From Citromicrobium sp. (GTDB lineage Bacteria; Pseudomonadota; Alphaproteobacteria; Sphingomonadales; Sphingomonadaceae), in the NCBI GenBank assembly GCA_002729695.1, contig PBYQ01000003.1, positions 124,001 through 188,000 of the forward strand: 64,000 nucleotides of DNA. The letters are read 5' to 3'. Shown piece by piece: positions 1 through 64,000 of this stretch. Both the position numbers and the translations under genes were made by a program. Numbering within the stretch: position 1 is the first letter of the stretch; each line of letters starts with the position of its first letter. The notes below the pieces were generated by a model. That model worked only from the letters and a program-made list of their open reading frames with translations, did not search any database and was not told where the DNA came from.

Positions 1-109
1 CGCCATAGGTGGCCAGCACGGCACCGTCGGCCTGACGGGCAATGCGGCCGGTTTCCAGAGTGAGGGTCTTTCCGCCCCACTCCAGACTTACAGTTTTCGT
101 ATCGAACAT
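1..109 (-). CDS. pnp: polynucleotide phosphorylase, N-terminal fragment (cut by window edge)
   Basis: Only the first 36 codons are inside the window. They begin [16 protein letters not shown], the typical start of alphaproteobacterial PNPase, the phosphorolytic 3'-5' exoribonuclease of the degradosome. A good ribosome-binding site (AGAAGGAT) lies just upstream of the ATG. The gene follows rpsO on the same strand, the classical rpsO-pnp order, with a palindromic repeat pair and a terminator-like hairpin between them. The rest of the protein is outside the window, so catalytic domains cannot be checked. Confidence 0.88.
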
Positions 110-261
110 TGATTATCCTTCTGACCCACGCTGCCATATTGCCGCGCGGGGCCTCTTGTGCCGGGGATACCGTCCCGGTCCGGTGCGGGGCGCTCAGTCT
201 GGCCCCAAGGGCGCGGCTTGCCGAATTGCGAAGCCTGACCCCTACTTTTCCTCCAATGTGA

Positions 262-335
262 ACCCCAGCGAAAGCTGGGGTCTCGTACCACAGGCACCGT
301 GCCTGCCGGAGGGAGGTCCCAGCGTGCGCTGGGAC
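262..335. repeat. REPIN-like pair of inverted palindromes between rpsO and pnp
   Basis: Two perfect hairpins face each other: ACCCCAGC-GAAA-GCTGGGGT at 262-281 and GTCCCAGC-GTGC-GCTGGGAC at 316-335. A third palindrome, CAGGCAC-C-GTGCCTG, sits exactly between them at 292-306. The two halves are similar in inverted orientation, the architecture of REP doublets (REPINs). It occupies most of the 270 bp between rpsO and pnp and could affect mRNA processing there. No RAYT transposase is in the window. Confidence 0.7.
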
Positions 336-347
336 TCACGCATAGAC

Positions 348-372
348 AAAGGGCGACCAGTGGCCGCCCTTT
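348..372 (-). terminator. hairpin after rpsO
   Basis: An 8-bp perfect stem (AAAGGGCG / CGCCCTTT) with a 9-nt loop lies 8 bp downstream of the rpsO stop codon. The trailing tract is only weakly T-rich, so it may be an attenuator or RNase III-type processing hairpin rather than a full terminator. Confidence 0.55.
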
Positions 373-380
373 GAGAAACC

Positions 381-650
381 TTACTTGCGAAGACCCAGCT
401 TCTGGATCAGCGCGTTGTACCGCTCGACGTCTTTCTTCTTGAGATAGGCGAGCAGGTTGCGGCGCTTGTTGACCATCATCAGGAGGCCACGACGCGAGTG
501 GTTGTCCTTGTGGTTATCCTTGAAGTGTTCGGTCAGGTTGCGAATACGTTCCGTCAGGATCGCGACCTGCACTTCGGGGCTGCCCGTATCGCCTTCGGCC
601 TGGGCATTGTCCTTGATGATCTCTTGCTTGCGCTCGGCAGTAACCGTCAT
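381..650 (-). CDS. rpsO: 30S ribosomal protein S15
   Basis: This 89-residue protein is full length for S15, the primary 16S rRNA binding protein of the small-subunit platform. It carries the conserved segments [30 protein letters not shown] and [10 protein letters not shown]. It lies 4 bp downstream of truB on the same strand and upstream of pnp, the widely conserved truB-rpsO-pnp order, so it is probably co-transcribed with truB. Autoregulation by an mRNA pseudoknot is known in other bacteria but was not tested here. Confidence 0.97.
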
Positions 651-654
651 TCAT

Positions 655-1773
655 TCACTCCGCGACATCGGGAAGGTTGAAACCCCGTACGATTTTCATC
701 GTACCGCTTTCGATCTCCACCAGCGCCACCGGGACGCTGCCCGATTTCGCGAAATAGAGCCCGTCGGCATGGGGCATTCCGGAGATGACCCGGCCCTGGC
801 GGGCCGCCTGCGCTTGCTCCGGGTCGAGGGAGAGGGCCGGGATGTCGTCCAGCCCCGCCTCTATCGGCAGGAGGAGGTCTTGCAATGGCGCGCCGTTACC
901 GATTTCGTTGAGTTTGTCCAGCGAAATCGCCTGTTCCTCGCGGAACGGCCCGGCCTTGGTACGTCTGAGGTAGGTAACGTGCCCGCGCGTGCCAAGGGCC
1001 AGCGCGATATCCCGTGCAAGAGAGCGGATGTAGGTGCCCTTGCTGACCGTGGCCTCCAGCGTGACGCTTTCCGCGAGTTCGAGCGGCATGGAAGGGTCGT
1101 AGGGGTCCGGGCGGCCGGTGGTGGTGGCGAAGGTGGAGTCCAGATCCTCCCCCACCGGGGGAGGGGGACCATCCGCAGGATGGTGGAGGGACACGTTGGC
1201 ACTCTGCTCGTCACCGCCGACCGCACTTTCCGAAGGTGCCCCTCCACCGTCTTCGACGGTCCCCCTCCCCGTACCGGGGAGGATTTGCAGCGCGTAAATG
1301 GTCACCGCCCGCGTCGCCAGCTCGACATCCTCGCCCGCCCTCGCCATGTCGTAGGCGCGCTTGCCGTCGACCTTCAGCGCCGAATACGCAGGCGGCACCT
1401 GCTCGATCTCGCCGGTGAAGTGGTCGAGCACCCCCGCCACCGCCGCCAGCGGAGGAAAGCGGTCGCTGCGCGCGATCACCTCGCCCTCGGTATCGAGCGT
1501 GTCGGTCTCCTCCCCGAACCGGATGGTGAAGACGTAGGTCTTGGTCGCATCGAGCATGCGCCCGGCTAGCTTGGTCGCCTCGCCCAGCGCGATCGGCAAC
1601 ACGCCCTCGGCCTGCGGATCGAGCGTGCCGCCGTGCCCCACCTTGGTCTTGGCATAGCCGCCTTCGCGCAGGTTGCGCTTCACCGCAGAGACGCCTTGGG
1701 TCGAACCCATCCCGCGCGGCTTGTCGAGGATCAGCCAGCCCGAGGGCGGCACGGTCTTGTTGTCATCGCTCAC
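655..1773 (-). CDS. truB: tRNA pseudouridine(55) synthase, with an in-frame repeat insertion
   Basis: TruB makes pseudouridine 55 in the T-loop of most tRNAs. The N-terminal GWLILDKPRGMGST motif and the catalytic GHGGTLDPQAEGVLP motif (Asp about 52) are intact. The SKGTYIRSLARDIA segment and a C-terminal PUA-like part follow. Between them, residues about 163-211 are unrelated to TruB and are encoded exactly by an inverted pair of palindromes (1143-1286, 144 bp, keeping frame). I chose the GTG at 1773. A second in-frame GTG at 1803 would add 10 residues, and neither has a clear ribosome-binding site. The upstream neighbour glpD is divergent, so the usual rbfA-truB link is broken. Confidence 0.93.
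   Translation of the reverse strand: MSDDNKTVPPSGWLILDKPRGMGSTQGVSAVKRNLREGGYAKTKVGHGGTLDPQAEGVLPIALGEATKLAGRMLDATKTYVFTIRFGEETDTLDTEGEVIARSDRFPPLAAVAGVLDHFTGEIEQVPPAYSALKVDGKRAYDMARAGEDVELATRAVTIYALQILPGTGRGTVEDGGGAPSESAVGGDEQSANVSLHHPADGPPPPVGEDLDSTFATTTGRPDPYDPSMPLELAESVTLEATVSKGTYIRSLARDIALALGTRGHVTYLRRTKAGPFREEQAISLDKLNEIGNGAPLQDLLLPIEAGLDDIPALSLDPEQAQAARQGRVISGMPHADGLYFAKSGSVPVALVEIESGTMKIVRGFNLPDVAE
1143..1286. repeat. REPIN-like inverted palindrome pair inside truB
   Basis: The left half (1143-1194) and the reverse complement of the right half (1236-1286) share the series CTCCCC..GGGGAGGGGGACC and GGTGGAGGG. Each half folds into a G+C-rich hairpin. The element is 144 bp, a multiple of three, and is read through without a stop in truB. 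It resembles the repeats at 262-335 and 5997-6131 in architecture but not in exact sequence. Confidence 0.8.
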
Positions 1774-1817
1774 AACAGGGGGCCTAGCCAAAGCTGCTCG
1801 CACAGGCCAATCGGTTT

Positions 1818-3293
1818 ATGACCATGAGCGACGTATACGACCTTCTCGTCATCGGTGGCGGCATCAACGGCGCCGGGATTGCCCGCGACGCCGCCGGGCG
1901 CGGCCTTTCGGTGCTGCTGGTGGAGAAAGACGATCTCGCCGCGCACACCTCCAGCGCCAGCACCAAGCTGGTCCACGGCGGCTTGCGCTATCTCGAGCAT
2001 TACGAATTCCGGCTGGTGCGGGAGAGCCTGAAGGAACGCGAGGTGCTGCTCGCCCTCGCCCCGCACATCATCTGGCCGCTGCGCTTCGTGCTGCCGCACC
2101 ATGCGGGCCTGCGCCCGGCATGGCTGCTGCGGCTCGGGCTGTTCCTCTACGACCATATCGGCGGGCGCAAGCTGCTGCCCCCGACCAAGGGCGTGGACCT
2201 GCGCGAGCCACCGCACGCGGCGATCCTCAAGCCATCGCTGAAACGCGGGTTCGAATATTCGGATTGCTGGGTGGAGGATTCGCGGCTGGTGGTGCTCAAC
2301 GCGCTCGACGCGAGGGAGCGCGGCGCGGATATCCGCACGCGCACCGAGTGCATCGCGCTGGAGCGCGAGGATGCGCTGTGGCGCGCAACCTTGCGCGATG
2401 CTTCGGGCGAAACGCAGGTGCAGGCACGCGCGGTCGCCAATGCCGCAGGGCCGTGGGTCGACGAGGTGCTGCGCCGCGCAACGCGCGCCAACGCGCCCGC
2501 GCACCTGCGCCTGGTCAAGGGCAGCCACCTTGTCGTGCCCAAGCTATGGGACGGGCCGCACTGCTACATCTTCCAGAACGGCGACGGCCGGATCTGCTTC
2601 GCGATACCCTACGAGCAGCAATTCACGCTGCTCGGCACCACCGACGAACGGTTCGAGGGCGATCCGAACGAAGTCCGCATCAGTGACGAGGAAGCCGCCT
2701 ATATCTGCGCCTCGGTCAACGAATATCTCGCCACGCGGGTGCGGCCCGAGGACGCGGTGTGGAGCTATTCAGGCGTGCGCCCGCTCTACGAAGACGAAGC
2801 GGCGAGCGATTCCACCGTCACGCGCGACTATGTGTTCGAGGTCGACGACGAAGGCGGCGCGCCGATCCTTTCGGTCTTCGGCGGCAAGATCACCACCTAT
2901 CGCAGGCTCGCCGAACATGCGCTGGAGAAGCTCGCCATAGGAGGCGAGGCGTGGACCGCCGATGCCCCGCTGCCCGGCGGCGACATGCCGGTCGCGGGCC
3001 ATGCCGAGATGGTCGAACGCCACGCGTGGCTGCGGCAGTACATGCGGATCGAGGATCTCGCCCGCCTCGTTCGCGCCTATGGCACGCGGATCGCGGACAT
3101 TTTCGGGACCGAGGAAGCCCCGCTCGAAAGGGGCAAAAGAATCGCGGCGGGCGTGTTCGAAGCCGAATTGCGCTACCTGCGCGATGTCGAGTTCGCGCGG
3201 ACAGGCGAAGACGTGTTGTGGCGCCGCAGCAAGCTGGGCCTGCATCTGAAAGAGGCGGATCGCGAGGCCATCGCGCGCTGGTTCGAAGCCTAG
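1818..3293 (+). CDS. glpD: glycerol-3-phosphate dehydrogenase (aerobic, FAD-dependent)
   Basis: This 491-residue flavoprotein matches GlpD in length. The N-terminal dinucleotide-binding motif is VIGGGINGAGIARDAAGRG, followed by the TSSASTKLVHGGLRYLE signature of membrane-associated GlpD, and later YSGVRPLYED and GGKITTYRRLAE. It oxidises sn-glycerol 3-phosphate to dihydroxyacetone phosphate and passes electrons to quinone at the inner membrane. The start could be 1818 or the ATG at 1824; there is no clear ribosome-binding site. It is divergent from truB and convergent with the M50 protease, with which it shares the stop-codon palindrome CTAG at 3290-3293. No glpF, glpK or glpR is nearby. Confidence 0.95.
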   Translation: MTMSDVYDLLVIGGGINGAGIARDAAGRGLSVLLVEKDDLAAHTSSASTKLVHGGLRYLEHYEFRLVRESLKEREVLLALAPHIIWPLRFVLPHHAGLRPAWLLRLGLFLYDHIGGRKLLPPTKGVDLREPPHAAILKPSLKRGFEYSDCWVEDSRLVVLNALDARERGADIRTRTECIALEREDALWRATLRDASGETQVQARAVANAAGPWVDEVLRRATRANAPAHLRLVKGSHLVVPKLWDGPHCYIFQNGDGRICFAIPYEQQFTLLGTTDERFEGDPNEVRISDEEAAYICASVNEYLATRVRPEDAVWSYSGVRPLYEDEAASDSTVTRDYVFEVDDEGGAPILSVFGGKITTYRRLAEHALEKLAIGGEAWTADAPLPGGDMPVAGHAEMVERHAWLRQYMRIEDLARLVRAYGTRIADIFGTEEAPLERGKRIAAGVFEAELRYLRDVEFARTGEDVLWRRSKLGLHLKEADREAIARWFEA

Positions 3294-4006
3294 CGCGCGA
3301 CCCAGTCCGCAATCGTCAGGAACTGTCCCATCATCCATTCGACGGGCGGCCCGACCGTGTTTTCGATCAGGCCGGTGTTGGGGAACACCCACACGATCGC
3401 GATCAGCACGATGAACAGCACCATCCCGATCTGTTGCAGCTTGTTCCAATGGACCGCCCAGGATCGCGGCAGCAGCCCTTCGACGATATGCGACCCGTCG
3501 AAGGGCGGGATCGGCAGCAGGTTGAAGAAGGCGAGGAAAACGTTGATCAGGATGAAGACGAACAGCGCGCTCGGGATCAGCGCGACGGTTCCATCCAGCC
3601 CCACTACCTGCGGCAGGCCGGTCTCGCTCGACATCAGCAACGCACCGTCGGGCAGGGTCAGCCCGAACAGGATCGCGCCGATCAGCGCGAGCAGCAGGTT
3701 GGTCAGCGGCCCGGCGGCAGCGACCAGCATCATGTCGTAACGCGGATTGTTCAGCCGGTGGCGCACGACCGGCACGGGCTTGGCCCAGCCGAAGATCGGC
3801 CCGCCGACCAGCGCGAGGAAACCCGGCACCAGCAGCGTACCGACCGGATCGACGTGGCGGATGGGATTGAGCGTCAATCGCCCGCGATCATACGCGGTGC
3901 TGTCGCCAAGCAGCCGCGCCACCCAGCCATGCGCCACCTCGTGACACACGATCGCGACGATCAGCGCGGGGATCAGGATTGCGGCAAATGCGAGTGTGTC
4001 GAGCAT
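3290..4006 (-). CDS. site-2-protease-type M50 zinc metalloprotease
   Basis: This is a 238-residue integral membrane protein with about six hydrophobic segments. The HEVAH zinc motif (His22, Glu23, His26) lies in the first membrane segment. A second motif, LLPIPPFDG (Asp170), supplies the third ligand as in the NPDG motif of S2P proteins. It belongs to the small group of site-2 proteases without a PDZ domain, whose substrates are mostly unknown. The ATG at 4006 was chosen because upstream residues are Arg-rich antisense-like and the gene then follows the tdk stop by 5 bp. Co-transcription with tdk is likely. Confidence 0.9.
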   Translation of the reverse strand: MLDTLAFAAILIPALIVAIVCHEVAHGWVARLLGDSTAYDRGRLTLNPIRHVDPVGTLLVPGFLALVGGPIFGWAKPVPVVRHRLNNPRYDMMLVAAAGPLTNLLLALIGAILFGLTLPDGALLMSSETGLPQVVGLDGTVALIPSALFVFILINVFLAFFNLLPIPPFDGSHIVEGLLPRSWAVHWNKLQQIGMVLFIVLIAIVWVFPNTGLIENTVGPPVEWMMGQFLTIADWVAR

Positions 4007-4011
4007 ACCCG

Positions 4012-4611
4012 TCAGATAGGTGCTTGCGGACTGCGCACAAAGTGGCGGCGACACACCGCGACGTAGCGTTCGTTGCCGCCGATCTCGGTCTGCGCACCGT
4101 CGGTCACCGGATTGCCCGCGTCGTCGACCCGTTGGTTCATCGTCGCCTTGCGGCCACAATGGCAGACCGCCTTCATCTCGACGAGCTTGTCCGCAATGCC
4201 GAGCAGTTCCGCCGATCCGGGGAACAGCCGCCCCTGGAAATCGGTGCGCAGGCCATAGCAGATGACCGGGATATCGTCCCGGTCGGTCAACCGGGCGAGC
4301 TGCCAGACCTGTTGCGAGGTAAGAAACTGCGCCTCGTCCACCAGCACGCAGGCGAGCTGTGGATCGTCAGGCCCGCGATCCGCCACTTCCTTGCGCACCT
4401 GCGCAGCAATATCGGTATCGGGGGAGAAGCGCTGGGCATCGCTGGTCAGGCCGATCCGGCTGTTGATCGCGCCGAATGCCGGGCGATTGTCCACCGCCGC
4501 GGTCCATAGCGACACGTCCATGCCACGCTCGCGGTAATTGAACGCGGTCTGCAGCAGCAGCGCGCTCTTACCTGCATTCATGCTGGCGTAGTAGAAATAG
4601 AGCTTGGCCAT
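4012..4611 (-). CDS. tdk: thymidine kinase
   Basis: This 199-residue type II thymidine kinase phosphorylates thymidine in the salvage pathway. The P-loop reads ASMNAGKSA (residues 9-17), the Walker B-like LVDEAQF contains the catalytic Glu93, and a CHCG ... CRRHF set can form the structural zinc site of the lasso domain. It is followed 5 bp later by the M50 protease gene and preceded by rbfA 23 bp away on the same strand. Confidence 0.95.
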   Translation of the reverse strand: MAKLYFYYASMNAGKSALLLQTAFNYRERGMDVSLWTAAVDNRPAFGAINSRIGLTSDAQRFSPDTDIAAQVRKEVADRGPDDPQLACVLVDEAQFLTSQQVWQLARLTDRDDIPVICYGLRTDFQGRLFPGSAELLGIADKLVEMKAVCHCGRKATMNQRVDDAGNPVTDGAQTEIGGNERYVAVCRRHFVRSPQAPI

Positions 4612-4634
4612 CGGCTTTGGCGCAGCGAGGCCGC

Positions 4635-5036
4635 CTACTCCTCTTCTTCGTCCAGATCGCGCGCGACCTTGGGGTCGTTGAGCAGGCGTTCGATCCGGTC
4701 AGCTTCCTCGAAGCTTTCGTCGGCGCGGAATTGCAGCTTGGGCGCGAACTTGAGCCCCAGCCGCTTGGCAACCTCGCGCTGGAAGAAGGCGGTGTTGGTA
4801 CGCAGCGCCTTGAGAACCGCTGCCTCGTCTTCGCCCAGCAGCGGCTTCACGTAGACGCTGGCGTTCCTGAGGTCGGGCGTCATCCGCACCTCGGTGACGC
4901 TGACCGTGTGGGCAGACAGAGTCTCGTCGTGAACCTCTTGCCGGGCGAGCAGTTCGGACAGGATATGCCGCACCCGCTCGCCCACCTTGAGGACGCGGAC
5001 GGAGTGCTGTTCGGCGGAAAATTGCTGGCGGGCCAT
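4635..5036 (-). CDS. rbfA: ribosome-binding factor A
   Basis: This 133-residue protein contains the RbfA fold: [15 protein letters not shown] at the N-terminus, then the beta strands [36 protein letters not shown] and the [12 protein letters not shown] end. RbfA binds free 30S subunits and helps mature the 5' end of 16S rRNA, and is needed at low temperature in other bacteria. The acidic tail EEEE ends the protein. Its start overlaps the stop of the upstream DUF1697 gene (TGATG at 5034-5038), implying translational coupling. Confidence 0.94.
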
Positions 5037-5575
5037 CAGGCTTCCATCTTCTCGAGTATACGTTTCAGGCTGCGCATGTTGCGCGCCGTGCCGCGAGATT
5101 CAAGGCGGCGTTCCATGAAGGCGCCGGTCAGCTTGCTTTCGGCCACCCCGTCGCCGTAGTCGAGGAACAGCATCCGCTCGCCCAGCGCGAGCTTTTCCGA
5201 CCCGCGCCCCGCGTGATCGGCAAGCAGTGTGTCGAACTGTGCCTGCGTCGGCTGGTTCTCGAGGAAGTGGGTATGGACGAATTTGTCCTCGCCCTCCCCG
5301 TGGAAGGGATTGTTGTCGATTGCGCTGACAACCTCGTCGCGCGAGCGGACGGTCACCAGCACATCGAGCCCGAACCGGTCCGACAAGGTTCTTGCGATGA
5401 GCGCTTCGGCATCCGCCGCGCTACGTCCCTGCGGATCGAACAGCACGTTGCCGCTGGCGACGACCGTTGCGACCTGCGCGAGACCTGCGTCTTCCAGCGC
5501 GGCCTTGAGATCGGTCATCTTGAGCCGGTTGCCGCCGACATTGATCGAACCGAGAAAGGCGACCGCACGCGCCAT
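5036..5575 (-). CDS. DUF1697 family protein
   Basis: This 179-residue protein has the family features [22 protein letters not shown] at the start, VASGNVLFD, and a [18 protein letters not shown]-like end. DUF1697 proteins are small cytoplasmic proteins of unknown function. The gene overlaps both neighbours by a few bases (ATGA-type junctions with the thioesterase upstream and rbfA downstream), so it is co-translated with ribosome-maturation genes. That is a weak context clue only. Confidence 0.85.
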
Positions 5576-5988
5576 CAGACGGGCGCATCCGGCACGGGCG
5601 TGGGGATCGCGGTGGAGGTCGCGCGGGCGAGCAGGCGGCCTTCGGAGTCGAACAGCTCGCCTTCGAGGAAGGCGACCTTGCGCCCGTGTTTGATCACGCG
5701 GCCCTTCGCGGTGATCCGTTCGAGCGGGACCATCCGCACGAAGCTGAGGTTCATATCGAGATTGAGCGGCAGCGCCTCGTTATCGGTGGAGGCCAGCAGC
5801 GCCGCACCCATCACCTCGTCGAGAAAACCCGCGATCAGCCCGCCCTGCACCGCCCCTCTGGGAGAGGCGAAGCTGGGCGGCGGATCATAGGTGAAGGTGA
5901 CCTCGCCCTTCTCCGCGTCCCAGCTCTGAAACTGCGAACCCATCAGCTGCGCCGATGGCGAGCGCTGGGTCTTGAAGAGTTCGGTCAT
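5575..5988 (-). CDS. PaaI-type hotdog-fold acyl-CoA thioesterase
   Basis: This 137-residue protein has the hotdog signature: SFASPRGAVQGGLIAGFLDEVMG with a helix-start Asp, then LPLNLDMNLSFVRMVPLERITAKGRVIKHGRKVAFLEGEL. It most likely hydrolyses an acyl-CoA thioester; the acyl group cannot be predicted from sequence. It overlaps the DUF1697 gene by one to four bases and follows the palindromic repeat after infB. Confidence 0.85.
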   Translation of the reverse strand: MTELFKTQRSPSAQLMGSQFQSWDAEKGEVTFTYDPPPSFASPRGAVQGGLIAGFLDEVMGAALLASTDNEALPLNLDMNLSFVRMVPLERITAKGRVIKHGRKVAFLEGELFDSEGRLLARATSTAIPTPVPDAPV

Positions 5989-5996
5989 AACAAGAC

Positions 5997-6131
5997 TCCT
6001 CCCCTCCCGCCTGCGGGAGGGGTAGCGAGACTTGGTCGCGCAAGCGACCTAGTCGCAGCGGGGTGGGCTCTTACGAGCTCCAACCATTGGATGGGCCCAC
6101 CCCCGACCCCTCCCGCGAGCGGGAGGGGAGT
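5997..6131. repeat. REPIN-like inverted palindrome pair between infB and thioesterase gene
   Basis: Two near-identical hairpins, CCCCTCCCGC-ct-GCGGGAGGGG (6001-6022) and CCCCTCCCGC-ga-GCGGGAGGGG (6107-6128), flank a shared GGGTGGGC / GCCCACCC pair. An extra hairpin, GGTCGC-gcaa-GCGACC, lies at 6034-6049. It fills the gap between infB and the downstream gene and could reduce read-through. Confidence 0.8.
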
Positions 6132-6136
6132 ATACG

Positions 6137-8692
<2,556 letters not shown>

Positions 8693-8743
8693 AAAACTCG
8701 TTTCTTCCTTCAGTCACATCGTCGCGAGATCGAGGGTCACCGC

Positions 8744-9439
8744 CTAGGCGGCCCCCGCTTCGCTCACGTCCGCAGACGCATTCCGGTATTGCAGCAGGCG
8801 CGTCAGGGCCTGGTCGACCCGCTCGGCCGCCGCATGATCGGCCAGCGCCAGATGGACGACATTGTCGCGGCCCAATGCCACAGACAGCGCCGCACGGTCC
8901 AGTGGCAAGCGCGTACCGCCCTCGCCCGAACCTTCGCGATCGCTTCCCACGCGCCACGCCTGGTCGAGCTTGGCAGCGCCGCCATCGCTCGCATCGGCTG
9001 CGTGATAGAGTGCCGCCAGCACTCCGCCGCGCGCATGTTCCGCAATGCGTTCCGACCCCAAGATAAGGTGTCCGCTCCGCATTTCGAGCCCCAGCCGGTC
9101 GGTAAGCGTGCGCAGCAGGCCCGCATCGATCTGCGCGGGCAGATCGTCGGGCACCCGCGGAGGCGCGGATTTGAATGCCCGGGCCAGCGCTCCCTTGAGC
9201 TTGCCCTTCGCAATCGCGGTTTCAAGCTCGGCGCGCGAGACGCCCAGCCAGGCGCCGCGACCCGGCGCTCGCGCGCGCGGATCGGGCAGCACGTCACCAT
9301 CAGGCGAAATCGCAAGACGAATCAGCTCGTCCCGCTCGCCGTGGCGTCCGGTCAGGATGCACTTGCGCTCCGGCGATTTCCCGCCGGGGCGCGTGCGCTC
9401 GGTTGTCGGCGTCAGAGACTCATTGTTCGGAGTCCGCAT
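8744..9439 (-). CDS. ylxR: YlxR (DUF448) protein with C-terminal L7Ae-like domain
   Basis: This 231-residue protein has two parts. Residues about 20-95 are the DUF448/YlxR domain with the signature ERKCILTGRHGERDELIRLA and GRGAWLGVSRAELE. Residues about 105-225 look like a ribosomal L7Ae/L30e RNA-binding fold (SGHLILGSERIAEHARGG, VHLALADHAAAERV). YlxR is a nucleic-acid-binding protein of the nusA-infB operon, reported in other bacteria to bind RNase P RNA or act as a nucleoid regulator. The start overlaps the last 20 bp of nusA, implying coupled translation. Confidence 0.9.
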   Translation of the reverse strand: MRTPNNESLTPTTERTRPGGKSPERKCILTGRHGERDELIRLAISPDGDVLPDPRARAPGRGAWLGVSRAELETAIAKGKLKGALARAFKSAPPRVPDDLPAQIDAGLLRTLTDRLGLEMRSGHLILGSERIAEHARGGVLAALYHAADASDGGAAKLDQAWRVGSDREGSGEGGTRLPLDRAALSVALGRDNVVHLALADHAAAERVDQALTRLLQYRNASADVSEAGAA

Positions 9440-11087
9440 CGGCGGCCTCCTGTTCGGTTGTCGGCGCGGCCTTGGCCGGTGCCGGTTCCTCGTCCTCGAA
9501 CCAGTGCGCGCGGGCAGCCATGATGATCTCGTTGCCCTGCTCTTCGGTCAGACCGTATTCGCCCAGCACACCGCCCTTGTCCTGCTCGCGCTGCGGACGA
9601 TCGCGCCGCATCGGCGGACCATCGGGATTGTTGTTGCGGCGGCGCGGAGCCTCGCGCTTCTTGGCGATCAGTTCGTCGGTGGCGAGATCGGCCACATCGT
9701 CGAGCGTCTTGAGTCCCGCCTTGCCCAGCGTGACCAGCATCGCTTCGGACAGGTGCGGCAGCTCGGCCAGCGCATCCTCGACGCCCAGTTCGCGGCGCGC
9801 CTCGCGATGCGCGGCTTCCTGCCGTTCGAGCGCTTCGGTCGCGCGGCTCTGCAGTTCCTCGGCCAGTTCCTCGTCGAAGCCTTCGATCATCGCCAGTTCG
9901 TCCAGCTGGACGTAGGCGACTTCTTCCAGCTCGGCGAAGCCTTCGGCGACGAGCAGCTGCGAGAGCGTTTCGTCGACGTCGAGCTCCTCCTCGAACATCT
10001 TGGAGCGAGCGGCGAATTCCTTGCTCTGCTTTTCCGAGGCTTCTTCCTCGGTCATGATGTCGATCTGGTTGCCGGTCAGCTGGCTGGCGAGACGCACGTT
10101 CTGGCCACGGCGACCGATCGCCAGCGAAAGCTGGTCGTCGGGCACCACGACTTCGATGCGGCTTTCGTCCTCATCCAGCACCACGCGGCTGACGGTGGCG
10201 GGCTGGAGCGCGTTGACGATGAAGGTCGCCTCTTCCTCGCTCCACGGGATGATGTCGATCTTCTCGCCCTGCAGTTCCTGCACGACGGCCTGAACGCGGC
10301 TGCCCTTCATGCCGACGCAGGCACCGACCGGGTCGATGCTGCTGTCGTGGCTGATCACGCCGATCTTGGCGCGGCTGCCCGGGTCGCGGGCGGCGGCCTT
10401 GATCTCGATGATGCCGTCGTAGATTTCGGGCACTTCCTGCGCGAACAGCTTCTTCATGAAGTCGGGATGCGCGCGGGTCAGGAAGATCTGCGGACCGCGG
10501 TTGTTGCGTTCGACCTTGCTGATCAGCGCACGGACACGCTCGCCGACACGCGCGGCTTCGCGCGGGATCTGCTGGTCGCGGCGGATCACGCCTTCGGCGC
10601 GGCCGAGGTTGACGATCACGTGGCCGAATTCGACCGACTTGATCACGCCGGTGATGATTTCGCCCGCGCGATCCTTGAACTCTTCGTACTGACGCTCACG
10701 CTCGGCATCGCGGACCTTCTGGAAAATCACCTGCTTGGCGCTCTGCGCGTCGATACGGCCGAGGTCGACCGGCGGCAGCGGATCGACGATGAAGTCGCCC
10801 AGCGATGCGCCGTCCTGCAGCTTCTGCGCCTGCTCCAGGTTGACCTGCTTGAAGTAGTCTTCGACCTCCTCGACCACTTCGACGACGCGCCACAGGCGCA
10901 GGTCGCCCGTCTGCGGGTCGAGCTTGGCGCGAATGTCGTTCTCCGCACCGTAACGGTTGCGGGCGGATTTCTGGATCGCCTCTTCCATCGCTTCGATGAC
11001 GATCGATTCGTCGATCATCTTTTCCGAAGCGACCGATTTCGCGATCGCGAGGAGCTCCGCACGGTTGGCGGAAATGGCAGTGGCCAT
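9420..11087 (-). CDS. nusA: transcription termination/antitermination protein NusA
   Basis: The 555-residue NusA binds RNA polymerase and controls pausing, termination and antitermination. The N-terminal domain holds ESIVIEAMEEAIQKSARNRYG. An S1 domain follows (ITGVIKSVEFGHVIVNLGRAEG), then two KH domains with GACVGMKGSRVQAVVQEL and AIGRRGQNVRLASQL. The acidic C-terminal part (DVDETLSQLLVAEGF, LGKAGLKTLDDVADL) has helix-hairpin-helix-like repeats. It overlaps ylxR by 20 bp and starts at the last base of rimP, so the three are one transcription unit. Confidence 0.98.
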   Translation of the reverse strand: MATAISANRAELLAIAKSVASEKMIDESIVIEAMEEAIQKSARNRYGAENDIRAKLDPQTGDLRLWRVVEVVEEVEDYFKQVNLEQAQKLQDGASLGDFIVDPLPPVDLGRIDAQSAKQVIFQKVRDAERERQYEEFKDRAGEIITGVIKSVEFGHVIVNLGRAEGVIRRDQQIPREAARVGERVRALISKVERNNRGPQIFLTRAHPDFMKKLFAQEVPEIYDGIIEIKAAARDPGSRAKIGVISHDSSIDPVGACVGMKGSRVQAVVQELQGEKIDIIPWSEEEATFIVNALQPATVSRVVLDEDESRIEVVVPDDQLSLAIGRRGQNVRLASQLTGNQIDIMTEEEASEKQSKEFAARSKMFEEELDVDETLSQLLVAEGFAELEEVAYVQLDELAMIEGFDEELAEELQSRATEALERQEAAHREARRELGVEDALAELPHLSEAMLVTLGKAGLKTLDDVADLATDELIAKKREAPRRRNNNPDGPPMRRDRPQREQDKGGVLGEYGLTEEQGNEIIMAARAHWFEDEEPAPAKAAPTTEQEAADADSEQ

Positions 11088-11653
11088 CAGTCGTCAGCCT
11101 TTTCTGGTTGGTCTTCTTGTACTTCCTCGGCACCCGTAGTGTCGAGCGGTCTGGTCGCGGCGATGAGCTCGTCGGTCAGGACGAGCTGCGCCGAATGGAT
11201 CTGGTCGCGCGGGAGTTCGACATCGCCCGCCTTGCGGTCGGTGATGGTGACGGTGTCGCCTTCTATGCCTTGCAGGACGCCGCGATAATTGCGCTGGCCG
11301 TCATAGCCTTTGGCCATCGAAATCTTCGCCTCATGCCCCGCCCAGTCGGAAAAATCCTTCGTGCGGGTCAGCGGGCGGTCGATGCCCGGCGAGCTGACTT
11401 CGAGGTGGTAGGCCCCTTCGATCAGCACATCGCCCTGCTCTTCAAGCGCGTCGATCTTCGCCGAAACGGCGCGGCTGAGTTCGGCGCATTGTTCGATCAC
11501 CAGCTGCCCGGTCGCCGGGTCTTCCGCCATGATCTGTAACGCCTGCGTGCCGTCGCCGGCTTCGGACGGCATCATCTTCACGCGCACGAGATCGAATCCC
11601 AGGGCCTTTGCTTCGGGTTCGATAATCTCGGTCAGTCGCGCGATATCCGCCAT
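11087..11653 (-). CDS. rimP: ribosome maturation factor RimP
   Basis: This 188-residue protein is needed for 30S maturation. It carries ARLTEIIEPEAKALGFDLVRVK at the start, the CAELSRAVSAKIDA helix, and the hallmark YHLEVSSPGIDRPLTRTKDF. The ATG at 11653 is chosen because GGAG lies six bases before it. An upstream in-frame ATG would add 40 unconserved residues. It is the first gene of the rimP-nusA-ylxR-infB operon. The 160 bp upstream of it contain no other gene. Confidence 0.95.
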   Translation of the reverse strand: MADIARLTEIIEPEAKALGFDLVRVKMMPSEAGDGTQALQIMAEDPATGQLVIEQCAELSRAVSAKIDALEEQGDVLIEGAYHLEVSSPGIDRPLTRTKDFSDWAGHEAKISMAKGYDGQRNYRGVLQGIEGDTVTITDRKAGDVELPRDQIHSAQLVLTDELIAATRPLDTTGAEEVQEDQPEKADD

Positions 11654-11817
11654 TCGTTCTCCATTTCGTCTTCGATCTGCATGGCAATGCGGTTTGGCGC
11701 CGGTGCCTTTCGGCCCGGCCCAACACGGTGCCAGCAATGTCGGGATGAAGGGCAGATAGGCGAGCATCGCCAAAAATGCAACGCGCTTTGGCGCGCCATC
11801 GGCGATTTTGTGCCCGG

Positions 11818-12429
11818 TCAGGTGCCTTTCGGCTTGAACCAGGGCTCGTCCGTCCGGTCAATCGCGAGCGGTTGGGCAAAGGGAGCGCACAGCCGATATG
11901 CTTCCTGCGGCGTTCCCTCCAGCCATTGCGCCCAGTTGTCGCGCGGGAGGATCACCGGCATCCGGTTATGGATCGGCGCGACCTGCGGATTGGCCTCGGT
12001 CATGATCATGCTGAACGCCTCGCCCCACTCGTCGGTCTGCCGCCAGATACCGGCGGTCGCAAACAGCGGTTGATCGGGCACGGAAAACCACGTCCGGGTC
12101 ATCGCGCCCCTTTCGCCCTCGGCTTCGGCGAAGCGGCTGACCGGGATCAGGCAGCGACGTTCTTCGAAGGAATAGCGCCAGAAGAAGCTCTTGAGCTTGT
12201 CGGTCCGCGTGTTGTTGACCGGCTTGGGCTTGAGCGGCTGGCCCTTCGCGCCCGTCCGCTGGAGCGGGAAGCCCCACACCATCGGGCGCACCATGCCCTG
12301 CGCAACCACTGGCGCAGGGTAACCGGGGTAGACCTCTTCTGCGGTGTTCGCGCCGAAATCCTGTGCGACCGCATCGAAGAAATCGGCAATCTCGGTATGC
12401 GAGCTCCTGATCTTGTAGAGATTGCACAT
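11818..12429 (-). CDS. SOS response-associated peptidase (SRAP / YedK-HMCES family)
   Basis: This 203-residue protein has the SRAP catalytic set: Cys2 exposed after Met removal (MCNLY), the NTRTDKLKSFFWR segment, the RCLIPVSRFAEAE strand, the IWRQTDEWGEAFSMIMTEAN segment and the IHNRMPVILP motif with its His. SRAP proteins form a thiazolidine crosslink with abasic sites in single-stranded DNA and shield them. It is the last gene of an apparent bdhA-M28-SRAP unit, 12 bp after the peptidase. Confidence 0.92.
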   Translation of the reverse strand: MCNLYKIRSSHTEIADFFDAVAQDFGANTAEEVYPGYPAPVVAQGMVRPMVWGFPLQRTGAKGQPLKPKPVNNTRTDKLKSFFWRYSFEERRCLIPVSRFAEAEGERGAMTRTWFSVPDQPLFATAGIWRQTDEWGEAFSMIMTEANPQVAPIHNRMPVILPRDNWAQWLEGTPQEAYRLCAPFAQPLAIDRTDEPWFKPKGT

Positions 12430-12441
12430 GCGCGAGAGGCG

Positions 12442-13914
12442 TTACTCGCCGCTGCCCGGATAGGTTGCCAGATTGCCGAAGTAGCGCAGCAAATCGGCAT
12501 GCAGCAGCGTGTCCTGCGCCGCGCCGCCGAGTTCGAGCCCGGAGGCCGTATCGTCATTGGCGTGATGATACGGGCCCTGCATGAAGCTTTCGAATGCCCC
12601 CGTGTCCGCCAGCGCGCTGCTGACCAGAACCGTGGGCACCCCGTCGCGCAGCAATATCCACCCGTCCTGCCGGGGAAGGAAGGCATCCTGCATGTCGGAA
12701 GGCACGACCTCGCGGCCCTGCACCCGCGCAACCTCCGATATCCCGTAATCGAGCTGCGTCTTGCCCGCCCCCAGAACCACGACCGGCGTGCCGCGCGGCG
12801 CGATCGCCATGGTATCGAGATTGAAGGCCGCCGCAATCGTCGGCAACGGCACCGGCGGGTCGGCGACGAAGGCTTTCGCGCCCAGCAGGCCGAGCTCTTC
12901 GGAACTGGTCGCAAGGACGATCACATCGCGGTCGAGCGGGCCGTCGCGCAGCGCAATCCGCACCGCCTCGATCATCACCGCAAGCCCGCTGGCGTTGTCG
13001 ACCGCGCCGTTGCACAGCCGGTCCTTCGCGTCGGCTGGCCCGCACGCATCGCCCAGGTGATCCCAGTGCGCCAGCACCAGAACGGCACCCGCGCCCGGCA
13101 CCTTGCCCGGCATCCGGCCGATCACATTGGCAGTCTCGATCCGGTCGACCTGCTGGGCGATGCTGGCTTTCAGGATCGTGTCGTAGGCGATCACACCCAG
13201 CCCATCGGGGTGGCGCGACGCATTCTGGCCGACCACATCCATCAGCTGCTCGCTGTCCTGCGGGGTAAGAAGCATGACCGCGGGGCCGGAGGTATCGCTC
13301 GCCAGTCTCCAGCGGCCGCGCGAAATCATGGCCGCCGTCTTCTGATATTCCTCCTCGTCTGCGGTCATGATCAGAAGGACCTTGGGTCCTGCCGCCTCGA
13401 ATTGCGGAAACAGCTTGAAGAGAGACGATGCAGGCAACGCCAGCGCGCGGTTGACCAGCGATCGCGGCTGCAGTTCCTTCAGGTCCGGGTCCAGCCCGAC
13501 GATCGGCACATCGGCAAGCCGCGCCTCGTCCTCACCCGGTTGAACGGCAATCAGACCTTGCGAGAGCGACACGCTGCGCGTTCCACGCGTAATCGTCGCG
13601 GTGCTTTCGCCCGGTTTGCCGAGGGGTGCGCGGCGGACGAGGGTGAAATCCTGCGTCCAGTCGCCCTCGCCCACGCCCGGTTGCAGGCCGATGTCCGAAT
13701 AGCGGTCTATCAGCCAGCTACGCGTCTTCGCTTCGCCTTCGGAGCCGGGGAAGCGGCCGCCGAAACCGTCGTCCGAGAGCGTGGTGATGTCGCGCGCCAA
13801 GGCCGTTTCTACCGCGTCGAGCGAAGGCGGCGGCGGGTTGGACGGCACGCTCTGCACGCTTGCGCATGCGCTCAACAGCAGCGCAGCAGCGCCTGCCGTA
13901 ATGCCCCTGATCAT
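12442..13914 (-). CDS. M28 family zinc aminopeptidase, lipoprotein
   Basis: This 490-residue protein starts with a lipoprotein signal peptide with lipobox LSAC (Cys17). The catalytic domain has the M28 zinc-ligand segments VLAHWDHLGD, CNGAVDNASGLAVMIE and ATSSEELGLLGAKAFV, followed by AFNLDTMAI. A PA-like insert (about 110-230) precedes it. It probably acts as a periplasmic or outer-membrane-attached aminopeptidase. The ATG at 13914 gives the signal peptide; the same frame stays open further upstream only as read-through of antisense to bdhA. It lies 23 bp after bdhA. Confidence 0.92.
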   Translation of the reverse strand: MIRGITAGAAALLLSACASVQSVPSNPPPPSLDAVETALARDITTLSDDGFGGRFPGSEGEAKTRSWLIDRYSDIGLQPGVGEGDWTQDFTLVRRAPLGKPGESTATITRGTRSVSLSQGLIAVQPGEDEARLADVPIVGLDPDLKELQPRSLVNRALALPASSLFKLFPQFEAAGPKVLLIMTADEEEYQKTAAMISRGRWRLASDTSGPAVMLLTPQDSEQLMDVVGQNASRHPDGLGVIAYDTILKASIAQQVDRIETANVIGRMPGKVPGAGAVLVLAHWDHLGDACGPADAKDRLCNGAVDNASGLAVMIEAVRIALRDGPLDRDVIVLATSSEELGLLGAKAFVADPPVPLPTIAAAFNLDTMAIAPRGTPVVVLGAGKTQLDYGISEVARVQGREVVPSDMQDAFLPRQDGWILLRDGVPTVLVSSALADTGAFESFMQGPYHHANDDTASGLELGGAAQDTLLHADLLRYFGNLATYPGSGE

Positions 13915-13937
13915 TGTCCCCACCTGTTCTTTTCCTC

Positions 13938-14696
13938 TCAGTCGGCGGTCCAGCCGCCATCGACGCTCCAGTTCGCGCCATTCACGTTCGCCATCGAATC
14001 GCGGCACAGGAAGACGGCCATCTCGCCGATATCCTCGGGCTGGACGAACTTCTTGGTCGGCTGCTTGGCCAGCAGAACCTCGTCGATCACTTCCTCGCGG
14101 CTCATCCCGCGCGCCTTCATCGTGTCGGGGATCTGGTTTTCGACCAGCGGCGTCCACACATAGCCGGGGCTGATGCAGTTGACCGTGACCCCGGTGGTCG
14201 CGACTTCGAGCGCGACCGTCTTGGTCAGGCCCGCGATGCCATGCTTCGCAGCGACGTAGGCCGATTTGTAGGGCGAGGCCACCAGCGAGTGCGCGCTGGC
14301 GGTGTTGATGATCCGGCCCCAGCCGCGTTCCTTCATGTGCGGCACGGCCAGCCGGATGGTATGGAACGCCGCCGACAGGTTGAGCGCGATGATCTTGTCC
14401 CATTTGTCGACCGGAAACTCGTCGACCGGAGCAACGTGCTGCATCCCGGCATTGTTGACGAGGATGTCGATCCCGCCCGCGTCGGCCATCATCCCTTCGA
14501 TCGCGGACACATCGGTCAGGTCGGCCCCGGAATACTCCGCTCCGCCGAGTTCCTCGCGCAGTTTCTCGATCTCCGCCTCGTCGCCGAAACCGTTGAGGAC
14601 GATCCGCGCGCCCTCGCCGTGCAGCGCCCGCGCGACCGCCAGACCGATGCCCGAGGTCGAACCGGTGACAAGAGCCTTCTTACCTTCGAGGAACAT
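13938..14696 (-). CDS. bdhA: 3-hydroxybutyrate dehydrogenase (SDR family)
   Basis: This 252-residue short-chain dehydrogenase starts EGKKALVTGSTSGIGLAVA (NAD-binding). It has ILVNNAGMQHVAPVDEFP, NTASAHSLVASPYKSAYVAAKHG with catalytic Ser, Tyr and Lys, and CISPGYVWTPLVENQIPD near the end. The GMQHVAP.E.FP and LVENQIPD segments are characteristic of D-3-hydroxybutyrate dehydrogenases. It interconverts 3-hydroxybutyrate and acetoacetate, matching polyhydroxyalkanoate turnover (see the PhaZ-like gene at 56524). Confidence 0.9.
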   Translation of the reverse strand: MFLEGKKALVTGSTSGIGLAVARALHGEGARIVLNGFGDEAEIEKLREELGGAEYSGADLTDVSAIEGMMADAGGIDILVNNAGMQHVAPVDEFPVDKWDKIIALNLSAAFHTIRLAVPHMKERGWGRIINTASAHSLVASPYKSAYVAAKHGIAGLTKTVALEVATTGVTVNCISPGYVWTPLVENQIPDTMKARGMSREEVIDEVLLAKQPTKKFVQPEDIGEMAVFLCRDSMANVNGANWSVDGGWTAD

Positions 14697-14830
14697 CGCT
14701 AGCCTTTCGGAGATTAACCAAGCCGTGTGGGCCCAATCGCTGCCCGAGCGGGGTGGTTCCGTGCGAGAGTGCGCAATGCAAGCCTTTTTCTGCAAGGTGC
14801 ACGGGGGAGACAACAAGGGGAACCGGTTCA

Positions 14831-15709
14831 ATGCGGCTCAATCCATTCAACACCGACAATATCGATGTGCGCGGCGGCAGCAGCCGCTTTCCCGGCGGCG
14901 GCGCGGGCCAGCTGGGGTGCGGCACGCTGATTATCGCGGGCATCGTCTCGCTGCTGTTCGGCACCGATTTCGGCCAGACGGTCGCCGTAATCGATACGGT
15001 CAACCAGACGACCGGCAGCGGCCAGGTCAGCAACGCCGACGGGCAGATGAGCGAGCAGGAGCTGTGCACCAGCAGCGACTACGCGACCGAGGCGTGCAAC
15101 GCGCTGCAATCGCTCAACGCCACCTGGCAGCCCGAGTTCGAGCGGGCGAACATCGAGTTCCAGCAGCCCTTCCTGCACCTTTACAGCGGCGGCGTGAACA
15201 CGCGCGGCTGCGGCAGCGCGACGTCTGCTGCCGGGCCGTTCTACTGCCCGCGCGACGGTGGCATCTATATCGACACCAGCTTCTACGATCTGATGAAGCG
15301 CGATCTGGGCGCGGGCGGCGATTTCGCGCGGCTGTATGTCGTGGCGCATGAATACGGGCACCATATCCAGAACCTGACCGGCCTCGCCGACCAAGTCGCC
15401 AGCGCCCAGCAAAGGGACCCGCAGAACGCCAACCGGCTGCAGGTGCGCATGGAATTGCAGGCCGATTGCTACGCCGGTGTGTGGGCGGGCAAGAACAAGG
15501 ACCGGGTCGAGCCGGGCGACTTCGAGGAAGGCATGCAGGCCGCCGCCGCGATCGGGGACGATGCCATTTCGGAACGCATGGGAGGTAGGGTCTCGCCCGA
15601 AAGCTTCACCCACGGTACCAGCGAACAGCGTATGCAGGCATTGCGGCTGGGCATGAACAGCGGCAACGATACGATATGCGATCGCTATTTCGCGCCCGAA
15701 TCGTTCTAG
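14831..15709 (+). CDS. ypfJ: YpfJ-type neutral zinc metallopeptidase
   Basis: This 292-residue protein of the zinc_peptidase family (PF04228) starts MRLNPFNTDNIDVR, followed by a Gly-rich stretch and one membrane-spanning segment (GTLIIAGIVSLLFG). The metallopeptidase core has the HEYGHHIQNLTG zinc motif and the MELQADCYAGVWA segment carrying the third ligand. The family is conserved but its substrates are not known. It is divergent from bdhA and followed 35 bp later by the ClpP-like gene. Confidence 0.93.
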   Translation: MRLNPFNTDNIDVRGGSSRFPGGGAGQLGCGTLIIAGIVSLLFGTDFGQTVAVIDTVNQTTGSGQVSNADGQMSEQELCTSSDYATEACNALQSLNATWQPEFERANIEFQQPFLHLYSGGVNTRGCGSATSAAGPFYCPRDGGIYIDTSFYDLMKRDLGAGGDFARLYVVAHEYGHHIQNLTGLADQVASAQQRDPQNANRLQVRMELQADCYAGVWAGKNKDRVEPGDFEEGMQAAAAIGDDAISERMGGRVSPESFTHGTSEQRMQALRLGMNSGNDTICDRYFAPESF

Positions 15710-15744
15710 GCGCATCGTTTTAGGGGGGCTGGAACAGGCAGGCG

Positions 15745-17385
15745 ATGGACTTCATCCGCAACCTTTTCACGCTGTTCCAGCGTCTGCAGGACATCATCCG
15801 CGAGGGGCAGAAGCGCGGCGACGTGCCCGGCATGGCGATGGCTCTGGTCCGCGAAGTGCGGGGGAGCGACCGGGACGCCGACGGCCAGGGCGACGGCCCG
15901 GCAGTCTATCAGGGCAGGCGCGCCCAGGCCGACCAGGGCACGCCCTCCGCCGCGTCGCGGGCGACCGCGCGCAACAAGGCCGCGCGCGATACCGACTTGC
16001 CCGAGCCCGCCGTCTACCGCAGCCCCGCAGGTTCGGACTTCATGGCCGAACTCGAACCGGCCCGCGCGCCCGCGCGCAACGCCGACGATCCGTCGGAGAA
16101 ACTGCCCGAGCCTGCTTCTGCCGGGCCGTTGCAGCGCGAGGACTACGACTACAAGCCCGCTTCGGCGGATCCCGCGAAAATTCCCGAGGTGCCCGAGCCG
16201 GTTCGTGCCGAGGAGGCCGCACAACCGACGCCCGAACCGGAACCAGAGCCCGATGCACAGCAGGATGTGGAGGCACCGGCAGCGCAGGAGCCGGCCGAGG
16301 CCGCAACCGTAGCCTCCGCCGTGAACTGGGACCACGACGACCAGCCTGCGCAGGATGTCGCCGCGCCTGCCCCCGAAGACGAGCCCGCTCCCGCACCGGC
16401 CGAGACTGCGCCTGTCGTCGCTGAAGGTGGCGAACCGCCCAGCAAAGACGACAAGAACGACGACTGGTTCGATCTGGACGACTGGCAGGGGACTGCGCTG
16501 AAGGTCGCCGGTGTCGGCGCAGCGACCGCCGCCGGCGCGATGGCAATCAAGGACCGCTTCTTCGACCACGACGAAGACGATAGCGACGACGGGGAAGACA
16601 CCCGCGCGATCCCGCTCGGCAAAGGCTCCGACGCGACGATTGACGACACCAAAACAAATGGCGCCGGGTGGACGGCAGCGGCCGCAATGGCCGCGCCGGT
16701 CGCTGCGGCAGCGCTGCCCACCGCCGGGAAGGATGCCGATGCGCCGGCCCGGTCGACCCCTCCCGAACAGTCGCGGCGGCCACATCAGGTCGAGATCATC
16801 CCCGCCGATCCGAACAACCCGGCGACCCAGCCCGCCTCGCAGACGCTCGCGAACCCCGGCATCCGCCTCTACGGCACGCTAGACGCCGCGATGTATGCCG
16901 AGTTTACCGAGCGGCTTTCCGAGCAGGAGCCCGGCGGACCGATCGTCATCGCGCTGACCACGATGGAGGGCGACCCCGAAATCGCGCGCAGCATGGCCGA
17001 CGATATTCGCCTGCTGCGCGATCGCGGACGGCGCGAGATCATCTTCCTCGGCAAGACGGCGGTCTATGGCGCGGGCGTGCTGTTCATGGCCGCCTTCCCC
17101 GTCAGCCACCGCTACCTCACCCGCGCAACCAAGGTGCTGGTGACGGAGAACAAGCGCGCGCAGCCGATCCAGCTTTCGGGCGGATCGCTGCGCAGCGTCG
17201 CCAGCCAGCTCGAACACGTCCAGCGCGAAATCCAGCGCGAGATCGAGCAGGAGGACGAGGATTACCGCGCGATCTCCGAAGGGTCGAACGTCAGCGTGCA
17301 GGAGCTGCGCGAAAAGGCCCCGAACGAGTGGTTCATCACTGCGAGCGAGGCCAAGGCGATGGGGCTGATCGCAGAGGTCGTCTAA
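15745..17385 (+). CDS. large protein with disordered linker and ClpP-like C-terminal domain, catalytic residues apparently lost
   Basis: This 546-residue protein has three parts. Residues 1-45 form a short helical head (MDFIRNLFTLFQRLQDIIREG). Residues about 46-370 are low-complexity Pro/Ala/Glu/Asp, with two Ala-rich hydrophobic patches (about 250-268 and 308-327). Residues about 371-546 resemble the ClpP/crotonase fold: GIRLYGTLD, GGPIVIALTTMEGDPEIARSMADDI, FLGKTAVYGAGVLFMAAF and the ClpP-like end WFITASEAKAMGLIAEVV. Where ClpP has its nucleophilic Ser (ASMG) this protein has AVYGAG. Where ClpP has its His (IHQP) it has VTEN. It is probably a non-proteolytic relative. It is likely co-transcribed with ypfJ. 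Confidence 0.72.
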   Translation: MDFIRNLFTLFQRLQDIIREGQKRGDVPGMAMALVREVRGSDRDADGQGDGPAVYQGRRAQADQGTPSAASRATARNKAARDTDLPEPAVYRSPAGSDFMAELEPARAPARNADDPSEKLPEPASAGPLQREDYDYKPASADPAKIPEVPEPVRAEEAAQPTPEPEPEPDAQQDVEAPAAQEPAEAATVASAVNWDHDDQPAQDVAAPAPEDEPAPAPAETAPVVAEGGEPPSKDDKNDDWFDLDDWQGTALKVAGVGAATAAGAMAIKDRFFDHDEDDSDDGEDTRAIPLGKGSDATIDDTKTNGAGWTAAAAMAAPVAAAALPTAGKDADAPARSTPPEQSRRPHQVEIIPADPNNPATQPASQTLANPGIRLYGTLDAAMYAEFTERLSEQEPGGPIVIALTTMEGDPEIARSMADDIRLLRDRGRREIIFLGKTAVYGAGVLFMAAFPVSHRYLTRATKVLVTENKRAQPIQLSGGSLRSVASQLEHVQREIQREIEQEDEDYRAISEGSNVSVQELREKAPNEWFITASEAKAMGLIAEVV

Positions 17386-17453
17386 CCGCCCGCAAAGAAA
17401 AACTGCCATCGCGCGCGGTTTGAAATGGCGGCAGCGCCCCCATCTTGGATCGC

Positions 17454-18452
17454 ATGACCAAACTTTCCCTGCTCGATCTCGCCCACGTCACCGAAGGCGG
17501 CGACGTGGCCACCTCCCTTGCCAACGCTGCGGACATCGCCCGCCACGCAGAATTCTTGGGGTTCGAGCGATACTGGTGCGCCGAGCATCACGGGATGGAA
17601 GGCATCGCCAGCGCCGCGACCAGCGTCGTGATCGGCCACGTCGCCGCCGCGACCAGCACCATCCGCGTGGGAGCGGGCGGGATCATGCTGCCCAACCATT
17701 CGCCGCTGGTGATCGCCGAACAGTTCGGCACGCTCGAGGCGCTGTTTCCCGGACGCATCGCCCTCGGGCTGGGCCGCGCGCCGGGCAGCGACCAGCGCGT
17801 TGCCGCCGCGCTGCGCCGCAATCTCGATACCAATCCCGACGCTTTCCCGCGCGACGTGGTGGAGCTGCAAAGCTACCTCGCGGGCGACGGTCGCACGGGC
17901 ATCAAGGCGACCCCGGGCGCAGGGGCGAAGGTGCCGCTCTATATTCTGGGATCGAGCCTATTCGGCGCGCAGGTCGCTGCCGTGCTGGGCCTGCCCTACG
18001 CCTTTGCCAGCCACTTCGCGCCGCAAGCGCTCGACGATGCGCTGGCGATCTATCGCGAGCGGTTCGAACCGTCCGACGTGCTGAGCGAGCCTTACGCGAT
18101 CTGCGGCTACAACGTCTTCGCGGCGGATACCGAAGAAGAGGCGCACCTGCTCGCCAGCTCGATGCAGCAGAGCTTCGTGCGGCTGCGCACCGGCCAGCCG
18201 GGCAAGCTGCCGCCCCCGGTCGAAGGCTATCGCGAAAGCCTGCCCCCGCAGGCCTCTGCAATGCTCGACGGGGTGCTGAAAGCGACCGCGATCGGCACGC
18301 CGTCGCAAGTCCGCGACCAGATGCACGCATTCGTCGAAAGGACCGGAGCGGACGAGCTGATCATCGCCGGGTCGATCTACGATCACGAAAAGCGCAAGCG
18401 CAGCCTAACCCTGGCGGCGGAGGCTTTTGCGAGCGAACCCGCCGCGGCCTGA
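17454..18452 (+). CDS. LLM class flavin-dependent oxidoreductase (MsnO8 type)
   Basis: This 332-residue luciferase-like monooxygenase has [13 protein letters not shown] at the start, [22 protein letters not shown] and [31 protein letters not shown], the usual segments of bacterial luciferase-like group 1 proteins. It would use reduced FMN and oxygen; the substrate is unknown. The ATG at 17454 is preferred to the TTG three codons upstream. It lies 68 bp after the ClpP-like gene. Confidence 0.9.
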
Positions 18453-18513
18453 CGTTCCCGGGGCCGGGGGCGTAGCCCGTCAGGCTTGCCCTCCCCCCTT
18501 GACCATAGAAATC

Positions 18514-18547
18514 GGCAGCGCACGCCAGGGGGAAAACGTGCGCTGCC
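18514..18547 (-). terminator. inverted repeat after the BlaR1-like gene
   Basis: A perfect 11-bp stem, GGCAGCGCACG / CGTGCGCTGCC, with a 12-nt loop lies 21 bp downstream of the BlaR1-like stop codon. It sits between two convergent genes, so it may stop transcription from either side. No long T tract follows. Confidence 0.5.
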
Positions 18548-18568
18548 ATCACATTGGCGGACTTAGGG

Positions 18569-20275
18569 TTAGTCCACCTCGGAAAGCTCGCGCATCGCCT
18601 CGTCGAGGTCGCGGAGCGCTTCGGCACGGTCGCTTGCGGAGAGCGTGCGATCGCGCTCGATCGAAACGCGCGCCTGGGCGATCGCGCTCCTGGCACCGGC
18701 CAGCGCGCCGGCAATGCACGGGCCGATGGAGGCCCGGCCATTGGCAGCCGTCCCTTGCGACGACCCGTCGCAGTCGAAGCGCATGTCGCTCAGGCTGTCG
18801 ACCATCTGGACCAGCGCCAGTCGCGTATCCTTGTCGAGTTCGGCCGTCGCGTTGATCTCGCGCTTGGCCTCTTCCAGGTCGCGGCGCATTTCGCTGCGGT
18901 CGACAGACCATTCGCGCCGCATTGCGATCTCCCGCTGCTTCTCGGCCTTCTTGGCCATGCGATCGGCTTTGATCTCCATTTCGCGGGCAGCGCGCTGGCT
19001 CTTTTCGGCCTTGGCGCTCAGCTTCTTGACCTCCACCTCGAGCTTCGCGCGTTCTTCGGGCGTCGCCTCGCGGCCGTTGATCTTGTAACTGGTATGCTCG
19101 GTCGACCGGCCTGCGTCGTCGGTCACCACCTTGCGCTCCACCTCGATGGTGCGACTTTCGCCGCCTTTCCCGTCGCTGATCATGAACAGCTGCTCGGGAG
19201 CGGTCGGGGCAACGGGTGCCAGCGGCGCTTCGGGCGCGACCGGCGCTTCGGGAGCGACCGGTGCGGTCGGCGCTGCGGGCGGCACCGGCGCTTCGGGCAC
19301 TTCCTTACCCATCGCGTTCTCGGCGTAGGAAATCGAAGCCGTCAGCGGCAGTGCCGCCAGCGCGCCGACCGTCAGCACGCGCGCAGCGATGCGGCGACGG
19401 GGGGAAATATCGGACATGGTCAAACTCCTCAGGCGGTGAATGATGGATTTGTCCCCCAGCACCGGGCACGCCATCGGCGCGGCGAGCGCCAGGCTGGCCC
19501 GCCGGTCGCTGCGGGTCGCGAAAGAGGCGATGGTGGACGCGTAGGTTTCCCGCAGGCGGGCATCGCAGCGCTCCACCACGCGGGCATCGCAGGCTGCCTC
19601 CTGGTCGCGCCGCATGGCACGCCAGCCCACCCAGCCGAGCGGGTTGAACCAGTGCAGCGCGAACAGCGGCTGCACCAGCGCATTGGCCAGCAGGTCGCGC
19701 GCACGATGGTGTGCCAGCTCGTGCTCGAGAGCGAGATCGCGGCGGGTTTCCTCGGTTTGCGCCATAAAGCCCTCGGGCAGCGCGATCACCTTGTCGAACA
19801 CGCCGAACGCGACCGGGGAAGCGGTTGCGGGCGACTCGATCAGCCGGACGCGACCGCGCACCCCGACCACCACGCTCCCGCGCATCAGTTCGCGGCGCAT
19901 GGCGAAATAAAGGGCGTAGCGCCGGGTCAGGAAAACCGCGGCCCCCACGAGCCAGACGGTCAGGCCGAGAAGGACCCAGTCCACCGTCGGCTGGGTCGCG
20001 ACCATGGGCTGCAGCATCATGCCTCCACCCCCGGTTTCGGCCACGCCGTATCCGCCGATCGGCACCGGCACACTCGTGACGCTGGCGGGTGCCACGGATG
20101 CGGGGAGGACGATGGGCGGCAGCATCAGCCGCAGGAATGGAAGAGCCCAGAGCGCGTAGGCCGCGCGCGCACCGAAGTGCCGCGATACCGGACGGCGCAG
20201 CACCAGCACGGCCACGATGAGGCCGCCCGTCCACACCAGCGTGTCGAGCGCGAAGCTTTGCAGGTCGATGCTCAT
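18569..20275 (-). CDS. BlaR1-like M56 membrane metallopeptidase
   Basis: This 568-residue protein has N-terminal membrane helices (about 12-27, 38-58, 99-117) and a cytoplasmic gluzincin with HELAHH (185-190) and QEAACDARV, containing the third ligand Glu about 226. After another membrane segment (about 300-320) the C-terminal half is a Pro/Ala/Val repeat (APVAPEAPVAPEAPLAP). A Lys/Glu-rich coiled coil and a short cysteine-containing tail follow. The penicillin-binding sensor domain of true BlaR1/MecR1 is absent, so the signal sensed is unknown. The start overlaps the end of the BlaI-like gene, giving the standard regulator-protease pair. Confidence 0.88.
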   Translation of the reverse strand: MSIDLQSFALDTLVWTGGLIVAVLVLRRPVSRHFGARAAYALWALPFLRLMLPPIVLPASVAPASVTSVPVPIGGYGVAETGGGGMMLQPMVATQPTVDWVLLGLTVWLVGAAVFLTRRYALYFAMRRELMRGSVVVGVRGRVRLIESPATASPVAFGVFDKVIALPEGFMAQTEETRRDLALEHELAHHRARDLLANALVQPLFALHWFNPLGWVGWRAMRRDQEAACDARVVERCDARLRETYASTIASFATRSDRRASLALAAPMACPVLGDKSIIHRLRSLTMSDISPRRRIAARVLTVGALAALPLTASISYAENAMGKEVPEAPVPPAAPTAPVAPEAPVAPEAPLAPVAPTAPEQLFMISDGKGGESRTIEVERKVVTDDAGRSTEHTSYKINGREATPEERAKLEVEVKKLSAKAEKSQRAAREMEIKADRMAKKAEKQREIAMRREWSVDRSEMRRDLEEAKREINATAELDKDTRLALVQMVDSLSDMRFDCDGSSQGTAANGRASIGPCIAGALAGARSAIAQARVSIERDRTLSASDRAEALRDLDEAMRELSEVD

Positions 20276-20661
20276 TTGCGCATCTCCTTCAGCAGGCGTT
20301 CGATCTCGCCGAGATCCTCGTCGGTCAGCGCCTCGCTCTCCGCGAGATGCGCGAACAGCGACGCTGCGCGGCCGCCGAACAGCCTGTCGACCAGCCGACG
20401 CGATTCACCGTCGACATAGTCCACACGCTCGATCAGCGGGGTGTAGAGGAAGCGGCGACCGTCGGGCTCGGTCGCCAGCGCGCCCTTGCCCACAAGACGC
20501 GACAGCAGCGTCTTGACCGTCGGCATCGACCAGCCGCGCGGTTCGCAAATTTCCTCGCAAATATCGGTCGCGCTCACCGGATGGCGATCCCAGATCACCT
20601 CCATGATCGCGTGCTCCGCTTCGCTGATCCGTTCGCTCTTATCGATCTTAGACTGCGCCAT
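20272..20661 (-). CDS. BlaI/MecI/CopY family transcriptional repressor
   Basis: This 129-residue winged-helix repressor has the family signature SEAEHAIMEVIWDRHPVSATDICEEI, followed by WSMPTVKTLLSRLVGKGAL and a C-terminal dimerisation helix. BlaI-type repressors bind TACA-TGTA-like palindromes as dimers and are cleaved by the partner M56 protease. Two matching palindromes lie upstream at 20686-20697 and 20707-20718. It overlaps the BlaR1-like gene by 4 bp. Confidence 0.92.
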   Translation of the reverse strand: MAQSKIDKSERISEAEHAIMEVIWDRHPVSATDICEEICEPRGWSMPTVKTLLSRLVGKGALATEPDGRRFLYTPLIERVDYVDGESRRLVDRLFGGRAASLFAHLAESEALTDEDLGEIERLLKEMRK

Positions 20662-20685
20662 CGATCTCCACCCTTCCGTAATCGA

Positions 20686-20718
20686 CTACGTCTGTAGCCA
20701 CATCGATTACGGATGTAA
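20686..20718. promoter_or_regulatory. pair of BlaI-type operators
   Basis: Two perfect 12-bp palindromes, CTAC-GTCT-GTAG (20686-20697) and TTAC-GGAT-GTAA (20707-20718), are centred 21 bp apart, two helical turns. They lie 25 to 57 bp upstream of the blaI-like start codon. Their form matches the (T)TACA-TGTA(A) dyads bound by BlaI/MecI repressors, implying autoregulation of the pair. No similar box was seen directly upstream of either beta-lactamase-family gene in this window. Confidence 0.75.
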
Positions 20719-20782
20719 CCATTGCCAGTGGATGAATGACGTTCGCGGTTCGACGAACGGCATTTTCTGGGATGACCGGCGG

Positions 20783-21634
20783 TCAGCAGACCTCGGCTGT
20801 ATTCTCCGGAATCGGGCCGGGCGGGACGCGCGCGTCGCTCATCCAGAAAGGGTCCGCTGCCAGCCGATGGCGGTCGCCATACGCGGCGCGCAGGGCTGCG
20901 GCGAGTTGCGGATCGTAGTTTTCGAGATCCTGATGGCTGAGAATCCGGCGGCCATCGAACACCTGCAACCGGTTCGAATCGAACCAGAACTGCGTTCCTT
21001 CCGCCCAGTATTCCTGCACCGTGGTCATGTTGTATTCCTCGAACCACAGCTTGTTCGCCTGCGCATTGGCATACGCCGCCTCGACCTCGGCGTAGAGAGC
21101 GGGGTCCGCGCCCTGGATCGCGAACAGGATATTGTGCGCGAATTCGTGCACGAGGATGGTCTCGCCGTAATAGCGGCTGGTCGGCAGGCCGAGCACGTCC
21201 TCTTCCGCCCCCACCGTATGCTGCCCGCCGATACCGCGCGCACGGGCATCCCAATATGCGCGGTCGGTGAGCCGCCCGATCCGCTCGTCATAATGCTTCT
21301 TCTCGCACCGGGTCAGGCGCGGATCGTCGGGCGCGGGCTTGGTCCAGTGCGCGTTCTCGGGCAGGTCGAGCAGCGCCTCGGTCTCCGCGATGATCGCCAC
21401 GCGGTAGCCGTTATCGTGCAGCCATTTGGCCAGGTCGGGGCGGAATGCGAGCATATCCTCGATCATCGCCTCCGCCGCGACCAGCGCGTCCAGCGGCACC
21501 GCGCTGGACGAGACGACGGGAATGCCATCGGCGTCGCGGTATTGCGTGTAGAAGGCGGGAATGCCGAGTTCTGGCGGCGGGCCCGCAGCGGTGAGCGCAG
21601 CGAGGCTGGCGAAAGCTAGAACACGGCGAAGCAT
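20783..21634 (-). CDS. secreted putative zinc metalloprotease of unknown family
   Basis: This 283-residue protein has an N-terminal signal peptide (MLRRVLAFASLAALTAAG). A zincin motif HEFAHN occurs at about residues 163-168, and YWAEGTQFWF, about 45 residues later, can provide the third ligand Glu. I do not recognise the family. The gene is transcribed toward blaI with 121 bp between them, which contain the operators. It was read from the ATG at 21634 because this gives the signal peptide. Confidence 0.75.
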   Translation of the reverse strand: MLRRVLAFASLAALTAAGPPPELGIPAFYTQYRDADGIPVVSSSAVPLDALVAAEAMIEDMLAFRPDLAKWLHDNGYRVAIIAETEALLDLPENAHWTKPAPDDPRLTRCEKKHYDERIGRLTDRAYWDARARGIGGQHTVGAEEDVLGLPTSRYYGETILVHEFAHNILFAIQGADPALYAEVEAAYANAQANKLWFEEYNMTTVQEYWAEGTQFWFDSNRLQVFDGRRILSHQDLENYDPQLAAALRAAYGDRHRLAADPFWMSDARVPPGPIPENTAEVC

Positions 21635-21690
21635 GCTGCCGGGTTTAGGACGAATCGTCTGAACCTCAACCGACATCGGCGCGAAGCACA

Positions 21691-21727
21691 TTGCCGAATT
21701 ACCAATATTTGCTATATCGTTCTATAT
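21691..21727 (+). promoter_or_regulatory. probable parD promoter with direct repeat
   Basis: A TTGCCG (21691-21696) and TATATC (21713-21718) pair is spaced by 16 bp. The hexamer CTATAT is repeated at 21712 and 21722, 10 bp apart, next to the parD start. Ribbon-helix-helix antitoxins usually bind such short repeats to repress their own operon. Confidence 0.4.
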
Positions 21728-21980
21728 GGCGACCAAAACCACTTCGATCGTGCTGGGCGAAAAGCTCGCCGCCTATGCCAAGCGCAAGGTCGATTCGGGC
21801 GAATTCGGCTCGACCAGCGAAGTCATCCGCGACGCCTTGAGGCGTGCGGAGGAGCGCGATCTGAAAATAGAACGCCTGCGCGATTTAATTCGCGAAGGTG
21901 AGGAGAGCGGCCCGCCCGAACCGTTCGATTTCGATGAATTCCTGAGGGATATGCGAGCGAATTACAAAGGCGCTGCGTGA
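21726..21980 (+). CDS. parD: type II antitoxin, ParD family
   Basis: This 84-residue protein has an N-terminal ribbon-helix-helix (TTSIVLGEKLAAYAKRKVDSG, FGSTSEVIRDALRRAEER). An acidic, flexible C-terminal part (EPFDFDEFLRDMRANY) normally wraps the toxin. It would neutralise ParE and repress the operon. Its stop overlaps the GTG start of the toxin gene, the usual coupling. Confidence 0.92.
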   Translation: MATKTTSIVLGEKLAAYAKRKVDSGEFGSTSEVIRDALRRAEERDLKIERLRDLIREGEESGPPEPFDFDEFLRDMRANYKGAA

Positions 21981-22276
21981 TCCATCTGGTCCTTCGCCCC
22001 CGCGCGAGGCGCGATCTGGCCAATATCTGGCTCTACACCGCCGACAGATGGGGCACCGATCATGCTGATGCCTACGTCGCATCGATCAACGCGGAGATGG
22101 ATCGGATACTCGCCTTTCCGCAATCAGGTAGCCGGGTCGTCGGCTTGCCGGATGATTACCGAAAGATCAGGTCTGGCTCGCACCGGGCAATCTATCGATG
22201 GACCGACGCGGAACTGATCGTAGTCCGCGTGGTCCATGCGCGCGAGGATGTGGCGGAAGATTGGGCGACTGAGTAA
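21977..22276 (+). CDS. parE: type II toxin, ParE/RelE superfamily
   Basis: This 99-residue protein starts with GTG overlapping the parD stop (GTGA at 21977-21980). It has the ParE features ARRDLANIWLYTADRWG, MDRILAFPQSGSRV and YRWTDAELIVVRVVHARED. ParE toxins of this type usually inhibit DNA gyrase. It is convergent with sdhA. Confidence 0.92.
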   Translation: MIHLVLRPRARRDLANIWLYTADRWGTDHADAYVASINAEMDRILAFPQSGSRVVGLPDDYRKIRSGSHRAIYRWTDAELIVVRVVHAREDVAEDWATE

Positions 22277-22338
22277 GGTCACGAAGCGGTGCCTGCGTGA
22301 ACCAGGCCTCTCTGAGCCAATCTTTCATCGCGGGAGTG

Positions 22339-22355
22339 TGGCAATAATATTGCCA
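22339..22355. repeat. AT-centred perfect palindrome between parE and sdhA
   Basis: TGGCAATA-A-TATTGCCA is a 17-bp perfect palindrome located 62 bp after parE and just before the larger hairpin at 22366. It could be an operator or an additional stem in the convergent terminator region. Nothing else was recognised there. Confidence 0.5.
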
Positions 22356-22365
22356 AGATGCCTCA

Positions 22366-22399
22366 TCCTGAATGTGAAGGGCAGCCTTCACATTCAGGA
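22366..22399. terminator. strong hairpin between convergent parE and sdhA
   Basis: A perfect 15-bp stem (TCCTGAATGTGAAGG / CCTTCACATTCAGGA) with loop GCAG lies 17 bp downstream of the sdhA stop codon and 89 bp after parE. It is symmetric and so could act in both directions. No T tract follows on either strand. Confidence 0.6.
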
Positions 22400-22416
22400 C
22401 GACCCGAGCCGACCCA

Positions 22417-24312
22417 TCAATACACCCGCTTCTTCGGCTTGATGTACTCGATATCGTCGGTCAGCGTGTATTCGTGGACCGGGCGGTAATCGATCTTCAT
22501 CTCGCCGCGCCCTGCACCCTTGGCGCCGCCGCCCCAGCCGTCGAACCACGTGACGGTGTGCTTCATCCAGTTGGCATCGTCGCGCTCGGGGAAGTCCTCG
22601 TGCGCGTGCGCGCCGCGGCTTTCCTTGCGGTTGTCGGCGCTGGTCATGGTGACGCTGGCCTGCGCCATAAGGTTGTCGAGCTCCAGCGTCTCGATCAGGT
22701 CGCTGTTCCAGATCAGCGAGCGGTCGGACACGTGAATGTCCTGCATGCTCGCGTTGACCTCGGCGAGGTGCTTCCTGCCCGCCGCGAGCGTTTCGGTGTC
22801 GCGGAACACGGCAGCATGCTTCTGCATGGTCTTCTGCATGTCCTCGCGGATGCGCGCGGTGGGCAGGCTGCCCTTGGCGTGGCGGAAGTGATCCAGACGC
22901 GTCAGCGCGAGATCGGCGCTGTCGGCGGGCAGCGCATCGTGCTTCGCACCCGGCTTCATCGTTTCGGCGAGGCGATGGCCGATCGCGCGGCCGAACACCA
23001 CGAGGTCGATCAGCGAGTTGGAACCGAGGCGGTTGGCCCCGTGGACCGAGACGCAGCCCGCCTCGCCCGCAGCGTAGAGCCCCGGTACGACATGGTCGGG
23101 ATTGCCGTCGGGCCCCAGCGTCACGACTTCGCCGTGATAATTCGTCGGGATGCCGCCCATGTTGTAGTGGACGGTCGGCGTCACGGGGAGCGGTTCGCGC
23201 GTCAGATCGACGCCGGCGAAGATCTTGCCGCTTTCGGTGATGCCCGGCAGGCGCTCTGCCAGCACCTTGGGATCGATGTGGTCGAGGTGCAGGTAGATAT
23301 GGTCCTTGTCCGCACCCACGCCGCGCCCTTCGCGCATTTCGAGCGCCATCGAGCGGCTGACGACGTCGCGGCTGGCAAGATCCTTCGCCGAAGGCGCATA
23401 GCGTTCCATGAAGCGCTCGCCTTCGGAATTGGTCAGGTAACCGCCTTCGCCGCGTGCACCTTCGGTGATCAGCACGCCCGCGCCGTAGATGCCGGTCGGG
23501 TGGAACTGCACGAATTCCATGTCCTGCAAGGGCAGGCCAGCGCGCAGCACCATGCCGCCACCGTCACCGGTGCAGGTGTGGGCGCTGGTCGCGGTGTAGT
23601 AGCAGCGGCCATAGCCGCCGGTCGCCAGCACCACAGCGTGCGCGCGGAAGCGGTGGATCGTCCCATCGTCGAGGCACATTGCGATCACGCCGACGCAGCG
23701 GCGATCCGCGCCCTCGCCCGTCATGATCAGGTCGATCGCGAAATATTCGATGAAGAAGTCCGCGTCGTACTTCAGGCTCTGCTGGTAGAGCGCGTGGAGC
23801 ATCGCGTGCCCCGTGCGGTCCGCCGCGGCGCAGGTGCGCTGCACCGGCGGGCCTTCGCCCATGTTTTGCATGTGGCCGCCGAACGGACGCTGGTAGATCG
23901 TGCCGTCCTGGTTGCGCGAAAAGGGCACGCCTGCGTGCTCCAGCTCGTACACCGCCTGCGGGGCTTCGCGCGCGAGATATTCGATCGCGTCCTGGTCGCC
24001 CAGCCAGTCCGACCCCTTCACGGTGTCGTACATGTGCCAGGTCCAGTGGTCGGGCGTGTTGTTGCCGAGCGACGCGGCGATGCCGCCCTGCGCCGCAACC
24101 GTGTGCGAACGCGTCGGGAAGACCTTGGAGATGTTCGCGGTTTTGAAGCCGGCTTCGGCCGCGCCCATCGTCGCGCGCAGGCCCGATCCGCCCGCACCCA
24201 CGACGACCACGTCGAACTCATGGTCGATGATCGGATAGGCGTCGCCCGCCTTGCCGGATGTGGTCGCGGCCGGGCGGTCCGTGCCAGTATCGTTGGGGTT
24301 CTGGCTGGCCAT
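22417..24312 (-). CDS. sdhA: succinate dehydrogenase flavoprotein subunit
   Basis: This 631-residue subunit oxidises succinate to fumarate with covalent FAD in complex II. It has [21 protein letters not shown], the FAD-attachment His in [29 protein letters not shown], and the active-site [18 protein letters not shown]. It overlaps sdhD at its start (one base). The iron-sulfur subunit gene sdhB, which usually follows, is absent here. A terminator hairpin and the parDE pair come next instead. Confidence 0.98.
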
Positions 24313-24698
24313 CAGGCGGCTCCTGCGAAAGCGATGCTGGCGATGCAGAAGATGCCGAACACGGCCCCTGCCACTGCCACGAGATTGAGAAGGGCGATCA
24401 GCGCGAAGCGGCTGCCGCCCTGGTGGATATAGTCCTCGATCAACACCTGGAGGCCCAGCCGCGCATGCCAGAACGTGCTGACGATCAGCAGGATCAGGGC
24501 GGCCGATGCGATCGGCGAGGCGAGCCAGTCGGTCACGGTGGCATAGTCGTACGCCGGCAGCATCAGAAAGCTGACCAGCAGGAACAGCACCAGCACGAGG
24601 TTGCCGATCGCGGTGAACCGCTGGAGCAGCCAGTGATGCGCGCCCTCGTGGGCCGAGCCGAGACCGCGAACGCGGCCGATGGAGGTTCCGTTACCCAT
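24312..24698 (-). CDS. sdhD: succinate dehydrogenase membrane anchor subunit
   Basis: This 128-residue protein has three membrane helices (about 25-50, 59-80, 95-120) and the [14 protein letters not shown] start of SdhD. The segment [19 protein letters not shown] contains the haem-ligand His and a quinone-site region. It anchors SdhAB to the inner membrane with SdhC. The ATG at 24698 lies 11 bp after sdhC; upstream residues in the same frame are not SdhD-like. Confidence 0.93.
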
Positions 24699-24709
24699 TG
24701 GGAATAGCC

Positions 24710-25090
24710 TTACTTGGTAAAGATGATCGCCCAGAAGGCGATGGTCAGAACGACGCCGAGGATCGGTGCGAGCGTGGCCCAGAGCTTGTTGATGGTCAGC
24801 TCGTAGCCTGCGCCGATGTCGAGCACGAAGTGGCGCAGTCCGCTCATCATGTGGCTGAAGAACGCCCAAGTCAGGCCGATCAGAACGATGTAGCCGATCG
24901 GGCTGGTCATCACCCCGGCGAAGGTTTCGTAAGCCTCGGGCCCGCTCGCCATCGCGCCCAGCCACCACAGCAGCACGGCCAGCCCGACCAGCGCCATTCC
25001 GTCACCGGTGACGCGGTGCAGGATCGAGGTAAACATGTGCGGGCCCCACTTCCAGATCTGGAGATGGGGAGAGAGCGGTCTGTTCGACAT
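24710..25090 (-). CDS. sdhC: succinate dehydrogenase cytochrome b556 subunit
   Basis: This 126-residue protein has three membrane helices. It begins RPLSPHLQIWKWGPHMFTSILHRVTG, the quinone-site and SdhC signature, and contains HMMSGLRHFVLDIG with the haem-ligand His. It is the first gene of the sdhCDA unit. The start ATG at 25090 was chosen because it precedes the conserved SNRPLSPHLQ. The 173 bp to the divergent SDR gene must hold both promoters, but I see no clear boxes. Confidence 0.94.
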   Translation of the reverse strand: MSNRPLSPHLQIWKWGPHMFTSILHRVTGDGMALVGLAVLLWWLGAMASGPEAYETFAGVMTSPIGYIVLIGLTWAFFSHMMSGLRHFVLDIGAGYELTINKLWATLAPILGVVLTIAFWAIIFTK

Positions 25091-25263
25091 GGTGTCTAAA
25101 GGGTCCAATCTGGCCGGATGCGGTAAGGCTTGCGCCTCCACTTAGCGAAAGCACGGGGAGGTTCAAGCGAGTCCAAAGGCTGGATGTGCCAAAGCACGTG
25201 GAATGGGGTCAGCGCAAGCGTGGGGGTTGGTAGCCTGCGCCAATCGGCCTAACAGGTGGGCCC

Positions 25264-25974
25264 ATGACAGGCATTCTCGTCACAGGATCGAGCCGCGGTA
25301 TCGGGGCGGCCATTCGCGAACAGCTGGAGGCGCGCTGCGTTCGCGTGATCGGCCATTCCACACGCGGGCTGGAAGAAGGCGAGATTGCCGCCGATTTCAC
25401 CGAGCCTTCCGCGCCGTCAATGCTGTGGGAAGAGGCACTGCGGCAGGCCGACGGCGAGATCGACGTGCTGATCAACAACGCCGGGCTGTTCGAAGGGATC
25501 GCACTCGACACATCGGACATCGAATGGCTCGATGCGTGGGAGGAAACGCTGCGGATCAACCTGACCGCCTCCGCCCAGCTCAGCCGTTTCGCGGTGCGCC
25601 ACTGGCAGGAGCGCGGCGTTTCGGGGAGGATCGTCCACGTCGCCAGCCGCGCAGGCCATCGCGGCGACTCGCCCGCACACTGGCACTATGCGGCGGCAAA
25701 GGGTGGAATGCTCGCGCTGCACAAGACGATCGCGCGAGCCTACGCCAGCGAAGGCATCTACAGCTTTGCCGTGACGCCGGGCTTCACCGACACAGCGATG
25801 GCAGGCGACTACCTCGAAAGCCGGGGCGGCCCCGGCCTGCTCGCCGATATTCCGCTGGGCCGCGTCGCGGAGCCGGAGGAAATCGCCGATATCGCGATCT
25901 GGTGCGCGCTCGACGCGCCGCCGAGCATGACCGGCGCGACGATCGACGCCAATGGAGCAAGCTATGTCAGGTAA
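25264..25974 (+). CDS. short-chain dehydrogenase/reductase
   Basis: This 236-residue SDR has the cofactor motif LVTGSSRGIGAAI, DVLINNAGLFEG, and the catalytic Ser in HVASRAGHRGDS with Tyr and Lys in WHYAAAKGG. The substrate cannot be told. Its last 11 bp overlap the start of the metallo-beta-lactamase gene. It is the first gene of a compact operon that ends with prmA and a DUF2459 gene. Confidence 0.88.
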   Translation: MTGILVTGSSRGIGAAIREQLEARCVRVIGHSTRGLEEGEIAADFTEPSAPSMLWEEALRQADGEIDVLINNAGLFEGIALDTSDIEWLDAWEETLRINLTASAQLSRFAVRHWQERGVSGRIVHVASRAGHRGDSPAHWHYAAAKGGMLALHKTIARAYASEGIYSFAVTPGFTDTAMAGDYLESRGGPGLLADIPLGRVAEPEEIADIAIWCALDAPPSMTGATIDANGASYVR

Positions 25975-26914
25975 ATTCGCTGCCCTCGCGGGTTTGGCTC
26001 TCATCACGGCAGGCTGCGCCCCCGCGACCGAACCGGTCGCCAGTGCCGCCGAGACCGAACGGACGAGCGTCGTCGCCTCCCCCGAACTCGCCACCAGCTT
26101 CCGGCAATCCGCGTTCCTCGAAAAATGCGAAGACTTCGACGAGTGGGACAAGCCCGCCCCGCCCTTCGAACTGCTCGGTGACACCTGGTACGTCGGCACC
26201 TGCGGTATCTCGGCAATCCTCGTGCTTGGCGAGGATGGCCATGTTCTGATCGACAGCGGGGTAGAGGCTGCCGCGCCGCTGGTGCTCGACAATATCCGCG
26301 CGCTCGGCATCGACCCGCGCGATATCCGCTACCTGCTGATGAGCCACGAGCATTTCGACCATGTCGGCGCACATGCTGCGCTGGCCGAAGCGACCGGCGC
26401 GCAGGTGATCACCTCGCCCGAAGCGGCGAAGGTTCTGGCCAGCGGCAAGGTCAGCGCGGACGATCCGCAGGCCGACATCCACCCCGCGATGAAGCCGGTG
26501 AAGGTCGACCGGATCGTGAGCGATGGCGAGGTGCTGAACCTCGGCGGCAAGGAATTCACCGCGCATCTCACCCCCGGCCACACGCCGGGCGCGATGAGCT
26601 GGACGTGGAATGCGTGCTCGCTCCCCTGGCAGCCGCCCGTGTGCCGCCGTGTGGCCTATGTCGACAGCCTCTCGCCCGTCTCGGCGGACGACTATCGCTT
26701 CACGGATCACCCCGCCGTCGTCGCCGATTTCCGGCGCAGCATCGCCAAGGTCGCCACACTTCCATGCGACCTGCTCGCGACGCCGCACCCTTCGTCGAGC
26801 GGGATGCTCGACCGGATAAAGGATGGCGGATTGCTGGATGGGGCCGCTTGCGTCGACTACGCAAAGACCATCGAAGAGCGACTGAACGACCGGCTCGCGA
26901 AGGAGCGTCGATGA
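25964..26914 (+). CDS. subclass B3 metallo-beta-lactamase, predicted lipoprotein
   Basis: This 316-residue protein begins with a signal peptide ending in the lipobox ITAGC (Cys18). The zinc ligands read SHEHFDHVG (His128, His130, Asp132, His133), TPGHTPG (His206) and ATPHPSSS (His275), the B3 arrangement. B3 enzymes hydrolyse penicillins, cephalosporins and often carbapenems, and relatives are known from Erythrobacter species. Activity here is inferred only. The ATG at 25964 has GGAG six bases upstream, so it is preferred to the ATG at 25952. It overlaps the SDR stop and, by ATGA, the next gene. Confidence 0.88.
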   Translation: MSGKFAALAGLALITAGCAPATEPVASAAETERTSVVASPELATSFRQSAFLEKCEDFDEWDKPAPPFELLGDTWYVGTCGISAILVLGEDGHVLIDSGVEAAAPLVLDNIRALGIDPRDIRYLLMSHEHFDHVGAHAALAEATGAQVITSPEAAKVLASGKVSADDPQADIHPAMKPVKVDRIVSDGEVLNLGGKEFTAHLTPGHTPGAMSWTWNACSLPWQPPVCRRVAYVDSLSPVSADDYRFTDHPAVVADFRRSIAKVATLPCDLLATPHPSSSGMLDRIKDGGLLDGAACVDYAKTIEERLNDRLAKERR

Positions 26915-27510
26915 ACGACGATCTGCCCTTCGCCTGCCGATGCGGTACCGTGAGGGGCACGATCCTTAAGGCAACGCCGCGCGAGGGCGATTTCGTCGTC
27001 TGTCACTGCACCGACTGCCAGACCTTCGCCAATCGCTTCGATGCGGGTGACAGGGTGATGAACGAGCAGGACGCAGGCACACCGCTCTACCAGAGCCGCT
27101 GCGCGCGGATGCGGATCGAAAGCGGTCTCGACGAGCTACGCTGCATCCACCTGACCGAAGGGCCGACGCTGCGCTGGTACGCAGGCTGTTGCGACACGCC
27201 GCTGTTCAATTCGTACAAGAACGGCAAAATCCCCTACGTCACCACGCTGGTCGGCAATTGCGACGAAGGATTGCGCACAAGGCTGCTGGGGGAACCGATC
27301 GGGCACCTCTTTGTCGATGACGATCCGGCGTGTACCGGGCCGGTCCGCCGCCTTTCGATGAACACGCTGATGCGGCGGTTTTTCGTCAGGATGGTCAGGG
27401 ACATCGTCTCGGGCGACCGCCGCCGGAGCGCGCTGTTCGATCCCGAAACGCTGGAGCCGATTGCGGCGCCCGCTCACGCCAGGAAAGAAGAAATCGCCCA
27501 TGTCGGCTGA
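26911..27510 (+). CDS. DUF6151 / GFA-like cysteine-rich protein
   Basis: This 199-residue protein has the zinc-binding cysteine pattern CRCG near the start, VCHCTDCQTF and AGCCDTPLFNS, like glutathione-dependent formaldehyde-activating (GFA) family proteins and DUF6151. The function is unknown. Its start overlaps the metallo-beta-lactamase stop (ATGA at 26911-26914), and its end overlaps prmA by 11 bp, so it is co-translated with both. Confidence 0.82.
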   Translation: MNDDLPFACRCGTVRGTILKATPREGDFVVCHCTDCQTFANRFDAGDRVMNEQDAGTPLYQSRCARMRIESGLDELRCIHLTEGPTLRWYAGCCDTPLFNSYKNGKIPYVTTLVGNCDEGLRTRLLGEPIGHLFVDDDPACTGPVRRLSMNTLMRRFFVRMVRDIVSGDRRRSALFDPETLEPIAAPAHARKEEIAHVG

Positions 27511-28441
27511 CATCACTGCCGAAGACGCCGGAATCAGCTGGAAGCTCACCGCGCTGGTCGACCGCACCGCTGCCGAAGCTGCACTCGCGGCGAGCGTGGA
27601 AGACGCGTGGGACAGCGATCTGGTGATGAGCGCGCACGAGGTCGAGGCGGATCGCTACGACCCGATGAACGCAGGCCTGTGGCGGATCGAGGCATGGTAT
27701 CCGCGCAAGCCCGACAAGGCCCTGCGCGCCACGCTCGAGGACATGTTCGACGGCAACCCGCCGGACTTCACGCTCGAAAAGGTCGAGCCCGAGGACTGGG
27801 TGACGCTCAGCCAGCACGCGGTCGAGCCGGTGCGCGCGGGGCCGTTCCATATCCGCACGCCCGATTTTCCGGCGGACGAGAGCGCGATCGACCTGATCAT
27901 CCCCGCCAGCCGCGCGTTCGGCACCGGCCAGCACGAGACCACCGCCGGGTGCCTCACCATGCTCGGCTGGTTGAAGCAGCGCGGCGTCCGTCCGCGATGG
28001 ATCGCCGATATCGGGACGGGCACGGGCCTGCTCGCCATCGGCGCGCTCAAGCTGTTTCCCACGGCGAATGTGATCGCCAGCGATATCGACCCGGTGTGCG
28101 CCGAGATCGTGGAGGAAAACGCAGGCAATAATGCCATCGCACTCGGCCAGAGGCCCGGCGCGCTGCATTACGTCACTGCACCGGGTATGAACCACCCGGC
28201 GCTCGCATCGCGGGCTCCCTACGACCTGCTGATCGCCAACATCCTCGCCGGTCCGCTGATCGAACTCGCACCCGCTTTCGCGCGCACGCTGATGCCCGGC
28301 GCGCGCGTGATCCTGGCCGGGCTGCTGACCACGCAGGAGGCGAAAGTGACGCGCGCGTACCAGCGGCAGGGCCTGCGGGTGGAACGCAGGATTGCCGACG
28401 GCGACTGGTCGATCCTGTGCCTGCGCAACGTGCGGGGATGA
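27500..28441 (+). CDS. prmA: ribosomal protein L11 methyltransferase
   Basis: This 313-residue protein methylates ribosomal protein L11 using S-adenosylmethionine. The N-terminal substrate-binding domain is followed by IIPASRAFGTGQHETTAGCL, then the SAM motif IADIGTGTGLLAIGAL, DIDPVCAEIVEEN and YDLLIANILAGPLIELAP. The ATG at 27500 is chosen; 13 upstream in-frame residues are Arg/Lys-rich and not conserved. It overlaps both neighbours. Confidence 0.95.
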   Translation: MSADITAEDAGISWKLTALVDRTAAEAALAASVEDAWDSDLVMSAHEVEADRYDPMNAGLWRIEAWYPRKPDKALRATLEDMFDGNPPDFTLEKVEPEDWVTLSQHAVEPVRAGPFHIRTPDFPADESAIDLIIPASRAFGTGQHETTAGCLTMLGWLKQRGVRPRWIADIGTGTGLLAIGALKLFPTANVIASDIDPVCAEIVEENAGNNAIALGQRPGALHYVTAPGMNHPALASRAPYDLLIANILAGPLIELAPAFARTLMPGARVILAGLLTTQEAKVTRAYQRQGLRVERRIADGDWSILCLRNVRG

Positions 28442-29139
28442 AGGCGCTCGGCCTTTTTGGCCGGGCATTCGGCTGGCTGATCGCGCTGCTCGCGCTTGTC
28501 GTGGCAGCCTATTTCCTCGCCGCATGGATCGGATCTTCGATCCCGCGCAATTCCGGATGGACCGAGGCCGAGACGGGCATCCCCGTGATGGTCGAGGACA
28601 ATGGCTACCACACAAGCATCGTCATGCCGGTAGTCACACCGCTCAAGGACTGGCGCGACACCTTCCCCTCGCTGGCCGAGCCGACGGCGAACGGCCCGCG
28701 CCCCACCCATGTCTCGGTCGGCTGGGGCGACAGCGAAGTCTATCGCACCGTCGCCACGTGGGACGATCTCAAGCCCGGCACCGTGCTGAGGATTGTGACG
28801 CGAGGCGGCCCTGCCGTCATGCGCGTCGCAGGCTATTATCGACCCGGAGCGAGCCCACACCACCGCTGGCTGGTCCTGCGCGAAGAAGAATATGCGCGGC
28901 TGGTCGCGCGGGTCGAAGACACGCTGCCGCCCATCGCCGACCCGGCGAAAAGGGCCAGCTATTCGAGCTTCGATCCGAAGGCGAAGGTGTTTGACGCCAA
29001 TGGACGCTACTGGATCGGCTACACCTGCAACCAGTGGGTCGCCGACGCATTGGCCGAGGCAGGCGTAAAAACCGGATCATGGACTCCGCTGTCAGGCGGC
29101 GTGATGAAGTGGATTCCGCAAGGCGAGACACAGCCCTGA
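28438..29139 (+). CDS. DUF2459 (TIGR02117) family membrane-anchored protein
   Basis: This 233-residue protein has one N-terminal membrane segment (WLIALLALVVAAYFLAAWIG). The family elements that follow are DNGYHTSIVMPVV, SVGWGDSEVYRT and YTCNQWVADALAEAGVKTGSWTPLSGGV. The Cys and His pattern resembles NlpC/P60-like cysteine hydrolases, but the reaction is unknown. It overlaps the prmA stop by ATGA and ends the operon. Confidence 0.82.
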   Translation: MKALGLFGRAFGWLIALLALVVAAYFLAAWIGSSIPRNSGWTEAETGIPVMVEDNGYHTSIVMPVVTPLKDWRDTFPSLAEPTANGPRPTHVSVGWGDSEVYRTVATWDDLKPGTVLRIVTRGGPAVMRVAGYYRPGASPHHRWLVLREEEYARLVARVEDTLPPIADPAKRASYSSFDPKAKVFDANGRYWIGYTCNQWVADALAEAGVKTGSWTPLSGGVMKWIPQGETQP

Positions 29140-29169
29140 TCGTCACCCGATAACGATACAAAAATTTGC

Positions 29170-30048
29170 ATGACCAATCGCGCTGCTTGCATTAATGTCA
29201 GTAACGTCATGATCGATCTGCCCGCCGCATTCGACCTTTTTGCCGACCGCATGGTCCGGGTGATCTATTTCGACATGCAGCGCTACTTCGTGGCGGCAGG
29301 GCTTTTCACCATTGCGCTGCTCGTGTTTCGCAGCTGGGCGCAGCGCAAGCGAATCCAGAACCGTCGAGCGGCGCGCAAGGACTACACCCGCGAAATCGCC
29401 TCTTCGCTGCGCACCTCTTTCATCTTCGCGCTGACCACTTTCCTCACGCTGGCGCTGCGCGAGGTCGGGCTGGTCAAGCTCAAGATCGAAACCTTCACGA
29501 TCGTCACCGTCGCATGGCAGCTGGCGCTGATGATCGTGGCGCACGACGCCTATTTCTACTGGATGCACCGGGCGCTGCACCACAAGCGCCTGTTCCGCGC
29601 GACGCACCTGCATCATCACAAGTCGCGCACCCCGACCCCGTGGACCGCGTACAGTTTTTCCAGCTGGGAGGCGGTGACCGAGGCGCTGTTCATCCCGCTG
29701 TTCATGCTGGCGACCAGCACGATGGGCTTCGCGATGACCGGCCTCGCAGTGTTCCTGTTCCTGTGGCACATGATCGTCCGCAACGTGATCGGGCACCTCG
29801 GGGTGGAGCTGTATCCGGCGGGCTGGGTCGACAATCGCTGGGTCGGCTGGTGGAACACGACCACGCATCACGATCTGCACCACAGCTCGGGCAACACCAA
29901 TTTCGGGCTCTATTTCACCTGGTGGGATCGCTGGATGGGAACCGAGCACCCGCGCTATCGCGAGGAATTCCGCAAAGTGACCGCGCGCACGCGCAAGGCG
30001 ATGCGCGAGGGCGAGCGCAAGCCCGAAGGCGGGACCGCGCCGGCCTAG
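29170..30048 (+). CDS. sterol desaturase / fatty acid hydroxylase family protein
   Basis: This 292-residue integral membrane di-iron oxygenase carries the three His boxes HDAYFYWMHRALHH, HLHHHKSRTP and HHDLHHSSGN between hydrophobic helices. It would hydroxylate or desaturate a lipid or carotenoid-type substrate at the membrane; which one is not evident. The start could also be the ATG at 29209 (MIDLPAAF), and neither has a good ribosome-binding site. Its stop codon shares the CTAG palindrome with the convergent sigma-factor gene. Confidence 0.87.
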   Translation: MTNRAACINVSNVMIDLPAAFDLFADRMVRVIYFDMQRYFVAAGLFTIALLVFRSWAQRKRIQNRRAARKDYTREIASSLRTSFIFALTTFLTLALREVGLVKLKIETFTIVTVAWQLALMIVAHDAYFYWMHRALHHKRLFRATHLHHHKSRTPTPWTAYSFSSWEAVTEALFIPLFMLATSTMGFAMTGLAVFLFLWHMIVRNVIGHLGVELYPAGWVDNRWVGWWNTTTHHDLHHSSGNTNFGLYFTWWDRWMGTEHPRYREEFRKVTARTRKAMREGERKPEGGTAPA

Positions 30049-31250
30049 GCCCCCAGCGCATCGCGCTGCGCGCTGAGAAACCGCGCCTCGGCCGCCTCCG
30101 GTTCGAGGGCGAGCGCCGCATCATAGGCAGCACGTGCCTGCTCGCCCCGCCCTGCCCGCGCCAGCAAGTCCGCGCGCGCCGCATGAAACGGCAGGAAATC
30201 GGCCAGCCTGTCCGCATCGAGTTCGTCCAGCGCCGCAAGCCCATCCTCGGAGGAGTACGCGCGCGATAGCGCCACCGCGCGGTTGATCGCGATCACGGGC
30301 GTGGGCCGCATTGCCAGCAGTGCGTCGTAGAGCCGCAGGATCGCGCGCCAGTCGGTCGGGCGATCGTGCACCCGCATCGCATGGGTCAGATGGATCGCGG
30401 CGAGCACCTGCATCGGTCCCGGGGTGCGCAGCGCGGTCGCCCGGTCGAGCGCCCTGCGCCCCGCCTCGATCCGCACCGCATCCCACTTCGCAATGTCCTG
30501 CTGCGACAGTGGCACCATCGCGCCATCACCATCCAGCCGGGCGTTCTCGCGCGAGCGGATCACTGAGACCACTGCCAGCAGGCCGAATGCTTCCGCCTCC
30601 TCCGGCATCAACTCAGCGAGAAACTCCGCCAGCCGCTCGACCTCGGGCGCAAGACCGGCGGTGTCGCCCGCGCCGGAGGCATTGCGGTAGGCAATGCCCA
30701 GCGCGGTTTCGAGCGTTTCGAGAACCGCGCCGAGCCGCCCCGCCCATTCGCCCGGAGGAGGCGTCTCGAACAGAATCTTCGCCGCCCCGATCTTCGCCTT
30801 CGCCCGCGTGATCCGCTGGTACATCGTCGGTTCGGCGACCAGAAACGCGCGTGCAATCCGTGGGACCGAAACGCCGCAGATCGTCCGCAAGGCCAGCGCT
30901 ATGCGGGCCTCCACCGCGAGCGCGGGATGGCAGCAGATGAAGAGCAGCCGCAGCCGTTCGTCGGGGATCGGCTCGGGGAAGGTTATCACATCGCCCATGG
31001 TCTCGGCCTCGGGCTGGCTGGCGATCGCCCGTTCCTCCCGCTCCGCCTTGCGCCGTGCATCGAGCGCGCGGCGACGCGCAGTCACATAGGTCCACGCCGC
31101 CGGATCGCGGATCGGCGTAGGCTCGCGCAGGGCAGCCTCGCAGGCCGCTGCAAATGCGTCTTCGGCAAGATCGAGATCGCGGAAATGCGCGGCAAGGGCT
31201 GCGACGACCCGGGGCCGCGCAGCCGCAAGCGCATCGGCCAGACCGCTCAG
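30045..31250 (-). CDS. ECF42-type sigma factor with C-terminal TPR-like extension
   Basis: This protein has about 401 residues if it starts at the CTG at 31250. Region sigma-2 homology (DLAEDAFAAACEAALREPTPI, DPAAWTYVTARRRALDARRK) lies upstream of the first ordinary start, a GTG at 31085. No ATG, GTG or TTG exists in frame between the upstream gene and that GTG. Sigma-4 (GVSVPRIARAFLVAEPTMYQRITRAK) and a DUF6596/TPR-like C-terminal half (PVIAINRAVALSRAYSSEDGL) follow. ECF42 factors are typically encoded with DGPF/YCII proteins, as here, with two bases between the YCII stop and the CTG. Confidence 0.85.
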   Translation of the reverse strand: MSGLADALAAARPRVVAALAAHFRDLDLAEDAFAAACEAALREPTPIRDPAAWTYVTARRRALDARRKAEREERAIASQPEAETMGDVITFPEPIPDERLRLLFICCHPALAVEARIALALRTICGVSVPRIARAFLVAEPTMYQRITRAKAKIGAAKILFETPPPGEWAGRLGAVLETLETALGIAYRNASGAGDTAGLAPEVERLAEFLAELMPEEAEAFGLLAVVSVIRSRENARLDGDGAMVPLSQQDIAKWDAVRIEAGRRALDRATALRTPGPMQVLAAIHLTHAMRVHDRPTDWRAILRLYDALLAMRPTPVIAINRAVALSRAYSSEDGLAALDELDADRLADFLPFHAARADLLARAGRGEQARAAYDAALALEPEAAEARFLSAQRDALGA

Positions 31251-31252
31251 GG

Positions 31253-31606
31253 CTAGTCCTGCCAGACCGGGCGGATTTCGACCGCGCCGTTGCCGGGGAT
31301 CGGGATCATCCGCGCCCAGCGGACCGCCTCGTCGTGGTCCTTCGCCTCGATCAGGTAGAACCCGCCCAGTTCCTCGTGCGTTTCGGCGAAGGGGCCGTCG
31401 TGCTGCGTGCCCTCGCCGCCGCTTTCATAGCGGATCGTGGTCGCGGTATGCGCCTCCCGCAGCCGCTCTCCGCTGAAGGCGACGCCCGCCGCGCCCAGTT
31501 CTTCCATCAGCTTCATGTGGCCCGCCAGCGTGGCCGCGAGCACGGCCTCGCCGTTGTCGCCCGCATAGGCGCTCTCGTCTTCGTGAATCAGCAGCATGTA
31601 TTTCAT
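31253..31606 (-). CDS. YCII-related (DGPF) protein, partner of the ECF42 sigma factor
   Basis: This 117-residue ferredoxin-fold protein carries the hallmark DGPFAETHEELGGFYLIEA and a RPVWQD end. Proteins of this kind occur next to ECF42 sigma factors and belong to their regulons in actinobacteria and proteobacteria; their biochemical role is unclear. A strong ribosome-binding site (GGAGGAC) precedes the ATG. The sigma gene begins at its stop codon, suggesting coupled translation. Confidence 0.93.
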   Translation of the reverse strand: MKYMLLIHEDESAYAGDNGEAVLAATLAGHMKLMEELGAAGVAFSGERLREAHTATTIRYESGGEGTQHDGPFAETHEELGGFYLIEAKDHDEAVRWARMIPIPGNGAVEIRPVWQD

Positions 31607-31646
31607 CGCCCGTCCTCCGGTTCGGCACCGCCCCTGTGGCGGTACT

Positions 31647-32852
31647 CTATACCTCAGACGCCGATGGTGCGCGCGTTTCGACAGGCTGCGAGGAATTTTT
31701 CGAGAGGTTGTCGTCCTTCGCGTTCGCGCCCGGCCCGCTGACCATCTCGTGATAGCCTGCGATCGCGCGCACCACGCCGTGCATCATCTCCATCCGCTCG
31801 GGGATCGACACATGCGTCCGGCCGATCATCACCGCGACGGTGTAGATGCTGCCGTCGGGCGCGGTGAGGATGCCGACATCGTTATAGCCCGCCTGGTCGG
31901 CCGGCGTGCCCTGCGGCACGATGTCGAGCACCTGCCCCGTGCCGGTCTTGTGCGCGATGCTCCACCCTTCGGGCAATCCACCCTTCAGCCGGTTGGGGCC
32001 GCTCTTGACCTCGCCCAGCCAGCCGAGAAACTGCGCGGTGTTGGCGGGCGAGAGCAGTTCGCCCTGCTTCAGCTGCGCGAGTGCCGCCGCAATCGCGACG
32101 GGCGTCGCGCCGTCGACCGGATCGTCGACATACGCATCGAATGCAGCCTTGCGCACATCATGCGGCACGCCCTTGCGCACTTCGAAAAACGTATCGCCCA
32201 GTGCATAGGCCTGCCGCCACTCGAGCCCGGCGATCTGCGATTGCATGGGGCGCTCGCCCGGCCCGAAGCGAATATCGGCAAAACCCTTTTTCGCGAGCGT
32301 TTTGCGGACCTGTTCCGGTCCGCCGACGCGGCGAAGGACGGTATCGTTGGCGGTGTTGTCGCTCTGCGTCAGTGCGCGCTTGATGAAGTCGGCGTAAGTG
32401 CTTGAGAAGCTGCCCTGCGCGATCACATTCTGGCGGATCGGGCTGTGGAACACCGCGAGGTCGCCCATCCGCACCGTGCCCGTTTCGCCCAGACCCAGCT
32501 GGCCGCGATCCGCCATGTCGAGCGCGGTCAGCGCGACCCACAGCTTGCTGACGCTCTGCTGCGGATAGAGCCTCGTCCCCTTGAAATGGACCATCCGGCC
32601 GCGCGCCGGATCGTACACCGCGATCCCCACCTTGCCATCGAGCCCGGTGCCGAGCGCGAACAGCTGATCGTCGAGCCACTCCTCCTCGGGCGACCGCTCG
32701 ACCGTCAGGTCTTCGGCTGCCTGCTCGATCCGTTCTCCAACGCTCGGCGCAGCCTTGCCGTCACCTGCCAAGCTGGAGAGGTGGCACGTCGACAGGGCCC
32801 CGAACGTGATCAGGCAAGCAAGGATAAGCAAAACGTTGCGCATCAAAGGCAT
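31647..32852 (-). CDS. class A beta-lactamase-like serine hydrolase, predicted lipoprotein
   Basis: This 401-residue protein has an N-terminal lipoprotein signal (ALSTC, Cys23) and the serine beta-lactamase motifs: QQSVSKLW (Ser100, Lys103), TQSDNTAND (Ser164-Asp-Asn166) and AHKTGTG (Lys302). The segment after SDN is about 30 residues longer than in classical class A enzymes. It contains GPGERPMQ, whose Glu200 may act as the Glu166 equivalent. A low-complexity tail of about 30 residues closes the protein. It could be a beta-lactamase or a peptidoglycan-active serine hydrolase. It follows ligA by 39 bp. An ATG three codons later is possible. Confidence 0.85.
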   Translation of the reverse strand: MPLMRNVLLILACLITFGALSTCHLSSLAGDGKAAPSVGERIEQAAEDLTVERSPEEEWLDDQLFALGTGLDGKVGIAVYDPARGRMVHFKGTRLYPQQSVSKLWVALTALDMADRGQLGLGETGTVRMGDLAVFHSPIRQNVIAQGSFSSTYADFIKRALTQSDNTANDTVLRRVGGPEQVRKTLAKKGFADIRFGPGERPMQSQIAGLEWRQAYALGDTFFEVRKGVPHDVRKAAFDAYVDDPVDGATPVAIAAALAQLKQGELLSPANTAQFLGWLGEVKSGPNRLKGGLPEGWSIAHKTGTGQVLDIVPQGTPADQAGYNDVGILTAPDGSIYTVAVMIGRTHVSIPERMEMMHGVVRAIAGYHEMVSGPGANAKDDNLSKNSSQPVETRAPSASEV

Positions 32853-32891
32853 ATAGCGACGATCGGGCTGAATTGCAGACCCGGCGCCGGC

Positions 32892-35126
<2,235 letters not shown>

Positions 35127-35194
35127 TTACGGAAGCCATTTTCTCGATTGCGGGGCACGAGTATCGTCGCGCTCGGGGCGAAGGGGGAATCGGC

Positions 35195-36199
35195 ATGGGT
35201 TTGGCAAGGAAGATCGGCTGCGGCTGTCTCGTGATCGTGCTGCTGCTGGTGGCAGCGGCGGCGGGTATCTGGGTCTGGAAACCGTGGACGCAGATCGTGC
35301 CGCTCGAAATGGTCGAACCCACAGCTGCGCAGGGCGAGCGGGTCGATACCGGCGATGTGCTCGGCAATTTCTATCCCGCAAAGGGCGCCGATAACGGCCC
35401 CGGCGTGCTGCTGGTCGGTGGCAGCGAAGGCGGGCTCGGCAGCGATATGACCCGGCTCGCGCTCGCCTTGCAGGACGATGGCTTCTCGGTCCTCCACCAG
35501 AGTTACTGGCGCGCCCCCGGCCAGCCCGAGCGGCTCGAGGGCATCCGGCTCGAAACCTTCCAGCGGGGCCTTTCCTGGCTGCGTGCACGGCCCGAGGTCG
35601 ATCCCGCACGCACCGCGATGATCGGCTGGTCGCGCGGGAGCGAGGCTGCGCAATTGCTCGCGATCCGCGATCCCTCGATCAAGGCGATCGTGCTCGGGAT
35701 GCCGGGCAATGCGGTGTGGCCCGGGTTCGGTTGGGACGAACCGTGGAAGCAGTTCGGCAGCCCCTGGAGCTGGCGCGGCGAAGCGCTGCCGTATCTCGAG
35801 CTCGGCGGTATCCAGACGATCGGCGGCGACATGGACGAAACCTGGCGCGAAATCGCGGCGCGCGAAAAGCAGCACCCCGAGGCGACGATCCCGATCACCG
35901 ACGTGGGCGTGCCCGTCCTGATAATCTGCGGCGAATCGGATATCGTGTGGCCTTCGTGCCAGATGGGCCGCGCGATCGCCGATGCGGCGGCGCAGGCGGG
36001 CAAGGACGACGTGCGCCTGCTCGCCTTTCCCGACGCGGGCCACTACGCCTTCGGCGCGCCGGTGAGCGAGGATGACGAGGCGTTCGAGAAGCTCGACAAG
36101 CTTGGGGGCTCGCCCGAAGGCAACGCCGATGCGCTGCGCCAGAGCTATCGCGACATCGTGGCGTTCCTGCGCGATACGACAGGCGGCGACGCGAACTGA
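35195..36199 (+). CDS. membrane-anchored alpha/beta hydrolase, BAAT C-terminal type
   Basis: This 334-residue protein has an N-terminal membrane anchor (CGCLVIVLLLVAAAAGIWVW). Its hydrolase fold has the nucleophile elbow IGWSRGSEAA (Ser147), an acidic residue in CGESDIVWPS and the His in FPDAGHYAFG. It is like the C-terminal part of bile-acid-CoA thioester hydrolases. It probably cleaves an ester or thioester facing the periplasm; the substrate is unknown. A GGGGGA ribosome-binding site precedes the ATG. It is divergent from ligA. Confidence 0.86.
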   Translation: MGLARKIGCGCLVIVLLLVAAAAGIWVWKPWTQIVPLEMVEPTAAQGERVDTGDVLGNFYPAKGADNGPGVLLVGGSEGGLGSDMTRLALALQDDGFSVLHQSYWRAPGQPERLEGIRLETFQRGLSWLRARPEVDPARTAMIGWSRGSEAAQLLAIRDPSIKAIVLGMPGNAVWPGFGWDEPWKQFGSPWSWRGEALPYLELGGIQTIGGDMDETWREIAAREKQHPEATIPITDVGVPVLIICGESDIVWPSCQMGRAIADAAAQAGKDDVRLLAFPDAGHYAFGAPVSEDDEAFEKLDKLGGSPEGNADALRQSYRDIVAFLRDTTGGDAN

Positions 36200-36227
36200 C
36201 GGCCGGTCCGACCGCTCCGCACGCGGA

Positions 36228-36944
36228 TCACATCTCTTCCTTCACGCCCTTGCGGATCAGCCACCAGTTGGTCGGGTAGGCGGTGCAGAACCCGGCGAGC
36301 ATCGCAACCTGCATCGCGAACCAGAACTCGGGCGTCGCGACCTCTGCCACGCCGCCGTAATCGGGCTTGAACCACGCGAACTGGATCAGCCCCATCAACC
36401 CGTACATGCCGACCTGCCACGAGGTGATGGAGAGGAAATCGGCCTTCACCGCCTGACCGATCCCCTCGCCCACCGAGAGATCGCGCATCGGCTTGATGGT
36501 GAAATACTGGAAGGCGATGCCGAGCACGAAAGCGACGATGTAGTCGACTATCCAAACCGCGAAGATCTTCTCGCCAAACAGGCTGTGCCAGCCGAACCAA
36601 ACCGCGATCTGCGGAAAGGCGAAGACCGACCATTCGGCGATGATGTCGCCCAGCGTACACCCCGCCCCGCAATGCGAAGCGCCCTTGGCGACCGACGCCC
36701 AAAACGGCAGATCATCATCGGGCGCATCGATCCCCCGCCCCTTGCGGCGGCCGAACGCACGGTAGAGCCACACCCACAGTACGCTGCCGAACAGCGCGGC
36801 GAGCGGCCAGACGAAATTCATCACCGCCATCTTCTGCGGATGCCGCGCAACATCGATAGCGATCCACAGCGCACAGACCCCTGCAAGCAGCAGCGAGACG
36901 ATCGAGAGCGTGTGGAGCCAGGCGGGAAAATTCGCGTGGGGCAT
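36228..36944 (-). CDS. DUF4396 multi-pass membrane protein
   Basis: This 238-residue protein has about six membrane helices and the DUF4396 signature SHCGAGCTLGDIIAEW in the middle, with two Cys residues close together. Later segments ADFLSITSWQVGMYGLMG and YPTNWWLIRKGVKEEM are also typical. DUF4396 proteins are related in layout to small copper- or heavy-metal-associated membrane proteins, but no function is established. It is convergent with the BAAT-type hydrolase. Confidence 0.85.
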   Translation of the reverse strand: MPHANFPAWLHTLSIVSLLLAGVCALWIAIDVARHPQKMAVMNFVWPLAALFGSVLWVWLYRAFGRRKGRGIDAPDDDLPFWASVAKGASHCGAGCTLGDIIAEWSVFAFPQIAVWFGWHSLFGEKIFAVWIVDYIVAFVLGIAFQYFTIKPMRDLSVGEGIGQAVKADFLSITSWQVGMYGLMGLIQFAWFKPDYGGVAEVATPEFWFAMQVAMLAGFCTAYPTNWWLIRKGVKEEM

Positions 36945-37017
36945 GCCGGATCAAACGCGAGCTGCACTCTGAGTTCCGACCTGATGGCCAGATAGGTCTA
37001 AATCGCTAAGCTGAATG

Positions 37018-37788
37018 TTAACGACAGTCGGTGAGATAGGATTCAATTTCGATCGAATAGTGATGCTCCTCGGGCTTGATCACCCCGTCGGCGACGATCA
37101 GCTCCTGCATCGACCTGCGGAAAATCTGTTCGAGACGTTCGTCTTCGCTAATGCGCTGAACCGCTGTCCAGAAAAGTTCGCTATCGGGCGACAAGCGGTC
37201 AGCATGACTTAAGATTGCTTCGCAGTCGGGATCGCCGTCCAACTCAAGCCGCAACCAAAAGGCGGTGATCGCTCGCTCAAGCGCTTCCCGCTCCTTTGGG
37301 TGGTATTCCTTGTCGCACCGCGCGAGGAATACGAGCGCATTGATTAGCGCGATGAGATCCGCCTTGCGTCCGACCGATAGCCCCCAAGTCAAACCCGAGG
37401 CCGTTTCAAGGTCTGTCGCAAACTGGGCGAAGAAGGCCTGAACTGGGCTCAGCGTTTCTCCCGTGATGGGATCGAAAAGATCGAGAATGCGGTCGAGCCG
37501 GAAAGTACGGATAGCCGATCGATGATGGCAGAAAGCCTTGAGGTATGCGGTACCACCTTGGTTGGTCATCTGGCGGCACGATATCACACGCTGGGTAAGC
37601 TGACCTTTCGAATCCTCGTATTCGATAATCAAGTTCCGACCCGAGATCGTTCCCAAATCGGTACCCGCTTCGCAAGCCTCAGCGAAACCACTCTCACCAT
37701 CGTCATCAGGAAAGACCCTGTCTACAAGCTCCTGAAATCGCTCGTGTAGCTTTGGCTTTACAACCTTCCCGTCAAGTGACTCGCTCAC
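37018..37788 (-). CDS. WYL domain plus TerB-like domain protein
   Basis: In this 256-residue protein, residues about 50-105 resemble a WYL ligand-sensing domain (LIIEYEDSKGQLTQRVI, YLKAFCHHRSAIRTFRLDRI). Residues about 145-255 look like a TerB-type helical domain (ALVFLARCDKEYHPKEREALE, SMQELIVADGVIKPEE). The DNA is less G+C-rich than its neighbours (32 of 60 bases at 37621-37680). It starts with GTG at 37788, preceded by GGAGGGGG, and overlaps the region of the recN stop (37790-37792), so it is translated right after recN. The function is unknown; WYL proteins often regulate defence or stress genes. Confidence 0.78.
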   Translation of the reverse strand: MSESLDGKVVKPKLHERFQELVDRVFPDDDGESGFAEACEAGTDLGTISGRNLIIEYEDSKGQLTQRVISCRQMTNQGGTAYLKAFCHHRSAIRTFRLDRILDLFDPITGETLSPVQAFFAQFATDLETASGLTWGLSVGRKADLIALINALVFLARCDKEYHPKEREALERAITAFWLRLELDGDPDCEAILSHADRLSPDSELFWTAVQRISEDERLEQIFRRSMQELIVADGVIKPEEHHYSIEIESYLTDCR

Positions 37789-37789
37789 A

Positions 37790-39454
37790 TCACACCCCCT
37801 CCAGCAACCGATCCGCCTGCGCGCGCGCTTCGGGCGTCACCTCGGCGCCCGACAGCATGCGGGCGATCTCTTCCTGCCTGCCCTCGGCGTCGAGCAATTC
37901 GATCGAGGTCTTGGTGACCGTCCCGCTGCTCGCCTTGGCGATGCGGTAGTGGACGCGGCCGCGGGCGGCGACCTGGGGTGAATGCGTCACCACCAGCACC
38001 TGGCCGTCGCTCGCCAATCGCGCCAGCCGTTCGCCGATGGCGGAGGCGACCGCGCCGCCCACGCCGCGGTCGATCTCGTCGAAGATCATCGTCGCCGCGC
38101 CGCCTTGCTCGGCCAGCGCCACTTTCAGCGCGAGGATGAAGCGTGAGAGTTCGCCGCCGCTGGCGATCTTGTTCAATGGCGCGAAATCCGCGCCGGGGTT
38201 GGTCGCGATCAGGAATTCGACCGAATCCATCCCGCTTGCGCCCCATTTTTCCTGCGGCAGCGGCTGAACGTCGGTGCGGAAGCGTGCGGCATCGAGCTTG
38301 AGCGGCGCAAGCTCCGCCGCGACGGCTGCGTCGAGCTTCTTCGCCCCAGCCTTGCGCGCCTTGCGCAGCCGCGTCGCCGCACCCTCATAGGCATCGTAGG
38401 CCTCGCGCTCGGCCAGCCGCAGCGCGTCGAGCTGGGCTTCGCCGCCCTCGATCGCGTCGAGCTTGGCGCGAAATTCGCGAATCTTGTCGGGCAATTCATC
38501 CACTTCGCAGCGGTGCTTGCGAGCGAGCGCGCGCAGGTCGAACAGCCGCGTCTCGGCAGCGTCCAGCGCGGCGGGATCGTGGACCAGCGCCTCGGCAGCT
38601 TCTTCCAGCTTCTCCTCCGCCTCGGTCGCTTCGAGGATCGCGCGGTCGAGCGCGCCGAGCGCTTCGGCAAGCAGCTTGTGCTCGCCCGCAATCCGGTCGA
38701 GCCGCCGCGCGGCGGTGCGCAGTTCGCTCAGCGGCGAGTCCGAACCTTCCCAGATGTGGCGCAGTTCTTCGAGATCGCCCGACAGACGCTCACCCTTCTG
38801 CATCGAGGCACGCGCTTCGGCGAGGCGCGCTTCCTCGCCCGCCTGCGGTTCGATCTCGATCAGTTCGGCAAGATGCGCCAGCAGCAGGTCCTGCTCGGCG
38901 CTGGCGGCGTCGATCGCATCGCGCGCTTCCTCCAGCGCTTCGGCAGCGCGGCGCCATTCGCGCCAGTTGCGCGCGACCCTGGCGGTGTCGGCATCGGCGA
39001 AACGGTCGAGCAGCTGGCGGTGCCCGCGCGGGTTCACCAGCCCGCGATCGTCGTGCTGGCCGTGCAGTTCGACCAGGATCGGGGCAAGGTTGCGCAGCAG
39101 GCCGACGCTGGCCGACTGATCGTTGGCGAAGGCCTTCGATCCACCGTCCGCCTTCACCTGCCGCCGCAGAATCAGCGGCTCGCCCGGCTCGATCTCGATC
39201 CCTGCCTCCTCCAGCGCTTCGGAGAGCGCAGGCGGAAAGCTCGCAAATTCGAAATTGGCGGTGACGCTGGCCTGCTTTGCGCCGCTGCGTACCAGACTCG
39301 TCTCGGCACGATTGCCGAGCACCAGGCCCAGCGCATCGAGCAGGATCGATTTGCCCGCGCCGGTCTCGCCCGTAAGCACGCCCAGCCCTCGACCGAAATC
39401 GAGATCGAGCGCTTCGATCAAAACGACATTGCGGACGGCAAGTTGGGTCAGCAT
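37790..39454 (-). CDS. recN: DNA repair protein RecN
   Basis: This 554-residue SMC-like ATPase acts in double-strand-break repair. It has the Walker A motif LTGETGAGKSILLDAL, a long coiled coil with a reversal, and C-terminal ABC signature elements IASGGELSRFILALK and TMIFDEIDRGVGG, ending with HSPQVAARGRVHYRIAK. The ATG at 39454 matches the usual MLTQLAVRNVVLIE start. bamD is upstream on the same strand, an arrangement common in alphaproteobacteria. Confidence 0.97.
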   Translation of the reverse strand: MLTQLAVRNVVLIEALDLDFGRGLGVLTGETGAGKSILLDALGLVLGNRAETSLVRSGAKQASVTANFEFASFPPALSEALEEAGIEIEPGEPLILRRQVKADGGSKAFANDQSASVGLLRNLAPILVELHGQHDDRGLVNPRGHRQLLDRFADADTARVARNWREWRRAAEALEEARDAIDAASAEQDLLLAHLAELIEIEPQAGEEARLAEARASMQKGERLSGDLEELRHIWEGSDSPLSELRTAARRLDRIAGEHKLLAEALGALDRAILEATEAEEKLEEAAEALVHDPAALDAAETRLFDLRALARKHRCEVDELPDKIREFRAKLDAIEGGEAQLDALRLAEREAYDAYEGAATRLRKARKAGAKKLDAAVAAELAPLKLDAARFRTDVQPLPQEKWGASGMDSVEFLIATNPGADFAPLNKIASGGELSRFILALKVALAEQGGAATMIFDEIDRGVGGAVASAIGERLARLASDGQVLVVTHSPQVAARGRVHYRIAKASSGTVTKTSIELLDAEGRQEEIARMLSGAEVTPEARAQADRLLEGV

Positions 39455-39571
39455 CGCAGGGCGCAGATTAGCGTGCGCACGCGCCCGCGTCACCGCCGGG
39501 CATACGCCTTACCGCTCGTGGATGTGCATAAACGCCGCGAAAGCACGCATGCGGCGGCTTTGCGGGGGGGG

Positions 39572-40375
39572 CTATTGTGCGACGGCAACCTGCGTATCGG
39601 GCGCATTGTCCTGCACCAGTTCGTAAGCCTTCTCGTACCATTTGCTGCCCGGATAGTTCGCGCCCAGAACGGCGGCGTATTTCTTGGCTTCCTGCGGGAT
39701 GCCGAGGGCAAGGCTGGTTTCGGTGAGGCGATACAGCGCTTCGGGGGCGTGGCTGGTGGTCTGGTAGGTGTCGATCACGTTCTGGAAACGGATCTGCGCC
39801 GCGGTCCACTTGCCAGATCGTTCGTAGAAACGCCCGATTTCCATCTCCTTGCCGGCAAGGTGATCGTTCACCAGGTCGATCTTGAGCCGCGCATCGGAGG
39901 CATATTCGCTCTGCGGGAAGCGCCGTTCGACCTCGCGCAGCGCGGCGAGCGCCAGCTCGGTGGTCTTCTGGTCGCGGGTGACGTCGCTGATCTGCTCGTA
40001 ATAGCTGAGCGCGATCAGGTAATAGGCGTAAGGCGCGTCCTTGTTGCCCGGGTGGATCGACAGGAAGCGCTGCGCGCTCTGGATCGACTTGGTGTAGTCG
40101 CGCGCGACATAATAGCTGAACGCGCTCATCAGCTGTGCGCGGCGGGCCCAGGGCGAATAAGGATGCTGACGCTCTACCTCGTCGAACAGCGCAGCGGCAA
40201 TTTGCGCATTGCCCGCATCCAGCCGTTCCTTCGCGCTCGAATACAGCGTTTCCACATCGCGGGCGACGTAGGCCGTATCGCGAGGACCGCCGCTGCCACC
40301 GGCGCATCCCGTGGTCACGGTGGCAAGGGAGCCGAGGACGGCTGCGGCGAGGAAGGTTTTGCGAGTTGTGCTCAT
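39572..40375 (-). CDS. bamD: outer membrane protein assembly factor BamD
   Basis: This 267-residue lipoprotein has lipobox TTGC (Cys24). TPR repeats follow, with LYSSAKERLDAGNAQIAAALFDEVERQHPYSPWARRAQLM, FLSIHPGNKDAPYAYYLIALSYYEQI and REVERRFPQSEYASDA. BamD is an essential periplasmic component of the BAM complex that inserts beta-barrel proteins into the outer membrane. It precedes recN by 117 bp and follows proB by 81 bp. Confidence 0.95.
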   Translation of the reverse strand: MSTTRKTFLAAAVLGSLATVTTGCAGGSGGPRDTAYVARDVETLYSSAKERLDAGNAQIAAALFDEVERQHPYSPWARRAQLMSAFSYYVARDYTKSIQSAQRFLSIHPGNKDAPYAYYLIALSYYEQISDVTRDQKTTELALAALREVERRFPQSEYASDARLKIDLVNDHLAGKEMEIGRFYERSGKWTAAQIRFQNVIDTYQTTSHAPEALYRLTETSLALGIPQEAKKYAAVLGANYPGSKWYEKAYELVQDNAPDTQVAVAQ

Positions 40376-40456
40376 GGGGCGGCGGTATAGCGCCGGGTGC
40401 CATGAACGCCAAGTGAAACGGGCGGCGATTTGAGGTGCCGTCCTGCGCGGCCGCGG

Positions 40457-41629
40457 TCAGGCGCTCGGCCGCTCTCCATGGCCGGCGATCTCGCTGCCCT
40501 CGGGCGCTTCCCAGAGGAGGTGCCGCCCCTCGAGGCTGACCAGGTTCTTGGCCCGGATGACATCGCCCTTGGTGGTGTACCCGAGCAGCTGCTCGGCATC
40601 GAGGTGCGGGTTGACCGCGAGCACCCGCAGTTCTTCGGAAGTGAAGTCCGACAGGCCGCGCGCGCGCTCCTGCCCCGTCTGGTCGTAGACGTGGAGCACG
40701 TCGCCGCGGGTGAAGTCGCCGTCGATCGACAGGATATCCTCGCGGCGGATCGAACGTTCGCCATCGGCCAGAGCGTCCGCAAGGTCGTTCGATATACCGA
40801 TGCTGCCCGCCATCTGCAGGCGGTTGGCAATCCAGCTCTTCCACCCCGACACCGGCGATTCGTGCGCCAGGAAGCGGGTGCAGCGGCGTTCGCCGTCGAG
40901 CACGGAGCTGAGCGGATTGTCCGCCTCGCCGTGCGCGATATAGGTGGTAACGCCCGCTTCCTGCGCGATGTTGGCGGCCATCAGCTTGGTCGTCATGCCG
41001 CCCGTGCCGAGCGTGCTCTTGCCCTTGGTCGCTTCCATGAAGGGCGCGACATCGGTCACTTCCTCGATGAACTCGGCCCCTTCCTCGTCCGGGTGGCGAT
41101 CGAACAGGCCGTCGACCTCGGTCAGGATGATGAAGTCCTTCGCCTCGACCATCTGCGCGACCTTGGCCGCCAGCCGGTCGTTGTCGCCCACGCGGATTTC
41201 CTCGGTGGTGATCGAATCGTTTTCGTTGATGATCGGCATCACGCCCGCTTCCAGCAGCCGGTGCACGGTGTTGCGCGTGTTGAGGAAGCGGCGGTGATCC
41301 TCGAAATCGCCGAGCGTCAGGAGCACCTGCGCGATCTCGAAATCGAACTCGTGGCCGATCTGCTTGTAGGCATTGGTCAGCAGCGGCATCCCGCAGGCGG
41401 CGGCGGCCTGCTTGTCGCTGACCCCGGCCGTCTCCGGGCGCTCGCCGACGATCTTCAGGCCGAGCGCGACCGCGCCCGAGCTGCACAGGATCACGTTGGT
41501 GCCGCGCTCGCGCAGCTTGGCGACGTCCTCCAGAAGGCGCTGGATGAACCCGAACCGGGGTGTCAGGCGTTCGCTGTTGGCAACCAGCGTGGAGCCGATT
41601 TTGACGACGACAGTGTTCGCTTGCGACAT
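40457..41629 (-). CDS. proB: glutamate 5-kinase
   Basis: This 390-residue enzyme phosphorylates glutamate, the first step of proline synthesis. The amino-acid-kinase domain shows VVVKIGSTLV, VILCSSGAVALG, PIINENDSI and LGTGGMTTKLMAANIAQEAG. The C-terminal PUA domain begins near SIDGDFTRGDVLHVYD. Known enzymes are feedback-inhibited by proline. It is divergent from proC-proA, sharing a 162-bp promoter region with them. Confidence 0.97.
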   Translation of the reverse strand: MSQANTVVVKIGSTLVANSERLTPRFGFIQRLLEDVAKLRERGTNVILCSSGAVALGLKIVGERPETAGVSDKQAAAACGMPLLTNAYKQIGHEFDFEIAQVLLTLGDFEDHRRFLNTRNTVHRLLEAGVMPIINENDSITTEEIRVGDNDRLAAKVAQMVEAKDFIILTEVDGLFDRHPDEEGAEFIEEVTDVAPFMEATKGKSTLGTGGMTTKLMAANIAQEAGVTTYIAHGEADNPLSSVLDGERRCTRFLAHESPVSGWKSWIANRLQMAGSIGISNDLADALADGERSIRREDILSIDGDFTRGDVLHVYDQTGQERARGLSDFTSEELRVLAVNPHLDAEQLLGYTTKGDVIRAKNLVSLEGRHLLWEAPEGSEIAGHGERPSA

Positions 41630-41695
41630 ATTCTATCCACCTGGGCTGCCAAATCAGTGGCGGCGACATAGGGTGCAGTGCTGCGCTGCACAACC

Positions 41696-41727
41696 CACTG
41701 GAAAAAATTGCACGGCTGTGTTATAAA
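41696..41727 (+). promoter_or_regulatory. possible proC-proA promoter
   Basis: The 162-bp gap between divergent proB and proC is AT-richer than its surroundings. A TATAAA (41722-41727) lies about 18 bp after a weak -35-like CTGGAA (about 41698-41703), roughly 65 bp before the proC start. It is suggestive only. Confidence 0.3.
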
Positions 41728-41791
41728 AGAATAAACGCAATCTCGTGGAGGACGCTCGCCATATCAGGCCAATCCCTCCTCACTCAAGACT

Positions 41792-42598
41792 ATGCAATTA
41801 TGGAGAAAGACTATTTCCAAGAATATTCTTTTGATCGGCTGTGGAAAGATGGGCGGCGCCCTGCTCGAATACTGGAAGAAGGGCGAAGAGAAATTCACTA
41901 TTGTCGACCCTTTCCTTGAAAGTGCACCCGAAGGTGTCGATTTGGTCAAGGAAAAGGCTGAACTCGACCAGCAGCGCTTCGATGTCATCATCGTCGCGAT
42001 CAAGCCGCAGATGATCGACGACATCCTGCCCGATTATGCCCCCGTGCTGGCCGAGGGTGGCTATGTCATCTCGATGGCCGCAGGCGCATCCATCGCGCGC
42101 ATTTCGAAGGTTATGGGCGACGCGCCGGTGATCCGAATCATGCCCAACCTGCCCGCTTTCGTCGGCAAGGCGACCAATGGCCTGGTCGCAGGCCCCGGCA
42201 TCACCGACGACCAGCGCAATCACGCAACCACGATGATGGAGCGCACCGGCACCGTGGTCGAAGTCGACGACGAAGACCAGCTCGACCGGGTCACCGCGGT
42301 CGCGGGCTCGGGCCCGGGCTACGTGTTCGAACTCGCCCGCGCCTATGTTGCGGCAGCGGAGGGCATCGGTTTCTCGCACGAACAGGCGCGTGCGCTGGTG
42401 CTCGGCACGCTCGAAGGCACCGTCGCGATGGCGATTGCCGAAGACGACAAGTCGCTGGAAGATCTGCGCAATTCGGTCACCAGCAAGGGCGGCACCACCG
42501 CCGCCGGGCTCGACGCGCTGAACGGTGACGGCGCGGTGTCGCGCAAGTTCGAACAGACGCTGGAGGCTGCGTACAAACGCGCGGTCGAACTGCGCTAG
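41792..42598 (+). CDS. proC: pyrroline-5-carboxylate reductase
   Basis: This 268-residue enzyme performs the last step of proline synthesis with NAD(P)H. It has [61 protein letters not shown] and [16 protein letters not shown]. The C-terminal signature [16 protein letters not shown] is also present. It is followed 80 bp later by proA on the same strand. Confidence 0.97.
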
Positions 42599-42678
42599 CA
42601 GCCGCCCGGAACCCGGGGCCCGCCTTGCCCGTCTATATACTGAACACCACCCATAAGAATGATCCGAAGAGGACCACC

Positions 42679-43944
42679 ATGAACGACCAGACACTCGATC
42701 CCGCGATCCACATTCACGAGCTTGGCAGCAACGCACGCGCCGCCGCGAAGGGCCTGCTGACCGCCAGCACCGAGGCAAAGAACACCGCCCTCACCGCCGC
42801 CGCCAAGGCGCTGCGCGACAATCAGGACGAGCTGCTCGAAGCCAACGCCAAGGATGTCGCCTCGGTCGAAGGCAAGAAGCCCGACAGCTTCATCGACCGC
42901 CTGAAACTGACCCCCGACCGCATCGAGGGCATGGCTAGCGCGCTCGAACAGATCGCCGAGCTGCCCGATCCCGTCGGTCGCCAGCTCGCCGAGTTCGATC
43001 GGCCCAACGGGTTGAAGATCGAACGCGTCGCCGTGCCCATCGGCGTGATCGGCATGATCTACGAATCGCGGCCCAATGTGGGCGCAGACGCCTCCGCGCT
43101 GTGCCTCAAGTCGGGCAACGCGGTGATCCTGCGCGGCGGTTCGGAAAGCCGCAACTCGACGCGCGTCATCGTGCGCTGCATGCAGGAAGGCCTCAAGGCC
43201 GCCGGCCTGCCCGAACACGCCGTGCAGACGGTTGGTACGACCGACCGTGCCGCTGTGGCCGAGCTGCTCAAGGCGGACGAATTCGTCGACCTCGTCATCC
43301 CGCGCGGCGGGCGTGGCCTCGTCGAGCTGGTGCGCGACCAGGCGAGTGTGCCCACGCTCCTCCACCTCGATGGCAACTGCCACACCTATGTCCATGAAAA
43401 GGCAGACCTCGACAAGGCAGCCGAAGTCATCCGCAACGCCAAGCTGCGCCGCACCGGCGTGTGCGGGGCGACCGAGAGCATCGTGGTCGACAAGGCGGTT
43501 GCCGACCAGGCGATCCCCAAGATCGCGGCGATCTTCGGCGACGACTGCGAGCTGCGCGGGGACGAGACCGCCGTTTCCATCGAGCCGAGCATCAAGCCCG
43601 CGACCGACGAAGACTGGGGGACCGAATATCTCGACCCCATCGCGAGTGTGAAGGTGGTCGACGGCCTCGACGAGGCGATCGACTGGGTCGACACCTATTC
43701 GAGCCACCACACCGACGCGATCATCACCGAGGATGACGATGCGGCGCGCAAGTTCATGACCAGCATCGACTCCGCGATCCTGATGCACAACGCCTCCACG
43801 CAGTTCGCCGACGGCGGCGAGTTCGGGATGGGTGCGGAGATCGGTATCGCGACGGGCAAGATGCATGCGCGCGGTCCGGTCGGCCTCGAACAGCTGACCA
43901 GCTTCAAGTACCTCGTCCACGGGCAGGGCCAGACGCGGCCGTAA
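42679..43944 (+). CDS. proA: glutamate-5-semialdehyde dehydrogenase
   Basis: This 421-residue aldehyde dehydrogenase superfamily enzyme reduces glutamyl-5-phosphate. It shows [59 protein letters not shown] and the catalytic Cys in [16 protein letters not shown] good ribosome-binding site (GAAGAGGA) precedes the ATG at 42679; an upstream in-frame TTG would add 18 unconserved residues. It forms a unit with proC and ends at a strong terminator hairpin. Confidence 0.97.
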
Positions 43945-43965
43945 GCTTTTGCACCGTAAGCCTTT

Positions 43966-44011
43966 GAAGGGGCCGGGTGCGCACGGATATTCCCTGTGCG
44001 CCCGGCCCTTC
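43966..44011 (+). terminator. terminator after proA
   Basis: A long G+C-rich stem (GAAGGGGCCGGGTGCGCAC with GTGCGCCCGGCCCTTC) closes an 11-nt loop, 21 bp after the proA stop codon, and is followed by GTTTACGTT. It separates proA from the Flp pilin gene. Confidence 0.75.
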
Positions 44012-44063
44012 GTTTACGTTCCGGAAAGCACGGACGGTTAGCCTGACGGCGGAGGGCACCGCC

Positions 44064-44225
44064 ATGATCCGGGAAATGATGCACGAGGAAGATGGCGCAA
44101 CCGCCATCGAGTACGGCCTGATTGCAGCGCTTATCTCGCTGGCCAGCATCGTCGCCTTCAAGTCCCTCGGGCTCAACCTCGCCGACGTGTTCAACACGAT
44201 CACCCGCGCGATGGGCGGCCAGTAA
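44064..44225 (+). CDS. Flp family type IVb pilin
   Basis: This 53-residue prepilin has a short charged leader (MIREMMHEEDGA) and the class IVb hydrophobic segment TAIEYGLIAALISLASIVAF, with the Glu-Tyr pair typical of Flp pilins. The prepilin peptidase would cut just before TAIEYG. A GGAGGG ribosome-binding site is nine bases before the ATG. No tad/cpa assembly genes are in the window, so it is an orphan here. Confidence 0.93.
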   Translation: MIREMMHEEDGATAIEYGLIAALISLASIVAFKSLGLNLADVFNTITRAMGGQ

Positions 44226-44267
44226 GGGCGTTTCGCAAGGTGCCGGGTTCGTAATCGTGATCCTTAT

Positions 44268-44307
44268 AAAAAGCAGCCGATGCCTTCCCGGGCGTCGGCG
44301 GCTTTTT
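44268..44307. terminator. bidirectional terminator between pilin and lipoxygenase genes
   Basis: AAAAAGC-a-GCCGATGCC pairs with GGCGTCGGC-g-GCTTTTT, giving a stem with A and T tracts on both sides, suited to stop transcription from both convergent genes (pilin on plus, lipoxygenase on minus). Confidence 0.85.
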
Positions 44308-44315
44308 CGCAAGCG

Positions 44316-46256
44316 TCAGATATTGGTGCTGCACGGGATCAGGCTGGGCAGCAGGAAGGTGTAGGGCCGCATCCGTTCGGAATTGCGCGCGACGATCTGC
44401 TCTTCCACGTCCTGTAGTGCCGCACGGAAACGCGACAGCGGGCCGCCCTTCCCCGTGATCTGCGGGTCCTGAAACCATTGCGGATAGGGAAAGTCGGGCG
44501 AGCGATAGGTGCCGAGCGGGCGGTAATAGAGCGAGCCGAGCAGGAAGAGCACCTTCAGCTGTTCGAGTGCCAGGACCTCGGGCGGCATCATCGCCAGCCA
44601 GCCGGTCTTCGTTCCGCCCTTCTGCGTATCGGGCGCCGGTTGCCAGAACGCACCCGTCACCGCCGGCGCATATTCCATGATGGCCTTTTGCGGGAAGTTG
44701 ACCGAGGCATGCTGCGCGCTGGCGGTGAAGATCGTCATCGTGCAGATGTCGACCAGTTGCTGAATAGTGCTCGGCGCGGAGAAACCCTTCAGCTTGCCGC
44801 TGTCGGCGATGGCAGCCGCCCACGCCTGCAACTCGGTATCCCCGGTCACGTCCTTGTCCGATGAATAATACGTGCGGACATAGGCCTTCGCCCAGCTCTC
44901 GATCGCGTTCCAGACCAGCAGGCCGTCGTCGCGATAGGGATAATCGCCCAGCGCGGAATCCGCGCCGACACCGCGCGCGACGATATCCTGCGGCAGCATT
45001 CCCTTGGCGAAATCGAAGGTAAGACGCGCCTGCACGGCGGCCTGCTGGCTGCTCTCGATCGTGCCTGCGAAGATGTGGTCGATCGGGCCGCCCGCAACGA
45101 TCAGGCTGTTCGCTGCGGCATCGTTGATGAACAGCGTGCCTTCGAAATGGCGCACCAGCAGTGCGTTGATCGGGTGTGCATCAGGAAGCTGGCGATGGGT
45201 CGCGATGGCAATCGCCTCGATCACCAGATGCGTGCGTGCGAGATGGGCGAACAGCTCGTGATAATTTCCGTCGGCCACCTGCACGACCAGCTTGGCCATT
45301 TCCCAGCCCCACTGCTTCTCCGTGCTCATGCTCGGCGTCATCACCGGGCTCGCCGCATTGGAGGGATCGCAATTGATCGCGACCGGGACCAGGCTCTGCC
45401 CACCGGGCGGCACCGCGAACAGGGCGACGGGGCAGGTCAGGTACTTGGCCGAACCGTCCCATTCGCCGGGCTCGATGATCGAGAGCGGCGAATAGTCGCA
45501 CTGGAACAGGCGCCCCTCCTCCAGCCCCGCATCCAGCGTATCGCCGGGCACGACCGCCGCATATTGCTTGGCCGTCACCGCGCATTTCTTCGGGATTTTG
45601 GTAACCGCCTCGATCAGCATGCAGTTGGGGCCCGCCACGCGCAGGTTGGCGAATTCGAGATCGTCCTGGAATGTATAGGCGATCGGCGGGACGGAGATCG
45701 TCTTGAAATTGTCGAGATAGGTCTGGAGCGTGCGCGGGCGTTCCTTGCCTAGCGCCGCCTTGGTCGCGCCGCGCAGTTCGATGATGCCTTTCAGCTTGGT
45801 CGCGTGGTTCTTGAGGTCCGCGATGGCGACTTCGGCGTCGAACATGTGAACGCAGTCGGTCGCCAGCACGACAATCCCTTTGTGGCCGGACACATCGCCC
45901 GCAATCTTCGCCTCGAGCGCGGTGACATCCTTCTCGATCGCAGCGACGACCACACGGTCAGCTGCGATCAGCGCAGGGTCGAGCGTGGAGAGGCCCTGTT
46001 CGACCAGCGATGCCTCGACCTCGATCTGGTTGATCGCCACCTCGATCAGGATCTTCACCAGCTTCAGCCACCATTCGAGCGTCGGCATCTCCGCCGTGGG
46101 CAGCGTTTTCACCACCGGCACGCCCTCCAGCGAGGGCACCGCATCGGTCCATTGATACAGCGCCTGGCTTGCTGCGAGCTGCGCCTCGCGCGCCTTGCGC
46201 TGCGCCGGGGTATCGTTCTGCGGGAGGCTGGGATCAGCCGGTGCCTGTTGCGCCAT
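44316..46256 (-). CDS. bacterial lipoxygenase (non-haem iron dioxygenase)
   Basis: This 646-residue protein (651 if it starts at the ATG at 46271) carries the lipoxygenase hallmarks. HLARTHLVIEAIAIATHRQL and HPINALLVRHFEGTLFIN give the first two iron His (338 and 343). TASAQHASVNFPQ gives the third His516 and Asn520. The chain ends STNI with the terminal Ile as ligand. It would dioxygenate a polyunsaturated fatty acid; regio- and stereospecificity are unknown. There is no PLAT domain and no clear signal peptide. The start at 46256 has a better ribosome-binding context. Its upstream neighbour is a divergent diguanylate cyclase. Confidence 0.93.
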   Translation of the reverse strand: MAQQAPADPSLPQNDTPAQRKAREAQLAASQALYQWTDAVPSLEGVPVVKTLPTAEMPTLEWWLKLVKILIEVAINQIEVEASLVEQGLSTLDPALIAADRVVVAAIEKDVTALEAKIAGDVSGHKGIVVLATDCVHMFDAEVAIADLKNHATKLKGIIELRGATKAALGKERPRTLQTYLDNFKTISVPPIAYTFQDDLEFANLRVAGPNCMLIEAVTKIPKKCAVTAKQYAAVVPGDTLDAGLEEGRLFQCDYSPLSIIEPGEWDGSAKYLTCPVALFAVPPGGQSLVPVAINCDPSNAASPVMTPSMSTEKQWGWEMAKLVVQVADGNYHELFAHLARTHLVIEAIAIATHRQLPDAHPINALLVRHFEGTLFINDAAANSLIVAGGPIDHIFAGTIESSQQAAVQARLTFDFAKGMLPQDIVARGVGADSALGDYPYRDDGLLVWNAIESWAKAYVRTYYSSDKDVTGDTELQAWAAAIADSGKLKGFSAPSTIQQLVDICTMTIFTASAQHASVNFPQKAIMEYAPAVTGAFWQPAPDTQKGGTKTGWLAMMPPEVLALEQLKVLFLLGSLYYRPLGTYRSPDFPYPQWFQDPQITGKGGPLSRFRAALQDVEEQIVARNSERMRPYTFLLPSLIPCSTNI

Positions 46257-46395
46257 AGTGTTTCCGTCCATTCTGTGCGTCGTGGTTGAGACCCGCAGAA
46301 ACGCTACGTCACAATGGTTAATACCGGCCTTATGGCAGCGCGCGCGCTCGCTCCATTTAAGATTTGCTTAGACGTTTCCCGTCTATCTTGACGGC

Positions 46396-47580
46396 ATGGA
46401 CGGGGCGAAAACTCTACTGCGCAAGGCTGCGATTCCGGACCTCCCGCCGGAGGTGCGGACCGATTTCGTCGTCGCCAGCGCAACCACGGTGCAAAAGCAG
46501 GGGCGCTGGCTGTTCGTCGGGCTGCTGCTGACGTGCCCCTTTGCCGCGCTCGCCACACCCGAGGCTGCAGGATGGTTCGTGCGCTGGGGCCTGCCGACGC
46601 TGATGGCGCTCTATTGCCTGTTGGGGCTGCGCGATCTCTTCAAGGACAACCACTTCCCGCAAAAGCCATGGCGCGCCGAGCGGTTCATCGTCCAGAGCTG
46701 GACCTCCTCGCTCTTCGGCGCATTGCTCAGCACCGGCTGGGCGATCGCCTGCTGGTCCGCCGCGGACCCGGGCGAGCGGCTGCACTTCCCCGTCATCCTG
46801 GTGATGGGCGCGCTCGCCACCGCGTATTGCATGGCGAGCATCCGCGCGGCGGCGGCGACCCATCTGGTGGTCGACATCGGCGCAATCTCCCTCCTGATGC
46901 TGCTGACCGGATCGACGCTCGACATCGCGACCGCGGTGAGCCTGTGCGTCGCCGGGGTGTTCCAGTGGCGCATGATCACCGCGCACCACAAGCAGGTGGT
47001 CGAGCTGCTGTTGCTCGAGCGCAAGAGCCAGCAGCTGGCGCTCACCGATCCGCTCACCGGGCTCATCAACCGCCGCGCGCTGCTCGACTTCGCGGGCAAG
47101 CTCGGCGCGCAGCCCGCACAATCGCGACTGCTCCTGATCGATATCGACTGCTTCAAGGTCATCAACGACACGCATGGCCACGATGTCGGCGATACCGTGC
47201 TGCAGGAAGTCGCCCGCCTGATCGGCGAGGCTGCGGGCGAGGATGTCCGCGCGGCGCGCCTGGGGGGCGAGGAGTTCGCCCTGCTCGGCCCGGTCGACGC
47301 GCTGCCTCCGGGCAAGGCGATCGAGCTGCTGTGCACGATCCGCGAGGCGGCGATGCCGCACAGCGGGCGGTGCACGATCAGCATCGGCGTGGCCGAGGGG
47401 ACGCTCGAAGACGAATCCGCCTGGCGCAACCTGTACCACCGCGCCGACAAGGCGCTCTACGCCGCGAAGCAGCGCGGCCGCGACCGCGCCGTCCACGTGA
47501 CGGACCTGGAGACGGCCGCCGCGCCCCAGCCCGACTGCGTGCTCCCGCAAGGCACCCTCCCGCAGCGCAGGGTCGCCTAG
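46396..47580 (+). CDS. membrane diguanylate cyclase (GGDEF)
   Basis: In this 394-residue protein, residues about 30-195 form about six membrane helices without a recognised sensor fold. Residues about 215-375 form a GGDEF domain with DPLTGLINRRALLD, LLLIDIDCFKVINDTHGHDVGD and RLGGEEFALLG, so it likely makes cyclic di-GMP. The inhibitory RxxD motif that normally sits five residues before GGEEF is absent, so product inhibition through that site is not expected. A terminator hairpin follows the gene. Confidence 0.9.
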   Translation: MDGAKTLLRKAAIPDLPPEVRTDFVVASATTVQKQGRWLFVGLLLTCPFAALATPEAAGWFVRWGLPTLMALYCLLGLRDLFKDNHFPQKPWRAERFIVQSWTSSLFGALLSTGWAIACWSAADPGERLHFPVILVMGALATAYCMASIRAAAATHLVVDIGAISLLMLLTGSTLDIATAVSLCVAGVFQWRMITAHHKQVVELLLLERKSQQLALTDPLTGLINRRALLDFAGKLGAQPAQSRLLLIDIDCFKVINDTHGHDVGDTVLQEVARLIGEAAGEDVRAARLGGEEFALLGPVDALPPGKAIELLCTIREAAMPHSGRCTISIGVAEGTLEDESAWRNLYHRADKALYAAKQRGRDRAVHVTDLETAAAPQPDCVLPQGTLPQRRVA

Positions 47581-47626
47581 CGGCCCGGGCCGCGACCCTG
47601 ACGAAGTTTCGCTGTCCTACAGCATA

Positions 47627-47656
47627 GGGGCCGGGGCATATGCCGCGGCCCTTTTT
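47627..47656 (+). terminator. terminator after diguanylate cyclase
   Basis: GGGGCCGGGGCATATGCCGCGGCCC forms an imperfect hairpin and is followed directly by TTTTT, a classic rho-independent arrangement 46 bp after the stop codon. Confidence 0.8.
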
Positions 47657-47700
47657 GCAAGCGAGGACCCCGCGCATGACCCCGAGCATGAGCCCCCGGC

Positions 47701-48465
47701 ATGACTAGGCGCGCCGACAATCGGGAGGAACGCCTGCCCGTGCAGCAGGTGATCGCACGAGGGGGCGAGCTGCCCGACTTCACCCCCGTCCCCCGCCAGT
47801 GCGAGCGCCACGATGGCTGGACCGAGGATCGCCAGCGCCGCTTCATCGCCGCGCTCGCCGACACAGGCTCCGTCCACGCCGCGTGCAGGGCGGTCAACAT
47901 GAGCCAGGCCGGCGCCTACCACCTGCGCCGCCAGCCGGGCGCGCAGAGCTTTCGCGCCGCATGGCAGGCGGCGATCGACCTTGGCGTGCAGCGGATCGAG
48001 GATGTCGCGATGGACCGCGCGCTCAACGGCGTCGACGTGCCCGTCTACTCCTACGGCAAGCTGGTCGGCACGCGGACCACCTATAACGACCGCCTGCTGA
48101 TGTTCATGCTGCGCAACCGCGCGCCCGATCGGTTTGCGGAAGGGCGCGCAAAAGGCCTCAACGCGGTCGGCCAGATGGAGCTGAAGCGGCTCAAGAAGCA
48201 ATGGCGCGAGGAGTACGAGCGCGAGCGCGCGCAGAGCGGTGAGGCCCGCGTATACGAAGCGCTCGACGCCAAGCTGCAAGCGCTCCACCAGCGCCGCCTC
48301 GACTCCATGAGCCCCCGCGCCCGCGCGGCCTGGGACGCCTTCAAGGCCATCGAGGCCGAGGACAAGGCCGCAGGCTACCGCTGGTGGGAGGACCCGGAGC
48401 ACCCGCTGTATAACGAGGGGGAGGATGGCGATAGCACCTTGGGAGAGCCAAGTACAAAATCTTAA
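47701..48465 (+). CDS. phage-terminase-small-subunit-like helix-turn-helix protein
   Basis: This 254-residue basic protein has a helix-turn-helix near residues 50-85 (RRFIAALADTGSVHAACRAVNMSQAGAYHLRRQPG), like terminase small subunits and gpNu1-type DNA-packaging proteins. The long charged C-terminal half has no recognised domain. No other phage genes are near. Similar stand-alone proteins occur in sphingomonads, so it may be domesticated. An earlier ribosome-binding site is not obvious. A palindrome pair and the AT-rich gene follow on the opposite strand. Confidence 0.7.
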   Translation: MTRRADNREERLPVQQVIARGGELPDFTPVPRQCERHDGWTEDRQRRFIAALADTGSVHAACRAVNMSQAGAYHLRRQPGAQSFRAAWQAAIDLGVQRIEDVAMDRALNGVDVPVYSYGKLVGTRTTYNDRLLMFMLRNRAPDRFAEGRAKGLNAVGQMELKRLKKQWREEYERERAQSGEARVYEALDAKLQALHQRRLDSMSPRARAAWDAFKAIEAEDKAAGYRWWEDPEHPLYNEGEDGDSTLGEPSTKS

Positions 48466-48511
48466 ACATTATGTGAAGATTAAACGACTATACGCCAGCC
48501 AAGTTTAAGAT
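48459..48511. repeat. 9-bp inverted repeat at the edge of the AT-rich gene
   Basis: ATCTTAAAC (48459-48467) and GTTTAAGAT (48503-48511) are perfect inverted copies 35 bp apart, at the point where base composition falls from G+C-rich to AT-rich. They could form the terminator of the 48529-51612 gene or mark the boundary of an insertion. Confidence 0.5.
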
Positions 48512-48528
48512 GAAGCAAGTATGTGCAT

Positions 48529-51500
48529 TTACCCAATTAATTCCTGCTTTTCCATTCTCTGCAAGTGTTTGGAGATCTGCTGTTCGGTGGGGCGCTTTGT
48601 GGCATAGGCACGTTTTGCACGGGTATACGCCACAAGCCGCTTAAGCTTCGCGCGGTCCCCCATTCTCACTACGTCATGCTTTAACTCATCCATAACCCCG
48701 TGAAGCATCATCCAAAGATAAATGCTACCAGGTTCTGCGGCAGCCAAGAGGTGTTCGGCCGCATTCTCCCAACCCTCTGCCCTTGCGCCAATCAAGTGAT
48801 AAAAATTGACAACTTCGAGAAAGCCAACCTCCACCGAGCGGAAGGCTCTCTCGGCGAAAATACCCCCAAGCTTTTGGAAACCCAGCGTCTGCCTAGTCTT
48901 CAATGAAACTGCTCTAGAAAGGGATAGTACTACTGCCGAAATGGCCTCATGAGAATCTGGCTCTAGATCCTTCGCAGCCTTGTCAAAGTCAATAAATGCC
49001 ATCGCGCCCCAGCGGTAAAGCTTACTTTTGGCCAACTCAGGCGCAAATAACGTTCCTATCTGAAACGCACACAATTCACACCACAAGAGCAACTCGTACG
49101 CCTCGACCTTCGTATCTCTTCCTACATCATTTACGTTCTTCAAAACCTCAGATAAATTCTGCTTTATTATGACGAGAGCATACTCAAGATCCATGAATTT
49201 TCTAATTGTCACCTTTTGGTTTGCGGTACGTGCCTCGGCAAGCAATGAAGTCTTCAAAGAGTCAATCCGCTTCGGCTCTTCTGGGCCATCAGAAATTGCT
49301 TTGGCAATCGGGGCCCATGTCTGCTCCTCTTCCTTCGCATCGACCGCCCATAGAGCGTCCGAAAGAGGGTCAAACTCCTTCCTCACAAGTTGTCTTTCAA
49401 AATCGCTAAGTGCGGCACCTAGGTCTCGGCTTAATGCAGCCATTATTCGACTATCGTTTGGCTTGAGCGCTGTGATTACATCCAACACATCTTCTACCGC
49501 AGTATAATTTTGGTCTGCCAGAAAACCTTCCAGACCGCTATCATCATCTTTCAATGCAATTCCAAGAGCGAACGAGTAAAAGAACCCATATCTAAAGTAG
49601 ATTGAATTTCCGTTCCGACCAAAAATCTTCGCTTCGACAATTTCATCAAGTATCTGATTAGAATCGAAGCCAAGAAGCGTTCGCGCCTTGTAATCATCGC
49701 AGAATTCAATCCAGCTTCTAACAGAAAAAGAACCCTCCTTCTCGTCGTACATTTTTCTGGCAAAGCTTGCGATTAGATCTATCTTATTTTGGTAATTGAA
49801 TGAACCCGTGAAGCTATCACTCGGCTTACGCAAACTATCTAGTAGAAACTTTTGTAGTATGTCCACCCTGTTTAGCGGGATGAAACTACCGTCTACGAAA
49901 AGGATCTTCATATACATGACGACATTACTTGGGGTAAGCGGGATGCAAAGTCCAAGAAGGTCATCATAAACCTTTTGGGTGACAGACGAAGCCAACTCAA
50001 AATCGTCAGTGTCAAAAAAAGACTCTGCCAATTCGCGAATCTGAGCCCGCGATAGAGTCCAGAGGTAAAGTTCCTCAAAATCTAGCCCGACTTCGCGCAG
50101 ACTCATCCCAGCAGAGGGCACCAAGCCGCGATTGGTCGCAATCGCAACGACCCGAAGCACATCATCAATCTTCCCCAATTCCGAGATTAATTTTCGGTCT
50201 CGCTCGAGATTGACGTTATCCAACAACACAGTGACTGGCCCATCCTGTCCGCGAGCGCTCTTAAATATTTCTTCTTGTAACTTTTTCTTGTAATTAGGCA
50301 TTCTCCGAGCATCGCCCAGAAAATAAGCTCCGCCCCGCATTTTTATTTCAGTACCCAGTCTTCCTAATAATGTGCTTCCGCCATACTCTGATCGAGACTC
50401 GATTATATAAGATTTTCTGTCCTCGATTATCTCTTGGACCGTGATCGAATCTCTTTCGTGATCGAATTCCAATACCGAGGATTGACCGCGACGAGACAGT
50501 CTCGGCTCAGTGTAGATTGGTTTCCCAGACGGCGCAGCCAAGAGGTTGGTTTGCCAACCACCGGAGAGACGATCAGATCTGAGAATCTCGCTTAACGAAG
50601 TTGCTTCCAAACCAGCGACCGCAGTAGATGTTCCTCTCTTCTTTCGCGTGATGAAGAATCTACCCGCGTAATCAGGATCATCTGGAAATAGTGAAGTATC
50701 CGCCGTCCATATCTCCCTGGGAGTTTCATGGTATCGTATCGGCGATATTCGCAAATCATTACCAGTTAACTTCCCAAAGTTGGCCACATTCGGCCATTGC
50801 GAACCTTGATAGAGTGCTCCACTAGCGACAGTAACCGATTGGCCGCTCGAGCCGTGCGCGATCTCGACTTCGTTTTCATGCAGGTGACCATGGAGAAGTA
50901 GGTCAAAGTTATCATTCAGGGTTGCTTTCACACCCGAACGTTCCACCTCAGAAAGCCATGTAATCGGGTGATGCATCAGCGCCAATCTGAGGAGATCGGG
51001 CCTGTTATCCGCTCCAATCGCTTCGTCGATGCATCGCTGCGCGAGAAGAAGGCGACCCTGGTCTTGATCGTCGAATGACAATGCCGCCGAATTTAGCCCC
51101 CAGACCTCCAGTAAAAATCCATCTTCCTCGAAGTTTTCAATTTTGTATGTAGTTGTATTCGTCGGGAACTTGCGACCAGGGAAATATTCTTCGTACCAAG
51201 TTTTGAATGCATTTTGGCGTTTTTCGATGTGGTAGACCGATTTACCATTGAAAAGGTCGTCAATAGCGCGACGATTTTGAAATTCTCGACTCAGTCCATT
51301 ACTCTGTGATCTATCGACATCATGGTTGCCTGGGACTACTAGTAGGCGAGATCTTTTAAGTTCCAAGGCAGAAAGTAGCTTGTCGAAGAAGGAGCTCGCC
51401 TCCGCGTATTCTGATCGATTTCCCGTCTTAGCTACATCGCCAGTGAAAAAGACAAAATCGGGTTTTCCAAATCGCAAAGTTAGGTTTGGTAGAGACTTCA

Positions 51501-51612
51501 ATAAGGCACTTACTAGTCGATTTTGATCGTACGATCCTAATCCAGAAAAGTGAACATCAGAAATATGAAGCCAGCTTAGAGGTTTCTTATCGACAGCCAC
51601 GATCTCTCCCAC
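48529..51612 (-). CDS. calcineurin-type phosphoesterase fused to a STAND-like P-loop region; candidate defence protein
   Basis: This is a 1027-residue protein. Residues 13-300 form a metallophosphoesterase with every metal motif: SDVHF (Asp19, His21), TGDVAKTG (Asp59), PGNHDVD (Asn97, His98), MHHP (His214/215) and HGHLH (His243, His245). Residues about 400-500 resemble a STAND/NACHT core: IIESRSEYGGSTLLGRLG in the Walker A place but without the Lys, LLDNVN as Walker B, then VVAIATNRG. The remaining ~500 residues are helical without a recognised domain. The DNA is AT-rich (27 of 60 G+C at 49201-49260). GTG at 51612 or, with a better ribosome-binding site (GGGAGAG), GTG at 51600. It begins 20 bp after the lepA stop. 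The role is inferred, not known. Confidence 0.8.
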   Translation of the reverse strand: MGEIVAVDKKPLSWLHISDVHFSGLGSYDQNRLVSALLKSLPNLTLRFGKPDFVFFTGDVAKTGNRSEYAEASSFFDKLLSALELKRSRLLVVPGNHDVDRSQSNGLSREFQNRRAIDDLFNGKSVYHIEKRQNAFKTWYEEYFPGRKFPTNTTTYKIENFEEDGFLLEVWGLNSAALSFDDQDQGRLLLAQRCIDEAIGADNRPDLLRLALMHHPITWLSEVERSGVKATLNDNFDLLLHGHLHENEVEIAHGSSGQSVTVASGALYQGSQWPNVANFGKLTGNDLRISPIRYHETPREIWTADTSLFPDDPDYAGRFFITRKKRGTSTAVAGLEATSLSEILRSDRLSGGWQTNLLAAPSGKPIYTEPRLSRRGQSSVLEFDHERDSITVQEIIEDRKSYIIESRSEYGGSTLLGRLGTEIKMRGGAYFLGDARRMPNYKKKLQEEIFKSARGQDGPVTVLLDNVNLERDRKLISELGKIDDVLRVVAIATNRGLVPSAGMSLREVGLDFEELYLWTLSRAQIRELAESFFDTDDFELASSVTQKVYDDLLGLCIPLTPSNVVMYMKILFVDGSFIPLNRVDILQKFLLDSLRKPSDSFTGSFNYQNKIDLIASFARKMYDEKEGSFSVRSWIEFCDDYKARTLLGFDSNQILDEIVEAKIFGRNGNSIYFRYGFFYSFALGIALKDDDSGLEGFLADQNYTAVEDVLDVITALKPNDSRIMAALSRDLGAALSDFERQLVRKEFDPLSDALWAVDAKEEEQTWAPIAKAISDGPEEPKRIDSLKTSLLAEARTANQKVTIRKFMDLEYALVIIKQNLSEVLKNVNDVGRDTKVEAYELLLWCELCAFQIGTLFAPELAKSKLYRWGAMAFIDFDKAAKDLEPDSHEAISAVVLSLSRAVSLKTRQTLGFQKLGGIFAERAFRSVEVGFLEVVNFYHLIGARAEGWENAAEHLLAAAEPGSIYLWMMLHGVMDELKHDVVRMGDRAKLKRLVAYTRAKRAYATKRPTEQQISKHLQRMEKQELIG

Positions 51613-51632
51613 CCAAATCTACTGGAAGAGAC

Positions 51633-53468
<1,836 letters not shown>

Positions 53469-53565
53469 TACCGCGCCGCAATAGACGCGGGGCGGGCGTC
53501 TGTCAGCATGTTTGAGGGTATGCACGGACTGTCTCGTGCGGGACAGCGGAACTTGCCCCAAGGGA

Positions 53566-56274
53566 TCAGGCGGAGCGGCGGTTTGGGTGTGCCTGTTCGC
53601 GCTGGTCGCGGACGTTCGCCAGGGAGGAGAGATCGAATTTGCCCCGATCGTCGCGCTTTAGCTTTTCGGCGAAGCGCACTCCGATACGGTTTTCCACGCA
53701 CCATCGCACTTCCGCATTCACCGCCACCTTTTCGCTCAGTGCGATACGGAAGCGCGTACCCTCGGGCACGTTCCACAGCCCCTCGATCAGCGCGCCCTGC
53801 GCGGAGAGGTTGCGGATGGTGCCGTTGTAGAAGTCTTCGTCGTGCTGGAGCACCACGCGGCGCAGCATCGCCTGGCGAGGTTCGCGCGACATGCGCGGAC
53901 CCGTCGGCTTGATTGCCAGCCCCTCTTCCAGTCGGTCGTACGCTTCCTTCGAAGAGAGCGGCTTTGAATAAATATAGCCCTGGATGTGGCTGCACCCATG
54001 GCGGCGGATCAGGTCCAGCTCGTCGAGGTTCTCCACCCCCTCGGCGGTCGTGTCCATGCCCAGCGCAGAGGCAAGGCTGCTGATGGCCGCGATGATCGCG
54101 CCGTTTCGGCTGCCCGGCAGCGTTGCCCCGCGAACGAAGCCCTGATCGATCTTGATCTTGTCGAACGGCGCGTTCTTGAGATAGCCGAGCGACGAATAGC
54201 CCGTGCCGAAATCATCGAGTGCAAGGCGGACGCCAACCTTCTTGAGCGCGGCGAAAGTGGCGTCGGTATTCTCGCCATCGTCGAGGAAGACGCTCTCGGT
54301 GATTTCCAGCTCCAGCCGGGACGGATCGATTTCCGCCTTGGCGATCGCGCGCGCGATCATGTCCGGCAAATGCGGATCCGCGAATTGCAGCGGCGAAACG
54401 TTAACCGCGCATCGCACCTTGTCGGGCCAGTGAGACAGATCGTCGCAGGCTTTGCGGATCGCCCATTCGCCGATCGCTACGATCAATCCGGCGTCTTCTG
54501 CTACCGGAACGAATTTCTCCGGGCTGATCCAGCCGTGGCTCGGGTGGTTCCAGCGCAAAAGCGCCTCGAACCCGCTGATTTCCTCGCTCAGAGTATCGAC
54601 TACAGGCTGATAATATAGCTGCAAGCTGCCGTCATCGACCGCCTTGCGAAGCTCTTCTTCCAGCTGGTTACGCTCCTGCGCCGCCGCGTGGAGATCGTAG
54701 CTGAACATTCGAAAGCGTCCGCGCCCGGCGTCTTTCGCCGAATACAGCGCGAGGTCGGCGCTGCGGATCAAGCGCTCGCTGCAACTACCATGGCCGGGTG
54801 CGGTCGCGATTCCGATCGAAACGCCGATCACCATCCGCTTGCCATCGATCGAGTAGGGCTGCGACAGTGCGTGGATAATGTCGCCAGCGAGCTGATCGAG
54901 CTGATGTTGCGGGCATTCGCGCGGGATGATGATCTTGAACTCGTCGCCGCCCAAACGGCCCACCACGCCCAGCCCGCCGACGACCTTTTCGAGCCTTCGT
55001 GCGACCTGCACCAACAATGCATCGCCGGTTGGATGGCCGTAGGTATCGTTGACGTGCTTGAACCGGTCCAGATCGAGCATCAGGATCGTGCAGATGCGAC
55101 GTTTCGGATCGCGATGGGTCAGCAGCTTGGAGAGCATCTGCGACAGCGAGTGCCGGTTTGCGAGCCCTGTCAGCGAATCGAACATCGCCAGACGCGATGC
55201 GCGCTCGGCGCTCCGGCGCCTTTCGGTCAGATCTGTGCCCGATCCCCGGAAACCGCAGAAATTGTCGAATCCGTCGAAGATCGGCCGACCGTTGATGGCC
55301 CACCAGACCATGCCTTCACCATCGATGTCGACTCCTGGCACCGGCATGTCGTGAAAGGCGGATTGTGCGGTAAAGTGGAACTTGATCGTCCGCTCCGCAT
55401 CGCGCTCTTCCGGGGCGACTTCGAAGACGTCGGTAAAGACCTTCCCGATCAGGCCATCGTAATCGAGCCCGTAGCGATCGGCGAATTCCTGTGAAATATA
55501 GACGATCCGTCCCGCCTGATCGGTTTCCCAGAACCAGCCCTGCCCGGTCGCCTCGTAATCGCGCATGATGTCGATCGAACGGTTACGCAGACGTTCGTCT
55601 GCCTGCCGCGCCTCCTCGCTCAGCCGCCCGAAGCGTTCCTGATACAGCGCGATCGCGATTCCCCCGCAAGTCGCGAGAAGGAAGGCGACAAGAACGATAA
55701 TATTGCCGGTCAGGAACGCTTGCGCAGAGAGAGGCCCCCACAGTCCAAGCTTCGTCAGGAGAAGTGTGAAGGGGCGTCCGGAGAGGAACACCGCAGCGAG
55801 ATTGCCAGACACGATAATGGCCGCGATCCCGAGGCCGGCCGGCAGACCGCCATTCAGCATCCAATCGGAATAGGCAAAGCCGACGAGCATGTGGGGCAGA
55901 AGAGCGAATGCTCCGATAGCGACCGCGCGCTCCTTCAACCGCAGCCGTATCCGGCCAGACATCATGAACAGAAGACATCCAGCGATGAAGGCCGACACTG
56001 CAGGGATGGTAGGGACGACATGGCCGATCGCGCCGCAAACGAGTATCGACACGACCGTTACGGCGGCAATTATCGGCCATTGAGCGGGGACGAGCGGCGT
56101 ATCGTCTTCAACATCGTCTTCGACGACAGCTTGAGCGTTCACCGATTGGCGCAGCGACGGCTTGCCCGCTCGGCGACGCTCAGCCTTAAGCGCCGACGCC
56201 TCTTCCGGGAGCGCCACTTGCGGGTTCTGCACAGAGTCCTGCCCTTGTTCCAAATCTTGCGCGCCCGCGTACAT
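53566..56274 (-). CDS. membrane PAS-GGDEF-EAL-PilZ cyclic-di-GMP protein
   Basis: This 902-residue protein has an acidic N-terminus, membrane helices at about 65-210, and a PAS domain at about 240-370 ([18 protein letters not shown]). The GGDEF domain spans about 375-530 ([14 protein letters not shown]) and the EAL domain about 545-795. The EAL residues are complete: [36 protein letters not shown] and AEGVEN. A C-terminal PilZ-like domain starts about 805 ([28 protein letters not shown]). It may both make and hydrolyse c-di-GMP and sense it through PilZ. The 249 bp upstream to the PhaZ-like gene hold no feature I recognise. Confidence 0.9.
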
Positions 56275-56523
56275 GTTGCCTCTTATCGCAATAATCGGCT
56301 CGAAAGTGATGAAGCGGTTTGGTTAGCAGCGCGTAAACTCGAAGCGCGTGCCGGGCCTTTTGTCGAGGCGGCTTGAAGCGCGCACTTGTCCCTACGCGCC
56401 TGAGCGGCCATCAGCGTTTTACGGGCCTACGGCATCGAGCAATCCGCTGTGGCGGAGCCGTCGAACCGGCTAATCAATCCTTGCAAAAACGCTGCATTCC
56501 ACGGGTTTCAGGAGCACTTTCAG

Positions 56524-57429
56524 ATGATCAACTTCACCGATCTGGATTTTCGCCTGCCCGGATGGGGGCTGTTCGGCAGCGCCGGCAAGGAGAGCGAAAA
56601 ACGCCATGTGCGGAGCGGTGAACCCGGTGGACCGCTAAGCGCGGACGTCACATTGGAAAATGTTGATGGAATGGACCTGCGCGTGGCGCGTTGGCGGCTC
56701 GACCAGCCTTCCGAACATCCGCCGCTGCTGTTCTTCAACGGAATCGGCGCAAACATAGAAGCGGTCGCCCCCCTGGCCGAAGCGCTGGAAGAGCGCGGCT
56801 TCATCATGTTCGACATGCCAGGCACGGGCGAATCCCCCGATCCCGTGTTGCCCTACAACCCTTTCACGATGAGCTGGACCGCACTTTCGCTTCTCAAGCG
56901 GTTCGGCCTTGACCAGGTCGATGTGATGGGGATGAGCTGGGGCGGCTCGATGGCGCAACATTTCGCCCTGCAACACGGCGCACATGTGCGCCGCGTGGTG
57001 CTGGCGGCAACGTCGCCTGGCATGCTGATGATCCCCGGCGATCCGAAGATGCTGGCGCAGATGGCCGATCCCTATTCGGCGATCAACGAGATGCTGATGC
57101 GCGAGTACCTGACCGCGCTCGAAAATTCGGACGAGAGCAAGCTGGCGCGTAATTCGGTCGGCAATATCTCCCCGCCCAGTGCGACCGGCTATTTCTACCA
57201 GCTAATGGCGATTGCGGGATGGACTTCACTGCCCGCCCTGCCGTTTCTCGACAAGCCGGTGCTGGTGATGATGGGTGAGGACGATCCGATCGTCCCTCTG
57301 GCCAACGGCAGGCTGCTCGCCGGGGCGATACCCGGTGCGCGGCTTGAGGTGTTCAAGGATGCAGGCCACCTGTTCTTGATGACCCATCCGGCAAAGGCGA
57401 TCGGCCTTATTCGGGAGTTTCTGGCCTGA
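56524..57429 (+). CDS. PhaZ-like intracellular polyhydroxyalkanoate depolymerase (alpha/beta hydrolase)
   Basis: This 301-residue protein resembles the intracellular medium-chain-length PHA depolymerase PhaZ of pseudomonads. Shared segments are PPLLFFNGIGANIEAV, FDMPGTGESPDP, VMGMSWGGSMAQHFA (Ser138), VVLAATSPGMLMIPGDPKML and GYFYQLMAIAGWTS. The acid residue is in MGEDDPIVPL (Asp254) and the His in DAGHLFLMT (His282). It would release hydroxyacids from storage granules. The start at 56524 has AGGAG nine bases before it. With bdhA at 13938 it fits PHA use; no synthase is in the window. Confidence 0.8.
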   Translation: MINFTDLDFRLPGWGLFGSAGKESEKRHVRSGEPGGPLSADVTLENVDGMDLRVARWRLDQPSEHPPLLFFNGIGANIEAVAPLAEALEERGFIMFDMPGTGESPDPVLPYNPFTMSWTALSLLKRFGLDQVDVMGMSWGGSMAQHFALQHGAHVRRVVLAATSPGMLMIPGDPKMLAQMADPYSAINEMLMREYLTALENSDESKLARNSVGNISPPSATGYFYQLMAIAGWTSLPALPFLDKPVLVMMGEDDPIVPLANGRLLAGAIPGARLEVFKDAGHLFLMTHPAKAIGLIREFLA

Positions 57430-57460
57430 CCGTTCCCGGTATGGGCCTCGGCAGGATACG

Positions 57461-57835
57461 CTAGCGGGCGTTCTCGCCCAATCGCTCGCTGACCGAGAGC
57501 ATGAAATCGATGGTTTTCCGCATGCCCGCGTCGCAAGCAGTCTCTGCGTTCGCGATCTGCTCCATACTGTCAAACTTCAGGGCCTCGGCGATGATCAGAT
57601 CGGAAATGGCAGGACGTTCCATCGCTGCTTCCAGACGACCGAAGTAGTACATGACATGCGTCGTCACGCCCTGAATGACCGCCTGGTCCTGTTCCTCCGA
57701 CTCCATCAGTTCGCCAAGAATGACCGATTTGACATAGGCGCAGCGTGCGTCCTGAATCTGACCGGCAGTCTGCGCGGAGGCCGGTGACACCAGCAGCGAT
57801 AGTGCGGCACCCGCCAGCAGAAGTTTCTTCATCAT
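57461..57835 (-). CDS. small secreted protein of unknown function
   Basis: This 124-residue protein has a clear signal peptide (MMKKLLLAGAALSLLVSPASA). The mature part is helical, with two cysteines (in DARCAYVK and ETACDAG) that may form a disulfide in the periplasm. I do not recognise a family. It is convergent with the PhaZ-like gene and lies 71 bp downstream of the dnaN-side region. Confidence 0.7.
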   Translation of the reverse strand: MMKKLLLAGAALSLLVSPASAQTAGQIQDARCAYVKSVILGELMESEEQDQAVIQGVTTHVMYYFGRLEAAMERPAISDLIIAEALKFDSMEQIANAETACDAGMRKTIDFMLSVSERLGENAR

Positions 57836-57906
57836 GCCCCCTCGGTATTGCGATGCACGAAGCTACCGCAAAGCACCCGGCTTTCCAGTGACAACTCCGG
57901 TTATGC

Positions 57907-59034
57907 TTACACCCGCATCGGCATGAGAACGTACAGCGCAGGGCTGTTCTCGTCGCGCCGAATCAGCGTGGGCGCTCCCGCGTCGGCGAGGTGCAGCTCC
58001 ACCATATCCGAGTCGATCTGGCTCAGGATGTCTTTCAGGTAATTGGCGTTGAAGCCGATCTCGAACCCGTCGGACTTGTACTCCGCCGCGATCTCTTCGG
58101 CGGCGGTGCCGTTATCGGGGCTGGTGACGGAGAGCGTGACCTTGTCTGCGTCGAGGCCCATCTTCACCGCGCGGGTCTTCTCGGTCGCGATGGTCGCAAC
58201 GCGGTCGACGCCCTCGTAGAAGCTCTTTGGGTCGAGCCGCAGCAGCTTGTCGTTCCCGGTCGGGATGACGCGGCTGTAGTCGGGGAACGTACCGTCGATC
58301 AGCTTGCTGGTGAGCACCACGCCGCCCTCTCCACCCAGCGCGAAGCGGATCTTGCTGGCCGACAGGTCGATCTGGACGTTCGAGTCGAGCGCTTCTTCGA
58401 GCAGCTTGCGCAGCTCACCCACGGCCTTTCGCGGGACGATCACATCGGGCATGCCCGCCGCGCCTTCGGGACGGTCGATCGTGTAGCGCGCCAGCCGGTG
58501 GCCGTCGGTCGCCGCAGCTTTCAGGACCGGGCGCGATTCGTCCGAGACGTGCAGGAAAATACCGTTGAGGTAGTAGCGCGTTTCCTCGGTGCTGATCGCG
58601 AAGCGGGTGCGGTCGATCAGTTCGGCGAGTTCGCGCGCGGGCAGCTCGAAACTGGTCGGAAGCTCGCCTTCGACGATCACCGGGAAGTCGTCGCGAGGCA
58701 GCGTCGGCAGCTGGAAACGGCTGCGCCCTGCCTTCACCACCATCCGGTTCTCCGACATTTCCAGGCTGACCTGGCTCCCGTCGGGAAGCTTGCGCGCAAT
58801 ATCGAACAGGAGGTGAGCCGACACGGTGATCGCCCCGCCGCTCTCGACGCTGGCGACGGTCATCGTCTCGACCACCTGGAGGTCGAGATCGGTCGCCATG
58901 ACCTTCACCCCGCCGCCCACGTCGGCATCGATCAGCACGTTGCTGAGGATCGGGATGGTGTTCCGCCGCTCCACAACCGACTGCACGTGGGACAGGCAGC
59001 GGAGCAGCGTTGCGCGTTCGATGGTGGCCTTCAT
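57907..59034 (-). CDS. dnaN: DNA polymerase III subunit beta (sliding clamp)
   Basis: This 375-residue clamp holds DNA polymerase III on DNA. It begins MKATIERATLLRCLSHVQSVVERRNTIPILSNVLI, with the three clamp repeats and the characteristic end DENSPALYVLMPMRV. It is not next to dnaA, which is usual in alphaproteobacteria. The 185 bp upstream, to fabG, contain short TTATCC-like words but no convincing DnaA boxes. Confidence 0.98.
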   Translation of the reverse strand: MKATIERATLLRCLSHVQSVVERRNTIPILSNVLIDADVGGGVKVMATDLDLQVVETMTVASVESGGAITVSAHLLFDIARKLPDGSQVSLEMSENRMVVKAGRSRFQLPTLPRDDFPVIVEGELPTSFELPARELAELIDRTRFAISTEETRYYLNGIFLHVSDESRPVLKAAATDGHRLARYTIDRPEGAAGMPDVIVPRKAVGELRKLLEEALDSNVQIDLSASKIRFALGGEGGVVLTSKLIDGTFPDYSRVIPTGNDKLLRLDPKSFYEGVDRVATIATEKTRAVKMGLDADKVTLSVTSPDNGTAAEEIAAEYKSDGFEIGFNANYLKDILSQIDSDMVELHLADAGAPTLIRRDENSPALYVLMPMRV

Positions 59035-59219
59035 CGGTCCTTCTCTCGTCTCATAAGCGCTTGATAGTCGGCGCGACTCCCCCTCGAGTCTGCCCTGGCG
59101 CGAGAAATCTTATCCGGTTTCCTTATCGCGCCTGCACTTAGGGGCAAGCGACAAGCGCGACTCTGCCGGGATTGCTGGGGATAAGGCCTAACTGCGACCG
59201 ACGCCACCCCGGCGTGTCA

Positions 59220-59972
59220 TCAGCTCAGCATCGCCATGCCGCCGTTGACGTGCAGGGTCTGTCCGGTGACGTAGGAGGCTTCGTCGCTGGCGAGGTAGGC
59301 GACCGCAGCGCCGATCTCGTCGCCCTCGCCCATCCGGCCGGCCGGAATGCGCGCGTTGATCGCTTCCTTCTGTTTGTCGTCGAGCGCGTCGGTCATCGCG
59401 GTACGGATGAACCCGGGCGCGACGCAATTCACCGTGATGCCACGGCTGGCGAGTTCCTGCGCCAGGCTCTTGGACATGCCGGTCAAACCGGCCTTGGCGG
59501 CGGTGTAGTTCATCTGCCCCGGATTGCCGGTCGCGCCGACAACGCTGGTGATCGAGACGATCCGCCCATGCCGCGCCTTCATCATCGGGCGCGCGGCGGC
59601 GCGCATCAGGCGGAAAGCGGCTTCCAGATTGATGCGGATCACCTGATCCCATTCATCATCCTTCATCCGCATCGCCAGATTGTCGCGCGTGATGCCGGCG
59701 TTGTTCACCAGGATATCGATCTTGCCGAGCGTGTCGATCGTGGCGGGCACCAGTTCCTCGACACTGGTCGCATTCGAGAGGTCGCAGGTAATCTCGACGT
59801 GATCGCCGCCGACCTCGTCCTGCAACTGCTCGCGAAACGCACGCAGCTTGTCGCCATTGGAGCCCGACAGCGCGAGCCGCGCGCCTTGCGCAGCCAGCGC
59901 CTTGGCGATCGCCGAACCGATACCGCCGCTCGCGCCAGTGACCAGCGCCGTCTTGCCTTCGAGTGAGAACAC
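59220..59972 (-). CDS. fabG: 3-oxoacyl-ACP reductase
   Basis: This 250-residue SDR performs the NADPH-dependent reduction of 3-oxoacyl-ACP in fatty acid synthesis. It shows LVTGASGGIGSAIAKAL, ILVNNAGITRDNLAMRMKDDEWD, SITSVVGATGNPGQMNYTAAKAGL (Ser, Tyr, Lys) and CVAPGFIRTAMTDAL. It would normally sit beside fabD and acpP. Here a beta-propeller lipoprotein gene lies between fabD and fabG, and no acpP is seen. Confidence 0.96.
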   Translation of the reverse strand: MFSLEGKTALVTGASGGIGSAIAKALAAQGARLALSGSNGDKLRAFREQLQDEVGGDHVEITCDLSNATSVEELVPATIDTLGKIDILVNNAGITRDNLAMRMKDDEWDQVIRINLEAAFRLMRAAARPMMKARHGRIVSITSVVGATGNPGQMNYTAAKAGLTGMSKSLAQELASRGITVNCVAPGFIRTAMTDALDDKQKEAINARIPAGRMGEGDEIGAAVAYLASDEASYVTGQTLHVNGGMAMLS

Positions 59973-60057
59973 GAATCTATCTCCGCCAAACTTGCAAAAG
60001 TAATGCAGAGGCCTTCGCGATCCGCGCCGCGATGGTCAATGGTCGGGGCGAACTGTC

Positions 60058-62043
60058 CTACCGCGGAGTGAAGTCGATCCGGCGGACTTCCTCGATGGCG
60101 TCGCCATCAAGGCGGCCCTCGACGATTTCGTAGCCCATCAGCGCGAAGATGCGGTCCCCGATGAAGATCGGGCGCGCGTTGCCATACCATTCGACGCACG
60201 AGGCCTGGCAGCTGTCCGACGCGTTTTCGTCGGTCGGAGCCACCTTGCTTTCGAGGAGCCCGGCGGGGGAGAGCTCGCGATCCTCACGCCGGAGGAAAGC
60301 GATTGCCGACGCATCGCCGAGGAATTCGCCCAAATCGTCGCGCACTTGCCGCGAGACCGGCAAGCCGAGCGTCCCGTCGGCACCTTGCGCGCTGCCTGCA
60401 TCGGGCCGGTAGAACAACGCCTGACTGCGCGTTTCGCCTTCTTCCGCGTTCGGCATCAGATACGTGTTGGCAAGCCGCGCCGCCCCGCTTTTCGCGTCGA
60501 GCGCGATCGAGGAAAAGCCGAGCGCATTATCGGCGGTTGGCCCGATCGCCACGGCATCGCTGCCCATTGCATCGAAGCGCGTGATCCCATGCGGCAGCGG
60601 CATGGCGACAACCCAGTCGTGATCGAGCGGGACGATGTAGATCTGCGGCGTCTCCTCCTCGTTGCCGTAGCTTCCCGATGCGTAGAGCAGATGCCGCCCG
60701 ACATAGCGGTTGAAGAAGCGATAGCCTTCGACTGGCGGGAGCTTGCGATAGCGATCCTTCCCGGCATCCTTCGAACCATTTCCCAGCGCGTCGAGCGGAA
60801 GATGCAGCAGCATGGGATCGCCATAGCTGACCTCCCCGCCCCACATTCCGCCACCATAATCTTCGGATCGCACGAGTATATCGATCGATTCGCCGCCATT
60901 CTCGCGGAACGAGAACTGATCGACCGGAGAGCCGGCCACGCCGATTGCGCTCGGGTCCGATCCATCGAGCGGGATGCGATAGAGGATCGCTTCGGAGGTT
61001 TCCTCCTCCTCGTCATCATCATCGCTGTTGGCCCAGATGTCGGAGGTATCGACCCACACCCATGCGCTGCCCGGAGAGAAGTAGAAATCGCGCCCCCAGG
61101 CACCCAGCACCATGGTCGAACGACACGGCAGCTCAGCCTCGCCGAGATGGCAGGACGTCACCGTGTGCAGCGTTTCCAACCCGAAACTCGGGCTGTCGAG
61201 ATATCGCTTGGGCAAGAATATCCGGCTGGTCCCCTCGTTGCGTTTTGCATCTGACAGGCGCCCGTCCGAGCCGCGCTCGCGCACCGAGGGCAAGCCTTCA
61301 CGCCAGTCGACCGAATTGAATTCGATAGGGGCGTAGAACAGCAGCTCGTCACCGATCAGCCGCGAAGCGTAGTTACGCGAGGAATAATAGTCGCCCGATG
61401 TCAGGTAATGCGTGTCGCGATAGGTAAAGCGTCCGTCAGCTGAGAGATCGAAGCGGCTGACTTCGGTGCCGCCGTCGCCGTAGGAATAGCCGATAACGAT
61501 CACCGTATCTCCGGCGATCAGCATCTCGTCGTACCAGGTGTCGGACGGGTCATCGTCGTTCGGCGGGAAGGCGTTTATGCTATCGACCGGAGTCAGCCCG
61601 TCGCTGCCGATGGCAACGCTGAACAGCCTACCCCGCCGCAGGACGACCAGCGTATCGCCGCGCCGCTTGACGATCCCGCCCTCGTCGACGCCGACTTCCT
61701 GCGTGTTGGTGATGCTTTCTTCGGTGACGGAGCCGGTCACGACAACCGAGTCGGACGTATCCTCCGCCATGGCCATATCGGCGACGCCCGAACCGTCCGA
61801 AGTAGGGGACGGGGCCGATGCCATAGGCGGAGGCAGCACCATGGGCACAGGCTCGGGAGGATGAGCCTCGGCAAGCTTCTCCAGCTTGCGGACATATGCG
61901 TCGATGGCTGCATCCCCGTCGAGCGACGGCATGCTCGTATCGCTCGCAGCCACTCTGGGTTCGACCGTGGCACAGGCCGCACAGAACGGCAGCACGGCTG
62001 CCGCAAGCAGCGTCGCCACTCGGAAGTTGCCTGAAATTCGCAT
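60058..62043 (-). CDS. beta-propeller domain lipoprotein (PF09826-like)
   Basis: This 661-residue protein has an N-terminal signal with a lipoprotein-type Cys (PFCAAC, Cys24). A Pro-rich linker follows, then a large beta-propeller domain recognised by TNTQEVGVDEGGIVKRRGDTLVVL, YSYGDGGTEVSRFDLSADG, YLTSGDYYSSRNYASR and similar repeats. Proteins of this kind are exported; their ligand is unknown. Asp-rich loops may bind calcium. It is inserted between fabD and fabG on the same strand, with 92 bp and 85 bp gaps, so it may be in the same transcript. Confidence 0.85.
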   Translation of the reverse strand: MRISGNFRVATLLAAAVLPFCAACATVEPRVAASDTSMPSLDGDAAIDAYVRKLEKLAEAHPPEPVPMVLPPPMASAPSPTSDGSGVADMAMAEDTSDSVVVTGSVTEESITNTQEVGVDEGGIVKRRGDTLVVLRRGRLFSVAIGSDGLTPVDSINAFPPNDDDPSDTWYDEMLIAGDTVIVIGYSYGDGGTEVSRFDLSADGRFTYRDTHYLTSGDYYSSRNYASRLIGDELLFYAPIEFNSVDWREGLPSVRERGSDGRLSDAKRNEGTSRIFLPKRYLDSPSFGLETLHTVTSCHLGEAELPCRSTMVLGAWGRDFYFSPGSAWVWVDTSDIWANSDDDDEEEETSEAILYRIPLDGSDPSAIGVAGSPVDQFSFRENGGESIDILVRSEDYGGGMWGGEVSYGDPMLLHLPLDALGNGSKDAGKDRYRKLPPVEGYRFFNRYVGRHLLYASGSYGNEEETPQIYIVPLDHDWVVAMPLPHGITRFDAMGSDAVAIGPTADNALGFSSIALDAKSGAARLANTYLMPNAEEGETRSQALFYRPDAGSAQGADGTLGLPVSRQVRDDLGEFLGDASAIAFLRREDRELSPAGLLESKVAPTDENASDSCQASCVEWYGNARPIFIGDRIFALMGYEIVEGRLDGDAIEEVRRIDFTPR

Positions 62044-62135
62044 GACCGCCCTCCCCCCAAGGTCGTGATTGCTTCACGATCTTAGGGGGAAACGGGTGGA
62101 GCGCCACTCAAATTTGCGACGTCTCTAGGACAAGA

Positions 62136-63074
62136 TCAGGCGAGGTCTTTCGCCAGCGCTTCGAGGTCTTCCATCGTGATCGCGCTGGTTACCTTCGCTT
62201 CCTTGTCGGTGCGCGAAACCATGGGTCCGAGCACCTTGCCGCCCAGCTCGACGAACTTTTCGACCCCGTCGGCGCGCATCGCCAGCACGCTTTCGCGCCA
62301 GCGCACACGGCCGGTGATCTGCTCGACCAGCAGCGCCTTCTCTTCCGCCGAGTCGCTCACCTTTGCGGCGGTGACGTTGGCGTAAAGCGGCAGGGCCATC
62401 GCCGAAGGACTGGTGTTGTCGAGCGCGATCTTCATACGCTGCGCGGCGGGCTGCATTAGCGAGCAGTGGAACGGGGCGGAGACTGCGATCTTGATCGCGC
62501 GCTTCACGCCATGTTCCTTCGCCAGGTCAAGCACTCGGTCGATCGCCTGCGCATGGCCAGAAAGAACGACTTGCGAGGGATCATTGTCGTTGGCGATCTC
62601 GCACACCTGACCGCCGGCGGCCTCTTCGGCCAGCTTCTGCGCGGTTTCGATGTCCGAACCCAGCAGCGCAGCCATTCCACCCACGCCGATGGGCACCGCA
62701 TCCTGCATCGCGATGCCGCGCAGGCGCAGCAGCTTGGCGGTATCGGTCAGCGAAAAGGCGTTGACCGCACACAGCGCGGTATATTCGCCCAGCGAGTGAC
62801 CCGCGACGCACGATGCAGCGGACTTCAGCTTCACGCCGAAGTCCTTTTCCAGCACCCGCAGCGTGGCGATGGCGTTGGCCATGATCGCGGGCTGGGCGTT
62901 GGAGGTCAGCGTCAGTTCGGCGTCGGTGCCTTCACGCATCATCACCGAGAGTTTCTGGTTCAGCGCGTCGTCGACTTCCTGAAACACTTCGCGCGCGGCG
63001 GCGCTGGCTTCGGCGAGATCGGCACCCATGCCGACCTTCTGGCTCCCCTGTCCGGGGAAGATAAAGGCTGTCAT
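62136..63074 (-). CDS. fabD: malonyl-CoA:ACP transacylase
   Basis: This 312-residue enzyme loads malonyl groups onto ACP for fatty acid synthesis. It starts MTAFIFPGQGSQKVGMGADL, has the nucleophile motif GHSLGEYTAL (Ser94), LLRLRGIAMQDAVP and the His in SAPFHCSLMQPA. A strong ribosome-binding site (AGGAG) lies six bases before the ATG at 63074. It follows the S66 peptidase gene by 25 bp. Confidence 0.97.
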   Translation of the reverse strand: MTAFIFPGQGSQKVGMGADLAEASAAAREVFQEVDDALNQKLSVMMREGTDAELTLTSNAQPAIMANAIATLRVLEKDFGVKLKSAASCVAGHSLGEYTALCAVNAFSLTDTAKLLRLRGIAMQDAVPIGVGGMAALLGSDIETAQKLAEEAAGGQVCEIANDNDPSQVVLSGHAQAIDRVLDLAKEHGVKRAIKIAVSAPFHCSLMQPAAQRMKIALDNTSPSAMALPLYANVTAAKVSDSAEEKALLVEQITGRVRWRESVLAMRADGVEKFVELGGKVLGPMVSRTDKEAKVTSAITMEDLEALAKDLA

Positions 63075-63099
63075 CGAATTCTCCTTGTCGACGGGCCGA

Positions 63100-63930
63100 C
63101 TAGGAACCCCGCGCAGGGCTTGCAAGGCCGAAGGGGACGATCCGGTTGGCGGCGGTGTGGCCGATCTCGGCGCGTCCGAGGTAGGGGATGCCCGCCCGCG
63201 CGCACCAGAATTTCGCGATTTCTTCCGCCGTCATGCCGAATTCGCGATCGTTTTCAGGCACGTTGCTCACCGCACCCAGACGCAGTCCCGCAACGCGCGG
63301 CAAGGTGTTGGAAAGGCTGAAGAACAGGCGATCCACCGCATAGAGGTGCTCGCTCACCTCCTCGACCATGACGACATGCCCGGAAAGGTCGGGGAGCATT
63401 GGCGTGTCGACCATCATCGCCAGCGTGATGAGGTTGAAGGCGACTGTCGGCGTCTTGCCATCGAGGTGCGGTTCCAGCCCGCTTCCATCCCCGGAAAACC
63501 AGCGCAGCACCCGCCGAACCGCCTCACGACCGGTTTCGCTGCGTGCGCTGACCGGCATCGAACCGTGGACCGGCTGACCGATCCCGGCGCGATAGAGCGC
63601 GGCGAGCAGGTAGCCCATGTCGGAGAACCCCACATAGGTCTTCTCACGCGCGGCATCGTTCATCTGAGCAACTGCCGCCTGCGCGATCCGGTTCGATCCG
63701 TAGCCGCCCTTGGCGAACCACACCGCGTCGAATTGCGGATCGTTGGCGCAGTCGAGCAGCGCGGTCAGCCGGGTAAGGTCGTCGCCCGCAAAGTGCCCCC
63801 AAGTCTCGAAGCACTGTGGGTGCACATAAACGCTGTGCTCGGGGAACTCGTCCGCCACCAATTGCTCGATGGCGCGGGCGTGATCGGGCGTGATCGCGGT
63901 GGCGGGCGCGCAAATAGCGATGCGTGTCAT
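63100..63930 (-). CDS. LD-carboxypeptidase (peptidase S66 family)
   Basis: This 276-residue enzyme has the S66 catalytic set: nucleophile Ser103 in YVGFSDMGY, Glu190/191 in HVVMVEEVSEH and His258 in AEIGHTAANRIVPFG. Family members cleave the D-Ala from the L,D-bond of murein tetrapeptides in recycling (LdcA) or inactivate microcin C (MccF). The short WFAKGGYGSNRI segment is also typical. It is upstream of fabD in the same direction, probably co-transcribed. Confidence 0.9.
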   Translation of the reverse strand: MTRIAICAPATAITPDHARAIEQLVADEFPEHSVYVHPQCFETWGHFAGDDLTRLTALLDCANDPQFDAVWFAKGGYGSNRIAQAAVAQMNDAAREKTYVGFSDMGYLLAALYRAGIGQPVHGSMPVSARSETGREAVRRVLRWFSGDGSGLEPHLDGKTPTVAFNLITLAMMVDTPMLPDLSGHVVMVEEVSEHLYAVDRLFFSLSNTLPRVAGLRLGAVSNVPENDREFGMTAEEIAKFWCARAGIPYLGRAEIGHTAANRIVPFGLASPARGS

Positions 63931-63961
63931 GCGTCTGGTGTACCCTCCAAACCCTGTCCCG

Positions 63962-64000
63962 TCATCCCCGCGCAGGCGGGCATCCCGCTTCCTCTGCCGA
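63962..64000. repeat. partial palindromic repeat at the window end
   Basis: The sequence ATCCCCGCGCAGGCGGGCATCC is an imperfect hairpin (CCCCGC / GCGGG) like the small intergenic palindromes common in sphingomonads. It continues beyond the window, so its partner cannot be seen. Confidence 0.45.

Follow-up and report, generated by a model that had tools for sequence, protein, structure and literature searches.

A probable single-gene anti-phage STAND-type receptor with a lysine-less P-loop in a variable slot beside lepA

The window, the whole 64,000-nucleotide stretch of a Citromicrobium sp. contig analysed here, carries a single long open-reading frame between lepA and a conserved 254-aa gene. 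The features of the locus are:

47701–48465, plus strand: conserved 254-aa gene, the left boundary of the slot (no Pfam match at E ≤ 0.01)
48466–51632, no strand: variable slot, from the 254-aa gene to lepA (same-genus genome alignment)
48529–51612, minus strand: metallophosphoesterase-STAND protein, whole gene, 1027 aa (open-reading frame with GTG start)
51633–53561, minus strand: lepA, the conserved right boundary of the slot (longest open-reading frame)

An earlier reading of the letters alone (the sequence-only reading) had called one gene of 1027 aa here, and this is exactly the open-reading frame found, on the minus strand with a GTG start. It begins 20 nt downstream of the lepA stop codon on the same strand as lepA, and codon 5 (51600, after GGGAGAG) is a GTG which we take to be a second possible start; the true lepA start is probably further in than that of its longest frame. 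GC content falls to 0.443–0.506 in the 1-kb bins across 49–52 kb against 0.57–0.71 in the remaining bins, and GC3 is 0.47 in the gene against 0.88 in lepA, which supports the foreign, AT-rich composition that had been proposed.

The gene occupies a slot whose contents differ in all nine other same-genus genomes. None of the nine aligns in any of 13 consecutive 250-bp bins (48501–51750; a bin was aligned when at least half of its 250 bp were), 8/9 and 9/9 align in the bins immediately outside, and this gap over the gene exceeds chance. At 1e-10 no match to the protein was found in any of the nine. Further afield, three genomes in a set of 98 were matched (its own and two matching the N-terminus only), a whole-protein search matched 5 of 385 genomes of the class, and a core-profile search matched 2/385 in the class and 5/396 in the order, the genome itself being included each time. 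The distribution is accessory, and a housekeeping role was rejected on the absence from all nine same-genus genomes and these sparse matches elsewhere.

The slot is compact (median 2.9 kb) and was followed within one alphaproteobacterial family. Of 31 slots, 21 held a scanned cargo protein with a PADLOC match at E ≤ 1e-10, whereas one of ten flanking genes had such a match, and the cargo includes restriction or restriction-modification, retron, DRT, NACHT and SIR2 genes; the comparison of lepA-downstream loci that the sequence-only reading had suggested thus did reveal alternative defence genes in the same place. The sole flanking match (mad3 model, 2e-27), to the protein at 37790–39493, which may be RecN, was counted against specificity. 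In the other 10 slots the scanned proteins had no defence-model match at 1e-10 and some are not defence; the slot protein L080, with no PADLOC match, looks by eye like copper resistance. We found no report of a lepA defence hotspot in the open-access literature searched, nor, judged by title, a lepA site among the papers listed there on Sphingomonadales hotspots, and on this look the slot, rich in defence genes and holding many interchangeable cargoes of which the window gene is one, appears new.

The 254-aa gene was found at 35 lepA loci, none of which was empty (distance to lepA at least 2.4 kb); it was not found at 20/55 loci, and one further locus (L068) was too short and was left out of the count. 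We looked for signs that a tRNA, att site or integrase had mediated integration and found none: the window has no tRNA, no convincing repeats frame the insert (those seen were short families of two copies and a distant inverted pair of 22 nt), and 20 loci share no junction sequence. Cargo may instead be exchanged through recombination in the flanks. Relative to the MSM4 locus, synonymous change is 0.84 (pS) in the cargo against 0.40 in the neighbouring lepA, which suggests that the two cargoes were not simply inherited with the locus, although the comparison is only suggestive because strong codon bias in lepA (GC3 0.88) lowers its pS.

The protein divides into the following parts:

50728–51579, minus strand: calcineurin-like phosphoesterase effector, residues 12–295 (PF00149 and structural matches)
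49933–50445, minus strand: NACHT-like P-loop domain, residues 390–560 (core model 340–740, NLRC4 match)
50371–50412, minus strand: P-loop without lysine, residues 401–414, SYIIESRSEYGGST (alignment and model)
50278–50298, minus strand: motif PNYKKKL, residues 439–445 (alignment of relatives)
50215–50235, minus strand: Walker B VTVLLDN, residues 460–466 (alignment and model)
49543–49794, minus strand: winged-helix-like segment with marginal PF24406 nSTAND_NTPase4, residues 607–690 (Pfam scan)
48547–49542, minus strand: helical C-terminal region, putative sensor, residues 691–1022 (DSSP of model)

The phosphoesterase domain is intact, as the sequence-only reading had held. PF00149 matches residues 15–246 (E 2e-12, 48.4 bits against a curated cut-off of 21.5), and the motifs D19-x-H21, G58-D59, G95-N96-H97-D98, H214-H215 and G242-H243-x-H245 are invariant across a six-protein alignment that includes the window protein, so that the metal-motif residues of calcineurin-like phosphoesterases (D19, H21, D59, N96, H97, H215, H243, H245) are all present. 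Its structural matches include 9a6c chain B, an integrative model of YydD-YydB (Z 27.4), Rv0805 (20.5) and SMPDL3A (17.2), and it also matches DS9_1, an 'anti-phage phosphoesterase' (E 3.8e-19), and a PADLOC model labelled 'Effector, Endonuclease' (E 5.4e-27). The best crystal structures, Rv0805 and GpdQ (Z 19–20.5), would suit a signalling or stress regulator which answers a cellular cue by breaking down a host cyclic nucleotide, as an Rv0805-like enzyme might. We regard this as very unlikely, for the gene is accessory and foreign in composition, lies in a slot that in other genomes holds restriction, retron, DRT, NACHT or SIR2 genes, and belongs to a group in which the phosphoesterase is swapped for SIR2 and DUF4062 (see below).

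The full-length model is of moderate quality only (pLDDT 70, pTM 0.43) and its VIA matches were all taken up by phosphoesterases, so residues 340–740 were folded alone (pLDDT 77.5, pTM 0.66). The best structural match of this core model is NLRC4 (VIA Z 17.0 over 327 residues, rmsd 7.5), and its best 18 Foldseek matches (E 5e-10 to 9e-8) are the NACHT receptors NLRC4, NLRP1/3/7/9/14 and NOD2 and, in eighteenth place, the phage-sensing Avs4 (8dgf, 9e-8). TM-scores by query length are low (0.34–0.47 for the NACHT matches), rmsd is 7–11 Å and ORC/Cdc6-type AAA+ ATPases follow from the twentieth match on, which leaves the family less certain than the fold class. Residues 340–740 are thus predicted to form a NACHT-like STAND core, a P-loop Rossmann domain followed by a winged helix, which is what the structure prediction called for by the sequence-only reading had been meant to find. 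PF24406 (gathering score 27 bits) scores 26.2 bits on the whole protein and 27.7 bits on residues 330–1027 alone, where no other Pfam family was found. From residue 522 onward the model is helical, save for a hairpin at 664–673, and residues 691–1022 may be the sensor; the proposed layout of effector, STAND core and long helical tail is borne out by both models and their fold matches.

The P-loop of this core, SYIIESRSEYGGSTLL, has G412 at the lysine position and S406 at the first Walker A glycine. Its segment SEYGGST (S406-x4-G411-G412-S413) departs from the Walker A pattern Gx4GK[ST] in having neither the first glycine nor the lysine, and retains G411 and S413. The Walker B pattern hhhhD is present as V460-T461-V462-L463-L464-D465 on a predicted strand (460–465), behind a predicted strand at 401–406 and helix at 412–425. 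The retained Walker B and missing Walker A lysine had both been noted from the sequence alone. R418, in the helix behind the P-loop, was considered as a stand-in for the lysine and rejected, since the lysine-bearing relatives L017, L128 and L129 also have Arg there and it marks nothing.

The lysine-less core recurs with three different N-terminal effectors. The phosphoesterase version is found in the window gene, an Erythrobacter MAG and Rhizobium, the SIR2 version in Microvirga and one same-family genome, and the DUF4062 version, the most distant, in Chryseobacterium (L122, reached through a search with the Rhizobium relative); the phosphoesterase and SIR2 versions both occur in the lepA slot. 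The N-terminus of L119 is SIR2 (PF13289, E 1.4e-19), and L095, also of the SIR2 version, shares 39% identity with L119 along nearly its full length and 30% with the window protein (354–1026). An 18-row tree unites all five lysine-less rows (92/93) and recovers the phosphoesterase pair (98/95) and the SIR2 pair (99/95). PNY[KR]KKL occurs in L117, L118, L119 and L037, and as PNYSAKL in L095; the motif is absent from L122 and from the aligned lysine-bearing relatives. L118 has E2-ThiF, JAB and helicase-PLD genes as neighbours, and L122 has type I restriction genes, a nucleotidyltransferase and an S-4TM effector. A plasmid search with the C-terminal part of the window protein returned three distant records, L122 not among them; a phage collection gave one match, N-terminal only, and viral contigs searched with the core gave no relatives. 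Nothing on point about lysine-less STAND cores was found in titles and abstract openings of the open-access literature, and on that look this conserved clade with three effectors appears new.

The window gene might also be a dead or decaying defence gene, once DS-8-like, that lost its Walker A lysine and is becoming a pseudogene. Frame changes and a stop interrupt the MSM4 copy and the G399 copy lies in two short frames, so that two of the four phosphoesterase-type members seen are not intact, and a lysine-less core might be dead because the lysine of Avs5 and the NACHT ATPase residue of DS-8, tested STAND relatives, are essential. Yet the window frame is open through all 1027 codons, the lysine-less motif recurs in homologues that carry three effectors between them and share as little as 29% identity (L122 about 20%), and between the window protein and the MSM4 copy pN (0.23) lies far below pS (0.84), both being proportions of changed sites, which argues for constraint on the lysine-less protein. 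We consider decay unlikely. The word degenerate in the sequence-only reading fits the P-loop but does not amount to plain decay, because distant homologues share the motif.

Given the domain make-up, the predicted fold, the loss of the lysine, the exchange of effectors and the turnover of the slot described above, we consider it probable that the window gene is a single-gene anti-phage STAND-type immune receptor, of a kind already known but in a version without the lysine. Sensing, oligomerisation, catalysis and defence by the protein are what we infer: the C-terminal helical half would sense a phage product, the NACHT-like core would then change shape and oligomerise, and the N-terminal dimetal phosphoesterases would thereby meet and become active against a nucleotide, cyclic nucleotide or nucleic acid, whose breakdown would stop phage growth or the infected cell. 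As the lysine and the first glycine of Walker A are replaced and the strand-loop-helix, Ser/Thr, Walker B and winged helix are kept, the core may hold nucleotide differently, perhaps via the basic PNYKKKL, or be a nucleotide-independent scaffold.

STAND receptors are thought to switch via nucleotide exchange at a lysine-dependent P-loop. We suggest tentatively, as possible rather than probable, that the lysine-less clade signals as pseudo-NTPase scaffolds or through a rebuilt nucleotide pocket and fires at least three effectors (phosphoesterase, SIR2, DUF4062), two versions rotating through the lepA slot in one alphaproteobacterial family; if so, effector activation would be uncoupled from the P-loop chemistry that DS-8 and Avs5 need. 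We know of no phage or enzyme test of any lysine-less member. A natural, conserved lysine-less clade with several effectors would allow a direct test of the need for nucleotide with the lysine-bearing relatives as natural controls, the phosphoesterase/SIR2 swap on one core offers a clean route to the substrate of the phosphoesterase, and the lepA slot is a fixed address at which to look, within this family, for small defence systems not yet described.

The architecture itself is not undescribed, as had been claimed. DS-8 (DefensePredictor, NCBIfam NF053861), phage-tested in 2026, likewise joins a metallophosphatase N-terminus and a NACHT core in one protein and, in the text available, needs residues of both, including an essential NACHT ATPase residue (PMC13092281). 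Its profile is co-linear on the window protein (1–262 and 605–686, towards either end of what can be aligned), but the score of 157.3 bits is far below the curated cut-off of 790, none of the 17 genomes that the profile matched among 398 in the phylum exceeded that cut-off, and the DS-8-type cores L015, L016, L017 and L019 keep the Walker A lysine where the window protein has Gly. Because relatives lie on plasmids and proviruses and part of the slot cargo is restriction-modification, the target might be plasmids or other mobile DNA and not phages; we give this reading hardly any credence, as DS-8, the nearest tested relative, acts on phages in the account available (PMC13092281).

The PADLOC candidate label PDC-S60 also matches both halves co-linearly (4–251 and 355–817 of 1027; full-length E 1.5e-49, and 1.5e-11 when the C-terminal 698 aa are scanned by themselves), leaving the last 210 positions uncovered and with no curated cut-off given. 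It is named nowhere in the open-access literature searched, and we know of no tested function for it. Avs sensors bind a phage protein such as terminase or portal. The three PADLOC matches at E ≤ 1 include no model named Avs, of those presumably in the library, whereas Avs4 is among the fold matches of the core.

Avs5 (SIR2-STAND) shares the effector-STAND-sensor plan, with SIR2 being an alternative effector on the core of the window gene. Unlike the window protein, with its marginal PF24406 and no Walker A lysine, Avs5 has an nSTAND3 core with an intact GPAGSGKT loop, and in PaAvs5-1 replacement of the Walker A lysine abolishes immunity, in the part of the source available (PMC12931631). The DUF4062 of L122, a third effector on the lysine-less core, recalls the Swarozyc and DUF4062 NADases; the text available on Swarozyc describes an auxiliary domain in the bacterial protein and a NACHT adjoining DUF4062 in human TEP1, NWD1, NWD2 and NPHP3, and makes no mention there of a lysine-less core (PMC13174449). 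In Pseudomonas aeruginosa and E. coli, core defence hotspots are, in the available text of their descriptions, fixed chromosomal places with changing cargo (PMC10250203, PMC10121019); the lepA slot is likewise a fixed address, but a compact one in one alphaproteobacterial family.

The phosphoesterase-STAND gene is an uninterrupted open-reading frame that starts 20 nt past the lepA stop codon, on the same strand as lepA:

47701-48465, + strand, conserved 254-aa gene
48466-51632, variable slot between lepA and the 254-aa gene
48529-51612, - strand, phosphoesterase-STAND gene, 1027 aa

As the sequence-only reading had claimed, it is a low-G+C gene between G+C-rich neighbours, with GC of 0.44-0.51 in the 1-kb bins at 49-52 kb against 0.57-0.71 in the remaining bins of the window, and GC3 of 0.47 versus 0.88 in lepA. 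The phosphoesterase also proved intact as claimed, with PF00149 (calcineurin-like phosphoesterase) at residues 15-246 (E 2e-12) and all metal motifs retained. A match to nSTAND_NTPase4 at ~636-681 is borderline (26.2 bits for the whole protein, 27.7 without the N-terminus; cut-off 27).

In the full-length structure model (pLDDT 70, pTM 0.43) the phosphoesterase resembles chain B of 9a6c, an integrative model of YydD-YydB (Z 27.4), Rv0805 (Z 20.5) and SMPDL3A (Z 17.2). Residues 340-740, modelled separately (pLDDT 77.5, pTM 0.66), aligned to the NACHT receptors NLRC4 (Z 17.0), NLRP7 (15.5), NLRP3 (14.6) and NOD2 (13.7), and Foldseek returned NLRC4 (E 5e-10), bacterial Avs4 (E 9e-8) and, from row 20 on, ORC-type AAA+ ATPases. 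The matches to NACHT structures have low TM-scores and rmsd of 7-11 Å, as expected if the domains are differently set, which makes the general fold class more certain than its details. A STAND/NACHT-like core is predicted, as had been proposed, despite loss of the Walker A lysine. That loss, also claimed earlier, is seen in the P-loop RSEYGGST, flanked by strand 401-406 and helix 412-425, which has S406 at the first-Gly position and G412 at the Lys position; S413 and the Walker B D465 are still present.

We compared the DNA downstream of lepA in the window and 54 usable related genomes (locus L068, too short, was excluded). Nine of these genomes belong to the same genus, and most of the others came from the top of a ranking of 149 family genomes by lepA identity, so the sample represents the family's nearer members. 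In 35 of 55 loci a low-GC block ran from the lepA stop (median 2.9 kb, range 1.7-4.4 kb). The 254-aa gene was located at the far side in 35 loci, 30 of these with the block, and never less than 2.4 kb from lepA. None of the nine same-genus genomes aligned in 13 successive slot bins, and 8-9 of 9 did so immediately outside. Taking either the 254-aa gene or the block as the criterion gave 40 slots with 109 open-reading frames of at least 130 aa, and 15 of the 40 had no cargo protein in common with any other slot. A ~290-aa gene recurs near the far end of eight of the 40 (L048, L062, L067, L072, L078, L083, L092 and L094; HNH_2 in L048, only a short piece in L072).

PADLOC matched a protein at E <= 1e-10 in 21 of 31 slots scanned (39 proteins): 10 of 11 in a batch with one to three proteins each, and 11 of 20 in a batch with one protein each, chosen by eye and not the longest cargo in 7 of the 20, so the defence rate is rough. 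Against 1 of 10 flanking genes matched in the control, this bears out the idea of alternative defence genes downstream of lepA. Matches included retron, DRT2, type II and IIG restriction, NsnA/GmrSD, OLD-like ATPases, SIR2 and a PifA-like KAP protein; L049 had none at this threshold, and there Pfam finds a NACHT N-terminal domain (NNH3). Outside the 31-slot set were L061, L066, L073, L076, L084, L087, L094, L095 and the window, whose protein itself matches the PADLOC candidate family PDC-S60. Not all cargo is defence: judged by eye, that of L073, L076 and L080 (GC 0.56-0.63) looks related to copper or to other functions. Scanned low-GC cargoes without a match at 1e-10 (L070, L072, L079, L081, L083, L092, L099, L062 and a 295-aa protein of L047) are candidate new defence systems. 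L045 (6507-10065) holds two N6-methyltransferase pieces, one with a specificity-like part, and the open-reading frame between them reads as transposase-like. Judged against the open-access literature searched, this compact, defence-rich slot of one alphaproteobacterial family (window 48466-51632, L045-L099, L117, L130, L131) appears to be new.

Its occupants include the window gene, a broken orthologue in the Erythrobacter sp. MSM4 MAG (L117), a SIR2 version in genome G894 (L131) and, in G1081 (L130), a more distant phosphoesterase-STAND with GRT instead of GKT, where the 254-aa gene is recognisable only across residues 24-92 (43%). Synonymous sites differ twice as much between the window and MSM4 copies as they do in the adjacent lepA, which may point to exchange of these cargoes instead of descent together with the locus, although lepA codon bias weakens the argument. 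Between the two slot proteins pN is 0.23 and pS 0.84 across 1013 codons, with synonymous sites saturated; they are evolving under constraint, though the MSM4 copy itself is broken.

Close relatives of the window protein are few. Three were drawn from 99 pattern matches in genome contigs: the MSM4 copy (72% in the P-loop region, 63-81% by piece), L118 of Rhizobium sp. R711 (37%) and L119 of Microvirga terricola (33% across residues 322-1024). A core profile matched five of 396 genomes of the order, including the window's own, and among the other four only G894 has the lysine-less motif. A DS-8-like phosphoesterase-STAND gene in G1122 (L128, 7392-10573), divided between two frames, lies between apparent phage late genes and a repressor-like HTH (both judged by eye) and is probably prophage cargo. 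The record L010 (CP079755.1, 'Klebsiella grimontii' plasmid pNY3A; GC 0.318) is 95.5% identical over 4.1 kb to the IMG/VR provirus contig L100 (GC 0.307); gene names, YueH among them, point to Bacillus-type DNA, so this may be a contaminated or chimeric record.

It is typical for STAND receptors that one core is combined with different effectors. In the Microvirga protein SIR2_2 (E 1.4e-19) replaces the phosphoesterase on the same core, and L095, from a different genus within the family of the window, would likewise be SIR2 on this core, its N-terminus named by homology to L119, to which it is 39% identical along almost its entire length; its identity to the window protein is 30% over 354-1026. 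L122, from a Chryseobacterium sp. SNU WT5 plasmid, has an N-terminal DUF4062 (name as in its record); it shares ~20% identity with the Rhizobium protein (E 1e-13) and was not retrieved with the window protein as query. Its gene lies amid type I restriction genes (3407-16008), with a nucleotidyltransferase, an S-4TM putative pore-forming effector and a DUF4145 gene. The DS-8-type cores L015, L016, L017 and L019 have a differing N-terminus that reads by eye as TIR. Related phosphoesterase domains have other fusion partners in L102 (nSTAND6, Pfam), L040 and L041 (reading as SUMF1-like) and L035 (reading as an AAA/NB-ARC-like core).

The residue at the Lys position is G in the window, MSM4, L095 and G399 proteins, A in Rhizobium, and L in Microvirga and Chryseobacterium. 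In a tree of 18 rows, with fragments L117b, L037b, L018 and L032 excluded beforehand and P-loop columns retained, Lys is kept in 10 rows and is R, R or S in three others; the five lysine-less rows cluster together (92/93; recovered in 94% of 200 bootstrap trees), and within the cluster are a phosphoesterase pair (98/95) and a SIR2 pair (99/95), the long-branched Chryseobacterium row being least sure in position. The tree argues that lysine loss is the trait of a clade. The PNY[KR]KKL stretch of alphaproteobacterial members suggests a rebuilt nucleotide pocket, an association that counts once because the stretch marks a single clade.

The window protein is most likely an autoinhibited receptor. 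By analogy with DS-8, Avs and NLR proteins, its helical tail would bind a phage product and the core would then assemble phosphoesterases that cut a nucleotide-type substrate, and protection would be expected on the same grounds. DS-8 is described as a single metallophosphatase-NACHT protein protecting E. coli from phage, with protection abolished by mutation in either domain (PMC13092281). The window protein aligns to two parts of the DS-8 profile (1-262 and 605-686 of 994) at 157 bits, far below the curated cut-off of 790, and to the PDC-S60 profile over 4-251 and 355-817 of 1027. It is a variant of this DS-8/PDC-S60-like STAND defence architecture, the new part being the conserved lysine-less core, and its scientific interest lies in a lysine-less clade set against Avs5, where the corresponding Lys is reported to be essential (PMC12931631).
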